Part shown: positions 1 to 64,000 of the stretch, in pieces
How positions within the stretch are numbered: position 1 is the first letter of the stretch
Layout: each line of letters opens with the position of its first letter
DNA from: Henricia sp. BOLD:AAB3569
Taxonomy: Eukaryota; Echinodermata; Asteroidea; Spinulosida; Echinasteridae
Assembly (NCBI GenBank): GCA_037783545.1
Contig: JBBELK010000401.1
Coordinates: 62,001 to 126,000, forward strand
Direction: 5' to 3'
Length of the DNA: 64,000 bases
The notes under the pieces: model-generated
What the model was told of the DNA's origin: nothing
Databases searched by the model: none
The model's input: the letters and a program-made list of their open reading frames with translations, nothing else
Program-made: the position numbers and the translations under genes

Positions 1-263
1 TCGGGAGGGGGTTCCTAGGCATGAGCAGTTGGGATGGGGTCTAGCTAGACATGACCAGTTGAAGGTGGAGGGGGTTCATTACATGTGCATGCAGCTGGGA
101 GCAAACTAAATGTAGTAAGTAGTTGGATGATACAAGGCATGAGCAGGGTGTAGTCATTGGGCTTCAGTAGTTGGGTTAAAATCTTCATGCTCTTAAATGG
201 GATGTTCAAAAGTAGGGGAGGGTTTGCTTGAACTGTGCTGGGAAGAGCTAAATGCATTTCACA

Positions 264-430
264 AGACGACCGAAGTGTGACGTGCGTTGCCATGGCAATT
301 GGATCTAAACTATCATGGCCGTCGGGAAAAGTACCATTGAAAAAGCACTGGGACACGGTTGAGTGGTTTTTAGTTTAGATCCAATTGCCTAGGCAACCAA
401 CAAAAGGTGACGTATTCACTTCGGCAGTCT
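264..430. mobile_element. Short foldback DNA element (MITE), copy A
   Basis: The left end (from agacgaccgaagtgtgacgt) and the right end (to cacttcggcagtct) are imperfect inverted repeats that both run inward to an aattggatctaaac block. The same element recurs at 7,188-7,786, where it is split by another insertion. There is no coding capacity. It is a non-autonomous terminal-inverted-repeat element of unassigned superfamily; TA-type flanks are possible but not clean. Confidence 0.6.
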
Positions 431-654
431 ATTTTGTGTAGAAAATACTGCACAGGGTCACAGCTGAACGAGCAGACCATTGTGGGTTGCTTGCTGCCAG
501 GTCCATAATAAAAATGCAACATTATGGTAATGCATGGGGTGCAAAATCTTCCTTGCATGCTGGTTTTATGTCTGATTGCAAGAGGGTAAAAGACCTCGCG
601 GTTGTGTGTTCTGTAAAATGTGGCTAATGAGACCCTGTAAGGTCAGTGTGTATG
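431..654. other. Unassigned intergenic sequence
   Basis: Nothing recognisable in this stretch. Short open frames here and at 45-430 lack codon structure or any family motif. Confidence 0.5.
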
Positions 655-1005
655 AATAAAAGGGAATTTTGGGTCACTGCAAATGATGTAATGGGGCTTT
701 AAGGCTCTGGACTTGCATTAGAGTACCTGGGAGTGTAAGTGGGAAGTAGTTCATAACTTAAGAAGGGCATTAACAAAACTGCACGCTTTGAAATTGGACA
801 TTCAGAAGTTGTGAAAGGGAGGCTGTAACGGTATACACAATTTGGTGGGTTAGTCTTGTGCTGCTCTTCACAAGAATAAAATCAGATTTTTTTTTTGTTT
901 CAGACCTGCTATAGATGGATGCGTGGGGAGGGAATCTTGGTCTTCAAACTTTCCCTCCCCAACTCGTTCAGTTCTCAACTGAACGAGTTCGGGACTTTTT
1001 TCAGC

Positions 1006-1201
1006 TATAGAGCAGTTTCACACTGTCGCAGGTCACTAAAACCCTTCCTTGTTTGGCTTTCCAGATCGGGAGAGAACAAAAGAGACATGTGCCAAAACGC
1101 ACGTGGCTGCAAGCAAAAAAGCTAGAGGTTATATTCTCTTCCCGATCTGGAGGACAAATACAGATGTTTAGTGACCAGTGACAGTGTGAAACCGCTCTAT
1201 A
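1006..1201. mobile_element. MITE with ~22-bp TIRs and TA target site
   Basis: The ends tagagcagtttcacactg and cagtgtgaaaccgctcta form terminal inverted repeats that continue inward (gtcactaaa / tttagtgac). TA flanks both sides. The flanking sequence matches the related ttcagccatatgaa context at 1,472 and 2,669, which fits insertion into a TA dinucleotide. There is no transposase. TA duplications are typical of Tc1/mariner-type insertions; the superfamily is inferred from the target site only. Confidence 0.65.
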
Positions 1202-1260
1202 TGAAGTCCCCAACTCGTTCAGTTACCAACTGAACGAGTTCGGTTTTTTTTTTGTTCAGC

Positions 1261-1398
1261 TATAGACTGTATCAAATAGCACTTAAGCACGTAGTACTTA
1301 AACCGTTCAACAATGGAAGCACGATATGTGCAACCATGCATGTCCTCAAAGGAACAAAAACTGCCCTACGAAATGGCGGCTACTCGATATGGTCTATA
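1261..1398 (-). mobile_element. MITE, diverged copy of the 21,576 element
   Basis: This is the reverse-orientation relative of the element at 21,576-21,719: it shares cttaaaccgttcaacaatgg, gcatgtcctcaaaggaac and the end cgaaatggcggctactcgat. Its left TIR is decayed while the right is well kept. It is followed by a (TA)n run that begins at the element's TA end. Confidence 0.6.
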
Positions 1399-1418
1399 TA
1401 TATATATATATATATATG
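1394..1418. repeat. (TA)n microsatellite
   Basis: About 12 TA units immediately following the MITE end, possibly expanded from its TA target site. Confidence 0.9.
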
Positions 1419-1660
1419 AAGTCCTCAACTAGTTCAGTTGAGAACTGAACGAGTTCAGGGCTTTGTTTTTCTTCAGCCATATGAACTGGATGATCCCTTG
1501 GGAGGGAACAATGTTGCAAATTAAGTTAAAGCAAAGAGCAAGTTCGATCAACCAACTCATTTGATCGAGCTTGCTCCATATAACCAGTCTTTGCACATGT
1601 TCCCTCCCTGCTATGTCTACCATGAGAAGTACCAGGAAGCCTCAACTCCTACTACCCAAC

Positions 1661-2319
1661 CAACTGAATGAGCTGTTAAACAACGCTGCATATTGGTGGA
1701 GTATCACAAGCTCATTTTACTTAACTAATTTTGGGTCAAACCAAATTCTTGGTATTTTTGGGGGAAAGTATTCAGATAAATGGTTCTGTTGGTAGAGCAA
1801 TTTGCTTGAGGCACACTAGGCATGAGTAGTTGGAAGCACGAGGCGTGAGCCGAGGAAATTATTTGGATGTCAGTATAAACTACAATTCATATAACTTAAA
1901 GGAGTGTGACCAGATCACTTGTTTTTACCCATAACTCCCCGGGACTTACCTTATGGGTCATGATATTTTGATATCATAACATCCGTTATATTTTTCTGAT
2001 TACGAAACTGAAACTCCCGCGCTTCTGGGCCGCATATTTTCGAGGATATCGTCGAAAATCCACCGATTATTTGTAAACTAATTTTCCAGTATCAACGTTT
2101 ATCCGCTGAAAGCATACTCGATAGTTTTGTTCAATTTTTTACTGGAAATTGCGAATGTTTTCGGGTTTTTGGGACATGGGAGGTGTGTATGGGAGTTACT
2201 TGATAATATTGGTAAGTTACATCGAAAAATATTTTCCAGAAACTCTGGTCACGCTCCTTTAAATACACATATCTCTTGCAGATAAAAATATTTTTATAAA
2301 TTCCAAAAACATGACATAA
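1661..2319. other. Unassigned intergenic sequence
   Basis: No gene or repeat identified in this stretch apart from a short echo of the ccaactgaatgagctg motif at its left edge. Confidence 0.5.
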
Positions 2320-2830
2320 CTAAAGAATATTTGAGGCTATGGACTTCAATTAGGGGAGCACCTTTCATCTGGGAAATGTAAGTGGTCATGCATGTTAACA
2401 ACAAAAGAACAAAACTGCATTCTCTTAAAAGGGACATTCAAAAGTTATAAAAGGGAGGAGGTATACACAATTTTGTGGGTTAGTCCTGCACTGCTCTTAA
2501 CAATCATAGTTCGATTTTTGTTTGGTTTCAGGACCAGCTACAGATGGACGGTGGGGAGGGAATTGGTAAGATGTTAGGATTTTATTTCAGCTCGGTCTTC
2601 AAAATTTCCCTCCCCACGGGCCTACCTGTCCCCAACTGAATATGTTGGGACGTCTTTTTGTAATTCTTTTCAGCCATATGAACTGGATGATCCCTTGGGA
2701 GGGAACACTGTTGCAAAATAAATTTAAACTGGGGGGGGGGGAGGCGATGTTGGGGATGGGCGCGTAACCATAAATGTTGATAATATCCATTGTTCCCTCC
2801 CTGCCAATGTGGAGAAGTCCCAGTGTGCTA
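2320..2830. repeat. Degenerate duplicated block, copy 2
   Basis: Counterpart of 655-1,660 without the two MITE insertions. It contains ggggagggaa (2,552) facing ttccctcccc (~2,607), and gggagggaacac (~2,697) facing tgttccctccc (~2,790), so two foldback segments sit in a row. A poly-G run lies near 2,731. The block tttcag/...gggaattg/gtaag looks exon-like, but no protein family is recognised. Confidence 0.5.
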
Positions 2831-3194
2831 GTCCTAGCTCCTTCCTGAAGAACCTAACAAGTGCAGAGTGGTTTAGTATACAAATTTCATTTTCCTTTGG
2901 GGCACAGTAGTTGCATGCAGGGAGTGGAAGTTCAATCTTCTAAATTGAATGACATGAGAAACCCTGGCCATACAAATTTTACGACAATTTCTAATTTTTC
3001 TTCAACAGACATGCATCGTAAGATCTCTGGGGAAGGAATATTCATTTTGACAGTGGTGGAATGGAGCATTGTAAACACTTCAGAAGTATCAAAAATGGTG
3101 GAACTACCAGGGGACTACTGGAGGAGCTACCAAGAGGCTACTGGAGGAACTACTGGGGTTATACAGTGATGGACTACTGGGGAGCTTTGGAGGT

Positions 3195-3290
3195 GGACAA
3201 CTACCATGGGACACTACCATGGGACATTACCACGGGACACTACCATGGGGACTATACATGTACCATGGGACACTACCATGGTGGGGGGGG
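3195..3290. repeat. Minisatellite, ~14-15 bp unit
   Basis: Tandem copies of a unit close to actaccatgggac, ending in a poly-G run. Coding-like frames across it are by-products of the repeat. Confidence 0.8.
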
Positions 3291-3297
3291 GGGGAGG

Positions 3298-3550
3298 TGC
3301 GGGGAACTACCGGGGAACTACCGGGATGGACTATCTGGGGGGACTACCTGGACCGGGGAACTACCGGGATGAACCTACCTGGGCCGGGGAACTACCGGGA
3401 TGAAACTACCTGGGCCGGGGAACTACCGGGATGAAACTACCTGGACCGGGGAACTACCGGGATGGACTACAGTGTACCTGGGCCGGGGAACTACCGGGAT
3501 GGACTACAGTGTACCTGGGCCGGGGAACTACCGGGATGGACTACCTGGGG
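3298..3550. repeat. Minisatellite built on ggggaactaccgggatg
   Basis: At least seven copies of ggggaactaccgggatg separated by variants of gactacctgggcc, giving units of roughly 31-41 bp. Several frames stay open through it, but the apparent Gly/Tyr/Arg-rich peptides simply restate the repeat. Confidence 0.85.
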
Positions 3551-3898
3551 GAACTACCATGAAATGCCACAAAGCATTTCATATATCAAAGAAAAACGTC
3601 TTGCTTTTCAGGGTGGGTACAACACAAACCAGGGTTGTAGTCGAGTCTACAAGTCCATCACAGGTCCAGAACCATTAAAATCCAAAGACGATAAAATAAA
3701 GTCCGTGACAAGTCTCGCACAAGAAGCAAAGGATGAACACGTACACACAAAGAATGCCTTTGTTTGAGTTCATTTGAATAGCTTGTGACTTGAATGAAGA
3801 CCCATGGACTTGTGAAGGCTTGTGATGGAGTTGTTAATGACTCTACTACAACCCCTGCCACAGACTAACATTTTAAAATTAAAGTGAGTCATTTTTGA

Positions 3899-4140
3899 TT
3901 AAAGGCAGTGTACATCATTGGTAATCTCGAAAATCAGAAATGTTCACATATTTACGCCTAACTTGCACAATATAAACATGATGACCGTAAACTTCTCCTG
4001 AAATGGTTTTGTCTGAAGTGCTATAGTCTGAAAAATTAGTAAAACAATTAGTTTTCGTCTCATGAGATGAAAAATCAATAAGCCCCAAAACCATTTTGCC
4101 CCAATAAACCACTTCATGTATACTATCTTTAAATTACGAA
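3899..4140. repeat. Dispersed repeat opening with aaaggcagtg, copy 1
   Basis: Shares a long series of blocks with 14,947-15,450: aaaggcagt, gaaatgttcaca, atggttttgtctgaagtgct, ccccaaaaccatttng and the end catgtatactatctttaaa. The opening resembles a dispersed repeat I associate with sea stars and relatives. No coding capacity. Confidence 0.6.
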
Positions 4141-4263
4141 GAAATACAGGTTCTAAGCAATTAAACATGAAAAAGCTACCATTCCTTTCTGAACAGATTA
4201 TGGATTTATCGGGATTACATACAGCAGTTTCACTTATTTTCCAATGATTAATTTCTGTTTCAG

Positions 4264-4407
4264 TCTGGTGCAGCAAGTAGAGGCCAGGGCCAAGAAAATG
4301 TTCACGTACTAACCCCCTCTCCTAGCGATGGGCGCAAAAATTGTGCAGTGAACATGTTGCAGACAACCCCCCGGGACATCGCTGGCTGTTTCGTCCTAGT
4401 GGAGTAA
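4264..4407 (+). CDS. Possible 3'-terminal exon, unknown protein
   Basis: A pyrimidine-rich tract and ctgtttcag precede an open stretch of 47 codons that ends in TAA at 4,405-4,407. The other two frames close quickly. The peptide starts SGAASRGQGQENVHVL and ends CFVLVE, with two cysteines and no family I recognise. A strong donor-like gaaagaagtaagt follows near 4,442, so the segment could instead be an internal or untranslated exon. Its relation to the exon at 5,080 is unclear because of the intervening stop. Confidence 0.25.
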   Translation, partial: SGAASRGQGQENVHVLTPSPSDGRKNCAVNMLQTTPRDIAGCFVLVE

Positions 4408-4444
4408 CCCCCATGAGGGGTTGCGGGGCTGTGTCCCGAAAGAA

Positions 4445-5079
4445 GTAAGTTTTTAATCAAGTTGGTTTTCTTTTTATGAACAATTTGGTTAATATGACTA
4501 GACTATAAATGCCGTGTGCAGATACCAGAAAAAAACTTTACTGCCTGAAAAAAATTCCGCAAAAATTTCAATTGTTTGCATTAAAGTTACTCATTATCTA
4601 ACTAAGCATAATTTTGACAATTTTAGGAAAATTTCGCTCGTCTTATTTTGTGACCAGTGTGCTTATTGAGCTTGCCAGTGCACCAACTGAACAATTTTTC
4701 TCCTATTTCTAAAAAAGAATTTACACAATTTCTTACTCAAATTTTGACCGGTTTAAATGTGAAATTATAAAGTTAAACACTGTAGGCTCTTTGAAAATGT
4801 TTCGCTCAACCACCTAAGTCACCCACTAGGTAAAATAATTAGAAATTGCAGATCCACACTCACTAAAATATGGAAACATGATGGAAATTCCAGGCAGAAT
4901 TCTACTCCGAACTTACACTGTTCGTATTTTCACTGGTTAGTTTGTGCTTGCAAAACCAAACAGACTGTCACAGCACATATACAGCTGACCCATTTTTTGT
5001 TGAGTAAGTTGCATTTAAAGACTTGCACTTTTGCACCACAGTCACTTTATAATGTTTTTGTTTTGGTCATTTTCTGCAG
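4445..5079. other. Unassigned AT-rich sequence
   Basis: Intron-like base composition, no repeats recognised. It may be the intron between the exon-like blocks at 4,264 and 5,080. Confidence 0.4.
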
Positions 5080-5123
5080 GACTGGGGCAAGCGAAGAAGC
5101 AAGTACTACGTTCACCCTTTATG
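5080..5123 (+). CDS. Harbinger/ALP1-like exon fragment
   Basis: A good acceptor (tttctgcag) and a donor (gttagt) bracket 44 nt reading DWGKRRSKYYVHPLW, with the last Trp codon split by the intron. A basic KRR followed by YYVHPLW resembles the (R/K)RRxWVHP motif near the start of many PIF/Harbinger transposases and their domesticated ALP1-like relatives. Only this short exon is visible; no catalytic-core exon occurs in the window. Either a decayed element or an isolated exon. The match is from memory of the family motif and is short. Confidence 0.35.
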
Positions 5124-5282
5124 GTTAGTGGATAGTTATCAGTTCAGTGGTGTATCTCGGTATTGGTTTCAGTGGTTCAAAAAGATTAAGATGTTATTTT
5201 CATATGCAGTCTACATGTACATTGGTAGTATTGTAATAAGTAGGATACGCGGTGAGGATGTGTAATGTAAGTAAGATAAGTG

Positions 5283-5345
5283 TAGTGTAGGCCTACACTA
5301 GTCACAATATGTTAGGGATATCCCTAACTTATTGTGAGTAGTGTA
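5283..5345. repeat. Two overlapping palindromes (18 bp perfect; 52 bp near-perfect)
   Basis: tagtgtaggcctacacta at 5,283-5,300 is a perfect palindrome. A second, at 5,294-5,345 and centred on gggatatccc, pairs 24 of 26 positions with no loop. Together they could extrude as overlapping, mutually exclusive cruciforms. No transposon ends are evident. Confidence 0.85.
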
Positions 5346-6139
5346 AGTCTGATAAAACCAGAGGCGGGAGAACTGAGCATAGAATTGACAAATTTCAAAA
5401 TGGCACTAGCAACCGCGCGGAGCTGAGCCATTGTTTTATGTCACACACCTGCAAATTTTGCCATAACAAAAACCCGACACTGTGAGAGCATTATCCGTGA
5501 AAACATTTTCCAAAAGTTGCACGTAATTTCGGGTGGCTCGAGATTCTTTTTACATCCAAATACGGGAAAAACTGCACTATAAATGAAAAGCAAATGAAAC
5601 AAAGTCGTCCTACAGTTTCTGCAGTGGTGATATATGTAGAAGCAAACAAAGTGAACCTCCTCGGTATCTCCCGCCTCGACCCAGATGGGCCACTGAACAC
5701 AAGCGCCTCTCTTTCAGAGACTCAAATTGAGTTGGGTGGGTGAACAGAATCGCTCGAGATTCAATGGAACTGGATCTGGCTGTTTTCAGTGGAATTTGTG
5801 CGATTGGATTTGTTTGATTGGATCCCTTTTTCTCCACGACTACACACTCCTGGCGGGTGGGTCGTGCCTCTTTCTCTTCTTTACGGTTGTCCTGTGAGGG
5901 AATGGTGGTTGGGTCCTTATTGGGTGGCGCAAACAATGCGTAGGGCCCTTTGTAACTTTGGTGCATTCTACCCCCTGTGTTTGATCAACAATAGTTGGCT
6001 CCCTGGTATCCTGGGTGGTGCATGGTAAATCACAAAGCCTTGGTGGCAGTTACTAAATGCGCGCGCTTTCCTGTATGTTGTGATTGTCTGTGGTGGTGGC
6101 GTCCGCTCAAATTGAGCAAGAAGACATCGAGATCAGCAG
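5346..6139. other. Unassigned intergenic sequence
   Basis: Open frames of up to about 118 codons occur on both strands between 5,600 and 6,030 but overlap each other and show no family motif or splice context that I trust. Confidence 0.4.
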
Positions 6140-6275
6140 CGGACGATGGGATCTGTATATCCCCAAGTCCTGCATCGCATCGGGTTATGGGATTAGTTAT
6201 ATCCCTGTACCCACGTCGGCATCATCTCATCGGGACTACGGGATCTGTTATATCCCTATGTCCATCCGGGGGCGG
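6140..6275. repeat. Short degenerate tandem repeat
   Basis: Three imperfect copies of a unit containing catcgggnnanggga followed by tatatccc, with spacing of about 40-55 bp. Each copy contains a small ggga...tccc dyad. Confidence 0.5.
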
Positions 6276-6893
6276 ATCCGAGGGGCAGGGGATGAAATTG
6301 CATACATTCTCCTTGGTGGAGTGTTGAAGCCTGTGGGCCTACAGGTACCTGTGACATTTTGGGCGGGATTACCCCAAGGGTTCGCCCCTGCTGCAAGTCA
6401 TCGGCCAATTAATTTAGTCAACTGTGGTGCACCGCCTTTAGGGCATAAAAAAACCACCCTAGGGAACCTTTTATTTTTTATTCGTGGATCACTTTTAGCC
6501 GAAGGGGATCATCTTCATCTACCTTCACTCAAACAATGAGGTGTCACAGCCCCATTCCAAGAGACTGGGATTACCCAATCCCAAGTCTACTAAGTTAGGA
6601 TATTGGAGTTTAACTTGGGTGACCTCTAATTAGGGACCAGTAGGATTAAAAATCACCCTTTGACAAAAAAAGGGTTTCTACACCCGCCCCTGACCAACAG
6701 CCATTTGGCTACGGCTTTGGTTTTCCCTTTTTGGGGTGTGGTCAGCCAGCCGGCATGGGAGGATGGACTACCATGATGACTGGTGAGCGACTGATGTATG
6801 TGTTTCCCAATAACCATGCCTGGACAACCTACAATGTAAGTTGGATGTCAATCAAATTAACTCTTCCAATTGGCAATCAAGTGCCAATTATAT
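6276..6893. other. Unassigned intergenic sequence
   Basis: No supported gene or repeat seen. A few short dyads such as tgggattacccaatccca occur. Confidence 0.4.
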
Positions 6894-6945
6894 TTCCCTC
6901 CCCCTCCCCCCCCCCCCCCCCCCTCCCCCCCCCTCCCCCCCCCAC
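6894..6945. repeat. Poly-C tract
   Basis: About 50 bp of C interrupted by a few T. Length in the assembly may be unreliable. Confidence 0.95.
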
Positions 6946-7029
6946 AAAAGAAATTTAAATTCAACTGCACCTAAATCCTTGCTATACAGTTGCCCGCTAT
7001 AGGAACATCAAAATTGCCATTCAGCACTG

Positions 7030-7108
7030 GCATGCTCGGTGATCGAGTAATTAAGATATCTACCTATAGTATGCATGAGGTTGTGGGTTCGACTCTCGCC
7101 CAAGCATT
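7030..7108 (+). ncRNA. tRNA-like sequence (SINE head or pseudogene)
   Basis: gtgggttcgactc at 7,084-7,094 fits an RNA polymerase III B box / T-arm. Upstream, tgatcgagtaattaagat sits where an A box would be expected. Acceptor halves do not pair, so it is not a functional tRNA. Most likely a tRNA-derived SINE fragment or pseudogene. Confidence 0.35.
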
Positions 7109-7187
7109 CTGTGGATTTTTAGCATGTTCTTGGGGAAATAATTATATTACAAGTATACAAATGTATATACAGACATTCTATATAAAT

Positions 7188-7786
7188 AGACAGCTGAAGT
7201 GTGACAAGGTTGCCATAGCAATTGGCTCTACACTATCATGGCTGTCGAAAAAAGTACCATTGCAAAAGCACAGGGACACGGTTTAGTGATTTTTAGTTTA
7301 GAGCCAATGCATAGTTCCGACCTGTCAATCAAGCCGAACCTGCCGACCAATCACAACAGAGCTAGCAGACGGCGCCCACATAGGTCAAAGTGATGCAATC
7401 ATCACGCAATCACGCGATTTTCTGCCCATAAAGGTTGTATGCGCCAGTGACTATGTGAATGTTGGTTTCAATGTCGGGCGATTCGCTGTTCAAAGGTATG
7501 AAAGCGCATTTTTATAAATATATGTCATCCCTGCATTACTAGCCCTTCGCTCAGTGTGTGGTATACGGTAACTGTCGACCCTAAAACATAAATACCTTTG
7601 AGTTTTCTCCAATGAATCTGTGCTTTCCATGCCGAGTTCCGTTCCTTAGACGTAGTCTCGCCATTTTTTTGCGATGGCTTGTGAGCACATAGCAACAATA
7701 TCTAAGGGCGGGGTTGACTGGGCAATCTCGGAACTATGCATTGCCTAGGCAACCAACACAAGATGACGTATTCACTTTGGCAGTCT
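7188..7786. mobile_element. Foldback MITE, copy B, interrupted by a nested element
   Basis: Matches the copy at 264-430 from ctgaagtgtgac to cactttggcagtct, including agtaccattg, cacagggacacgg and cctaggcaaccaaca. The right third is displaced by the insertion at 7,309-7,739, so this copy predates that insertion. Confidence 0.7.
7309..7739. mobile_element. Nested 431-bp inverted-repeat element
   Basis: The ends gcatagttccga and tcggaactatgc are perfect 12-bp inverted repeats flanked by AT on both sides. The intact site in the other MITE copy reads ccaattgcc (near 383-391), giving a natural empty-site comparison. The interior has no open frame of note. Superfamily not assigned. Confidence 0.65.
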
Positions 7787-8121
7787 ATTACATCATTTAA
7801 CATAAATTAAGTCTTGTAGTTTGCACTTGGGGGCCCCCTTAACCATTTGGCTGAAATTGATGACTCATAAATGTTGGTTGAACAATGAGACCAGATCGAG
7901 AAATAACAATTTTGTTACAACCAAACTTTTATTGTGAATATACTGTGTAATGATTACTTTTATTTATTTTTTTTTTCCCCCAGCACAGTTTCTGACCCCT
8001 TGGAATTCAAAAGAATGAGACATAGCAGAAAATAATCATCTTGCTTCCAGTATCTGATGAACACTTGCAGAAGAAAGTGTTATTTTAAAGGTAATTTGAA
8101 TTATTTTAACTACGTAAATGC
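7787..8121. other. Unassigned sequence
   Basis: AT-rich stretch without recognised features. Confidence 0.4.
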
Positions 8122-8577
8122 TTAAAGTTGCATTGCCCGTGTTTCGGTGAAAGGATTAAAAAAAATTAATTTACACAAGCGAATGAATTTAGAAAGCTTA
8201 CGTGTCTTTGTAACGAAAAATATCAAAAACTTAAATTTCCCACGTCGGGAATTGGAGATACAAGCCTTTTTCTTGAAACGTGCTTCACATGTTGTACATG
8301 GGCGCGTACGCTCATATGTACATACATGTAGTATGTGTACAATGTACACATGTACGCGCCCATGTACATTTACGTCATAACCCTGTCGATTAATTGACCT
8401 GCCAGCCTTTTAATCATTTCTTGTTTTTAATCGACTGGCATTAATCCTTGACGGATTTTTACGTTCTTGGTACCAAATGAAAGCTGATAACTTTTTCTAT
8501 TCTAGAAAAATACCTATTTAACTTTAAAAAAAAATTGTACGCCCAAATCGGCCCAAACACGGGCAGTGCAACTTTAA
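8122..8577. mobile_element. TTAA-flanked MITE (Kolobok/piggyBac-type target site)
   Basis: TTAA at 8,122-8,125 and 8,574-8,577 flanks inverted ends agttgcattgcccgtgttt and aaacacgggcagtgcaact. The centre (about 8,294-8,366) is itself a palindrome with arms acatgggcgcgtac / gtacgcgcccatgt around tgtacat-type repeats. TTAA duplications are made by piggyBac and Kolobok transposases; which one applies cannot be told from ends alone. Confidence 0.7.
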
Positions 8578-8711
8578 GTGCATTTTCTCCCAATTTTTAA
8601 AGAAAATATACACGTAATGAGTTCAAAACACTTTAAGGACCTTGCTTTGTATGACTTAACACGTTCATGCATTTACACTATCAAGCAAACTTACTTGGGA
8701 TGAGCGAAAAA

Positions 8712-8787
8712 TCACATGGGCCTGGGATTCGAACCCGAGACTTCTGACTTGCTGGGCAGACACTCTACCAGCTGAGCTATAAGGCAC
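8712..8787 (-). ncRNA. tRNA-like sequence with Ala-like anticodon loop (pseudogene or SINE head)
   Basis: On the minus strand it reads GTGCCTTATAGCTCAGCTGG (A box), a CCAGCAA anticodon-loop region and GGTTCGAATCC (B box at 8,725-8,735). The anticodon stem has an extra base and the acceptor halves do not pair, so it is probably not functional. A tRNA-derived SINE head or a tRNA pseudogene. Confidence 0.5.
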
Positions 8788-8965
8788 AGTAGTATACTGA
8801 AGTTTTCACCTATGAACCCAATTTGTCTCTCGGTGTTGCATGGAGCGCAACTGGCCAAAGTAACAAACGTAATATCCCAAGTTATGTTGTTACATTTAAT
8901 GTTGATATTGCATTCCTGTCAAGTAATTAACATTAATCTGTCCTGCTTTGTTGAAAATGTTTCAG

Positions 8966-9084
8966 CTTTCACCAGTTGCCCGTTTCAAAACGCATTTCCA
9001 AGACTGCTAGTTGCCAAGGATATATGCCAGAACTGGTGCCAAGACGAGTGCATGCAAGAGCAACAACATAATTGTAGGTTGTAA
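8966..9084 (+). CDS. Possible cysteine-bearing exon, unknown protein
   Basis: gaaaatgtttcag is a plausible acceptor. The open stretch continues as AFTSCPFQNAFPRLLVAKD, then five cysteines in all (spacing C-x16-C-x3-C-x3-C-x8-C), to a stop at 9,082-9,084. A weak donor (gttgta) lies a few bases before the stop. No family recognised, and it lies between transposon fragments, so chance is a real possibility. Confidence 0.22.
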
Positions 9085-9109
9085 TTTATGTTGATACTAA
9101 ATGTCGGAG

Positions 9110-9306
9110 CAGAGATGCCAACATGATTTAGACGTTTGTACAATTATTGCGCCCAATGACAATCGGTATTGTGACATAATTCTAGAATGCATAGCTTCAA
9201 ATGTGGGGTTTAAATAGGGCTTGGTTTTAAGTTATAAAATTCCGAATCCAAAGTGAGTGCCCTGTGGCAAATTACTCTTTTTCAAATTGCAATGTTGGCA
9301 TCTCTG
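9110..9306. mobile_element. hAT-like MITE, 197 bp
   Basis: The ends cagagatgccaacat and atgttggcatctctg are perfect 15-bp inverted repeats. Flanks tcggag (9,104-9,109) and tcagag (9,307-9,312) look like a target duplication with one mismatch. CAG-starting TIRs suggest hAT, but hAT duplications are usually 8 bp, so the assignment is tentative. Confidence 0.6.
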
Positions 9307-9451
9307 TCAGAGCAACATACGAAGAAAACGTCATTTTCCAGTAGGGATTTTGCAAAGAGTGTGCAGATTTCAATGCATTAATTAACGCTAGGCCTAATCA
9401 GGCTGTTTTTTTTTATTAAGAGTTTTAAAACCATTCAACATTGGCTATAAC

Positions 9452-9662
9452 CAGGGGCGGATCCAGGATTTTGAAAAGGGGCGGGGGTGCATGAAATGTT
9501 TAAGCATGAAATGCTGACAATGAAATAGCGAGCCCGAAGCCTTTAACGGATTCTAGATAGATTCTGGATTTTAGATGCTCTGTGGTGCGATCTGAGAAAA
9601 TATTTAACCACTTTAAGCAGGAAAGGTGTTTTAATTTTTTTTTGGAAAAGGATCCGCCCCTG
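9452..9662. mobile_element. MITE with caggggcggatcc ends, 211 bp
   Basis: Inverted ends caggggcggatcc / ggatccgcccctg are flanked by ATAAC at 9,447-9,451 and 9,663-9,667. CAGGGGCGG termini are common in hAT-type MITEs of many animals. A poly-T run lies next to the right end. Confidence 0.65.
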
Positions 9663-9955
9663 ATAACAAGAAACCTTATCACTTTCAAAAAGCTAATTTT
9701 AATTTTCACTTAGCGTGTTAATAAACAAAGTTTAAAAGAATAATCCGAGGTTGCAGATAGGTAACTAAATTTACGCAAAGTTAAACACAAATGAACAATG
9801 TAATGCAAAATAACTTTCAGATCAATTTGAAATGTTTTAATTCCAACACTTAAAAAAGCTAATTTGTTTATATAACATGGGGAAATCACGGAGTGCAATA
9901 CATAACTTAAGCCAGTTTTGAACTGTTCTTGGCCCAGTCTTGATTTTCGGTAATC

Positions 9956-10415
9956 AGCCTCGTCGCGTAGTCGTGTAGGGTTTTATTGGTTATTGGTTAT
10001 TATTTATTCGCTCGCGAAGTGTGGGGAACTGCCTCGTGCTTAGTTATCGCGAAGTGCGGGGAACCGCCCCGTACTCGGTCCGCAATGTGCAGGGATCTGC
10101 CCTGTACTCGGTCGGTAGTGAGTGCGGGTAACCGGCCGCCCCGTACTCACAGAGGGAGGCTCTCTGGTGGTATCCGGTCGTCGCTAGCCTCGTCGCGTAG
10201 TCGTGTAGGGTTTTATTAGTTATTTATTATTATTTATTCGCTCGCGAAGTGTCGGGAACCGCCTCGTGCTTAGTTATCGCGAAGTGCGGGGAACCGCCCC
10301 GTACTCGGTCCGCAATGTGCAGGTATCTGCCCTGTACTCGGTCGGTAGTGAGTGCGGGTAACCGGCCGCCCCGTATTCACAAAGCGAGGCTCTCTCTGGT
10401 GGTTTTCGCGACTGA
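9956..10415. repeat. Two-copy 230-bp GC-rich tandem repeat with internal sub-repeats
   Basis: Copies at 9,956-10,185 and 10,186-10,415 start agcctcgtcgcgtagtcgtg and stay in register at exactly 230 bp. Each contains four ~34-bp sub-repeats of the pattern cgaagtgcggggaaccgcc...gtactcggtc, each a small stem (ggggaaccgcccc type). Base composition is much more GC-rich than the surroundings. Function unknown; no coding frame is shared sensibly by the copies. Confidence 0.8.
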
Positions 10416-11815
10416 TCTCGGGATTCGGCCAGGATTTTTAAAAAAATTACATTTATGTTGAACAAGGAATCACTCCGTGATGTACTCAATTTTAAGTCTA
10501 CATATAATTAGTTTTTTTTTTAAGTAAGGCAGACACAAAATAAGGTGCAGTTTTATTTGGGTATATTTTTATACCAAAAAGGTTTCTAAATTCAACAATG
10601 TTTAAAAATTCTATTTTGTTTTTATTTTTTTAAATTAATATCCAAATCGAAATTTGCACTCTTCTGTTGTCTGCCAGACCTAAAAAAAAAAAAAACGTGC
10701 GGTTGATTGCCTGCGGGAATTAGCATTTAGTTTCTCCATGGTACGTAAGCAAAAATGTTAGCTGCGTATTTTGAGGGTGTGGCGGGACCATCACGTTGGC
10801 TCGCTCCACCCAGCAGATGTGTAATTTTATTAATTTTAATAAAACTATTTGTTTTCGTAATTTATCTTGGTACGATCCACTTTGGGAGAATCCAATTGGT
10901 TGGCAAGAGATAGCAAGCCTGGAGCCAAACTACGTTCTCAATTTTCTCTAAGTTTTTCGAGTTTTCCTAGCCGGCTACTATCACGGTTGGTTCTCGCGGT
11001 TATCCGCAGCAGGGATAATTTTCTCAGTTTGAAATTAGCAGAACTATTTTCAGTCGCAAAGACGATGTATATTTTGTAATTTGCCAAGACGGTCAAATTG
11101 TGTCGGATAAAACGAGAAAGGTTGATTTAAAATAAGATTATTAATATATTTATTTATATAAAGTTGTAACAGAGAGGTTGTGCGAAATAAGACCAACACA
11201 ACCCAATAACGAAAGTGTAATTTTAATATTTATTTAATTATTATTTTGGTTATTTCGTGTGTTTAGTGGAGAAGCTTCATTTTTTTATAGCAAGGAATCC
11301 ACTCTTGACTTGTACTAAATTTGTTGCTCAGACTTGTTTCTATGATACAAGTAAATAAATAATGATAAAGATGGAACAAATTTGCACTCCGCTTATTACT
11401 AGCTGTACGTCCCACGAGACATAATTGGTAGAAACTCTAAGAATGTTGCACCGCATGCAACAGTAAAGAGATTCTTCTAAGTTTGCGAGTTGACTTTTAT
11501 GCTTCAACACTTGACCGGTTATTTTGTGTACATAATGCCATTCCATCCTGCAGGAAAGTTACTACCGAGAACTGGACTAACATTGTCTGTGCTTGTGAAG
11601 TCTTTAGAGATCTGGAGCAGTGTACTATCATTGTAACCCAAAATCTTGCTTGGCAAATTTCACCCAAAACAAAATCACCCACTGCTGCACAGTGGTACCA
11701 AATACCCTGTATTCAACTTGAATTGTTTTGTATTTTGACAGTACGTGAGAGCTGCTAACCTTACTGTCTATCCCCAGTCGCCCACCCGCACCCCCACCCT
11801 CCCACCCACCCTCCA
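10416..11815. other. Unassigned AT-rich sequence
   Basis: Poly-A at about 10,682-10,695. Faint echo of aaggaatc(c)act at 10,466 and 11,292. No gene, terminal repeats or protein motif recognised. Confidence 0.4.
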
Positions 11816-11819
11816 ATGT

Positions 11820-12450
11820 TATTTTTCTACAGCAAACGTTCACAAAACGTATTGGAAAAGTTTTATAAAGGTGATTTAGGTTTTTGTCTAATAAAACGTT
11901 TTATTAACGTGTATGAAACGTTCCAAAATGGTACATTTTCTCATGGCACGTTTTTAGGACGTTAGAAAAGGTACCGACAAAAACGTTTTATTTGGACGTT
12001 TGTAAAACGTTTTTCCTAGGACTACTGAAAACAAATTGAATTTACGTGTAGGTTTTATATAGGTTCCTTACGTTTTTATCTTCAGCAACGTTTTATTAAC
12101 GTGCATGAAACGTTTCACGACGGTACGTTTTTTCTATGACGTCCAAAACACGTTTTAAGGACGTTAGATGGGGTACTGACATAACACGTTATGTTCGGAC
12201 GTTTGTAAAACGTTTTGTCCTGGAATTCTTCAAACATAAACAAACGCACGTACGTTTTATATTGGTCTCTTACGTTTTCGTCTTCAAAAACGTTTTTAAA
12301 CGTATATAAAACATTTCAGACGGTACTTTTTTTTCCTGTGACGTCCGAAATACGTAAAAGTGTCCACAAAATAACGTCCAAAAACATTTTTGCCAACGTT
12401 TAGAAAACATAAGACACTTTTGAAAAAGTTTTTACACGTTTTTAAAACGT
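11820..12450. repeat. ACGTTT-rich degenerate tandem repeat, ~195-200 bp unit
   Basis: Three diverged units are marked by cgttttattaacgtg near 11,896 and 12,090 and its decayed form near 12,290. The block is dense in aacgtt/aaacgttt, many arranged as small palindromes. Accessory motifs such as ggtac followed by gacgt keep the same order in each unit. Confidence 0.65.
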
Positions 12451-12465
12451 TTTATTGTTTGCTGG

Positions 12466-12590
12466 CATTTGCGACAAAAGTGCATGTGGGAATTAGGCCT
12501 ATATCTTAAAATTACATTATCTGTTGATTCCAGGAGGTAATTTCATTAAAATCTTTGTTCAATGTATACGAAAAAAAATTCCCTTTTTGC
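12466..12590. repeat. Half copy of the 16,800 foldback element plus shared flank
   Basis: Matches 17,025-17,135 through ttgcgacaaa, gtgggaa, atatcttaaaattacattat and aatctttgttcaatgtata. The shared stretch extends past the presumed element end, so the true repeat is larger than the foldback at 16,800. Confidence 0.6.
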
Positions 12591-13137
12591 TTTCACATCT
12601 AAATTGGTAATTGCAAATTTTATGAACACGCTCCTTTAAACAGCTTTACAAAATTGGTATGCAGATTGTTTTGTCAATAGACGGCTTACTGAATAGCAAC
12701 CCATGGTCTTCAGTAAGTTCAGATCTTGTGGCTGTGGTCTTTGTTCATTGAGGACACGCATGGTTACACATTTGTCTTACCTTTGCCTTGGAACGTACAG
12801 GTGCCTATTTTCGCGGCTTCATCACTGGTTCGTCCATGGTCCAATCATGGTCCAGTGAACAGCTTCCGTTATCGACGCGACGGCTTCGTTGGTTGATTCT
12901 GGTGCAGAAAAATGACCTTTGCGGCCGAACTGAGTCCGACGTGAAACGACCCAAACTGGGTCGGACACATAAGTTGGGCAGGCCACAGTCGTGAGAGTGT
13001 GTTCGGAGTGTGAGTTCGGACATTTTCGGATCGCACGGTGGGTGCAGCTCGGTGCATTCGAGCTCAGCGCCCTGCACACGCGTGGTCATAATTTGTTTCA
13101 CTAATTAATATACTGTACTGGGCCTATTCGAAACCTG
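12591..13137. other. Unassigned intergenic sequence
   Basis: Mutually overlapping open frames of 60-98 codons on both strands at 12,790-13,100 have no recognised motif. Confidence 0.4.
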
Positions 13138-13573
13138 GGCTGCGTTCCGCATATACGCGAACGTTTGAAAACGTTGGCCAACAATTTCGAGTGGAACGAA
13201 TCGTGCGCTACCAACGTTCGCCAACGTTGGCCAACAAACTTTTGGATTGTTCGCTGTGTTCGCGAGCCATTTCAAAATGGCGTGCGCGACATGAAAGATG
13301 ACGGACTATGGTTTGCAGTTCGGAAAATAGCAAATTAATTGCACCTTTCGTGGTTTTCTCCCTGTACAATTAATAGCAACGTGTCGCATTTCCTCACAAA
13401 TTTGGTAAGCAGCGGAGAGGCACGTTACATCGTCACTGCGATCGCTGGGACTGTGGGCACTGCCATCGTGACAATGTATTTTGGCCATTTTGCCAACTAG
13501 AAGCAATCCGTTCCACATTGAGCAAAACGTTGGCACCAACGTTAACAAACGTCTGCATGTTTTGAACGCAGCC
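13138..13573. mobile_element. Foldback element with ggctgcgttc ends, 436 bp
   Basis: The ends ggctgcgttc / gaacgcagcc are inverted and continue with a looser match (acgtttg, aacgttgg) for about 45 bp. A clean target duplication is not visible. GGCTGCGTTC-type ends occur in hAT MITEs; tentative. Confidence 0.5.
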
Positions 13574-14119
13574 GGCCATGATTAAAGCTGACCACTACAC
13601 CCAAAAAAAGAACTCACTCCGGGAAGCCACTTAATTAGTCCCCAAAAATGTCCAGATCCAGGCAACCTGTTTTCCGCAGATCCTGATATAATAGGGAATA
13701 GTTTTTCTTGCATGAAAAATAATTTTGATTGCATCAAAATCAGTCAAGCGAATCAAACGTTATGCCATTCTTTGGATCGTGCTGGATAAAAATATGACCA
13801 ACCAACTCGTTCAGGTGGCATTGCGCGCACAATTCGTACATGTACTAGAATAATTGGCGAACGTTGCAAAGCGTTGAAATTGCACATCAAAACGCAAACT
13901 TGAACGCAAAATGGCACTGCGGTCATATGGGGTCTGTGCCTATATAGGTTCGAATTTTGGTCAAGGTAAAAAGAAGTATATATCGCCATTGCAACATTTC
14001 TGTTTCGGGACTTGTTTGTCAGAATGTTTGATATGTGTCAAAGATAAAGTGGTGGGAGGTTGATTATTGAACTCTTTTTAGTTTTTGTGAAAATGAGTTT
14101 ATAGGTTAATGCACATTTG

Positions 14120-14717
14120 GCCGGGCAATTTTGTCATCCAATCCCATAATGCATTGAGAACGTCGATAAAGTTTATTGTGACCCGTCCCCCTCTCCCCTC
14201 CCCCAGGCTAAACCACCTAAGAGGTGGGGATTTTCACTTTTTGCCTGACAAAATCCCCACCCCTGGGGCAACATTTAGGTGACAAAAATCACTACCCTCG
14301 GGTGAAAAACGTGTGCGTCTTGTATACAAATGCACATAACAAGGGTCCAATGCCCCACCCTGGGGCATGACAAAAAGTTACCAAACCCCACCTAGGGGGC
14401 GGGGCAGCGCGGGGGGAGGAGAGGAGTGGTGAGGGAACGATTAATAGGTGCATAAAGGCGTCTTATATGCAATCTGAGCCTGAGCTGGCTTATACTGGCG
14501 AGCCGGTGAGTTGCGTTTGCAGAAACACCTGTCACTGTCGGGGAGCTTGCCCCTGCAAGAGCGCATCACAGGAATGTACGAGTGTTTGCAAGTGTGGAAC
14601 CAAAAAGACAAAATGCAGAAACAAAACCCAAGTAAGCGTAAACTTTATTGTTTTCTAGTTGCATGTATACATCGACGTTCTCAATGCGTATGGGATTGGA
14701 TAACAAAATTGCCCGGC
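14120..14717. mobile_element. 598-bp element with ~48-bp TIRs enclosing a Cys-rich exon
   Basis: gccgggcaattttgtcatcc at 14,120 and its complement ending at 14,717 open imperfect inverted repeats of about 48 bp, reaching gagaacgtcgat / atcgacgttctc. Between them lie ccccaccctggggcatgaca-type repeats, also seen near 36,180-36,370, and the CXC-like exon at 14,467-14,631. No target duplication is clear. Confidence 0.6.
14467..14631 (+). CDS. Cysteine-rich CXC-like exon
   Basis: The frame reads MQSEPELAYTGEPVSCVC and then a dense cysteine array of the form CxCxxxCxCxxxCxCx6CxxxCxCx6C up to KTQ, where a good donor (caa/gtaagc) follows at 14,632. The pattern resembles CXC/CRC-type zinc-binding modules (Tesmin/TSO1-like, MSL2) and Cys-rich tails found in some transposon-encoded proteins. 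The acceptor is uncertain (ctgag near 14,478 or gcag near 14,522); the start shown is the first ATG of the open stretch. Enclosed by inverted repeats, so it is probably part of a mobile element or captured by one. Confidence 0.45.
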
Positions 14718-14946
14718 TACGTCTGCGTAAACATATGAGGCGGACGCCAACTCGGCAATGTTTTTACTCATTTTCCAAAAATAGTTCAAGAATCGACATT
14801 CTACCAGTTTATCTTTGATACTGTGGTGAGTTCCGTCTTCCGCAACGATTACAATTACTGACTTTGGATGCGACACAGCTCCGTGGTGACAGAAAATATG
14901 CCAACATGCTCCATATACTGTACTAAAATCAAGATGATCATCGCAC

Positions 14947-15450
14947 TTTAAAGGCAGTAGGGCCTATACACGATTGGTATCTCGAAGAATCAGAAATGTT
15001 CACAGATTTACACATAACTTACACGACATAAATGTGATGACGGCAGAAATCTTCCTCTAAAATGGTTTTGTCTGAAGTGCTATAGTTTTTGAGAAATGAG
15101 CAAAACAATTATTTTTTGCCCCGCGAGAAGTAAATTCAATTCGCCCCAAAACCATTTCGCCCAAGTGCCATTTCGCCCCAAACCACTTCGTCTAAACAAT
15201 ACCTCGCCCCAAAAACACTTCGCCCCAAAAACTCTTCGCCCCAAAAACACTTCGCCGTGGTTCAGGGCGAAGTGGTTGTGGGGCGAAATTACTGCAAACC
15301 CCTTTTTTTACTATTTTCTCAAACGTTAGACGAAGTATACGGAGCTGGTTTTTGCTCAGGTTGGTTTTAATTATGGATATCTTCAATCACATAGGGGGAT
15401 AAAACTATTTGTAACAGTTTACCAATCATGTATACTATCTTTAAAATAGG
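14947..15450. repeat. Dispersed repeat opening with aaaggcagt, copy 2
   Basis: Counterpart of 3,899-4,140, expanded internally by the cgccccaaaa repeat at 15,135-15,292. Both copies end with catgtatactatctttaaa. Confidence 0.6.
15135..15292. repeat. ttcgccccaaaa tandem repeat with foldback
   Basis: About seven copies of a ~19-bp unit (acttcgccccaaaaac), then the complement gggcgaagtggttgtggggc, so the whole block can fold into a long hairpin. The expansion is specific to this copy of the dispersed repeat. Confidence 0.7.
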
Positions 15451-16799
15451 TAGCCTACATGAATTCGAATTGCAAAATAACCGAACGCATTTTTTTACTT
15501 TGCATGTAGGCCTACAAAGTACAGGAGGGGGTTTTTTCCCACCAGGAAGGGGTTTGCCCGTCCGATTGTTTATGTCAGCTCGTTTAGGACAGGCGGACAC
15601 ATCGCAATTGATCCGCGCAATTTGTTTTAGTAATGTTATTTATATTCAGGTTTTGCGCTGCTACTGGAAATTACACATTATTCCAAACTAAAAGTTAACT
15701 TGTACTATAGCGCAGCAATTTTCTACACAATGCGTGTAATGTTTGAGATGTGAGCAGTATGAAAGATAATCTGTCAAAGATACATTTTTTTGTTTGCGAG
15801 GTGCGCAACATTTCAATTTAGGCAGGTAAGCAGCCTGGTTTCTGTATAAACACATCACCGTTCAGCACACGTGGTCTATACTACAGTTTCTGGTAGGAAA
15901 GAGGATGCAAAACCGATAGGGCGTGTCCCATTGTTCTCAACTACAACCGTTTTATAGCAACTGAAGCCCTTTATGCAAAAGAGGAATGTCTAGGACGGAT
16001 CGAATTGTTGGCTTGGTTCAGCGTTTGCTGTGGTGTGTTTTTGTAGGTGCGTTGCGTTAGAAGCCGCGAATACAAAACTGCAACGGAGATGTGTGTCGTT
16101 TTGGCTCGCCATTTTGTCAGGCTCGTGTAGCTGCCGACTTGTGTTGGCCTACCTTTATTGCTGTGTTGTATTTGGGTTGTGCATGGATGCGATATTTGCC
16201 AGTAATTCTACCTGAATGGAGAATCTCGTTCGCCAAGGATTTTTGGAGCGTTGCGAGCAAAAACAGAAGCAACGATCGTCAAAATGTGCTTCTGCTGAAC
16301 ACTACAACACTTTTACGTTGGATTCCTAGTTTCAGTTTCCCGCCTTTGCGTCAGCCCTGGTAATAATGCATGATCAACATCCCGACAGGTAAGAGTCAAG
16401 AAGTTGATAAATTTTTTTTTAAATTTTTTTAATGACTCATCAAGCATCGGTAAGTGCATATTTGATGGGGGAAAATGAGTGAAGGAAACACCGACAATTT
16501 TCAGCCTCTCTCGTGTGTTTTTGCACACGAGGTCTGAAGCTTTGATCAATACTCAATTATTTCCTTTTTTTATTTAACTGAAGCTGTTTAACAAAAAACA
16601 TGCAACACAAAAACCATGCAAGGATTTTTCTGATTTTCTGAAGTGTTGCTGCATCTATGTGGTTGAAATTGCTGCAAGGCAGTTCATCAACATTTAGTTA
16701 TGCTGCTGCTTCCTGGAATCCGTTTTGGTATTTTTTTCATATACATTGAACACGGATTTGGGTAAATTTATATTTTGGAATCGATAGCTTATTCAATTC
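15451..16799. other. Unassigned sequence
   Basis: No supported gene. The frame at 16,030-16,215 is hydrophobic and cysteine-bearing but has no start context, splice signals or family match. Confidence 0.4.
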
Positions 16800-17058
16800 T
16801 AAGATATACTTCCCACTGAAACCTCCGTCGCAAATGTTGCATTTCTGAGATAAATAAATGATAAAATTACTGCATAAAGTGATGCACAAAATGACGTGGC
16901 AAGCGGTCTGTGCGTAAGCGCGACAACAGAGGGCGCTCCGCGCGCGCGTGAATGGTTATCTTGTGCACTAACTGAAGGAAATTTTTGAGGAAGTAAACGT
17001 GATTTTTCTACAGAAAAGCAACACTTGCGACAAACGTGCAAGTGGGAAGTATATCTTA
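16800..17058. mobile_element. Foldback element with ~41-bp TIRs, 259 bp
   Basis: taagatatacttcccact at the left and agtgggaagtatatctta at the right are perfect ends, with the match continuing to gcgacaaacgtgcaag / cctccgtcgcaaatg. The interior contains a (cg)n-like cgcgcgcg. The right half recurs at 12,466. No clear target duplication. Confidence 0.65.
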
Positions 17059-17520
17059 AAATTACATTATGTGTTGATTCCACGAGGTAATTTCCTTAAA
17101 ATCTTTGTTCAATGTATACCAACAAAATTTCTTCGTTTTATCTGCAAATGATATACACCCTACTGAAAATGTACTATTTTCAGTTTACACTTTTTGCATC
17201 GATTTATGCAGGTAAAACCAAGCAGATCTTTTAAGATCTGCAGTAATTTGGGACATCACACCTTCACAAGAATAAAGAACCCGTAAGTAAAGTTATGCCC
17301 ATATTTTGCCAATTTTTATAGAGAAAGTGACCTGTTGTGGCAAACGGTAAAATCAAGGAGCATTCCTAATTTTGCCGTGAAAGATAAATATAAGGGGCGC
17401 TTGACCTCTTTATTTATTTAATGAATGCTTTGGTCGAATTGGAACCTTGACGTCGCGGGTCAGTTTCATCCGTAGACTTGTTTTTCTCTAATCTTGGTAA
17501 TTTGTTCATTATATATTATC
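17059..17520. other. Unassigned sequence
   Basis: Contains cagatcttttaagatctg, a perfect 18-bp palindrome near 17,223-17,240. Otherwise nothing recognised. Confidence 0.4.
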
Positions 17521-17523
17521 TTA

Positions 17524-17666
17524 GGCTGGATCCGATTGAGTGGCTTTGGCTGTGACTGCGGCTGCGGCTGTTGATATGCTGTTTCTAAGGACTTTCATTG
17601 TCCGCCCATAGCAACAGCATGGCAACAGCCATAGCCACAGCCAAAGCCACTAATTCGGATCCAGCC
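17524..17666. mobile_element. Palindromic MITE with TTA target duplication, 143 bp
   Basis: ggctggatccga ... tcggatccagcc with long imperfect arms (gtggctttggctgtg / cacagccaaagccac). TTA flanks both ends at 17,521-17,523 and 17,667-17,669. Three-base TTA/TWA duplications are typical of PIF/Harbinger insertions. Confidence 0.7.
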
Positions 17667-17904
17667 TTATTCGATAGCAGAGTGTGACGTAAATTTCCGC
17701 GCGGACGCGCTCACTTCTTTGAAAACGGTTCACGCTACTTGCATGGCAACGCGTTTCTCCATTCGTTTTGCACATAACGGCGTCTGCTTGTGCGAACTTT
17801 TAGTGTGCCGGTAGGGAGTTTCAGCTACATTTTCAAATAACTCGGTCGGTTTCAACGGGAAACTGTTCAAATTGGCAGTACAGGTTTGCGAGATAGTTCT
17901 GTTT

Positions 17905-18300
17905 AAGCAGGCAAAATTTGAAGTCTGTCTGTTACTTACGAGTTTAGCTAAAACTATCCTGCCTGTCTACAAAGTACAAGCTGTTTTCCCACAGTCAGCC
18001 ACTTCTTGTGGCCGGGATACTCGCTAATTTGGAAGTCGGGGAATTTCCCGATGAACTTCAAATTTTGCCGGATAAAACCAAACTATAGTCCACAATTGTC
18101 CTGGAAAATTAAGAAATTTTCGCCCAAAACCGGCAGAGTCACTGCCGGGCATACAAGCGCCTTGTCAGCCACTTATCGATGTCTATCTTGTGCCAAGGAT
18201 ACTCGCTAATTTGGAAGTCAAGGAATTTCCCGAGGAACTTAAAATGTTTCTTGTTAGAACCAAACTACATTCCACACTTGTCCTGCAAATTTGACAAATG
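17905..18300. repeat. Diverged relative of the 273-bp satellite core, ~182-bp dimer
   Basis: actcgctaatttggaagtc occurs at 18,019 and 18,201, a 182-bp spacing. Each copy continues with ggaatttcccga, gaactt, aaccaaacta, cca and cttgtcctg, which parallels the satellite's ggaattttccaacc, aacttcaaatttt, caaactgtat, ccgcacttgtcatg. The other half (acttacgagtttagctaaa...cacagtcagccac) is not in the satellite but is shared with 37,775-38,135. Confidence 0.65.
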
Positions 18301-19012
18301 ATTGTGTAACCGTGAAAAATGACACAACTCAATAAAACTGAATAAAATGACACCGGGGACCTAATGACCAAGTCGGGAACTATTTTTAAAGAAAGGTTTA
18401 ATGAATAATGACACCAAAATGAAACGGACCAAATAATCAACTAAACTTAATAACTAAACTAAATTCTTAAACTTGAAATGCACCAACACAGTGTAAAGTA
18501 AAAACCTAGAGGCAAAATCAGGGAACCTGTAAACAAACAAAACCAAATAAGCAAATAATTAATTAAATGGAAAATACATTATACATTGGAGCCAGGGAGG
18601 GTGCAATAAACTAAACAAGAGACCTAGGAACGTATGAATATTCAGGAGGTAATAAAACCACTAATCCTTAGCCAGGCACACCATGTGTCCTTCAATGGGT
18701 CAGGACAATGAAATGCCAATTAAAAAGCACGTTTTTAAAAGTACAGAAAAGGAAATTATGTCAAGAAAGCCAAAAACTACACAAGAGTCAAAGTAAAGTC
18801 CAGAATTTCAAGTGTAAATGCAGGGAGAACATAAATTCAAAATGGTTTTACAACTAAAAAGTAGAGGGAAATAAGCTATGTTGTTTCAAATTCAATGAAA
18901 GTCACTCAAGTATCGTACTTCTGACAAGAAAACCCCAAAGTATAAGCTGTAAAAAATAACACTTTTAAAGAAACCACTATAGACTAATATGTTATATAAG
19001 TAAAGTTGAAAA
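18301..19012. other. Unassigned AT-rich sequence
   Basis: AT-rich sequence without repeats recognised elsewhere in the window or protein motifs. Confidence 0.4.
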
Positions 19013-21134
19013 CTAGAGCTTCGCGTTTGTGTTTTTTACAAACGCAAGGTGATCGGGTGACATAAACATTGAAATGATGATGACGACACAGGTTTGAGAT
19101 TGTTTGAAAACTGGAGTTGTTTGATGTTGAAAAAGTATTGGAATTCTCAAGACATGACTCTGACTATTCAACGCTAAAATTGTGTATCTGATGACGTCAT
19201 AATTGTCAATCTCATCATAACGTTACTATTGTGTGCACAGATTGTTCAAGTATCTACAGAAGAACAAGTTTTGACATGTATATGTGGTGAAAGAATATTT
19301 TCAATATAACAGTTCTAAAGATGTTGTCATTTGAGATCATTATTACTGTAGTATATCGCCGTGTGGAGAGTTGGGGTTCAATTGCATCTAGAATAAACTG
19401 ACGCTCCAGTCAACTTGAGTTGCGGTCCACCATGTCCATTTTATTTCCAACACAGCAACGATTTCCAGCATGTTACATTCACAGTTTTCGGGGAGAAGAC
19501 ATATTTACTCAGGTCCGCCGACTAAGGCTAGCCGTACATAATTACACCCAAGATACAACAGCTAAGTCACCAAAAGTAAATGTCCTTGTGCTATCAAGTG
19601 TTCATTCAACTTTCCTGGCGATGATGCCACGGAAACTAGCAGTTTTACATCTTCAAAAGTCCAATTTTCTCGGTTGTAAATCAAGCCCTGCTTATTATGT
19701 CTCGTCTGTCTGACTTATTCACTACACGGGCACGTACCTACGTGTATATCATCGGCCGTGTGGCCCAGACATCCTCCCTAAAAAGATACATTATGACCTC
19801 TGACCCGAGACGGGCCGCCTAGATACAAGTTCTATTTGTTATAAGTGGAGCACTATATATGGGCGCAAATCGTCAGATTAGTGGAGGCTTGGCATAGCGC
19901 CCTCCAACGACCGAGTTAACTTAATTATCAAGGGACCCAAAAAATAATTTCTCCACAGTACGTAACCACCGTGCACGTGATGATGTCATCAGTGGTATAT
20001 ATGTAGTCATAAAGTCCACATGTGAGGGAACATTTCGTTCCGTAGAACTATGGTTAAATTCCCTACCACTTGGGCTCTATTTGCATTCAAAGTGCTAAAA
20101 AAGTGTACATTTTCGAACCTCTTCCGGTTTGGACCGGAGGTTTGGGTCACACAGGGGTCATGCCATTGTATGATTTGTTCAGTTCATTGCGACCTATCAT
20201 GCTGTGAAAGAATTGTTCAAGTATCTATTACGATTTTTGAGATATGAATTTTGGAAATAATAACCTTTGAATTTTTGTAATTTGACACCTGATGACGTCA
20301 TGATTACGTCACACTTGATGCCATCATGGTACTATACATTCTGGTGAAAGTCTGCCGTAGGGCCTATGTCTGTATCTTATTTACTAACGATTCAGCTTGG
20401 TTTGATAGGCATTGTTGCTGGTAAGTGTAAAAACTGAGATTCTCAGTTTCGTTGAACTTTGACCTCCAATTGACCCCAGAAGGAAGGGTCAGATGAAAAT
20501 GCCCGCACACAGAACATTGGAGCACAGAATGTCATCTATAAACCTTCCAAATACGAAGATCCTGGGTCACGTGGTTTTCAAGACAGAAGCATTTCAAAAT
20601 ATGCATATTTTGGTTTGTTGGGGGGTGTAATTTGATACTTGATGACGTCACGATGACGCCACGCTTTTTGCCATCATAATATTATACACGCTGGTGAAAG
20701 TCTGCCATAGGACCTATGCCTGTACTTTGTTACTTAAAGATTCAGCTTGGTTTGATGGGCATTGTTGCTCAATAAGTGCACAAATTGAGATTTTCGTTTT
20801 CGTTGAACTTTGACTTCAGATTGACCCCAGAAGGAAGGGTCAAATGAAAATGCCCACACAAAGAAAATTGTAGGCCATGATCTTATCTATAAGCCTGCTA
20901 AATACGAAAATCATGGGTCACGTGGTTTTCCAGACGGAAGCATTTTAAAACATGCATATTTTAGTCATTGTTGGGTTGTAATTTAATACCCGATGACGTC
21001 ACAATGACGTCACACTTCAATGCACACATTCACATTGTGATTGATGTTCCTACCAAGTTTCAAGTTGATAGCTTGAACCGTTTTGAAGAAAAGCTCTGGA
21101 AACGTTTGAGTGGAAAAAGAAGAAAAAAAATATA
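19013..21134 (-). mobile_element. Hairpin-capped element, type 1, copy a (Helitron-like ends)
   Basis: Opens ctagagcttcgcgtttgtg with the hairpin gcgtttgt/acaaacgc and ends in gaaaaagaagaaaaaaaata, directly abutting the next copy. The interior has ~350-bp sub-repeats (gaactttgacctc at about 20,454 and 20,805) and many TGACGTCA sites. Read on the minus strand, the end is a hairpin, a short spacer and CTAG before T, as in Helitron 3' ends (hairpin, CTRR, host T). No Rep/helicase coding, so non-autonomous. The strand given assumes that reading. Confidence 0.5.
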
Positions 21135-23796
21135 CTAGAGCTTCGCGTTTGTGTTTTTTACAAACGCAAGGTGATCGGGTGACATAAACATTGAAATGAT
21201 GATGACGACACAGTTTTTAGATTGTTTGAAAACTTGAGTTGTTTGATGTTGAAAAAAGTATTGGAATTCTCAAGACATGACTCTGACTATTCAACGCTAA
21301 CATTGTGTATCTGATGACGTCATAATTATCAATCTCATCATAACGTTACTATTGTGTGCACAGATTGTTCAAGCATCTACTGAAGAACAAGTTTTGACAT
21401 GTATGCCTATATGTGGTGAAATAATCTTTTCAATATCTATTACAGTTCTAAATATTTTGTCATTTGAGATCATATTACTGTAAGATATCGCCGTGTGGGG
21501 AGTTGGGGTTCAATTGCATCTATAATAAACTGACGCTCCAGTCAACTTGAGTTGCGGTCCACCATGTCCATTTTATAGACCGTATCGAATAGCCGCCATT
21601 TCGTGGGGCAGTTTCTTTGTTCTTTGAGGACATGCATGTTTGCACATATTGTGCTTCCATTGTTGAACGGTTTAAGTAACAAAAGTTGCCCCACGAAATG
21701 GCGGCTATTCGATACGGTCTATTTCCAACACAGCAACGATTTCCAGCATGTCACATTCACAGTTTTCGGGGAGATGACATATTTACTCTGGTCCGCCGAC
21801 TAAGGCTAGCCGTACATAATTACACCCAAGATACAACAGCTAAGTCACCAAAAGTAAATGTCCTTGTGCTATCTAGTGTTCATTCAACTTTCATGGCGAT
21901 GATGCCACGGAAACTAGCAGTTTTACATCTTCAAAAGTCAAATTTTCTCGGTTGTAAATCAAGCCCTGCTTATGTTTCGTCTGTCTGACTTATTCACTAC
22001 TCGCGCACGTACGTGGATATCATTGGCCGTGTGGCCCAGACATCCTCCCTAATATTTACATTATGACCTCTGACCCGAGATAGGCCGCCTAGATACAAGT
22101 TATATTATTATAAGTCGAGCACTATATATGGGCGCAAATCGTCAGATTAGTGGAGGCTTGGCATAGCGCCCTCAAACGACTGAGTTAGCTTAATTATCAA
22201 GGGACCCAACAAATAATTTCACAACATTACGTAACCACCGTGCACGTGATGACGTCATCAGTGGTATATATGTAGTCATAAAGTCCACATGTGAGGGAAC
22301 ATTTCGTTCCGTAGAACTATGGTCAAATTCCCTACCACTTTGGCTCTATTTGCATTCAAAATGCTAAAAAAGTGTACATTTATGAACCTCTTCCGGTTTG
22401 GACCGGAGGTTTGGGTCACACAGGAGTCATGCCTTTGTATGATTCGTTCAATTCATTGCGACCTATCGTGCTGTGAAATAATTGTTCAAGTATCTATTAA
22501 GATTCTTGAGATATGAATTTTTGAAATAATAACCATTTAATTTTTGTAATTTGACACCTGTGACTATATTATGACGTCACAATGTTGTGCACAAATTGTT
22601 CAACAATTTGATAAACATCAAGTTCTTAAATGTGGCGAAAGAATCATGAGAATATCTGCTGTAGTTCTCAAGATACAGCATTTTAAAACAATTCAGCTCC
22701 AAATTTGCGTATTTTGACACCACATTACGTAACTACCGTCCATGTGATGACGTCACCAATGGTATAGTCAAAAAGTCCACATGTGCGGAAACATTTCGTT
22801 CCGTAGAAATATGGTCAAATTCACTACCACTTTGAATCTATTTTAAAAATGCACATTTTCGAACAACTTCCGGTTTGGACCGGAAGTAGGCGTCACACAG
22901 GGGTCATGACATTGTATGATTTGTTCAGTTCATTTAGACTTATCATGTTGTGAAAGAATTGTTCAAGTATCTATTACGGTTCTTGAGATATGAATTTTGG
23001 AAATAATAACCTTTGAATTTTTGTAATTTGACACCTGATGACGTCATGATTACGTCACACTTGATGCCATCATGATACTATACATTCTGGTGAAATTCTG
23101 CCGTAGGGCCTATGTCTGTATCTAATTTACTAACGATTCAGCTTGGTTTGATAGGCATTGTTGCTGGTAAGTGTAAAAACTGAGATTCTCAGTTTCGTTG
23201 AACTTTGACCTCCAATTGATCCCAGAAGGAAGGGTCAGATGAAAATGCCCACAGAAAGAAAATTGTAGCACAGAATGTCATCTATAAACCTGCCAAATAC
23301 GACGATCCTGGGTCACGTGGTTTTCAAGACGGAAGCATTTTAAAATATGCATATTTTGGTTTTTTGGGGGTGTAATTTGATACTTGATGACGTCACGATG
23401 ACGTCACGCTTGTTGCCATCATAATATTATACACGCTGGTGAAAGTCTGCCAGAGGACCTATGCCTGTACCTAGTTACTTAAAGATTCAGCTTGGTTTGA
23501 GGGGCATTGTTGCTCAATAAGTGCAAAAATTGAGATTTTCGTTTTCGTTGAAATTTGACCTCAGATTGACCCCAGAAGGAAGGGTCAGATGAAAATGCCC
23601 ACACAAAGAAAATTGTAGGCCATGATCTTATCTATAAGATTTAATACCCGATGACGTCACAATGACGTCACACTTCAATGCACACATTCACATTGTGATT
23701 GATGTTCCTACCAAGTTTCAAGTTTGATAGCTTGAACCGTTTTGAAGAAAAGCTCTGGAAACGTTTGAGTGGAAAAAGAAGAAAAAAAATAAAAAA
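21135..23796 (-). mobile_element. Hairpin-capped element, type 1, copy b
   Basis: Second head-to-tail copy, closely similar to 19,013-21,134 over most of its length. It differs by a MITE at 21,576-21,719, an extra block near 22,560-22,980 that repeats the cacatgtg...cggtttggaccgg segment, and a deletion near 23,637. Ends in the same accaagtttcaagt...gaaaaagaag tail. Confidence 0.55.
21576..21719 (+). mobile_element. MITE with empty site preserved in the neighbouring copy
   Basis: tagaccgtatcgaatagccg and its complement form ~33-bp TIRs around a short interior, with TA at 21,574-21,575 and 21,720-21,721. The sister array copy at 19,437-19,448 reads ccattttatttcc without the element, so both the boundaries and the TA duplication are exact. 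A diverged relative lies at 1,261-1,398. Confidence 0.85.
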
Positions 23797-26497
23797 TAGA
23801 GCTACGTCTGTTCTATGAACAGAGCGTAGGGCTTTTTCACATGTTTTAACTTTAAAACTTGAAAAACGCCTATCTATTTTTTTTGAACAATTTTAAATTA
23901 TAAGCCAAAAACTGTTTGACTAATGGTTATCGAGATCAAAGGTCACCCTTTTCATTTTTTGTTAAAGCTTGGCTATACACCAATCCGAGCTGCAAAGTCA
24001 TGGTCCGTGTACGTCCGCCATAGCTGGGGGCCATCCAGTGCCCTGAACTGTGGGTTTTGTGTTGATGATATGCTGTTACATTATGTTGTCACTTCGAACG
24101 AATTTTGAGCGTTTATTTGCTTGCGAAGCCTGTGTACGCGTACGCGTTGTGCGCTGTTCGATTTAACAACAAGACAAAGCGCCCAGTGCATGGCAGTGGA
24201 TGGCCCCCAGTAATGGCGGACTTGCAGGGAAGGAGTCCTTAGCAACCGGATTCGTGTATACCTAACCATAATGCTATGAGTCCCGTGTTGTTTGTTATCA
24301 CTTTAAAATTATAAGCCAACGAAGATTTGACCACTAGGAAACGAGGTCAAATGTCAAGCAATGTGCGCGTCTGCATATACTTGTATTTGATGCTCCTTTA
24401 ATCTGTCACGTGATGACGTCATCAATTAACGACATTTGGTATTGATCGTATGTGGCGCAGGAATGACGATCATAGGTCAATCGGCTGATTTGTTATGAAT
24501 GTTTGAATATGGAAAACATTAAATTGTATGCTCCTTTAATCTGATACCTGATGATGAACAGTTTTTGAGTTGTGTCAGTTTGCCTGGGTGGGGGGACGGA
24601 GTACTGCTATACAGATCTACCACTTCGAGGTGTTTAATGAACTGTGAGATACCAAGTTATGGTGCAGGTAAAAACCTTTGATTACTTAATTAGCTCCTTG
24701 AGAAGTATCATAAGGTGTAGGTTCAGGATTTATACTTAAGAGAGTATTGAGCCAAATTTCATATAAAACAAAATAACATGTACATATAATGGAAATAGTA
24801 CAGAAGCCTTCATCGATTCAGAAAATATGTTTAGATTTGAAAATATGACAATTTTCAGTTTTTGCACATTTAAAAACATCGATTAGGCCTAAGTTACTGT
24901 AAAATTAGTACTATTTGTCATAATGTCCTGAAAACTAAGTTTAGGGGCAAGTTTTATTTCCCTTTGCGAATTCTAAACTGTTCATTGTTAGTTTGTTTTG
25001 TTCACATTTGGGATGGAAATCCGATGTTTACTCGAAAAACTGATATACATATATTAGTCATCAAAGGCAGAAATCAGAGCACATAATTTGTTAAGATTGA
25101 AAAAAGTTTGGCCAAGAAGGAAAAATTTCGTAATTAGATTTGTTGAAGATGGTTCAATAAAATCCTGACAATGACTTAATGATATCAGGCCTATATTAAG
25201 CTTTGCACCTTACTAAACCTAAAAGGAAGAAAACCAACATTGGAATGAATGCTTCACGGCAAAACTACGACATTCCCTCAATAACATACAACTACTTTCG
25301 TGTAGAGAGTGGACTCTCTTAAATAAGACTGAAATAACATAAAATATTGTATCCTACTCAAATGTATTTTTGTTAAACCATCTTCTGTTGAATTACACGT
25401 CCGTGGTAGACACAGTTACAAGACTGCTTCCACGCAAAAACAATAGCGTGTCACTGTCTCGGTCGGCGCCGTGTCACACAGGGCACACGTAATAGACAGC
25501 TACGGTAAAAATTCATGTCTGCAAAGTTTGCTCGCATTGAGAACGGTCAAATCTAAAACTAGGCTCCTGGCATAACACTGGTCACTGCTCAGTCAACCGA
25601 AAACATAATGACATGATCATGGTGTCATTTGAAAGAGGAGATTCCACCCTAACAGATGATATCTCCTGTTCATTCATACGCGCCCAACTTTAGTTACAAT
25701 TAGCAATAATATCTCGGTTTCGTTTTTATTAATCCAACCTGTATATACGGAAATGTTGACTCGGCTGAACTTTGGCCTCCAATTAACCCAGGAAGGAAGG
25801 GTAAGATGAAAATGACTACACAAAGCAATTTGTAGCCCAGGATCTGATCTATAATGTATGCTAAATAGCTAGACGCTGAGTCATGTGGTTTTATAGAGGG
25901 AAACATTTTACGAAATGCATTTTTGGCTCATTTTTATGACGAAAATCCACTTTTTGGTCAATTTTAAATAATTATAATTACGTAATCATTGACGTAATTG
26001 TGATGTTCTACATGGTGGTGGAAGTTTGTGATGGGGCCCATGCCTGTAAGTAGTTTTATGAAAATCAAGCATGGTTGAATAGCTAATATTGCTTCATAAG
26101 TACAAACAAATACAAAAAATGTGATTTTTGAATTGGCTAAATTTTGACCTTCGATTGACCCAGGAAGGAAGGGTCAGATGAAAATGCCTGCACTAAGAAC
26201 ATTAAAGCTCATGATCTGATCTAAATGTTTGCCAAATATGAAAACCCTAGGTCATGTGGTTTTGGCAAGGGAACCATTGCATATTTCGGCAATTGTTCGC
26301 TTTTTAGGCATTTTTAAAGTGTTATAATGACGTAACGGATGACGTCACAATGAAGCCATTATTGGGTGCACAACTCTTATACTATGTCTTTGATGTGACC
26401 AAGTTTGGTTAAGATCAATGTTTGGGAACAACCTGAAAAAACGCCGACAACGCCTATGCGCTTTGTCTATGGGAAAAAAAATCAGAAGAAGAAGAAA
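23797..26497 (-). mobile_element. Hairpin-capped element, type 2, copy a
   Basis: Opens tagagctacgtctgttc with hairpin ctacgtctgttc/gaacagagcgtag, and closes with accaagtttggttaagatc ... gggaaaaaaaatcagaagaa. It is a diverged version of the copies at 26,498 and 30,408: it shares the cacatttgggatggaaatcc, acacgtccgtggtagac and gacccaggaaggaagggt blocks in the same order. Interrupted by the foldback at 23,974-24,260. Confidence 0.5.
23974..24260. mobile_element. Foldback MITE with tatacac ends, 287 bp
   Basis: tatacaccaatccg / cggattcgtgtata ends, with inner arms gtccgccatagctggggg / cccccagtaatggcggac. Sits inside the type 2 copy a element. The target duplication is ambiguous because the ends are TA-rich. 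Confidence 0.65.
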
Positions 26498-26635
26498 CTA
26501 GAGCTACGTCTGTTCTATGAACAGAGCGTAGGGATTTTTCACATTTGTTTTACTTAAAAAATGAGCATGCTTACCTTGCAAAATTAGATGTTAGCATATC
26601 AACTATTTAACTTTAAAAAAGTTTACCTTTAATGT

Positions 26636-27600
26636 GTTACCTTTAAATGATTGATGACGTCATCAATGTTTTAACCACACAGACATGTTTGGTGGTCGAC
26701 TTACTCTATAAGCAGCACTATTGGGCTAATTTGCGCAAACACTGCTATGAAAGGGTCATTTTAAGACTTTTTAATTTTGACGCTAGAGGGCGCCCTTTTA
26801 TGGAATGACGTAGAAACGTACATTTTTGGAAACCCTATTTACCTTAGACACTGACACTACCAACCGCATCTCGGCAGCTTTCACCACTTTTACAAAATAG
26901 GTTCATTTAAATGCACTTCCGGTTTCTACCGAAAGTGAGCATGTCAAGGCATGTGGGCATCTGAAAGACCTTTATTAATGATCGTATATGCCGAAAAAAT
27001 TAATATCGTAGGTCAAACGGATGATTTTTTATGAATTTTTTAATATGGAAACATTTAATTTCATGCCCCTTTAAACTTACACCTGATGACGTCATGATGA
27101 CGCCATTGTTGGGTGCATACCTCTTCTATCTACTGTGTCTTTCATGTGACCAAGTTTGTTTAAGAACAACCTCAAGTTTGGGAACGACCTCAAAAAGTGC
27201 CGACAACGCCCATGCGTTATGTCAATGGGGGGCGGGGGGAAATCAGAAGAAGAAATAAACGGAAAAGCCATACATTAACGACCTTTGCTAGTGATCGTAT
27301 ATGGGATGGAATCAATGTTGTAATTTGTATTTTAAAATATTTTCATGCACCTTTAATCTGACACGTGATGACGTCATTACCCAGGTAACATTCCCACATG
27401 GGGCCCATATTGGCCCCATATGTGCAAGTATATAAGGGGCCCATATGGGTCCTGTATGGGCTGCACCCAACGCCCCATGTGGGGCCCATATGGGCCGACC
27501 ATTGTTCTCCAGATCATTCCCACATGGGTCATATGAGATCATTAGTAAAATACATTTGTTAATGACCGTATATGGTGCAGGAATCACGATCATAGGTGCC
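26636..27600 (+). repeat. Left arm of ~1 kb inverted duplication
   Basis: Nearly identical in reverse complement to 28,945-30,047 apart from a ~140-150 bp gap near 26,944. Includes the gggcccatatggg insert at about 27,379-27,532. Confidence 0.85.
27379..27532. mobile_element. Insert rich in gggcccatatggg palindromes (left copy)
   Basis: Opens acccaggtaacattcccaca and closes cattcccacatgggtcat. Absent from the type 2 copy c, where gacgtcatt runs straight into atgagatcat (about 31,390-31,410). Present in both arms of the inverted duplication (also 29,013-29,167), so it predates that duplication. Confidence 0.6.
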
Positions 27601-28944
27601 ATAGGTCAAAGTTCAGCCAATTCAAAAATCACATTGTTTGTATTTGTTTGTATTTATGAAGCAATATTAGCTATTCAACCATGCTTGATTTTCATCAAAC
27701 TAGGTACAGGCATGGGCCCCATCACAAACGTCCACCACCATGTAGAACGTCACCATGACGTCAATGATTACGTAATTATAATAATTTTAAAATGGCACAA
27801 AAGTGGATTTTTATCATGAAAATTACCAAAATATGCATTTCGTAAAACGCTTCCCTGTATGAACCCTAATGACCCAGGGTCTTCATATTTTGCAGACATA
27901 TATATCAGATCCTAGCCTACAATATTCTTTGTGTAGGCATTTTCATCTGACCCTTCCTTCCTGGGTCAATCGAAGGTCAAAGTTCAGCCAATTCAAAAAT
28001 CACATTGTTTGTATTTTGTTGTACTTATGAAGCAATATTACCTCTTAAACACGCTTGACCTTTATAAAACTAGGTACAGGCATGGGCCCCATCACAAACT
28101 TCCACCACCATGTATAACATCACCATGACGTCAATGATTACGTAATTATAATTATTTAAAATTGACCAAAAAGTGGATTTTCGTCATAAAAATGAGCCAC
28201 AAATGCATTTCGTACAATGTTTCCCTCTATAAAACCACATGACCCAGGGTCTTCATATTCAGCAGACATTATAGATCAGATCCTGAGCTACAATTTCCTT
28301 TGTGTAGTCATTTTCATCTGCCCCTTCCTTCCTGGGTCAATTGAAGGCCAAAGTTCAGCCAAGTCAACATTTCCGTATATACAGGGTGGATTAAAAAAAC
28401 CGAAACCGAGATATTATTGCTAATTGTAACTAAAGTAGGGCCCGTATGAATGAACAGGAAATATCATCCGTTAGGGCTGAATCTCCTCTTTAAAATTACA
28501 CCATGATCATGCCATGATGTTTTCGGTTTACTGAGCAGTGACCAGTGTTATGCCAGGGGCCCAGTTTTAGATTTGATCGTTCTCTATGCGAGCAAACTTC
28601 GCATAAATCAATTTTTACCGTAGATGTCTATTCCGTGTGCCCTGTGTGACACGGCGCCGGAAGCAGTCTTTTAACTGTCTACCACGGACGTGTAATTCAA
28701 CAGAATGGGGTTTAAGTAGGATACAATTTGTCATGTTATTTCAGTCTTATTTAAGAGAGTCCACTCTCTACAAGAAACAAATTATGTGCTCTGATTTCTG
28801 CCTTTGATGACTAATATATGTATATCAGTTTTTCGAGTAAACATCGGATTTCCATCCCAAATGTGAACAAAACAAACTAAAAATGAACAGTTTAATTAAA
28901 TATTTAAATTAAAATATATACGATCAAACATTCATAACAAATCA

Positions 28945-30047
28945 GGCACCTATGATCGTGATTCCTGCACCATATACGGTCATTAACAAATGTATTTTAC
29001 TAATGATCTCATATGACCCATGTGGGAATGATCTGGAGAACAATGGTTGGCCCATATGGGCCCCACATGGGGCGTTGGGTGCAGCCCATACAGGACCCAT
29101 ATGGGCCCCTTATATACTTGCACATATGGGGCCAATATGGGCCCCATGTGGGAATGTTACCTGGGTAATGACGTCATCACGTGTCAGATTAAAGGTGCAT
29201 GAAAATATTTTAAAATACAAATTACAACATTGATTCCTTCCCATATACGATCACTAGCAAAGGTCGTTAATGTATGGCTTTTCCGTTTATTTCTTCTTCT
29301 GATTTCCCCCCGCCCCCCATTGACATAACGCATGGGCGTTGTCGGCACTTTTTGAGGTCGTTCCCAAACTTGAGGTTGTTCTTAAACAAACTTGGTCACA
29401 TGAAAGACACAGTAGATAGAAGAGGTATGCACCCAACAATGGCGTCATCATGACGTCATCAGGTGTAAGTTTAAAGGGGCATGAAATTAAATGTTTCCAT
29501 ATTAAAAAAATCATAAAAAATCATCCGTTTGACCTACGATATTGATTCTTTCGGCATATACGATCATTAATAAAGGTCTTTCAGATGCCCACATGCCTTG
29601 ACATTTAACCTCATTCCCTATTGGTCAAACAGACTTTGCCCTTCCATTTGAAACTGGTAAAAGGGTATTTGGATGGGGTCAAAGGTGTTTGAGTTCGACT
29701 AGGGTGGGGTATCCAAAAAATATCGCCATGACCTGTGACCTTGCTCACTTTCGGTAGAAACCGGAAGTGCATTTAAATGAACCTATTTTGTAAAAGTGGT
29801 GAAAGCTGCCGAGATGCGGTTGGTAGTGTCAGTGTCTAAGGTAAATAGGGTTTCCAAAAATGTACGTTTCTACGTCATTCCATAAAAGGGCGCCCTCTAG
29901 CGTCAAAATTAAAAAGTCTTAAAATGACCCTTTCATAGCAGTGTTTGCGCAAATTAGCCCAATAGTGCTGCTTATAGAGTAAGTCGACCACCAAACATGT
30001 CTGTGTGGTTAAAACATTGATGACGTCATCAATCATTTAAAGGTAAC
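28945..30047 (-). repeat. Right arm of ~1 kb inverted duplication
   Basis: Reverse complement of 26,636-27,600, longer by 138 bp. Carries the second copy of the gggcccatatggg insert at 29,013-29,167. Confidence 0.85.
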
Positions 30048-32323
30048 CCAGGAAGGAAGGGTCAGATGAAAATGCCTACACTAAGTACATTGAAGCTCAT
30101 GATCTGATCTAAATGTTTGCCAAATATGAAAACCCTGGGTCATGTGGTTTGGGCAAGGGAACCATTTTAAACAGTACATATTTCGGCAATTTTCCGCTTT
30201 TTAGGCATTTTTAAAGTGTTATAATGACGTAACGGATTACGTCACAATGAAGCCATTCTTGGGTGCACACCTCTTATACTATGTCTTTGATGTGACCAAG
30301 TTTGGTTAAGATCAATGTTTGGGAACAACCTGAAAAAGCGCCGACAACGCCTATGCGCTTTGTCTGTGGGAAAAAAATCAGAAGAAGAAATAAACGGAAA
30401 AAAAAAACTAGAGCTACGTCTGTTCTATGAACAGAGCGTAGGGCTTTTTCACATTTTTTTTACTTAAAAAATGAGCATGCTTACCTTGCAAAATTAGATG
30501 TTAGCATATCAACTATTTAACTTTAAAAAAGTTTACCTTTAATGTGTTACCTTTAAAGGATTGATGACGTCATCAATGTTTTAACCACACAGACATGTTT
30601 GGTGGTGGACTTACTCTATAAGCAGCACTATTGGGCTAATTTGCGCAAACACTGCTATGAAAGGGTCATTTTAAGACTTTTAAATGTTGAAGCTAGAAGG
30701 CGCCCTTTTATGGAATGACGTAAAAACTTACATTTTTGGAAACCCTATTTACCTTAGACATTGACACTACCAACCGCATCTCGGCAGCTTTCACCACTTT
30801 TACAAAATAGGTTCATTTAAATGCACTTCCGGTTTCTACCGAAAGTGAGCAAGGTCACAGGTCATGGCGATATTTTTTGGATACCCCACCCTAGTCGAAC
30901 TCAAACACCTTTGACCCCATCCAAATACCTCTTACCAGTTTCAAATGGAAAGGCAAAGTCTGTTTGACCAATAGGGAATGAGGTCAAATGTCAAGGCATG
31001 TGGGCATCTGAAAGACCTTTATTAATGATCGTATATGCCGAAAGAATCAAGATCGTAGGTCAAACGGATGATTTGTTATGAATTTTTTAATATGGAAACA
31101 TTAAATTTCATGCCCCTTTAAACTTACACCTGATGACGTCATGATGACGCCATTGTTGGGTGCACACCTCTTCTACTGTGTCTTTCATGTGACCAAGTTT
31201 GGGAACAACCTCAAAAAGTGCCGACAACGCCCATGCGTTATGTCAATGGGGGCGGGGGGAATCAGAAGAAGAAATAAACGGAAAAGCCATACATTAACGA
31301 CCTTTGCTAGTGATCGTATATGGGAAGGAATCAATGTTGTAATTTGCATTTTAAAATATTTGTATGCACCTTTAATCTGACACGTGATGACGTCATTATG
31401 AGATCATCAGTTAAATACATTTGTTAATGACCGTATATGGTGCAGGAATCACGATCATAGGTGCCTGATTTGTTATGAATGTTTGATCGTAAATATTTTA
31501 ATTTAAATATTTAATTAAACTGTTCATTTTTAGTTTGTTTTGTTCACATTTGGGATGGAAATCCGATGTTTACTCGAAAAACTGATATACATATATTAGT
31601 CATCAAAGGCAGAAATCAGAGCACATAATTTGTTAAGATTGAAAAGAGTTTGGCCAGGAAGGAACAATTTCGTAATTAGATTTGTTGAAGATGGTTCAAT
31701 AAAATCATAACAATGACTTAATGATTTCAGGCCTATATTATAAGCTTTGCACCTTACTAAACCTAAAAAGAAAGAAAACAAACATTGGAATTAATGCTTC
31801 ACGGCAAAACTATGACATTCTCTCAATAGCATACAATTACTTTCTTGTAGAGAGTGGACTCTTTTAAATAAGACTGAAATAACATGAAAGATTGTATCCT
31901 ACTCACTGAACTTTTGTTAAACCATCTTCTGTTGAATTACACGTCCGTGGTAGACAGTTAAAGGAACACGTTGCCTTCAGATTTCACGAAATCTCACGTT
32001 TGAGGGTGTTCCTTATACTTATTAAGAGTTGTTCTTGCATTAAAACACATTTAATGTGTTATAATTAGTGAATGGTAATTAAAAACAACAAACACTGACC
32101 TCTGACCCCCACTACATGTCCCGCGAAATGTATACGTATTTCAAGCCGTCAATACGATCGTCCGGGTAGTGGGCAAAATGCAGCGACGAACAGGAGTTAG
32201 GCTGGCGCCGTAGCCAGTGGTCAGGTAAACCTATCAGATGAACGCAAGGTACCATACCATTCTCCGCCTCCCGAGACATGTGTGAAATGTAAACACACAG
32301 ACACACCGACTGGCTGTCAAAAA

Positions 32324-32389
32324 ATGGATCGTCAAGAGAACACAGCAGACGCGTCAAAAAAGAAAAAAACGAAAACCTCGCCAATCAGG
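32324..32389 (+). CDS. Possible first exon, lysine-rich, inside the TTAA element
   Basis: ATG in good context (aaaATGG) opens 22 codons, MDRQENTADASKKKKTKTSP then IR, which run exactly into a strong donor gg/gtaaga at 32,390. KKKKTK could act as a nuclear localisation signal. No downstream exon of a transposase is recognised within the element. May be the remnant of the autonomous parent's first exon, or chance. Confidence 0.3.
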
Positions 32390-32548
32390 GTAAGAATATT
32401 GTCATGGGACAAACCGATAGAAAGGACTTGGATGATTTATACCCAATGGTTATTGTAGACACGAATTTAAAAAACAGGCACATCACACGCAACGGAGGAA
32501 GGAAAAATAATTTCTTTCTCCAGGCTGGAAATAAGACTAATATAATTT

Positions 32549-32594
32549 CTCCGCCATTGATGGGAGTCAAGATTTTGACTCCCAAATGGCGGAG
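32549..32594. repeat. 46-bp hairpin nested in the TTAA element
   Basis: ctccgccatt ... aatggcggag outer stem and tgggagtcaa / ttgactccca inner stem with a 2-nt bulge and a 4-nt loop. Confidence 0.85.
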
Positions 32595-33612
32595 CGTGCT
32601 GCTTCGAGAAATTACGCAAAATTGAAGCATTTCTAAGGCACGTTTGTGTGGATCATTATATTCTACTTTTTAAACATCTTTCAGATCGTGCTCATTATAC
32701 TTCAAACGCTTGTAATAGCCCAAAAACGCCCAATAAAGCGCAACCCGAAGGCAACGTGTTCCTTTAAAAGACTGCTTCCGGCGCCGTGTCACACAGGGCA
32801 CACGGAATAGACATCTACGGTAAAAATTGATTTATGCGAAGTTTGCTCGAAGTTTGCTGGCTGAACTTTGGCCTTCAATTGACCCAGGAAGGAAGGGGCA
32901 GATGAAAATGACTACACAAAGGAAATTGTAGCTCAGGATCTGATCTATAATGTCTGCTAAATATGAAGACCCTGCGTCATGTGGTTTTATAGAGGGAAAT
33001 ATTGTACGAAATGCATTTTTGGCTCATTTTTATGACGAAAATCCACTTTTTTGTCAATTTTAAATAATTATAATTACGTAATCATTGACGTCATTGTGAT
33101 GTTCTACACGGGGTGGAAGTTTGTGATGGGGCCCATGCCTGTACCTAGTTTTATAAAGATCAAGCGTAGTTTAATAGGTAATATTGCTTCATAAGTACAA
33201 CAAAATACAAACAATGTGATTATTGAATTGGCTGAACTTTGACCTTCGATTGACCCAGGAAGGAAAGTTCAGATGAAAATGCCTACACTAAGAACATTAA
33301 AGCTCATGATCTGATCTAAATGTTTGCCAAATATGAAAACCCTGGGTCATGTGGTTTTGGCAAGGGAACCATTTTAAAAAGAGCATATTTCGGAAATTTT
33401 CCGCTTTTTAGGCATTTTTAAAGTGTTATAATGACGTAACGGATGACGTCACAATGAAGCCATTATTGGGTGCACACCTCTTATATTATGTCTTTGATGT
33501 GACCAAGTTTGGTTAAGATCAATGTTTGGGAACAACCTGAAAAAGCGCCGACAACGCCTATGCGCTTTGTCTATGGGAAAAAAATCAGAAGAAGAAGAAG
33601 AAGAAGAAATAA

Positions 33613-33790
33613 ACGGAAAAAAACAAATCAAAACGAAAACAAAGGCTTTTTCGCCGCAAAGCGAAAAAGCCAAAAAATCAAAACGAAAACAAAGGCTTTT
33701 TCGTCCTAAACGAAAAAGCCAATAAACGGAAAAATCAAATCAAAACGAAAACAAAGGCTTTTTCGTCCTAAACGAAAAAGCCAAAAACAA
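33613..33790. repeat. Three tandem hairpin modules at the end of the array
   Basis: ggctttttcg...cgaaaaagcc hairpins at 33,644-33,671, 33,694-33,720 and 33,756-33,782, each preceded by atcaaaacgaaaacaaa. They sit where the next element's hairpin head would be expected, after the same gaaataaacgg tail, and look like head modules without bodies. Confidence 0.8.
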
Positions 33791-33850
33791 AGATAAAGAA
33801 ATCGTACAATAGTAATAGGTGATCGGAATGAGTTCCCATCACCTAATAAC

Positions 33851-33970
33851 TAGACTTGGTTCCAAGTCCGAGATCCTGTTTTGTTTTCCGTTTCCGATTT
33901 TTGAAATGTATGGACAGGGAACTAGTCTATTTCGGTTCAGGATCTCGGACTTGGGACTTCTGCACGCCAG
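33851..33970 (+). repeat. Left terminal inverted repeat
   Basis: Contains its own inner inverted repeat (ccaagtccgagatcctg / caggatctcggacttgg), so each terminus can fold alone. Confidence 0.9.
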
Positions 33971-33978
33971 CTACATTC

Positions 33979-34077
33979 ATGTATTCACCAGTTGGATTTA
34001 CATACAGCGCGGTTTCCGTAGCGACGGCCAATTGGAACGTATTTAAATCCGGGTGGTCGGGTCTATATGCTTCACAG
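33979..34077 (+). CDS. Possible first exon next to the TIR
   Basis: ATG opens 33 codons (MYSPVGFTYSAVSVATANWN and on to LYASQ) ending exactly at a consensus donor cag/gtaaga. It lies directly inside the left TIR, where a Mutator-like gene could begin. No family recognised. Confidence 0.25.
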
Positions 34078-34554
34078 GTAAGATGAGGTTTACCATTTTC
34101 GCAGTCTTCTTTTTAAAACTGTTTCTGTGGTTTGTTGTTATGAAGAACTAGTGCCATAAGCATGAAATGTTGTAATATTTTGAATGGAAATAAAAATATA
34201 ACGTACTCCTGACACTTACTCGTGTCACAATACACATATGTTACCTTTTGGTAGAATGGAATAGTCGCTTTGTAATCCTCCAGTGCATGTATTTTAGTGC
34301 AACTGCTGTTGCGAACGTGCGATAAACTTAATTTGTTTTGCAAATGCCGAGACAAAAACGCAAAAAAACACAGGTATACCGTACCGGGGTACGTGTTGTA
34401 TTAGTGGTATTTGTCAAATCTGGGGACACGCAACAGCAGAACCTTTCTGATGACAAAATCTATATTCTTTTGAAGCGGTTTGAGAGTGATCGTTACCGAT
34501 TTACCCGGCCGATTTGATAACGCGTGGCGCCCGGCGAGCTCCCCGTACAAAAGA

Positions 34555-34798
34555 CGCGAGGCGACCGTTTGCCAACTCGACCGTAAACCAAATCGACCGC
34601 GAACCGACCGTAGTTCAAGTTTTTCTTTGAAACTTGGAATTTGTATGTCCAAAAATACTGCAACTTAATGATGTGTCACTACACCCGTATCTTCGGTCAG
34701 TCAACGGTGGACGTAAAGCAAAGTTACTTAATTGTTGCATGCACTGTGCTGTGTGGTCGAGTTGGTTCACGGTCGAGTTGGGCAAACGGTCGACTTGA
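34555..34798. repeat. Inverted repeat of ~45-bp arms nested in the element
   Basis: cgaccgtttgccaactcgac at about 34,562 faces gtcgagttgggcaaacggtc near 34,772, with arms extending through ccgtgaaccaactcgacc. Possibly a nested MITE; ends not fixed. Confidence 0.5.
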
Positions 34799-34799
34799 C

Positions 34800-35820
34800 C
34801 CGAGTCCATAGTATTATATTGCATCCATTTCGTAACAAATTTACCTACTTTCCTAATGAAGGGTTCGACGTCACATAAGCCCTCCTACATTTTAACCTAT
34901 GAGACAACTCAAGAAGACTTTTTTCCTACCCTAAAATCTCCATATTTTAAGGAAAAAAACTTGCAGTGAGTGGTCGTGGCTCTTCATGGGAAGAACACAT
35001 TCAAATGAGAGGTCTGCAATTTTCAGGTTATTAAAACTGATGTTAATGTGGATTTTGATGCACAAAATAAGGGTTGTAACTTGTCTCCTTCTGCTCGAGA
35101 CCCAAGTCAAGTCGGGCATATTGGTCAAGTTTGCTCGTTAAGTCGAGTATTCACGACAATAAATTTGTCAAACTAATTTCAAATTGAGTCTTAACAATGG
35201 AACTCACATGCTTTTAGCCCAGGTTTCTTTAGTGCTGAAATTCGGTCCCCAAAATGACAAAAAATGCATAAACAATTTATTTTATTTTTGGCTGAATCAA
35301 ATAAAAATATCCGACTCATGTCAAGTATTTTGAGGTTTGAGTCTCAAGTCGAGCCATATCATTTGGGGTTGGAGTCTCGAGTCAACTAGAGTCTGAGTCT
35401 CGAGATCGCCTGCACAAAATAAGGCAAATTTTAGCAATCGCATTCAGGATCAACATTTAAATGGCATGAGAAAATATGCTTGTAACACAGTTGTAATTCA
35501 GATATTTAGTTGGTTTTATACTGCGGTATTCCTTTTTTAACAAAAAATGATCTACATTAAACATTTTATACATGTATTGCTTAAAATGCCTCCCGAAGAG
35601 ATTGTAGGTTTAAAAATTTGTCACAATTTGTATACATGTATACCCAGCACGTATGGGACCTATGACTCAACACACTGTAGGTGGTCCAATAATTTTTTCC
35701 CAAGGCTGTGTGTTGGAGCTAGGATGTTGCAAAGTACTCAAATTGTGCTCTAATCACCGTAGGAAAATATCATGCTGTCCATATCATGCTGAACTCCTCT
35801 TCACGTTTTGTGGCAGTTCC
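34800..35820. other. Transposon interior, mostly unassigned
   Basis: 35,100-35,410 has short degenerate gagtctcgagtc-type repeats. A cysteine-bearing frame at 35,653-35,841 (GCCKVLKLCSNHRRKISCCP) is of unknown meaning. Confidence 0.4.
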
Positions 35821-35821
35821 T

Positions 35822-35938
35822 TCAATCTTGTAAGTTTGTGAATAGTCCCACAAAGGTATTGCCAAGGCACAGATCCGCCAAGGCTTCTTGCAGTGAGTTC
35901 AAGCTGAGCTCTCGAAGTAGTCCTGCCTCAGTTGGACT
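35822..35938 (-). CDS. Possible last exon on the minus strand, unknown protein
   Basis: On the minus strand a pyrimidine-rich tract and gtgcacag precede SPTEAGLLRELSLNSLQEAL, continuing to a TGA at 35,822-35,824 (38 codons). The peptide is leucine-rich and amphipathic, and the other frames are less open. Lies inside the Mutator-like element, so it may be transposon-derived or a captured fragment. Confidence 0.28.
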   Translation of the reverse strand, partial: SPTEAGLLRELSLNSLQEALADLCLGNTFVGLFTNLQD

Positions 35939-36164
35939 CTGTGCACAAATACAAGTAAAAAGGTTATTGGTATAAATTACCATACTTTGCCTTTCCTGAC
36001 ATATACATGCGTCACAGGAGCTAATTAACAGATGCAGTTTTGGATGCATGTTTCTGAATTCGAGCACCTGACCAAAATAATATAACATTTTCCCACACAC
36101 CCCTCCACCGCCCCCAAAAAGTGAATCTACGTGAATCTACCTGCTTCTGCTTACTAATTAGGGT

Positions 36165-36385
36165 AATATTTCCCCTTAGGTGGGGGTTTGGTCACATTTG
36201 TTCATGCCCCCAGGGTGGGGATTTTGACAAAAGGAAATCATATTGTCTGTGCACATGGGAGCAAAACGTGCATTATTTCGCATCGCACACCCGTACCTCT
36301 GGGTGGGGATTTTGTCACCTAGATTTTGCCCCGCAGGAGTGGGATTTTGTCACTCGAAAAGTGACAATCCCCTTTTCTGAGGTGG
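36165..36385. repeat. Dispersed gtggggattttgtcac repeat
   Basis: Several copies of ggtggggattttg(t/a)cac and its complement. The same motif cluster occurs in the 14.2-14.4 kb element interior. Confidence 0.55.
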
Positions 36386-36548
36386 GATAGAGCGGGGAAG
36401 TGAAACAATTCATACATGTAGGCCTATGTGCATAGGGCCTACATCATGACATGTAATTGTTTTTGCCCTTTCCCAATTATGACAAATACACTAAATGTTT
36501 TCCCCAAAGACACTATCGGGAAAACTTCAAGTTCATAGCATACGTGCT

Positions 36549-36622
36549 CGGATCGGGTGGGATTTGAACCCACGACTTCCTGCTAACAAAGCAGATGCCT
36601 GCTTCTAGCATGCTTGCTCAAG
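36549..36622 (-). ncRNA. tRNA-like sequence (pseudogene or SINE head)
   Basis: On the minus strand the T-arm gtgggttcaaatcccac pairs perfectly over 5 bp and the anticodon arm ctgctttgttagcag is intact. The A box is degenerate and the acceptor 5' half does not match. Not a working tRNA. Confidence 0.45.
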
Positions 36623-36900
36623 TTTGACTTTTTGGCAGGATTACCCGAAAGAATGGAGAACTCTGGCTTCAGTCTTCAGACAATGTCAGACCTGAGGCCT
36701 ATTATTACTTATTTTATTAGGACAACAAATGAGAGATTCGTATTCCTAAATTTGGGTTTTTCATTAAATCAGCAAGTTACTGAGGTTTGATAAAGTATTA
36801 ACATTTTCAAGAATTTTTTCTGCTCAACTTCTCCATTCTTACTGCATGAAAGTCTTAGTCATATGTTAACATATCAACGTACCGTGAAACCGGGTAGAGG

Positions 36901-36992
36901 CCGCCTGGCCCCGCGCCGCAGCCGGGCGCGGCCCACGACGGCCCGGCCCAGGCAGCGCTAGGCCAGCCAGGCATGTGCCGGCACAGTCCGCG
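36901..36992. other. Very GC-rich patch
   Basis: 76 of 92 bases are G or C, with many CG and GCC/GGC runs, inside otherwise AT-rich transposon DNA. No repeat ends or coding sense identified. Confidence 0.85.
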
Positions 36993-37300
36993 TATGGTAA
37001 TCTTTTCAAATTTTAAGTGATTACCTGTTGAAGATTCAATTTAGGTGATGTTATAACCATGTCATGTACCCCAGATTCTTTCACCATCTCAACCATCTGC
37101 GAATGTCAGTAAATTATCAACCGATATGTCAGAATGTTGTATTATTTACAACAGGTTTGTAAACAATCCAACACGACTCGCAAATACATCCTCTAGAAGA
37201 TTTCTAATGAATATTCATTACAACGTAAGGCTCCCTGTGACTTCGACCAATCATATCGTTACGTCCTGTTTTGGACTTAATTCCCATAGACCGTGTACAA

Positions 37301-37420
37301 CTGGCGTGCAGAAGTCCCAAGTCCGAGATCCTGAACCGAAATAGACTAGTTCCCTGTCCATACATTTCAAAAATCGGAAACGGAAAACAAAACAGGATCT
37401 CGGACTTGGAACCAAGTCTA
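37301..37420 (-). repeat. Right terminal inverted repeat
   Basis: Reverse complement of 33,851-33,970, followed directly by the 9-bp cctaataac duplication. Confidence 0.9.
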
Positions 37421-37774
37421 CCTAATAACAAGAAAACTCACCAGGGATGTGCAGACATTAGACTTACAAAAACCGCAGAAAAACACAGTTGTGAAGAGAT
37501 AAAAATACAGGTCTTTTCTTGATGCTGCTGGTCTACACACTGACCATGTGCTTGTGGTCACAGGGCCAGTGACCTCTACAGAAATAAACTATTTGGGGGA
37601 TGCACTACAAAAGACACGGGTCATACACAATCTAATGGGGCTTACACATGGGAAACTAAAAGGACATTAACAATATACTACAGGGGATGCACACCTATTA
37701 AAAACGGGACAGTTATTACACAATTTAAAGGAAATTATTTATAAACAGTTTTCACCCTTCTACAATTGCCCAAA

Positions 37775-38135
37775 ACCGGCCGAGTTACTTACAAGTTCAG
37801 CTTAAACTCTCCTGCCGGTCTACAAGCTGTTTTCCCACAGTCAGCCAATTCTGGATGGCTATATTGTGCCCGGGATACTCGCTAATTTTGAAGTCAAGGA
37901 ATTTCCCGACGAACTTCAAATTTTGCCTGTTAGAACCAAACTATATTCCACACTTGTCCTGCAAATTTGACAAACCTTCGCTCAAAACCGGCTGAGTTAC
38001 TTACGAGTTTAGTTAAAACTCTTCTGCCGGGCCTACAAGCGCACAATCGGCCACTTGTCGATGATACCCACTTATTTGGAAATCAAGGAATTTTCCAACG
38101 AACTTCAAATTTTGCATGCTCCAAACTGTGAACTG
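37775..38135. repeat. Diverged relative of the satellite core, ~189-bp dimer
   Basis: Two copies (gatactcgctaatttt at 37,874; gatacccacttatttgga at 38,063). The second is very close to the satellite over caaggaattttccaac and aacttcaaattttgcatgct then ccaaactgt. The non-satellite half is shared with 17,905-18,300. It lies 2.2 kb before the array and in the same orientation. Confidence 0.7.
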
Positions 38136-39833
38136 TAAAAAATTCCCGTAAAATTACAAGATTTTCTTCGTGTACAATAACGGTGTCGGACAGTATTTCT
38201 GGTTTTACAGAGGTTTTGCATGTAAATACATCCGGTCAAACTGTTGATTAACAGAATGTCATTTTTTTAAAGGCAATGCTGTAAATTAATGGCATGGGTG
38301 GAAGTTTCAAAGCATATTCCCGTAAAAAGACATGTTTGAGTTGTAAACTGTCCATTAACAGAACACACCTTCTTTGTTGGGCTATTTTGGGCTCGAAATA
38401 GACCCATACATTATTCTGAAGCGCATTCGAGAGTAAATTATATATATCCTGAAAAGACGCCGTCAAATGTAGACGTTTTTGAGCACATTTAAAAAATCCA
38501 AGGTCACGTGACCTTTCGGTACTAAATTCTGGTTCCGAAAAGTCACGTGGTCTTGTGAGTTAGTTGTATTTCCAGCCGTATAAAAGTTTGTTACTGCAGG
38601 ACTGCACCAAATTCAACTCTGATTTCCCCCCAATATTTATAAGTAGGCCTAATTGACAAAAGAGAGACTATTTATACAGGTATGAAACAAAGTTAAACAT
38701 AAGTATGAAAATTCGAACATAATCGTTTTTTTCGAGAGTCCGGAGAAAGGGAGCGAGCGCGTGCTACGGCAGGCTACCGTGGAGTGTAGAAATTTGCCCC
38801 GCGCAGCATGCACGGCAAATAGCCTGAGTGCACACACACGCAGGCGTGTTGCTTCGGTGCACGTACGTTCGTGAAGAAAAAACATGATGCCAACTCCTCA
38901 AAAGAAAAGGGAAATTCCTATTCGGTCGTCCGGGCTGTCCAGTGAAATCGTGAGCAGAAAATTGGAGATATCCTGAGCAGGAGAAGAGCGAATCGTTTGT
39001 GACAAAGTCGTGAGGCTCTCGCGTAGTTACAACGGCTGGTAAAGCGTATAAGTTATAACCCGTCTTTTGACCGTTTTTGTTATTTTTGCACTGCTTTAGT
39101 AAATTACGGGATATTTTGATGATATTTTTTTCGCAACGACCATCAAAAAAGTATTGTCAATGCTGCTACATCACTAAATCATGTAAACAGTAGGCAGGTG
39201 TGTACCTTTAACCGTATCAGCCCCACTTTGTTTATGCGCATGCAGCCTGCAATGCCCACGTTGTTTATTCACACAGTGCTCCCAGTCCCACGTGCTACGT
39301 GCGTGGCTACGTGCACTGGCACAAGGTCACCGCGAGTTCATACATGAATACACATTAGTGCGCCCAAGTAAATAGGCAAAGATGCGTGCGCCGAGCTCAT
39401 GAATATTTTGTATGCCCTCAAATTCTTCTATATTAGAGAGAATTGCGAGCTGAACAAGTGTGGTCTTGTGGGGAAACTGGCCACCATCGTGATGTGGGGT
39501 ATTTTTTCTTCCAAGTACAAACATTTTGGAGAATGTAGCTCGTGAAAGTTGCCCTATTTTTCCCAGTAGCGAATGTGACTTTTTTTCAAAATGGCGCTGG
39601 TCTGTTTGGCAATTTTCACTCTTGCAGGGGTAGTTTTGTTTCATATGTGGAAATTAGGGAATGAAAGTGACGGATTACCCCTATAAAATTGAACAGAATT
39701 AAAAAGATGAGATTTCAATGTGTATTTTGGTTGTCGTCTCCAGACGCTAAGAGAGTTGTGGGTATTTTAAAATGATTTTTGAAAATTGGGCATTTAGCAT
39801 TGGTTCCTATGGTGTGCAATCATTACACTCACA
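38136..39833. other. Unassigned sequence
   Basis: Holds a ggtcacgtgacc palindrome at 38,501-38,512 and a 105-codon minus-strand open frame at 39,327-39,644 with no recognised motif. No supported gene. Confidence 0.4.
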
Positions 39834-40180
39834 CTAACTGTGCGTTGTAATATCCGAGTCTGAAGACTTAGACGAAGAATATTCATCAGATTCGTGGCTA
39901 GTTTCAGCGGATTCTTCGGATGAACTCACATAATCCATGTCAGAGTCACTGTCTGCAAAAATTCTTCAAGTATCTCTGCATCGCGATCAGCCATGGTGCT
40001 CACATTTTGGCAAGAAGATTCAATTTTGTTGCAGGTTTTTCACGTGTCGTTTTCAAAAAAATCGTAATGGCGACCCCTATTGTATCATACACCAAACGAA
40101 AGCGGTGGCCAATGGGGCTCAAGCGTGGTACAGTGCACGGGCGACTAAAGTCGCCATTGGGGCTGAAAGGGCTAATCTGT
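39834..40180 (-). pseudogene. piggyBac transposase N-terminus and 5' end, relic
   Basis: On the minus strand the end reads ttagccctttcagcccc and then atggcgactttagtcgcc, close to the CCCTTT...GGCGA..TTTAGTCGCC ends of piggyBac elements, with TTAG instead of TTAA. An ATG in good context (caccATGG, A at 39,994) opens MADRDAEILEEFLQ; after one frame break an acidic-serine stretch (DSDSDMDYVSSSEESAETSH...) follows, as in PGBD/piggyBac N-termini, to a stop at 39,834. The DDD catalytic domain is absent. Lies 175 bp before the satellite. Confidence 0.6.
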
Positions 40181-43100
40181 CTTTCAGTGGCGAATGACAT
40201 CGGAATTGCTTAACACAATTGATTCCATAAGAATATTCCACACTGTAAACATTGTTTTTTACACAGAGTTTCATTAACCCGTTCCTGTTAATACACAAGA
40301 AAGGCATACTTGTAACCAATGCAAAATAATATGGACAGACTGTTAGTATATGCTCGGAATTAGGTCAAAGTGTGTCCCAAATGCCGGCAAATTTGGAAAT
40401 CAAGGAATTTTCCAACCAACTTCAAATTGTGCATGGTCCAAACTGTATTTATTCCGCACTTGTCATGCAAAATTGACAGATTTTCGCTGGGAAATGACGG
40501 AGAAATTTCAGAGTTTAGGGAAAACGGAGCTCGGCTGCGTGGTTATTCCCCTAACCGTGGCTGTTGGGACACCCTGCGCCGCGCTGGTGTACATTTGTAC
40601 GGCCGTTGACTCACCCCAGATTGTGACGGGAATTAGGTCAAAGTGTGTCCCAAATGCCGGCAAATTTGGAAATCAAGGAATTTTCCAACCAACTTCAAAT
40701 TTTGCATGCTTTAAACTGTATATATTCCGCACTTGTCATGCAAAATTGACAGATTTTCGCTGGGAAATGACGGAGAAATTTCAGAGTTTAGGGAAAACGG
40801 AGCTCGGCTGCGTGGTTATTCCCCTAACCGTGGCTGTTGGGACACCCTGCGCCGCGCTGGTGTACATTTGTACGGCCGTTGACTCACCCCAGATTGTGAC
40901 GGGAATTAGGTCAAAGTGTGTCCCAAATGCCGGCAAATTTGGAAATCAAGGAATTTTCCAACCAACTTCAAATTTTGCATGCTCCAAGCTGTATATATTC
41001 CGCACTTGTCATGCAAAATTGACAGATTTTCGCTGGGAAATGACGGAGAAATTTCAGAGTTTAGGGAAAACGGAGCTCGGCTGCGTGGTTATTCCCCTAA
41101 CCGTGGCTGTTGGGACACCCTGCGCCGCGCTGGTGTACATTTGTACGGCCGTTGACTCACCCCAGATTGTGACGGGAATTAGGTCAAAGTGTGTCCCAAA
41201 TGCCGGCACATTTGGAAATCAAGGAATTTTCCAACCAACTTCAAATTTTGCATGCTCCAAACTGTATATATTCCGCACTTGTCATGCAAAATTGACAGAT
41301 TTTCGCTGGGAAATGACGGAGAAATTTCGGAGTTTAGGGAAAACGGAGCTCGGCTGCGTGGTTATTCCCTAACCGTGGCTGTTGGGACACCCTGCGCATG
41401 CGCTGGTGTACATTTCTACGGCCGTTGACTCACCCCAGATTGTGACGGGAATTAGGTCAAAGTGTGTCCCAAATGCCGGCAAATTTGGAAATCTAGGAAT
41501 TTTCCAACCAACTTCAAATTGTGCATGCTCCAAACTGTATATATTCCGCACTTGTCATGCAAAATTGACAGATTTTCGCTGGGAAATGACGGAGAAATTT
41601 CAGAGTTTAGGGAAAACGGAGCTCGGCTGCGTGGTTATTCCCCTAACCGTGGCTGTTGGGACACCCTGCGCCGCGCTGGTGTACATTTGTACGGCCGTTG
41701 ACTCACCCCAGATTGTGACGGGAATTAGGTCAAAGTGTGTCCCAAATGCCGGCACATTTGGAAATCAAGGAATTTTCCAACCAACTTCAAATTTTGCATG
41801 CTCCAAACTGTATATATTCCGCACTTGTCATGCAAAATTGACAGATTTTCGCTGGGAAATGACGGAGAAATTTCGGAGTTTAGGGAAAACGGAGCTCGGC
41901 TGCGTGGTTATTCCCTAACCGTGGCTGTTGGGACACCCTGCGCATGCGCTGGTGTACATTTCTACGGCCGTTGACTCACCCCAGATTTTGACGGGAATTA
42001 GGTCAAAGTGTGTCCCAAATGCCGGCAAATTTGGAAATCTAGGAATTTTCCAACCAACTTCAAATTGTGCATGCTCCAAACTGTATATATTCCGCACTTG
42101 TCATGCAAAATTGACAGATTTTCGCTGGGAAATGACGGAGAAATTTCAGAGTTTAGGGAAAACGGAGCTCGGCTGCGTGGTTATTCCCCTAACCGTGGCT
42201 GTTGGGACACCCTGCGCCGCGCTGGTGTACATTTCTACGGCCGTTGACTCACCCCAAATTGTGACGGGAATTAGGTCAAAGTGTGTCCCAAATGCCGGCA
42301 AATTTGGAAATCAAGGAATTTTCCAACCAACTTCACATTTTGCATGCTCCAAACTGTATATATTCCGCACTTGTCATGCAAAATTGACAGATTTTCGCTG
42401 GGAAATGACGGAGAAATTTCAGAGTTTAAGTAAAACGGAGCTCGGCTGCGTGGTTATTCCCCTAACCGTGGCTGTTGGGACACCCTGCGCCGCGCTGGTG
42501 TACATTTGTACGGCCGTTGACTCACCCCAGATTGTGACGGGAATTAGGTCAAAGTGTGTCCCAAATGCCGGCAAATTTGGAAATCAAGGAATTTTCCAAC
42601 CAACTTCAAATTGTGCATGCTCCAAACTGTATATATTCCGCACTTGTCATGCAAAATTGACAGATTTTCGCTGGGAAATGACGGAGAAATTTCAGAGTTT
42701 AGGGAAAACGGAGCTCGGCTGCGTGGTTATTCCCCTAACCGTGGCTGTTGGGACACCCTGCACCGCGCTGGTCTACATTTCTACGGCCGTTGACTCACCC
42801 CAAATTGTGACGGGAATTAGGTCAAAGTGTGTCCCAAATGCCGGCAAATTTGGAAATCAAGGAATTTTCCAACCAACTTCAAATTTTGCATGCTCCAAGC
42901 TGTATATATTCCGCACTTGTCATGCAAAATTGACAGATTTTCGCTGGGAAATGACGGAGAAATTTCAGAGTTTAGGGAAAACGGAGCTCGGCTGCGTGGT
43001 TATTCCCCTAACCGTGGCTGTTGGGACACCCTGCGCCGCGCTGGTGTACATTTGTACGGCCGTTGACTCACCCCAGATTGTGACGGGAATTAGGTCAAAG

Positions 43101-46100
43101 TGTGTCCCAAATGCCGGCACATTTGGAAATCAAGGAATTTTCCAACCAACTTCAAATTTTGCATGCTCCAAACTGTATATATTCCGCACTTGTCATGCAA
43201 AATTGACAGATTTTCGCTGGGAAATGACGGAGAAATTTCGGAGTTTAGGGAAAACGGAGCTCGGCTGCGTGGTTATTCCCTAACCGTGGCTGTTGGGACA
43301 CCCTGCGCATGCGCTGGTGTACATTTCTACGGCCGTTGACTCACCCCAGATTGTGACGGGAATTAGGTCAAAGTGTGTCCCAAATGCCGGCAAATTTGGA
43401 AATCTAGGAATTTTCCAACCAACTTCAAATTGTGCATGCTCCAAACTGTATATATTCCGCACTTGTCATGCAAAATTGACAGATTTTCGCTGGGAAATGA
43501 CGGAGAAATTTCAGAGTTTAGGGAAAACGGAGCTCGGCTGCGTGGTTATTCCCCTAACCGTGGCTGTTGGGACACCCTGCGCCGCGCTGGTGTACATTTG
43601 TACGGCCGTTGACTCACCCCAGATTGTGACGGGAATTAGGTCAAAGTGTGTCCCAAATGCCGGCAAATTTGGAAATCAAGGAATTTTCCAACCAACTTCA
43701 AATTTTGCATGCTCCAAACTGTATATATTCCGCACTTGTCATGCAAAATTGACAGATTTTCGCTGGGAAATGACGGAGAAATTTCAGAGTTTACGGAAAA
43801 CGGAGCTCGGCTGCGTGGTTATTCCCCTAACCGTGGCTGTTGGGACACCCTGCGCCGCGCTGGTGTACATTTGTACGGCCGTTGACTCACCCCAGATTGT
43901 GACGGGAATTAGGTCAAAGTGTGTCCCAAATGCCGGCACATTTGGAAATCAAGGAATTTTCCAACCAACTTCAAATTTTGCATGCTCCAAACTGTATATA
44001 TTCCGCACTTGTCATGCAAAATTGACAGATTTTCGCTTGGAAATGACGGAGACATTTCAGAGTTTAGGGAAAACGGAGCTCGGATGCGTGGTTATTCCCC
44101 TAACCGTGGCTGTTGGGACACCCTGCGCCGCGCTGGTGTACATTTGTACGGCCGTTGACTCACCCCAGATTGTGACGGGAATTAGGTCAAAGTGTGTCCC
44201 AAATGCCGGCAAATTTGGAAATCAAGGAATTTTCCAACCAACTTCAAATTTTGCATGCTCCAAACTGTATATATTCCGCACTTGTCATGCAAAATTGACA
44301 GATTTTCGCTGGGAAATGACGGAGAAATTTCAGAGTTTAGGGAAAACGGAGCTCGGCTGCGTGGTTATTCCCCTAACCGTGGCTGTTGGGACACCCTGCG
44401 CCGCGCTGGTGTACATTTGTACGGCCGTTGACTCACCCCAGATTGTGACGGGAATTAGGTCAAAGTGTGTCCCAAATGCCGGCACATTTGGAAATCAAGG
44501 AATTTTCCAACCAACTTCAAATTTTGCATGCTCCAAACTGTATATATTCCGCACTTGTCATGCAAAATTGACAGATTTTCGCTGGGAAATGACGGAGAAA
44601 TTTCGGAGTTTAAGGAAAACGGAGCTCGGCTGCGTGGTTATTCCCCTAACCGTGGCTGTTAGGACACCCTGCGCATGCGCTGGTGTACATTTCTACGGCC
44701 GTTGACTCACCCCAGATTGTGACGGGAATTAGGTCAAAGTGTGTCCCAAATGCCGGCACATTTGGAAATCAAGGAATTTTCCAACCAACTTCAAATTTTG
44801 CATGCTCCAAACTGTATATATTCCGCACTTGTCATGCAAAATTGACAGATTTTCGCTGGGAAATGACGGAGAAATTTCGGAGTTTAGGGAAAACGGAGCT
44901 CGGCTGCGTGGTTATTCCCCTAACCGTGGCTGTTGGGACACCCTGCGCATGCGCTGGTGTACATTTCTACGGCCGTTGACTCACCCCAGATTGTGACGGG
45001 AATTAGGTCAAAGTGTGTCCCAAATGCCGGCAAATTTGGAAATCAAGGAATTTTCCAACCAACTTCAAATTTTCCATGCTTCAAACTGTATATATTCCGC
45101 ACTTGTCATGCAAAATTGACAGATTTTCGCTGGGAAATGACGGAGAAATTTCAGAGTTTAGGGAAAACGGAGCTCGGCTGCGTGGTTATTCCCCTAACCG
45201 TGGCTGTTGGGACACCCTGCGCCGCGCTGGTGTACATTTGTACGGCCGTTGACTCACCCCAGATTGTGACGGGAATTAGGTCAAAGTGTGTCCCAAATGC
45301 CGGCACATTTGGAAATCAAGGAATTTTCCAACCAACTTCAAATTTTGCATGCTCCAAACTGTATATATTCCGCACTTGTCATGCAAAATTGACAGATTTT
45401 CGCTGGGAAATGACGGAGAAATTTCGGAGTTTAGGGAAAACGGAGCTCAGCTGCGTGGTTATTCCCCTAACCGTGGCTGTTGGGACACCCTGCGCATGCG
45501 CTGGTGTACATTTCTACGGCCGTTGACTCACCCCAGATTGTGACGGGAATTAGGTCAAAGTGTGTCCCAAATGCCGGCAAATTTGGAAATCAAGGAATTT
45601 TCCAACCAACTTCAAATTGTGCATGCTCCAAACTGTATATATTCCGCACTTGTCATGCAAAATTGACAGATTTTCGCTGGGAAATGACGGAGAAATTTCA
45701 GAGTTTAGGGAAAACGGAGCTCGGCTGCGTGGTTATTCCCCTAACCGTGGCTGTTGGGACACCCTGCGCCGCGCTGGTCTACATTTCTACGGCCGTTGAC
45801 TCACCCCAAATTGTGACGGGAATTAGGTCAAAGTGTGTCCCAAATGCCGGCAAATTTGGAAATCAAGGAATTTTCCAACCAACTTCAAATTTTGCATGCG
45901 CCAAACTGTATATATTCCGCACTTGTCATGCAAAATTGATAGATTTTCGCTGGGAAATGACGGATAAATTTCAGAGTTTAGGGAAAACGGAGCTCGGCTG
46001 CGTGGCTATTCCCCTAACCGTGGCTGTTGGGACACCCTGCGCCGCGCTGGTGTACATTTGTACGGCCGTTGACTCACCCCAGATTGTGACGGGAATTAGG

Positions 46101-48838
46101 TCAAAGTGTGTCCCAAATGCCGGCACATTTGGAAATCAAGGAATTTTCCAACCAACTTCAAATTTTGCATGCTCCAAACTGTATATATTCCGCACTTGTC
46201 ATGCAAAATTGACAGATTTTCGCTGGGAAATGACGGAGAAATTTCGGAGTTTAGGGAAAACGGAGCTCGGCTGCGTGGTTATTCCCCTAACCGTGGCTGT
46301 TGGGACACCCTGCGCATGCGCTGGTGTACATTTCTACGGCCGTTGACTCACCCCAGATTGTGACGGGAATTAGGTCAAAGTGTGTCCCAAATGCCGGCAA
46401 ATTTGGAAATCAAGGAATTTTCCAACCAACTTCAAATTTTCCATGCTTCAAACTGTATATATTCCGCACTTGTCATGCAAAATTGACAGATTTTCGCTGG
46501 GAAATGACGGAGAAATTTCGGAGTTTAGGGAAAACGGAGCTCGGCTGCGTGGTTATTCCCCTAACCGTGGCTGTTGGGACACCCTGCGCATGCGCTGGTG
46601 TACATTTCTACGGCCGTTGACTCACCCCAGATTGTGACGGGAATTAGGTCAAAGTGTGTCCCAAATGCCGGCAAATTTGGAAATCAAGGAATTTTCCAAC
46701 CAACTTCAAATTTTGCATGCTCCAAACTGTATATATTCCGCACTTGTCATGCAAAATTGACAGATTTTCGCAGGGAAATGACGGAGAAATTTCAGAGTTT
46801 AGGGAAAACGGAGCTCGGCTGCGTGGTTATTCCCCTAACCGTGGCTGTTGGGACACCCTGCGCCGCGCTGGTGTACATTTGTACGGCCGTTGACTCACCC
46901 CAGATTGTGACGGGAATTAGGTCAAAGTGTGTCCCAAATGCCGGCACATTTGGAAATCAAGGAATTTTCCAACCAACTTCAAATTTTGCATGCTCCAAAC
47001 TGTATATATTCCGCACTTGTCATGCAAAATTGACAGATTTTCGCTGGGAAATGACGGAGAAATTTCGGAGTTTAGGGAAAACGGAGCTCAGCTGCGTGGT
47101 TATTCCCCTAACCGTGGCTGTTGGGACACCCTGCGCATGCGCTGGTGTACATTTCTACGGCCGTTGACTCACCCCAGATTGTGACGGGAATTAGGTCAAA
47201 GTGTGTCCCAAATGCCGGCAAATTTGGAAATCAAGGAATTTTCCAACCAACTTCAAATTGTGCATGCTCCAAACTGTATATATTCCGCACTTGTCATGCA
47301 AAATTGACAGATTTTCGCTGGGAAATGACGGAGAAATTTCAGAGTTTAGGGAAAACGGAGCTCGGCTGCGTGGTTATTCCCCTAACCGTGGCTGTTGGGA
47401 CACCCTGCGCCGCGCTGGTCTACATTTCTACGGCCGTTGACTCACCCCAAATTGTGACGGGAATTAGGTCAAAGTGTGTCCCAAATGCCGGCAAATTTGG
47501 AAATCAAGGAATTTTCCAACCAACTTCAAATTTTGCATGCTCCAAGCTGTATATATTCCGCACTTGTCATGCAAAATTGACAGATTTTCGCTGGGAAATG
47601 ACGGAGAAATTTCAGAGTTTAGGGAAAACGGAGCTCGGCTGCGTGGTTATTCCCCTAACCGTGGCTGTTGGGACACCCTGCGCCGCGCTGGTGTACATTT
47701 GTACGGCCGTTGACTCACCCCAGATTGTGACGGGAATTAGGTCAAAGTGTGTCCCAAATGCCGGCACATTTGGAAATCAAGGAATTTTCCAACCAACTTC
47801 AAATTTTGCATGCTCCAAACTGTATATATTCCGCACTTGTCATGCAAAATTGACAGATTTTCGCTGGGAAATGACGGAGAAATTTCGGAGTTTAGGGAAA
47901 ACGGAGCTCGGCTGCGTGGTTATTCCCTAACCGTGGCTGTTGGGACACCCTGCGCATGCGCTGGTGTACATTTCTACGGCCGTTGACTCACCCCAGATTG
48001 TGACGGGAATTAGGTCAAAGTGTGTCCCAAATGCCGGCAAATTTGGAAATCTAGGAATTTTCCAACCAACTTCAAATTGTGCATGCTCCAAACTGTATAT
48101 ATTCCGCACTTGTCATGCAAAATTGACAGATTTTCGCTGGGAAATGACGGAGAAATTTCAGAGTTTAGGGAAAACGGAGCTCGGCTGCGTGGTTATTCCC
48201 CTAACCGTGGCTGTTGGGACACCCTGCGCTGCGCTGGTGTACATTTCTACGGCCGTTGACTCACCCCAAATTGTGACGGGAATTAGGTCAAAGTGTGTCC
48301 CAAATGCCGGCAAATTTGGAAATCAAGGAATTTTCCAACCAACTTCACATTTTGCATGCTCCAAACTGTATATATTCCGCACTTGTCATGCAAAATTGAC
48401 AGATTTTCGCTGGGAAATGACGGAGAAATTTCAGAGTTTAAGTAAAACGGAGCTCGGCTGCGTGGTTATTCCCCTAACCGTGGCTGTTGGGACACCCTGC
48501 GCCGCGCTGGTGTACATTTGTACGGCCGTTGACTCACCCCAGATTGTGACGGGAATTAGGTCAAAGTGTGTCCCAAATTCCGGCAAATTTGGAAATCAAG
48601 GAATTTTCCAACCAACTTCAAATTTTGCACGCTCCAAACTGTATATATTCCGCACTTGTCATGCAAAATTGACAGATTTTCGCTGGGAAATGACGGAGAA
48701 ATTTCAGAGTTTAGGGAAAACGGAGTTCGGCTGCGTGGTTATTCTCCTAACCGTGGATGTTGGGACACCCTGGGCCGCGCTGGTGTACATTTGTACGGCC
48801 GTTGACTCACCCCAGATTGTGACGGGAATTAGGTCAAA

Positions 48839-51800
48839 GTGTGTCCCAAATGCCGGCAAATTTGGAAATCAAGGAATTTTCCAACCAACTTCAAATTTTG
48901 CATGCTCCAAACTGTATATATTCCTCACTTGTCATGCAAAATTGACAGATTTTCGCTGGGAAATGACGGAGAAATTTCAGAGTTTAGGGAAAACGGAGCT
49001 CGGCTGCGTGGTTATTCCCCTAACCGTGGCTGTTGGGACACCCTGCGCATGCGCCGCGCTGGTGTACATTTGTACGGCCGTTGACTCACCCCAGATTGTG
49101 ACGGGAATTAGGTCAAAGTGTGTCCCAAATGCCGGCACATTTGGAAATCAAGGAATTTTCCAACCAACTTCAAATGTTGCATGCTCCAAACTGTATATAT
49201 TCCGCACTTGTCATGCAAAATTGACAGATTTTCGCTGGGAAATGACGGAGAAATTTCGGAGTTTAGGGAAAACGGAGCTCAGCTGCGTGGTTATTCCCCT
49301 AACCGTGGCTGTTGGGACACCCTGCGCATGCGCTGGTGTACATTTCTACGGCCGTTGACTCACCCCAGATTGTGACGGGAATTAGGTCAAAGTGTGTCCC
49401 AAATGCCGGCAAATTTGGAAATCAAGGAATTTTCCAACCAACTTCAAATTGTGCATGCTCCAAACTGTATATATTCCGCACTTGTCATGCAAAATTGACA
49501 GATTTTCGCTGGGAAATGACGGAGAAATTTCAGAGTTTAGGGAAAACGGAGCTCGGCTGCGTGGTTATTCCCTTAACCGTGGCTGTTGGGACACCCTGCG
49601 CCGCGCTGGTCTACATTTCTACGGCCGTTGACTCACCCCAAATTGTGACGGGAATTAGGTCAAAGTGTGTCCCAAATGCCGGCAAATTTGGAAATCAAGG
49701 AATTTAACAACCAACTTCAAATTTTGCATGCTCCAAGCTGTATATATTCCGCACTTGTCATGCAAAATTGACAGATTTTCGCTGGGAAATGACGGAGAAA
49801 TTTCAGAGTTTAGGGAAAACGGAGCTCGGCTGCGTGGTTATTCCCCTAACCGTGGCTGTTGGGACACCCTGCGCCGCGCTGGTGTACATTTGTACGGCCG
49901 TTGACTCACCCCAGATTGTGACGGGAATTAGGTCAAAGTGTGTCCCAAATGCCGGCAAATTTGGAAATCAAGGAATTTTCCAACCAACTTCAAATTTTGC
50001 ATGCTCCAAACTGTATATATTCCGCACTTGTCATGCAAAATTGACAGATTTTCGCTGGGAAATGACGGAGAAATTTCAGAGTTTAGGGAAAACGGAGCTC
50101 GGCTGCGTGGTTATTCCCTAACCGTGGCTGTTGGGACACCCTGCGCATGCGCTGGTGTACATTTCTACGGCCGTTGACTCACCCCAGATTGTGACGGGAA
50201 TTAGGTCAAAGTGTGTCCCAAATGCCGGCAAATTTGGAAATCTAGGAATTTTCCAACCAACTTCAAATTGTGCATGCTCCAAACTGTATATATTCCGCAC
50301 TTGTCATGCAAAATTGACAGATTTTCGCTGGGAAATGACGGAGAAATTTCAGAGTTTAGGGAAAACGGAGCTCGGCTGCGTGGTTATTCCCCTAACCGTG
50401 GCTGTTGGGACACCCTGCGCCGCGCTGGTGTACATTTCTACGGCCGTTGACTCACCCCAAATTGTGACGGGAATTAGGTCAAAGTGTGTCCCAAATGCCG
50501 GCAAATTTGGAAATCAAGGAATTTTCCAACCAACTTCACATTTTGCATGCTCCAAACTGTATATATTCCGCACTTGTCATGCAAAATTGACAGATTTTCG
50601 CTGGGAAATGACGGAGAAATTTCAGAGTTTAAGTAAAACGGAGCTCGGCTGCGTGGTTATTCCCCTAACCGTGGCTGTTGGGACACCCTGCGCCGCGCTG
50701 GTGTACATTTGTACGGCCGTTGACTCACCCCAGATTGTGACGGGAATTAGGTCAAAGTGTGTCCCAAATTCCGGCAAATTTGGAAATCAAGGAATTTTCC
50801 AACCAACTTCAAATTTTGCACGCTCCAAACTGTATATATTCCGCACTTGTCATGCAAAATTGACAGATTTTCGCTGGGAAATGACGGAGAAATTTCAGAG
50901 TTTAGGGAAAACGGAGTTCGGCTGCGTGGTTATTCTCCTAACCGTGGATGTTGGGACACCCTGGGCCGCGCTGGTGTACATTTGTACGGCCGTTGACTCA
51001 CCCCAGATTGTGACGGGAATTAGGTCAAAGTGTGTCCCAAATGCCGGCAAATTTGGAAATCAAGGAATTTTCCAACCAACTTCAAATTTTGCACGCTCCA
51101 AACTGTATATATTCCGCACTTGTCATGCAAAATTGACAGATTTTCGCTGGGAAATGACGGAGAAATTTCAGAGTTTAGGGAAAACGGAGTTCGGCTGCGT
51201 GGTTATTCCCCTAACCGTGGCTGTTGGGACACCCTGCGCCGCGCTGGTGTACATTTCTACGGCCGTTGACTCACCCCAAATTGTGACGGGAATTAGGTCA
51301 AAGTGTGTCCCAAATGCCGGCAAATTTGGAAATCAAGGAATTTTCCAACCAACTTCAAATTTTGCATGCTCCAAACTGTATATATTCCGCACTTGTCATG
51401 CAAAATTGACAGATTTTCGCTGGGAAATGACGGAGAAATTTCAGAGTTTAGGGAAAACGGAGCTCGGCTGCGTGGTTATTCCCCTAACCGTGGCTGTTGG
51501 GACACCCTGCGCCGCGCTGGTGTACATTTGTACGGCCGTTGACTCACCCCAGATTGTGACGGGAATTAGGTCAAAGTGTGTCCCAAATGCCGTCAAATTT
51601 GGAAATCAAGGAATTTCCCAACCAACTTCAAATTTTGCATGCTCCAAACTGTATATATTCCTCACTTGTCATGCAAAATTGACAGATTTTCGCTGGGAAA
51701 TGACGGAGAAATTTCAGAGTTTAGGGAAAACGGAGCTCGGCTGCGTGGTTATTCCCCTAACCGTGGCTGTTGGGACACCCTGCGCATGCGCCGCGCTGGT

Positions 51801-54800
51801 GTACATTTGTACGGCCGTTGACTCACCCCAGATTGTGACGGGAATTAGGTCAAAGTGTGTCCCAAATGCCGGCACATTTGGAAATCAAGGAATTTTCCAA
51901 CCAACTTCAAATGTTGCATGCTCCAAACTGTATATATTCCGCACTTGTCATGCAAAATTGACAGATTTTCGCTGGGAAATGACGGAGAAATTTCGGAGTT
52001 TAGGGAAAACGGAGCTCGGCTGCGTGGTTATTCCCCTAACCGTGGCTGTTGGGACACCCTGCGCATGCGCTGGTGTACATTTCTACGGCCGTTGACTCAC
52101 CCCAGATTGTGACGGGAATTAGGTCAAAGTGTGTCCCAAATGCCGGCAAATTTGGAAATCAAGGAATTTTCCAACCAACTTCAAATTTTGCATGCTCCTA
52201 ACTGTATATATTCCGCACTTGTCATGCAAGATTGACAGATTTTCGCTGGGAAATGACGGAGAAATTTCAGAGTTTAGGGAAAACGGAGCTCGGCTGCGTG
52301 GTTATTCCCCTAACCGTGGCTGTTGGGACACCCTGCGCCGCGCTGGTGTACATTTGTACGGCCGTTGACTCACCCCAGATTGTGACGGGAATTAGGTCAA
52401 AGTGTGTCCCAAATGCCGGCACATTTGGAAATCAAGGAATTTTCCAACCAACTTCAAATGTTGCATGCTCCAAACTGTATATATTCCGCACTTGTCATGC
52501 AAAATTGACAGATTTTCGCTGTGAAATGACGGAGAAATTTCGGAGTTTAGGGAAAACGGAGCTCGGCTGCGTGGTTATTCCCCTAACCGTGGCTGTTGGG
52601 ACACCCTGCGCATGCGCTGGTGTACATTTCTACGGCCGTTGACTCACCCCAGATTGTGACGGGAATTAGGTCAAAGTGTGTCCCAAATGCCGGCAAATTT
52701 GGAAATCAAGGAATTTTCCAACCAACTTCAAATTTTGCATGCTCCAAACTGTATATATTCCGCACTTGTCATGCAAAATTGACAGATTTTCGCTGTGAAA
52801 TGACGGAGAAATTTCGGAGTTTAGGGAAAACGGAGCTCGGCTGCGTGGTTATTCCCCTAACCGTGGCTGTTGGGACACCCTGCGCCGCGCTGGTGTACAT
52901 TTGTACGGCCGTTGACTCACCCCAGATTGTGACGGGAATTAGGTCAAAGTGTGTCCCAAATGCCGGCAAATTTGGAAATCAAGGAATTTTCCAACCAACT
53001 TCAAAATTTGCATGCTCCAAACTGTATATATTCCGCACTTGTCATGCAAAATTGACAGATTTTCGCTAGGAAATGACGGAGAAATTTCAGAGTTTAGGGA
53101 AAACGGAGCTCGGCTGCGTGGTTATTCCCCTAACCGTGTCTGTTGGGACACCCTGCGCCGCGCTGGTGTACATTTGTACGGCCGTTGACTCACCCCAGAT
53201 TGTGACGGGAATTAGGTCAAAGTGTGTCCCAAATGCCGGCAAATTTGGAAATCAAGGAATTTTCCAACCAACTTCAAATTTTGCATGTTCCAAACTGTAT
53301 ATATTCCGCACTTGTCATGCAAAATTGACAGATTTTCGCTGGGAAATGACGGAGAAATTTCAGAGTTTAGGGAAAACGGAGCTCGGCTGCGTGGTTATTC
53401 CCCTAACCGTGGCTGTTGGGACACCCTGCGCATGCGCTGGTGTACATTTCTACGGCCGTTGACTCACCCCAGATTGTGACGGGAATTAGGTCAAAGTGTG
53501 TCCCAAATGCCGGCAAATTTGGAAATCAAGGAATTTTCCAACCAACTTCAAATTTTGCATGCTCCAAACTGTATATATTCCGCACTTGTCATGCAAGATT
53601 GACAGATTTTCGCTGGGAAATGACGGAGAAATTTCAGAGTTTAGGGAAAACGGAGCTCGGCTGCGTGGTTATTCCCCTAACCGTGGCTGTTGGGACACCC
53701 TGCGCCGCGCTGGTGTACATTTGTACAGCCGTTGACTCTCCCCAGATTGTGACGGGAATTAGGTCAAAGTGTGTCCCAAATGCCGGAAAATTTGGAAATC
53801 AAGGAATTTTCCAACCAACTTCAAAATTGGCATGCTCCAAACTGTATATATTCCGCACTTGTCATGCAAAATTGACAGATTTTCGCTAGGAAATGACGGA
53901 GAAATTTCAGAGTTTAGGGAAAACGGAGCTCGGCTGCGTGGTTATTCCCCTAACCGTGTCTGTTGGGACACCCTGCGCCGCGCTGGTGTACATTTGTACG
54001 GCCGTTGACTCACCCCAGATTGTGACGGGAATTAGGTCAAAGTGTGTCCCAAATGCCGGCAAATTTGGAAATCAAGGAATTTTCCAACCAACTTCAAATT
54101 GTGCATGCTCCAAACTGTATATATTCCGCACTTGTCATGCAAAATTGACAGATTTTCGCTGGGAAATGACGGAGAAATTTCAGAGTTTAGGGAAAACGGA
54201 GCTCGGCTGCGTGGTTATTCCCCTAACCGTGGCTGTTGGGACACCCTGCGCCGCGCTGGTGTACATTTGTACGGCCGTTGACTCACCCCAGATTGTGACG
54301 GGAATTAGGTCAAAGTGTGTCCCAAATGCCGGCAAATTTGGAAATCAAGGAATTTTCCAACCAACTTCAAATTTTGCATGCTCCAAACTGTATATATTCC
54401 TCACTTGTCATGCAAAATTGACAGATTTTCGCTGGGAAATGACGGAGAAATTTCAGAGTTTATGGAAAACGGAGCTCGGCTGCGTGGTTATTCCCCTAAC
54501 CGTGGCTGTTGGGACACCCTGCGCATGCGCCGCGCTGGTGTACATTTGTACGGCCGTTGACTCACCCCAGATTGTGACGGGAATTAGGTCAAAGTGTGTC
54601 CCAAATGCCGGCACATTTGGAAATCAAGGAATTTTCCAACCAACTTCAAATGTTGCATGCTCCAAACTGTATATATTCCGCACTTGTCATGCAAAATTGA
54701 CAGATTTTCGCTGGGAAATTACGGAGAAATTTCGGAGTTTAGGGAAAACGGAGCTCGGCTGCGTGGTTATTCCCCTAACCGTGGCTGTTGGGACACCCTG

Positions 54801-55414
54801 CGCATGCGCTGGTGTACATTTCTACGGCCGTTGACTCACCCCAGATTGTGACGGGAATTAGGTCAAAGTGTGTCCCAAATGCCGGCAAATTTGGAAATCA
54901 AGGAATTTTCCAACCAACTTCAAATTTTGCATGCTCCAAACTGTATATATTCCGCACTTGTCATGCAAGATTGACAGATTTTCGCTGGGAAATGACGGAG
55001 AAATTTCAGAGTTTAGGGAAAACGGAGCTCGGCTGCGTGGTTATTCCCCTAACCGTGGCTGTTGGGACACCCTGCGCCGCGCTGGTGTACATTTGTACGG
55101 CCGTTGACTCACCCCAGATTGTGACGGGAATTAGGTCAAAGTGTGTCCCAAATGCCGGCACATTTGGAAATCAAGGAATTCTCCAACCAACTTCAAATGT
55201 TGCATGCTCCAAACTGTATATATTCCGCACTTGTCATGCAAAATTGACAGATTTTCGCTGTGAAATGACGGAGAAATTTCGGAGTTTAGGGAAAACGGAG
55301 CTCGGCTGCGTGGTTATTCCCCTAACCGTGGCTGTTGGGACACCCTGCGCATGCGCTGGTGTACATTTCTACGGCCGTTGACTCACCCCAGATTGTGACG
55401 GGAATTAGGTCAAA
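48839..55414 (+). repeat. Irregular higher-order repeat zone, ~10-unit (2.74 kb) spacing
   Basis: Units starting at 48,839, 51,576 and 54,315 share the rare ttcctcac change and the 279-bp form; each is followed by a caaatgttgcatg unit. The block 51,576-52,675 matches 54,315-55,414 unit by unit at offset 2,739 (marker changes ttcctcac, atgttgc, caagattgac, gctgtgaaa). Units between these blocks differ, so the order is mosaic. Confidence 0.7.
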
Positions 55415-56512
55415 GTGTGTCCCAAATGCCGGCAAATTTGGAAATCAAGGAATTTTCCAACCAACTTCAAATTTTGCATGCTCCAAACTGTATATATTCC
55501 GCACTTGTCATGCAAGATTGACAGATTTTCGCTGGGAAATGACGGAGAAATTTCAGAGTTTAGGGAAAACGGAGCTCGGCTGCGTGGTTATTCCCCTAAC
55601 CGTGGCTGTTGGGACACCCTGCGCCGCGCTGGTGTACATTTGTACGGCCGTTGACTCACCCCAGATTGTGACGGAAATTAGGTCAAAGTGTGTCCCAAAT
55701 GCCGGCAAATTTGGAAATCAAGGAATTTTCCAACCAACTTTAAATTTTGCATGCTCCAAACTGTATATATTCCGCACTTGTCATGCAAAATTGACAGATT
55801 TTCGCTGGGAAATGACGGAGAAATTTCAGAGTTTAGGGAAAACGGAGCTCGGCTGCGTGGTTATTCCCCTAACCGTGGCTGTTGGGACACCCTGCGCCGC
55901 GCTGGTGTACATTTGTACGGCCGTTGACTCACCCCAGATTGTGACGGGAATTAGGTCAAAGTGTGTCCCAAATGCCGGCAAATTTGGAAATCAAGGAATT
56001 TTCCAACCAACTTCAAATTTTGCATGCTCCAAACTGTATATATTCCGCACTTGTCATGCAAAATTGACAGATTTTCGCTGGGAAATGACGGAGAAATTTC
56101 AGAGTTTAGGGAAAACGGAGCTCGGCTGCGTGGTTATTCCCCTAACCGTGGCTGTTGGGACACCCCGCGCCGCGCTGGTGTACATTTGTACGGCCGTTGA
56201 CTCACCCCAGATTGTGACGGGAATTAGGTCAAAGTGTGTCCCAAATGCCGGCAAATTTGGAAATCAAGGAATTTTCCAACCAACTTCAAATTTTGCATGC
56301 TCCAAACTGTATATATTCCGCACTTGTCATGCAAAATTGACAGATTTTCGCTGGGAAATGACGGAGAAATTTCAGAGTTTAGGGAAAACGGAGCTCGGCT
56401 GCGTGGTTATTCCCCTAACCGTGGCTGTTGGGACACCCTGCGCATGCGCCGCGCTGGTGTACATTTGTACGGCCGTTGACTCACCCCAGATTGTGACGGG
56501 AATTAGGTCAAA

Positions 56513-57616
56513 GTGTGTCCCAAATGCCGGCAAATTTGGAAATCAAGGAATTTTCCAACCAACTTCAAATTTTGCATGCTCCAAACTGTATATATTCCGC
56601 ACTTGTCATGCAAAATTGACAGATTTTCGCTGGGAAATTACGGAGAAATTTCAGAGTTTAGGGAAAACGGAGATCGGCTGCGTGGTTATTCTCCTAACCG
56701 TGGCTGTTGGGACACCCTGCGCATGCGCCGCGCTGGTGTACATTTGTACGGCCGTTGACTCACCCCAGATTGTGACGGGAATTAGGTCAAAGTGTGTTCC
56801 AAATGCCGGCAAATTTGGAAATCAAGGAATTTTCCAACCAACTTCAAATTTTGCATGCTCCAAACTGCATATATTCCGCACTTGTCATGCAAAATTGACA
56901 GATTTTCGCTGGGAAATGACGGAGAAATTTCAGAGTTTAGGGAAAACGGAGCTCGGCTGCGTGGTTATTCCCCTAACCGTGGCTGTTGGGACACCCTGCG
57001 CCGCGCTGGTGTACATTTGTACGGCCGTTGACTCACCCCAGATTGTGACGGGAATTAGGTCAAAGTGTGTCCCAAATGCCGGCAAATTTGGAAATCAAGG
57101 AATTTTCCAACCAACTTCAAATTTTGCATGCTCCAAACTGTATATATTCCGCACTTGTCATGCAAAATTGACAGATTTTCGCTGGGAAATGACGGAGAAA
57201 TTTCAGAGTTTAGGGAAAACGGAGATCGGCTGCGTGGTTATTCTCCTAACCGTGGCTGTTGGGACACCCTGCGCATGCGCCGCGCTGGTGTACATTTGTA
57301 CGGCCGTTGACTCACCCCAGATTGTGACGGGAATTAGGTCAAAGTGTGTTCCAAATGCCGGCAAATTTGGAAATCAAGGAATTTTCCAACCAACTTCAAA
57401 TTTTGCATGCTCCAAACTGCATATATTCCGCACTTGTCATGCAAAATTGACAGATTTTCGCTGGGAAATGACGGAGAAATTTCAGAGTTTAGGGAAAACG
57501 GAGCTCGGCTGCGTGGTTATTCCCCTAACCGTGGCTGTTGGGACACCCTGCGCCGCGCTGGTGTACATTTGTACGGCCGTTGACTCACCCCAGATTGTGA
57601 CGGGAATTAGGTCAAA
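56513..57616 (+). repeat. Two-unit duplication inside the satellite
   Basis: The pair at 56,513-57,064 (gagatcggc, attctccta; then gtgttccaa, aactgcata) is repeated at 57,065-57,616, offset 552 bp, with one further base difference seen (aaattacgg against aaatgacgg). Confidence 0.8.
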
Positions 57617-58714
57617 GTGTGTCCCAAATGCCGGCAAATTTGGAAATCAAGGAATTTTCCAACCAACTTCAAATTTTGCATGCTCCAAACTGTATATATT
57701 CCGCACTTGTCATGCAAAATTGACAGATTTTCGCTCGGAAATGACGGAGAAATTTCAGAGTTTAGGGAAAACGGAGCTCGGCTGCGTGGTTATTCCCCTA
57801 ACCGTGGCTGTTGGGACACCCTGCGCCGCGCTGGTGTACATTTGTACGGCCGTTGACTCACCCCAGATTGTGACGGGAATTAGGTCAAAGTGTGTCCCAA
57901 ATGCCGGCAAATTTGGAAATCAAGGAATTTTCCAACCAACTTCAAATTTTGCATGCTCCAAACTGTATATATTCCGCACTTGTCATGCAAAATTGACAGA
58001 TTTTCGCTGGGAAAAGACGGAGAAATTTCAGAGTTTAGGGAAAACGGAGCTCGGCTGCGTGGTTATTCCCCTAACCGTGGCTGTTGGGACACCCCGCGCC
58101 GCGCTGGTGTACATTTGTACGGCCGTTGACTCACCCCAGATTGTGACGGGAATTAGGTCAAAGTGTGTCCCAAATGCCGGCAAATTTGGAAATCAAGGAA
58201 TTTTCCAACCAACTTTAAATTTTGCATGCTCCAAACTGTATATATTCCGCACTTGTCATGCAAAATTGACAGATTTTCGCTGGGAAATGACGGAGAAATT
58301 TCAGAGTTTAGGGAAAAAGGAGCTCGGCTGCGTGGTTATTCCCCTAACCGTGGCTGTTGCGACACCCTGCGCATGCGCCGCGCTGGTGTACATTTGTACG
58401 GCCGTTGACTCACCCCAGATTGTGACGGGAATTAGGTCAAAGTGTGTCCCAAATGCCGGCAAATTTGGAAATCAAGGAATTTTCCAACCAACTTCAAATT
58501 TTGCATGCTCCAAATTGTATATATTCCGCACTTGTCATGCAAAATTGACAGATTTTCGCTGGGAAATGAAGGAGAAATTTCAGAGTTTAGGGAAAACGGA
58601 GCTCGGCTGCGTGGTTATTCCCCTAACCGTGGCTGTTGGGACACCCTGCGCCGCGCTGGTGTACATTTGTACGGCCGTTGACTCACCCCAGATTGTGACG
58701 GGAATTAGGTCAAA

Positions 58715-61700
58715 GTGTGTCCCAAATGCCGGCAAATTTGGAAATCAAGGAATTTTCCAACCAACTTCAAATTTTGCATGCTCCAAACTGTATATATTCC
58801 GCACTTGTCATGCAAAATTGACAGATTTTCGCTGGGAAATGACGGAGAAATTTCAGAGTTTAGGGAAAACGGAGCTCGGCTGCGTGGTTATTCCCCTAAC
58901 TGTGGCTGTTGGGACACCCTGCGCCGCGCTGGTGTACATTTGTACGGCCGTTGACTCACCCCAGATTGTGACGGGAATTAGGTCAAAGTGTGTCCCAAAT
59001 GCCGGCAAATTTGGAAATCAAGGAATTTTCCAACCAACTTTAAATTTTGCATGCTCCAAACTGTATATATTCCGCACTTGTCATGCAAAATTAACAGATT
59101 TTCGCTGGGAAATGACGGAGAAATTTCAGAGTTTAGGGAAAACGGAGCTCGGCTGCGTGGTTATTCCCCTAACCGTGGCTGTTGGCGACACCCTGCGCAT
59201 GCGCCGCGCTGGTGTACATTTGTACGGCCGTTGACTCACCCCAGATTGTGACGGGAATTAGGTCAAAGTGTGTCCCCAAATGCCGGCAAATTTGGAAATC
59301 AAGGAATTTTCCAACCAACTTCAAATTTTGCATGCTCCAAACTGTATATATTCCGCACTTGTCATGCAAAATTGACAGATTTTCGCTGGGAAATGACGGA
59401 GAAATTTCAGAGTTTAGGGAAAACGGAGCTCGGCTGCGTGGTTATTCCCTAACCGTGGCTGTTGGATACCCTGCGCATGCGCCGCGCTGGTGTACATTTG
59501 TACGGCCGTTGACTCACCCCAGATTGTGACGGGAATTAGGTCAAAGTGTGTCCCAAATGCCGGCAAATTTGGAAATCAAGGAATTTTCCAACCAACTTCA
59601 AATTGTGCATGCTCCAAACTGTATATATTCCGCACTTGTCATGCAAAATTGACAGATTTTCGCTGGGAAATGACGGAGAAATTTCAGAGTTTAGGGAAAA
59701 CGGAGCTCGGCTGCATGGTTATTCCCCTAACCGTGGCTGTTGGGATACCCTGCGCATGCGCCGCGCTGGTGTACATTTGTACGGCCGTTGACTCACCCCA
59801 GATTGTGACGGGAATTAGGTCAAAGTGTGTCCCAAATGCCGGCAAATTTGGAAATCAAGGAATTTTCCAACCAACTTCAAATTGTGCATGCTCCAAACTG
59901 TATATATTCCGCACTTGTCATGCAAAATTGACAGATTTTCGCTGGGAAATGACGGAGAAATTTCAGAGTTTAGGGAAAACGGAGCTCGGCTGCGTGGTTA
60001 TTCCCCTAACCGTGGCTGTTGGGACACCCTGCGCCGCGCTGGTGTACATTTGTACGGCCGTTGACTCACCCCAGATTGTGACGGGAATTAGGTCAAAGTG
60101 TGTCCCAAATGCCGGCAAATTTGGAAATCAAGGAATTTTCCAACCAACTTCAAATTTTGCATGCTCCAAACTGTATATATTCCGCACTTGTCATGCAAAA
60201 TTAACAGATTTTCGCTGGGAAATGACGGAGAAATTTCAGAGTTTAGGGAAAACGGAGCTCGGCTGCGTGGTTATTCCCCTAACCGTGGCTGTTGCGACAC
60301 CCTGCGCATGCGCCGCGCTGGTGTACATTTGTACGGCCGTTGACTCACCCCAGATTGTGACGGGAATTAGGTCAAAGTGTGTCCCAAATGCCGGCAAATT
60401 TGGAAATCAAGGAATTTTCCAACCAACTTCAAATTTTGCATGCTCCAAACTGTATATATTCCGCACTTGTCATGCAAAATTGACAGATTTTCGCTGGGAA
60501 ATGACGGAGAAATTTCAGAGTTTAGGGAAAACGGAGCTCGGCTGCGTGGTTATTCCCCTAACCGTGGCTGTTGGGATACCCTGCGCATGCGCCGCGCTGG
60601 TGTACATTTGTACGGCCGTTGACTCACCCCAGATTGTGACGGGAATTAGGTCAAAGTGTGTCCCAAATGCCGGCAAATTTGGAAATCAAGGAATTTTCCA
60701 ACCAACTTCAAATTTTGCATGCTCCAAACTGTATATATTCCGCACTTGTCATGCAAAATTGACAGATTTTCGCTGGGAAATGACGGAGAAATTTCAGAGT
60801 TTAGGGAAAACGGAGCTCGGCTGCGTGGTTATTCCCCTAACTGTGGCTGTTGGGACACCCTGCGCCGCGCTGGTGTACATTTGTACGGCCGTTGACTCAC
60901 CCCAGATTGTGACGGGAATTAGGTCAAAGTGTGTCCCAAATGCCGGCAAATTTGGAAATCAAGGAATTTTCCAACCAACTTTAAATTTTGCATGCTCCAA
61001 ACTGTATATATTCCGCACTTGTCATGCAAAATTAACAGATTTTCGCTGGGAAATGACGGAGAAATTTCAGAGTTTAGGGAAAACGGAGCTCGGCTGCGTG
61101 GTTATTCCCCTAACCGTGGCTGTTGCGACACCCTGCGCATGCGCCGCGCTGGTGTACATTTGTACGGCCGTTGACTCACCCCAGATTGTGACGGGAATTA
61201 GGTCAAAGTGTGTCCCAAATGCCGGCAAATTTGGAAATCAAGGAATTTTCCAACCAACTTCAAATTTTGCATGCTCCAAACTGTATATATTCCGCACTTG
61301 TCATGCAAAATTGACAGATTTTCGCTGGGAAATGACGGAGAAATTTCAGAGTTTAGGGAAAACGGAGCTCGGCTGCGTGGTTATTCCCCTAACCGTGGCT
61401 GTTGGGATACCCTGCGCATGCGCCGCGCTGGTGTACATTTGTACGGCCGTTGACTCACCCCAGATTGTGACGGGAATTAGGTCAAAGTGTGTCCCAAATG
61501 CCGGCAAATTTGGAAATCAAGGAATTTTCCAACCAACTTCAAATTGTGCATGCTCCAAACTGTATATATTCCGCACTTGTCATGCAAAATTGACAGATTT
61601 TCGCTGGGAAATGACGGAGAAATTTCAGAGTTTAGGGAAAACGGAGCTCGGCTGCATGGTTATTCCCCTAACCGTGGCTGTTGGGATACCCTGCGCATGC

Positions 61701-62038
61701 GCCGCGCTGGTGTACATTTGTACGGCCGTTGACTCACCCCAGATTGTGACGGGAATTAGGTCAAAGTGTGTCCCAAATGCCGGCAAATTTGGAAATCAAG
61801 GAATTTTCCAACCAACTTCAAATTGTGCATGCTCCAAACTGTATATATTCCGCACTTGTCATGCAAAATTGACAGATTTTCGCTGGGAAATGACGGAGAA
61901 ATTTCAGAGTTTAGGGAAAACGGAGCTCGGCTGCGTGGTTATTCCCCTAACCGTGGCTGTTGGGACACCCTGCGCCGCGCTGGTGTACATTTGTACGGCC
62001 GTTGACTCACCCCAGATTGTGACGGGAATTAGGTCAAA
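58715..62038 (+). repeat. Seven-unit (1,941-bp) duplication inside the satellite
   Basis: Units at 58,715, 58,988, ~59,267, 59,546 and 59,825 match 60,656, 60,929, 61,208, 61,487 and 61,766 at a constant 1,941-bp offset, sharing aactgtggc, aactttaaat, aaattaacag, gggatacc and gctgcatgg changes. Single-base indels in the ~59,180-59,470 pair of units distinguish the left copy. Confidence 0.8.
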
Positions 62039-63410
62039 GTGTGTCCCAAATGCCGGCAAATTTGGAAATCAAGGAATTTTCCAACCAACTTCAAATTTTG
62101 CATGCTCCAAACTGTATATATTCCGCACTTGTCATGCAAAATTGACAGATTTTCGCTGGGAAATGACGGAGAAATTTCAGAGTTTAGGGAAAACGGAGCT
62201 CGGCTGCGTGGTTATTCCCCTTACCGTGGCTGTTGGGACACCCTGCGCCGCGCTGGTGTACATTTGTACGGCCGTTGACTCACCCCAGATTGTGACGGGA
62301 ATTAGGTCAAAGTGTGTCCCAAATGCCGGCAAATTTGGAAATCAAGGAATTTTCCAACCAACTTCACATTTGGCATGCTCCAAACTGTATATATTCTGCA
62401 CTTGTCATGCAAAATTGACAGATTTTCGCTGGGAAATGACGGAGAAATTTCAGAGTTTAGGGAAAACGGAGCTCGGCTGCATGGTTATTCCCCTAACCGT
62501 GGCTGTTGGGACACCCTGCGCCGCGCTGGTGTACATTTGTACGGCCGTTGACTCACCCCAGATTGTGACGGGAATTAGGTCAAAGTGTGTCCCAAATGCC
62601 GGCAAATTTGGAAATCAAGGAATTTTCCAACCAACTTCAAATGTTGCATGCTCCAAACTGTATATATTCCGCACTTGTCATGCAAAATTGACAGATTTTC
62701 GCTGGGAAATGACGGAGAAATTTCAGAGTTTAGGGAAAACGGAGCTCGGCTGCGTGGTTATTCCCCTAACCGTGGCTGTTGGGACACCCTGCGCATGCGC
62801 CGCGCTGGTGTACATTTGTACGGCCGTTGACTCACCCCAGATTGTGACGGGAATTAGGTCAAAGTGTGTCCCAAATGCCGGCAAATTTGGAAATCAAGGA
62901 ATTTTCCAACCAACTTCAAATTTTGCATGCTCCAAACTGTATATACTCCGCACTTGTCATGCAAAATTGACAGATTTTTGCTGGGAAATGACGGAGAAAT
63001 TTCAGAGTTTAGGGAAAACGGAGCTCGGCTGCGTGGTTATTCCCCTAACCGTGGCTGTTGGGACACCCTGCGCCGCGCTGGTGTACATTTGTACGGCCGT
63101 TGACTCATCCCAGATTGTGACGGGAATTAGGTCAAAGTGTGTCCCAAAATGCCGGCAAATTTGGAAATCAAGGAATTTTCCAACCAACTTCAAATTTTGC
63201 ATGCTCCAAACTGTATATATTCCGCACTTGTCATGCAAAATTGACAGATTTTCGCTGGGAAATGACGGAGAAATTTCAGAGTTTAGGGAAAACGGAGCTC
63301 GGCTGCGTGGTTATTCCCCTTACCGTGGCTGTTGGGACACCCTGCGCCGCGCTGGTGTACATTTGTACGGCCGTTGACTCACCCCAGATTGTGACGGGAA
63401 TTAGGTCAAA

Positions 63411-63757
63411 GTGTGTCCCAAATGCCGGCAAATTTGGAAATCAAGGAATTTTCCAACCAACTTCAAATTTTGCATGCTCCAAACTGTATATATTCCGCAC
63501 TTGTCATGCAAAATTGACAGATTTTCGCCTTTAAATTTTGCATGCTCCAAACTGTATATATTCCGCACTTGTCATGCAAAATTGACAGATTTTCGCTGGG
63601 AAATGACGGAGAAATTTCAGAGTTTAGGGAAAACTGAGCTCGGCTGCGTGGTTATTCCCCTAACCGTGGCTGTTGGGACACCCTGCGCATGCGCCGCGCT
63701 GGTGTACATTTGTACGGCCGTTGACTCACCCCAGATTGTGATGGGAATTAGGTCAAA
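63411..63757 (+). repeat. Chimeric 347-bp satellite monomer
   Basis: At 63,528 the unit jumps from gacagattttcgc back to ctttaaattttgcatgctcc, so 68 bp are present twice. The unit also carries the 6-bp gcgcatgcgccgcgc form. Confidence 0.85.
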
Positions 63758-64000
63758 GTGTTTCCCAAATGGCGGCAAATTTGGAAATCAAGGAATTTTC
63801 CAACCAACTTCAAATTTTGCATGCTCCAAACTGTATATATTCCGCACTTGTCATGCAAAATTGACAGATTTTCGCTGGGAAATGACGGAGAAATTTCAGA
63901 GTTTAGGGAAAACGGAGCTCGGCTGCGTGGTTATTCCCCTAACCGTGGCTGTTGAGACACCCTGCGCATGCGCCGCGCTGGTGTACATTTGTACGGCCGT

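What the first reader, a model, noticed from the sequence alone, without database searches (positions are those of the whole stretch)
40355..64000. A long 273-bp satellite with highly uniform units and an abrupt edge
86 monomers fill the last 23.6 kb and continue beyond the window. Units differ by only a few bases, implying recent amplification or strong homogenisation. The first unit is as well kept as internal ones and enters mid-unit, unlike the decayed borders common for satellites. Each unit alternates an AT-rich and a GC-rich half. I do not recognise the sequence as a named satellite. A centromeric, subtelomeric or other heterochromatic role is possible but not shown.
Basis: seen in the sequence. 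Interest (0 to 1): 0.72.

Follow-up and report, generated by a model that had tools for sequence, protein, structure and literature searches.

The report
Starfish satellite punctuated by gene-fragment islands
The repeat is a major starfish satellite, and its sharp edge is one of dozens of identical joints where copies of one chromosome segment, most of them cut inside a gene, sit within the arrays, much as in the chromosome caps of great apes.

Summary
The array is real (86 unit starts in the window) and runs to the contig end. It is a major satellite: 157,700 anchor matches genome-wide, about 45 Mb or 6% of the 741-Mb assembly. Mitochondrial gene order says starfish. The "abrupt edge" is not a one-off: the same joint occurs 38 times on 36 contigs. 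It is the right edge of a 48.8-kb island of ordinary DNA with satellite on both sides. The left edge is equally fixed: 31 copies, cut inside the last intron of a queuosine-salvage gene (PF10343). The uncut site exists three times, each on a contig with the same right joint; in the one read further (C288) the preceding exon is there. So a segment beside the array was severed from its gene, joined to satellite and multiplied: 34 copies of its first kilobase are 98-100% identical to this one, 31 of them with the left joint. The right joint is found beside three different single-copy flanks. Between the two islands compared, satellite order is scrambled although 4.1 kb of island is 99% identical. 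Closest known: great-ape subterminal caps. Chromosomal position and function are not shown.

The parts
40356..64000 (+). 273-bp satellite array (86 unit starts), continuing to the contig end
   Evidence: TRF, monomer split, BLAST of consensus
40333..40370 (+). right joint island|satellite; the 38-base string GGACAGACTGTTAGTATATGCTC|GGAATTAGGTCAAAG occurs 38 times in the genome
   Evidence: pattern search, 23 forward + 15 reverse, 35 exact, reversed-pattern control 0; 20 of the 38 fetched and aligned
1..40355 (+). right 40.4 kb of the 48.8-kb island (C401:53551-102355); its left end, with the gene exon, lies in locus L012
   Evidence: copy of window 36282-40356 at 99% on C533
39400..40355 (+). 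last 956 bp of the island; at least 40 copies: 36 full-length rows at 96-100%, one at 96% over 760 bp, three at 91-95%
   Evidence: only 40 of 2401 first-look candidates were scored
18023..18299 (+). degenerate satellite pieces inside the island (74-76%)
37881..38129 (+). degenerate satellite pieces inside the island (75%; 38074-38129 at 98%)
48825..49103 (+). first of the 14 279-bp units in the window (6-bp insertion in the GC-rich part)
63397..63743 (+). 347-bp unit with a 68-bp internal duplication

Best explanation
A major starfish satellite (about 45 Mb) whose arrays are punctuated by copies of one chromosomal segment, acting as segmental-duplication spacers. Shown: at three loci the last intron of a queuosine-salvage gene is uncut and the same contig carries one fixed joint with the array; in 31 copies the segment is cut in that intron and joined to satellite, and for 30 of them both fixed joints lie on one contig and strand; three more copies have the start of the segment without either string. 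Inferred: one non-homologous break-and-join severed the segment from its gene and left it with satellite on both sides. Exchange between satellite stretches (unequal sister exchange, and ectopic exchange between non-homologous chromosomes that carry the same array in the same polarity) then multiplied the island and keeps the monomers alike. The long islands persist as markers while monomer order around them turns over. No function for the host is needed.
For: Right joint 38 times on 36 contigs, left joint 31 times on 29 contigs, 30 pairs on the same contig and strand, 28-66 kb apart, median 45 kb (reversed-pattern controls 0). The uncut intron string occurs exactly 3 times, on C288, C874 and C1231, which all carry the right joint too. 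In C288 the preceding exon lies upstream; the two joined exons hit PF10343 at 2.7e-28 and PDB 7ugk at 1.1e-22. The first kilobase of 34 copies is 98-100% identical to this one, the three uncut loci 95-96% over its first 679-698 bp. Fourteen of 20 fetched joints have no substitution against the window in 240 bp. Monomers in most stretches differ about as much within as between contigs (C401R 7.04 vs 6.98). One 433-bp insert occurs 16 times right of the island and once in the stretch read left of it, all at 98.8% or more. A block of 18 monomers is duplicated on C401; the shuffled control has no run of three. Two contigs hold two islands each in one orientation. C288, C333 and C475 lead into three different flanks, with the right joint pointing away from the flank in each.
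Against: Read depth could not be checked; mis-joins in satellite could misplace islands. Equal polarity in 3 of 3 has a 1-in-4 chance. Five of 17 stretches are tighter within than between by more than one column, so some local sets exist. In the last 956 bp the uncut loci are as close to this copy (97-98%) as most cut ones while the left ends differ by 4-5%, so one simple duplication history does not fit the whole segment; exchange or conversion inside it must be assumed. Only one pair (C401, C533) was compared for monomer order beside the joint.
Confidence: 0.7

Rival explanations
1. The islands are copies of a large mobile element that inserts into the satellite.
For: Fixed ends and many copies, with satellite at both joints.
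Against: The right joint is shared with the contigs that hold the uncut gene, so it looks like an old border and not an element end. The left end lies in a gene intron. Satellite phase jumps across the island (leaves near unit position 184, resumes at 1), which a simple insertion would not give. Six-frame Pfam scans (E up to 0.001) of window 1-39990 and L012:1551-10000 found only the gene's last exon.
Confidence: 0.05
2. All islands lie in one large block on a single chromosome (for example a sex or B chromosome) and spread only by unequal exchange within that block.
For: Two contigs hold two islands each, 100 and 173 kb apart left edge to left edge; local block duplications.
Against: C288, C333 and C475 lead into three different flanks; four of five probes matched only themselves. 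Most stretches show no contig-specific monomer sets, though 5 of 17 are tighter within.
Confidence: 0.2
3. Copy number is inflated by haplotype duplication or mis-assembly; the real genome has few islands.
For: C401 and C884 share a 14-bp deletion and C884 is the closest copy to C401 at both ends, as an allele might be. Read depth not available.
Against: Joint-to-joint lengths range 28-66 kb, with differences between copies at both ends; four flank probes are single-copy, so the assembly is not simply doubled there.
Confidence: 0.1
4. The unit is a protein-coding repeat: one frame is open through tandem 273-bp units.
For: A 341-codon open frame begins at 40347; 273 is divisible by three.
Against: About 23% of simulated units have at least one open frame in six; differences fall 289/465/263 over the three codon positions in 474 of 486 273-bp monomers (12 with 25 or more differences dropped); 24% of monomers have lengths not divisible by three. 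Pfam gave nine weak whole-protein sums and no passing stretch; one of them (PF25065) is 0.7 bits over its cut-off.
Confidence: 0.02

Closest known systems
African great-ape subterminal heterochromatic caps: pCht satellite with segmental-duplication spacers (PMC12154684; abstract and results sections 5-7 read)
   Same: Satellite arrays interrupted by one family of tens-of-kb spacers derived from ordinary gene-bearing DNA (apes 32-34 kb on average; here 28-66 kb, median 45); the spacer is a piece of a gene region; about 5-8% of the genome; exchange between non-homologous chromosomes proposed as the cause.
   Different: Here the source segment directly borders the array and one spacer end is the border itself; 273-bp and not 32-bp unit; 34 assembled copies and not 400-700 per haplotype; monomers show little CpG decay whereas pCht is highly methylated; subterminal position not shown; unrelated phylum.
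Ordinary major (peri)centromeric satellites of animals (general knowledge)
   Same: Megabases of homogenised tandem units, local block duplications, inserted elements carried along.
   Different: Punctuation by one duplicated island with two fixed joints.
Mammalian acrocentric short arms and pericentromeric duplicons (general knowledge; only the listings of PMC12767296 and PMC12724521 were seen)
   Same: Ectopic exchange between non-homologous arms, gene fragments next to satellite.
   Different: There many kinds of duplicons and rDNA; here one duplicon family.

Membership tests
Satellite DNA (major) | long head-to-tail arrays of one unit | tested here: met
Satellite DNA (major) | megabase abundance on many contigs | tested here: met
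   157,700 anchor matches, control 0; about 45.2 Mb after calibration on 147,429 bp of array
Satellite array with segmental-duplication spacers (ape-cap type) | one spacer family from low-copy gene-bearing DNA interrupts the arrays in many copies | tested here: met
Satellite array with segmental-duplication spacers (ape-cap type) | spread over non-homologous chromosomes | tested here: inconclusive
   three different single-copy flanks; no chromosome assignment
Satellite array with segmental-duplication spacers (ape-cap type) | subterminal position | tested here: inconclusive
   telomere-bearing ends of C131 and C70 show no satellite at the points read between 10 and 25 kb; other ends not examined
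Satellite array with segmental-duplication spacers (ape-cap type) | hypomethylated spacers in methylated satellite | not testable with these tools
   only indirect: in the satellite CpG C>T is 0.0075 vs 0.0051 at other C, G>A 0.0035 vs 0.0036; CpG o/e 0.92 in the array, 0.84 in the island
Centromeric satellite | CENP-A occupancy | not testable with these tools
   no chromatin data
Centromeric satellite | CENP-B box (optional) | tested here: not met
   best site 6 mismatches of 17; about half of 2000 shuffles do as well
Asteroidea (source organism) | echinoderm mitochondrial code; nad1, trnL, trnG, trnY on the strand opposite cox1 | tested here: met
   (ND1 recognised by eye from part of the gene); order compared with Table 4 of PMC6262923 (passages)

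The most novel reading that the evidence does not exclude
The island is an active hotspot of exchange: its long unique sequence pairs non-homologous chromosomes, so that it both spreads itself and homogenises a 45-Mb satellite genome-wide. That would be an independent invention, in an echinoderm, of the spacer-punctuated heterochromatin known from great apes, and would make such spacers a general engine of satellite turnover.
Probability: 0.22. Interest if true: 0.82.

Novelty: new variant of a known kind. Interest (0 to 1): 0.6.

Why it matters
Satellites are hard to study because their copies have no landmarks. Here the arrays carry tens-of-kilobase markers of known origin, with uncut source loci still present, so the order of events and the routes of exchange can be read. 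It also lets one test whether the spacer architecture of great-ape caps is peculiar to them or a general outcome of satellite evolution.

Tried and rejected
Coding repeat: rejected. CENP-B box: no better than chance. RNA genes: no Rfam match at gathering score and no tRNA in the window. Higher-order repeat: no dominant period; weak ones in single stretches (C1659 lags 6 and 12, C893 lag 18). A 10.5-bp AA/TT/TA period in the unit (26 turns per 273 bp) has p = 0.0125 in a band chosen after seeing the peak; not used. Collinear satellite beside islands: not found for C401 against C533; across the 16 stretches compared, runs of four or five near-identical monomers were seen in three pairs, shuffled controls 0. 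Mobile element: no element genes in the island at E up to 0.001. Species: not determined beyond Asteroidea. One 18.2-kb island query could not be scored.
Full report
Observation. The array is as described: 273-bp units from 40356, 86 unit starts in the window, a clean left edge, and continuation to the contig end at C401:183980. The window is C401:62001-126000 of a 740.7-Mb assembly in 2104 contigs. Unit lengths are 273 (55), 279 (14), 274 (13), 280, 278 and 347. The 28-base anchor with up to two mismatches has 74,234 forward and 83,466 reverse matches; the reversed pattern has none. On 147,429 bp of fetched array (15 loci) there is one such match per 286.8 bp, so the total is about 45.2 Mb, 6.1% of the assembly. 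This is a major satellite.

Organism. COX1 is open under the echinoderm code (table 9). Part of ND1 (recognised by eye), tRNA-Leu(taa), tRNA-Gly and tRNA-Tyr lie in that order on the opposite strand before it, the arrangement given for starfish in PMC6262923 (passages seen). The species was not determined.

The edge is a repeated joint. The 38 bases across the edge occur 38 times on 36 contigs (35 exact, two with one mismatch, one with two; control 0). Twenty of the 38 were fetched, 401 bases each. All 20 align with the window across the joint; over 240 bp 14 have no substitution, five have one to three, and one (L053, second site on C704) has nine, its sequence being different beyond roughly 180 bp from the joint. 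The last 956 bp of the island have at least 40 copies: 36 full-length rows at 96-100%, one at 96% over 760 bp, and three at 91-95% on contigs where the joint was not found (40 of 2401 candidates scored).

The rest of the window is an island. On C401 the satellite is also present left of the island, in the same orientation, ending at C401:53550 (read at 1-10000 and 52001-53550). The left joint occurs 31 times on 29 contigs (25 exact, 6 with one mismatch; control 0). Thirty left-right pairs lie on the same contig and strand, 28.0-66.1 kb apart, median 45.0 kb; eight right joints lack a left partner and one left joint lacks a right partner. Two contigs hold two islands each. The spans between their islands are about 57 kb (C416) and 138 kb (C704); these spans were not read.

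Origin of the island. Thirty bases inside the left edge begins an exon that matches the end of the queuosine salvage protein profile (PF10343, positions 236-285; E 4.5e-9). On C288 the sequence does not switch to satellite at that point but runs on through an intron to the preceding exon (profile 190-234; E 9.7e-13); the two together give 2.7e-28 and match PDB 7ugk at 1.1e-22. The uncut intron string occurs exactly three times, on C288, C874 and C1231, and these three contigs carry the right joint. So the right joint looks like an old border between ordinary DNA and array, and the left joint is a cut through the gene. At the cut, by eye, satellite and intron share about one base and no long homology. 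In the first kilobase 34 copies (33 rows covering at least 942 bp, plus C703 in two pieces) are 98-100% identical to this one; the three uncut loci are 95-96% over the first 679-698 bp (40 of 4207 candidates scored, so counts are floors; one further row, C797, is a 90% partial match). Of the 34, 31 have the left-joint string; C407 begins 58 bp further in, and C1327 and C267 have the island start but not that string within three mismatches.

How it spreads. Of 831 monomers cut from 17 fetched stretches (13 contigs), 793 of 255-290 bp were aligned. For the array right of the island they differ as much within as between stretches, 7.04 and 6.98 columns of 280. Five of 17 stretches are tighter within by more than one column (C1305b, C1785, C1157, C986 and the five-monomer C401L2), and two are looser within (C1212 by 1.5 columns, C1305a by 0.6). 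Local block duplications are seen: a run of 18 near-identical monomers at lag 26 on C401, with no run of three after shuffling; in C1305b, C991, C1157 and C986 shuffles also gave runs of 4-5. A 433-bp insert inside a monomer, which looks like a 5'-truncated LINE end (recalled, not searched), occurs 16 times right of the island and once in the stretch read left of it, all 98.8-100% alike. Right of the joint, C401 and C533 are not collinear (mean 6.27 differences on the diagonal, 6.07-7.23 off it) although 4.1 kb of island before the joint is 99% identical. So, in this one pair, monomer order turned over faster than the islands diverged.

Where it lies. Probes of 300 bp show that C288, C333 and C475 pass from array and island into non-satellite DNA. 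Of five flank probes sent back to the genome four matched only themselves; the fifth (C333:110001) is a dispersed repeat that filled most of the 40 scored places. The three flanks are therefore different, and in each the right joint points away from the flank. They are not alike in detail: C288 is an uncut locus, with decayed satellite (84%) in one probe 58 kb before the joint; C333 has a cut island, and array at 86 and 90 kb between island and flank; C475 has island sequence at 50 kb but neither the left joint nor the uncut site. The telomere search listed only its first 100 places, on C70 and C131; in both, the points read at 10-25 kb are not satellite. Whether the arrays are pericentromeric, subterminal elsewhere or on short arms is open.

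Comparison. The nearest described case is the subterminal heterochromatin of African great apes: pCht satellite interrupted by duplicated spacers averaging 32-34 kb from gene-bearing DNA, 5.0-8.5% of the genome, with exchange between non-homologous chromosomes (PMC12154684; abstract and results sections 5-7 read). This looks as if it works like that; membership in the strict sense (subterminal position, methylation contrast) was not shown. Six searches of open papers on starfish, sea stars or echinoderms with satellite or tandem-repeat terms showed no description of this satellite in their listings; a word search of two starfish genome papers finds no use of the word satellite. Subscription papers and repeat databases were not available.

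Weak points. No read depth, no chromosome map, a capped number of scored copies, and only short stretches of other islands read. Collinearity along whole islands was not shown; it was seen for the two ends and for 4.1 kb on C533.

Noticed in passing
L011, L016, L017 (C401:150517-173780) and L019:8502-8934: A 433-bp insert inside a monomer, LINE-end-like with a short target duplication (by eye), present 17 times in the stretches of this contig that were read.
   Followed up: partly
L023:7911-8475 (C533:83911-84475): A 565-bp insert in the array with terminal inverted repeats and TAA on both sides, like a Harbinger-type MITE (recalled).
   Followed up: no
L025:1-1797 (C1212:78001-79797): A second, different array edge on a contig that also has the fixed joint; monomers there are more diverged (mean 10.1 differences).
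   Followed up: no
L083 (C475:76001-77200): Ty3-like integrase domains (rve, H2C2) where the island's left end would be expected on C475.
   Followed up: partly
G000:C955: A 48.6-kb contig with COX1 three times, 16,221 bp apart: three mitochondrial genome lengths in tandem, probably an assembly concatemer.
   Followed up: no
window 3096-3544, 6895-6943, 9956-10395, 20276-21017, 27603-28367: Other short tandem repeats and a C-rich run inside the island.
   Followed up: no
L067 (C288:990001-990300): Satellite at 84% identity on the far side of the uncut gene, an older relic of the same family.
   Followed up: partly
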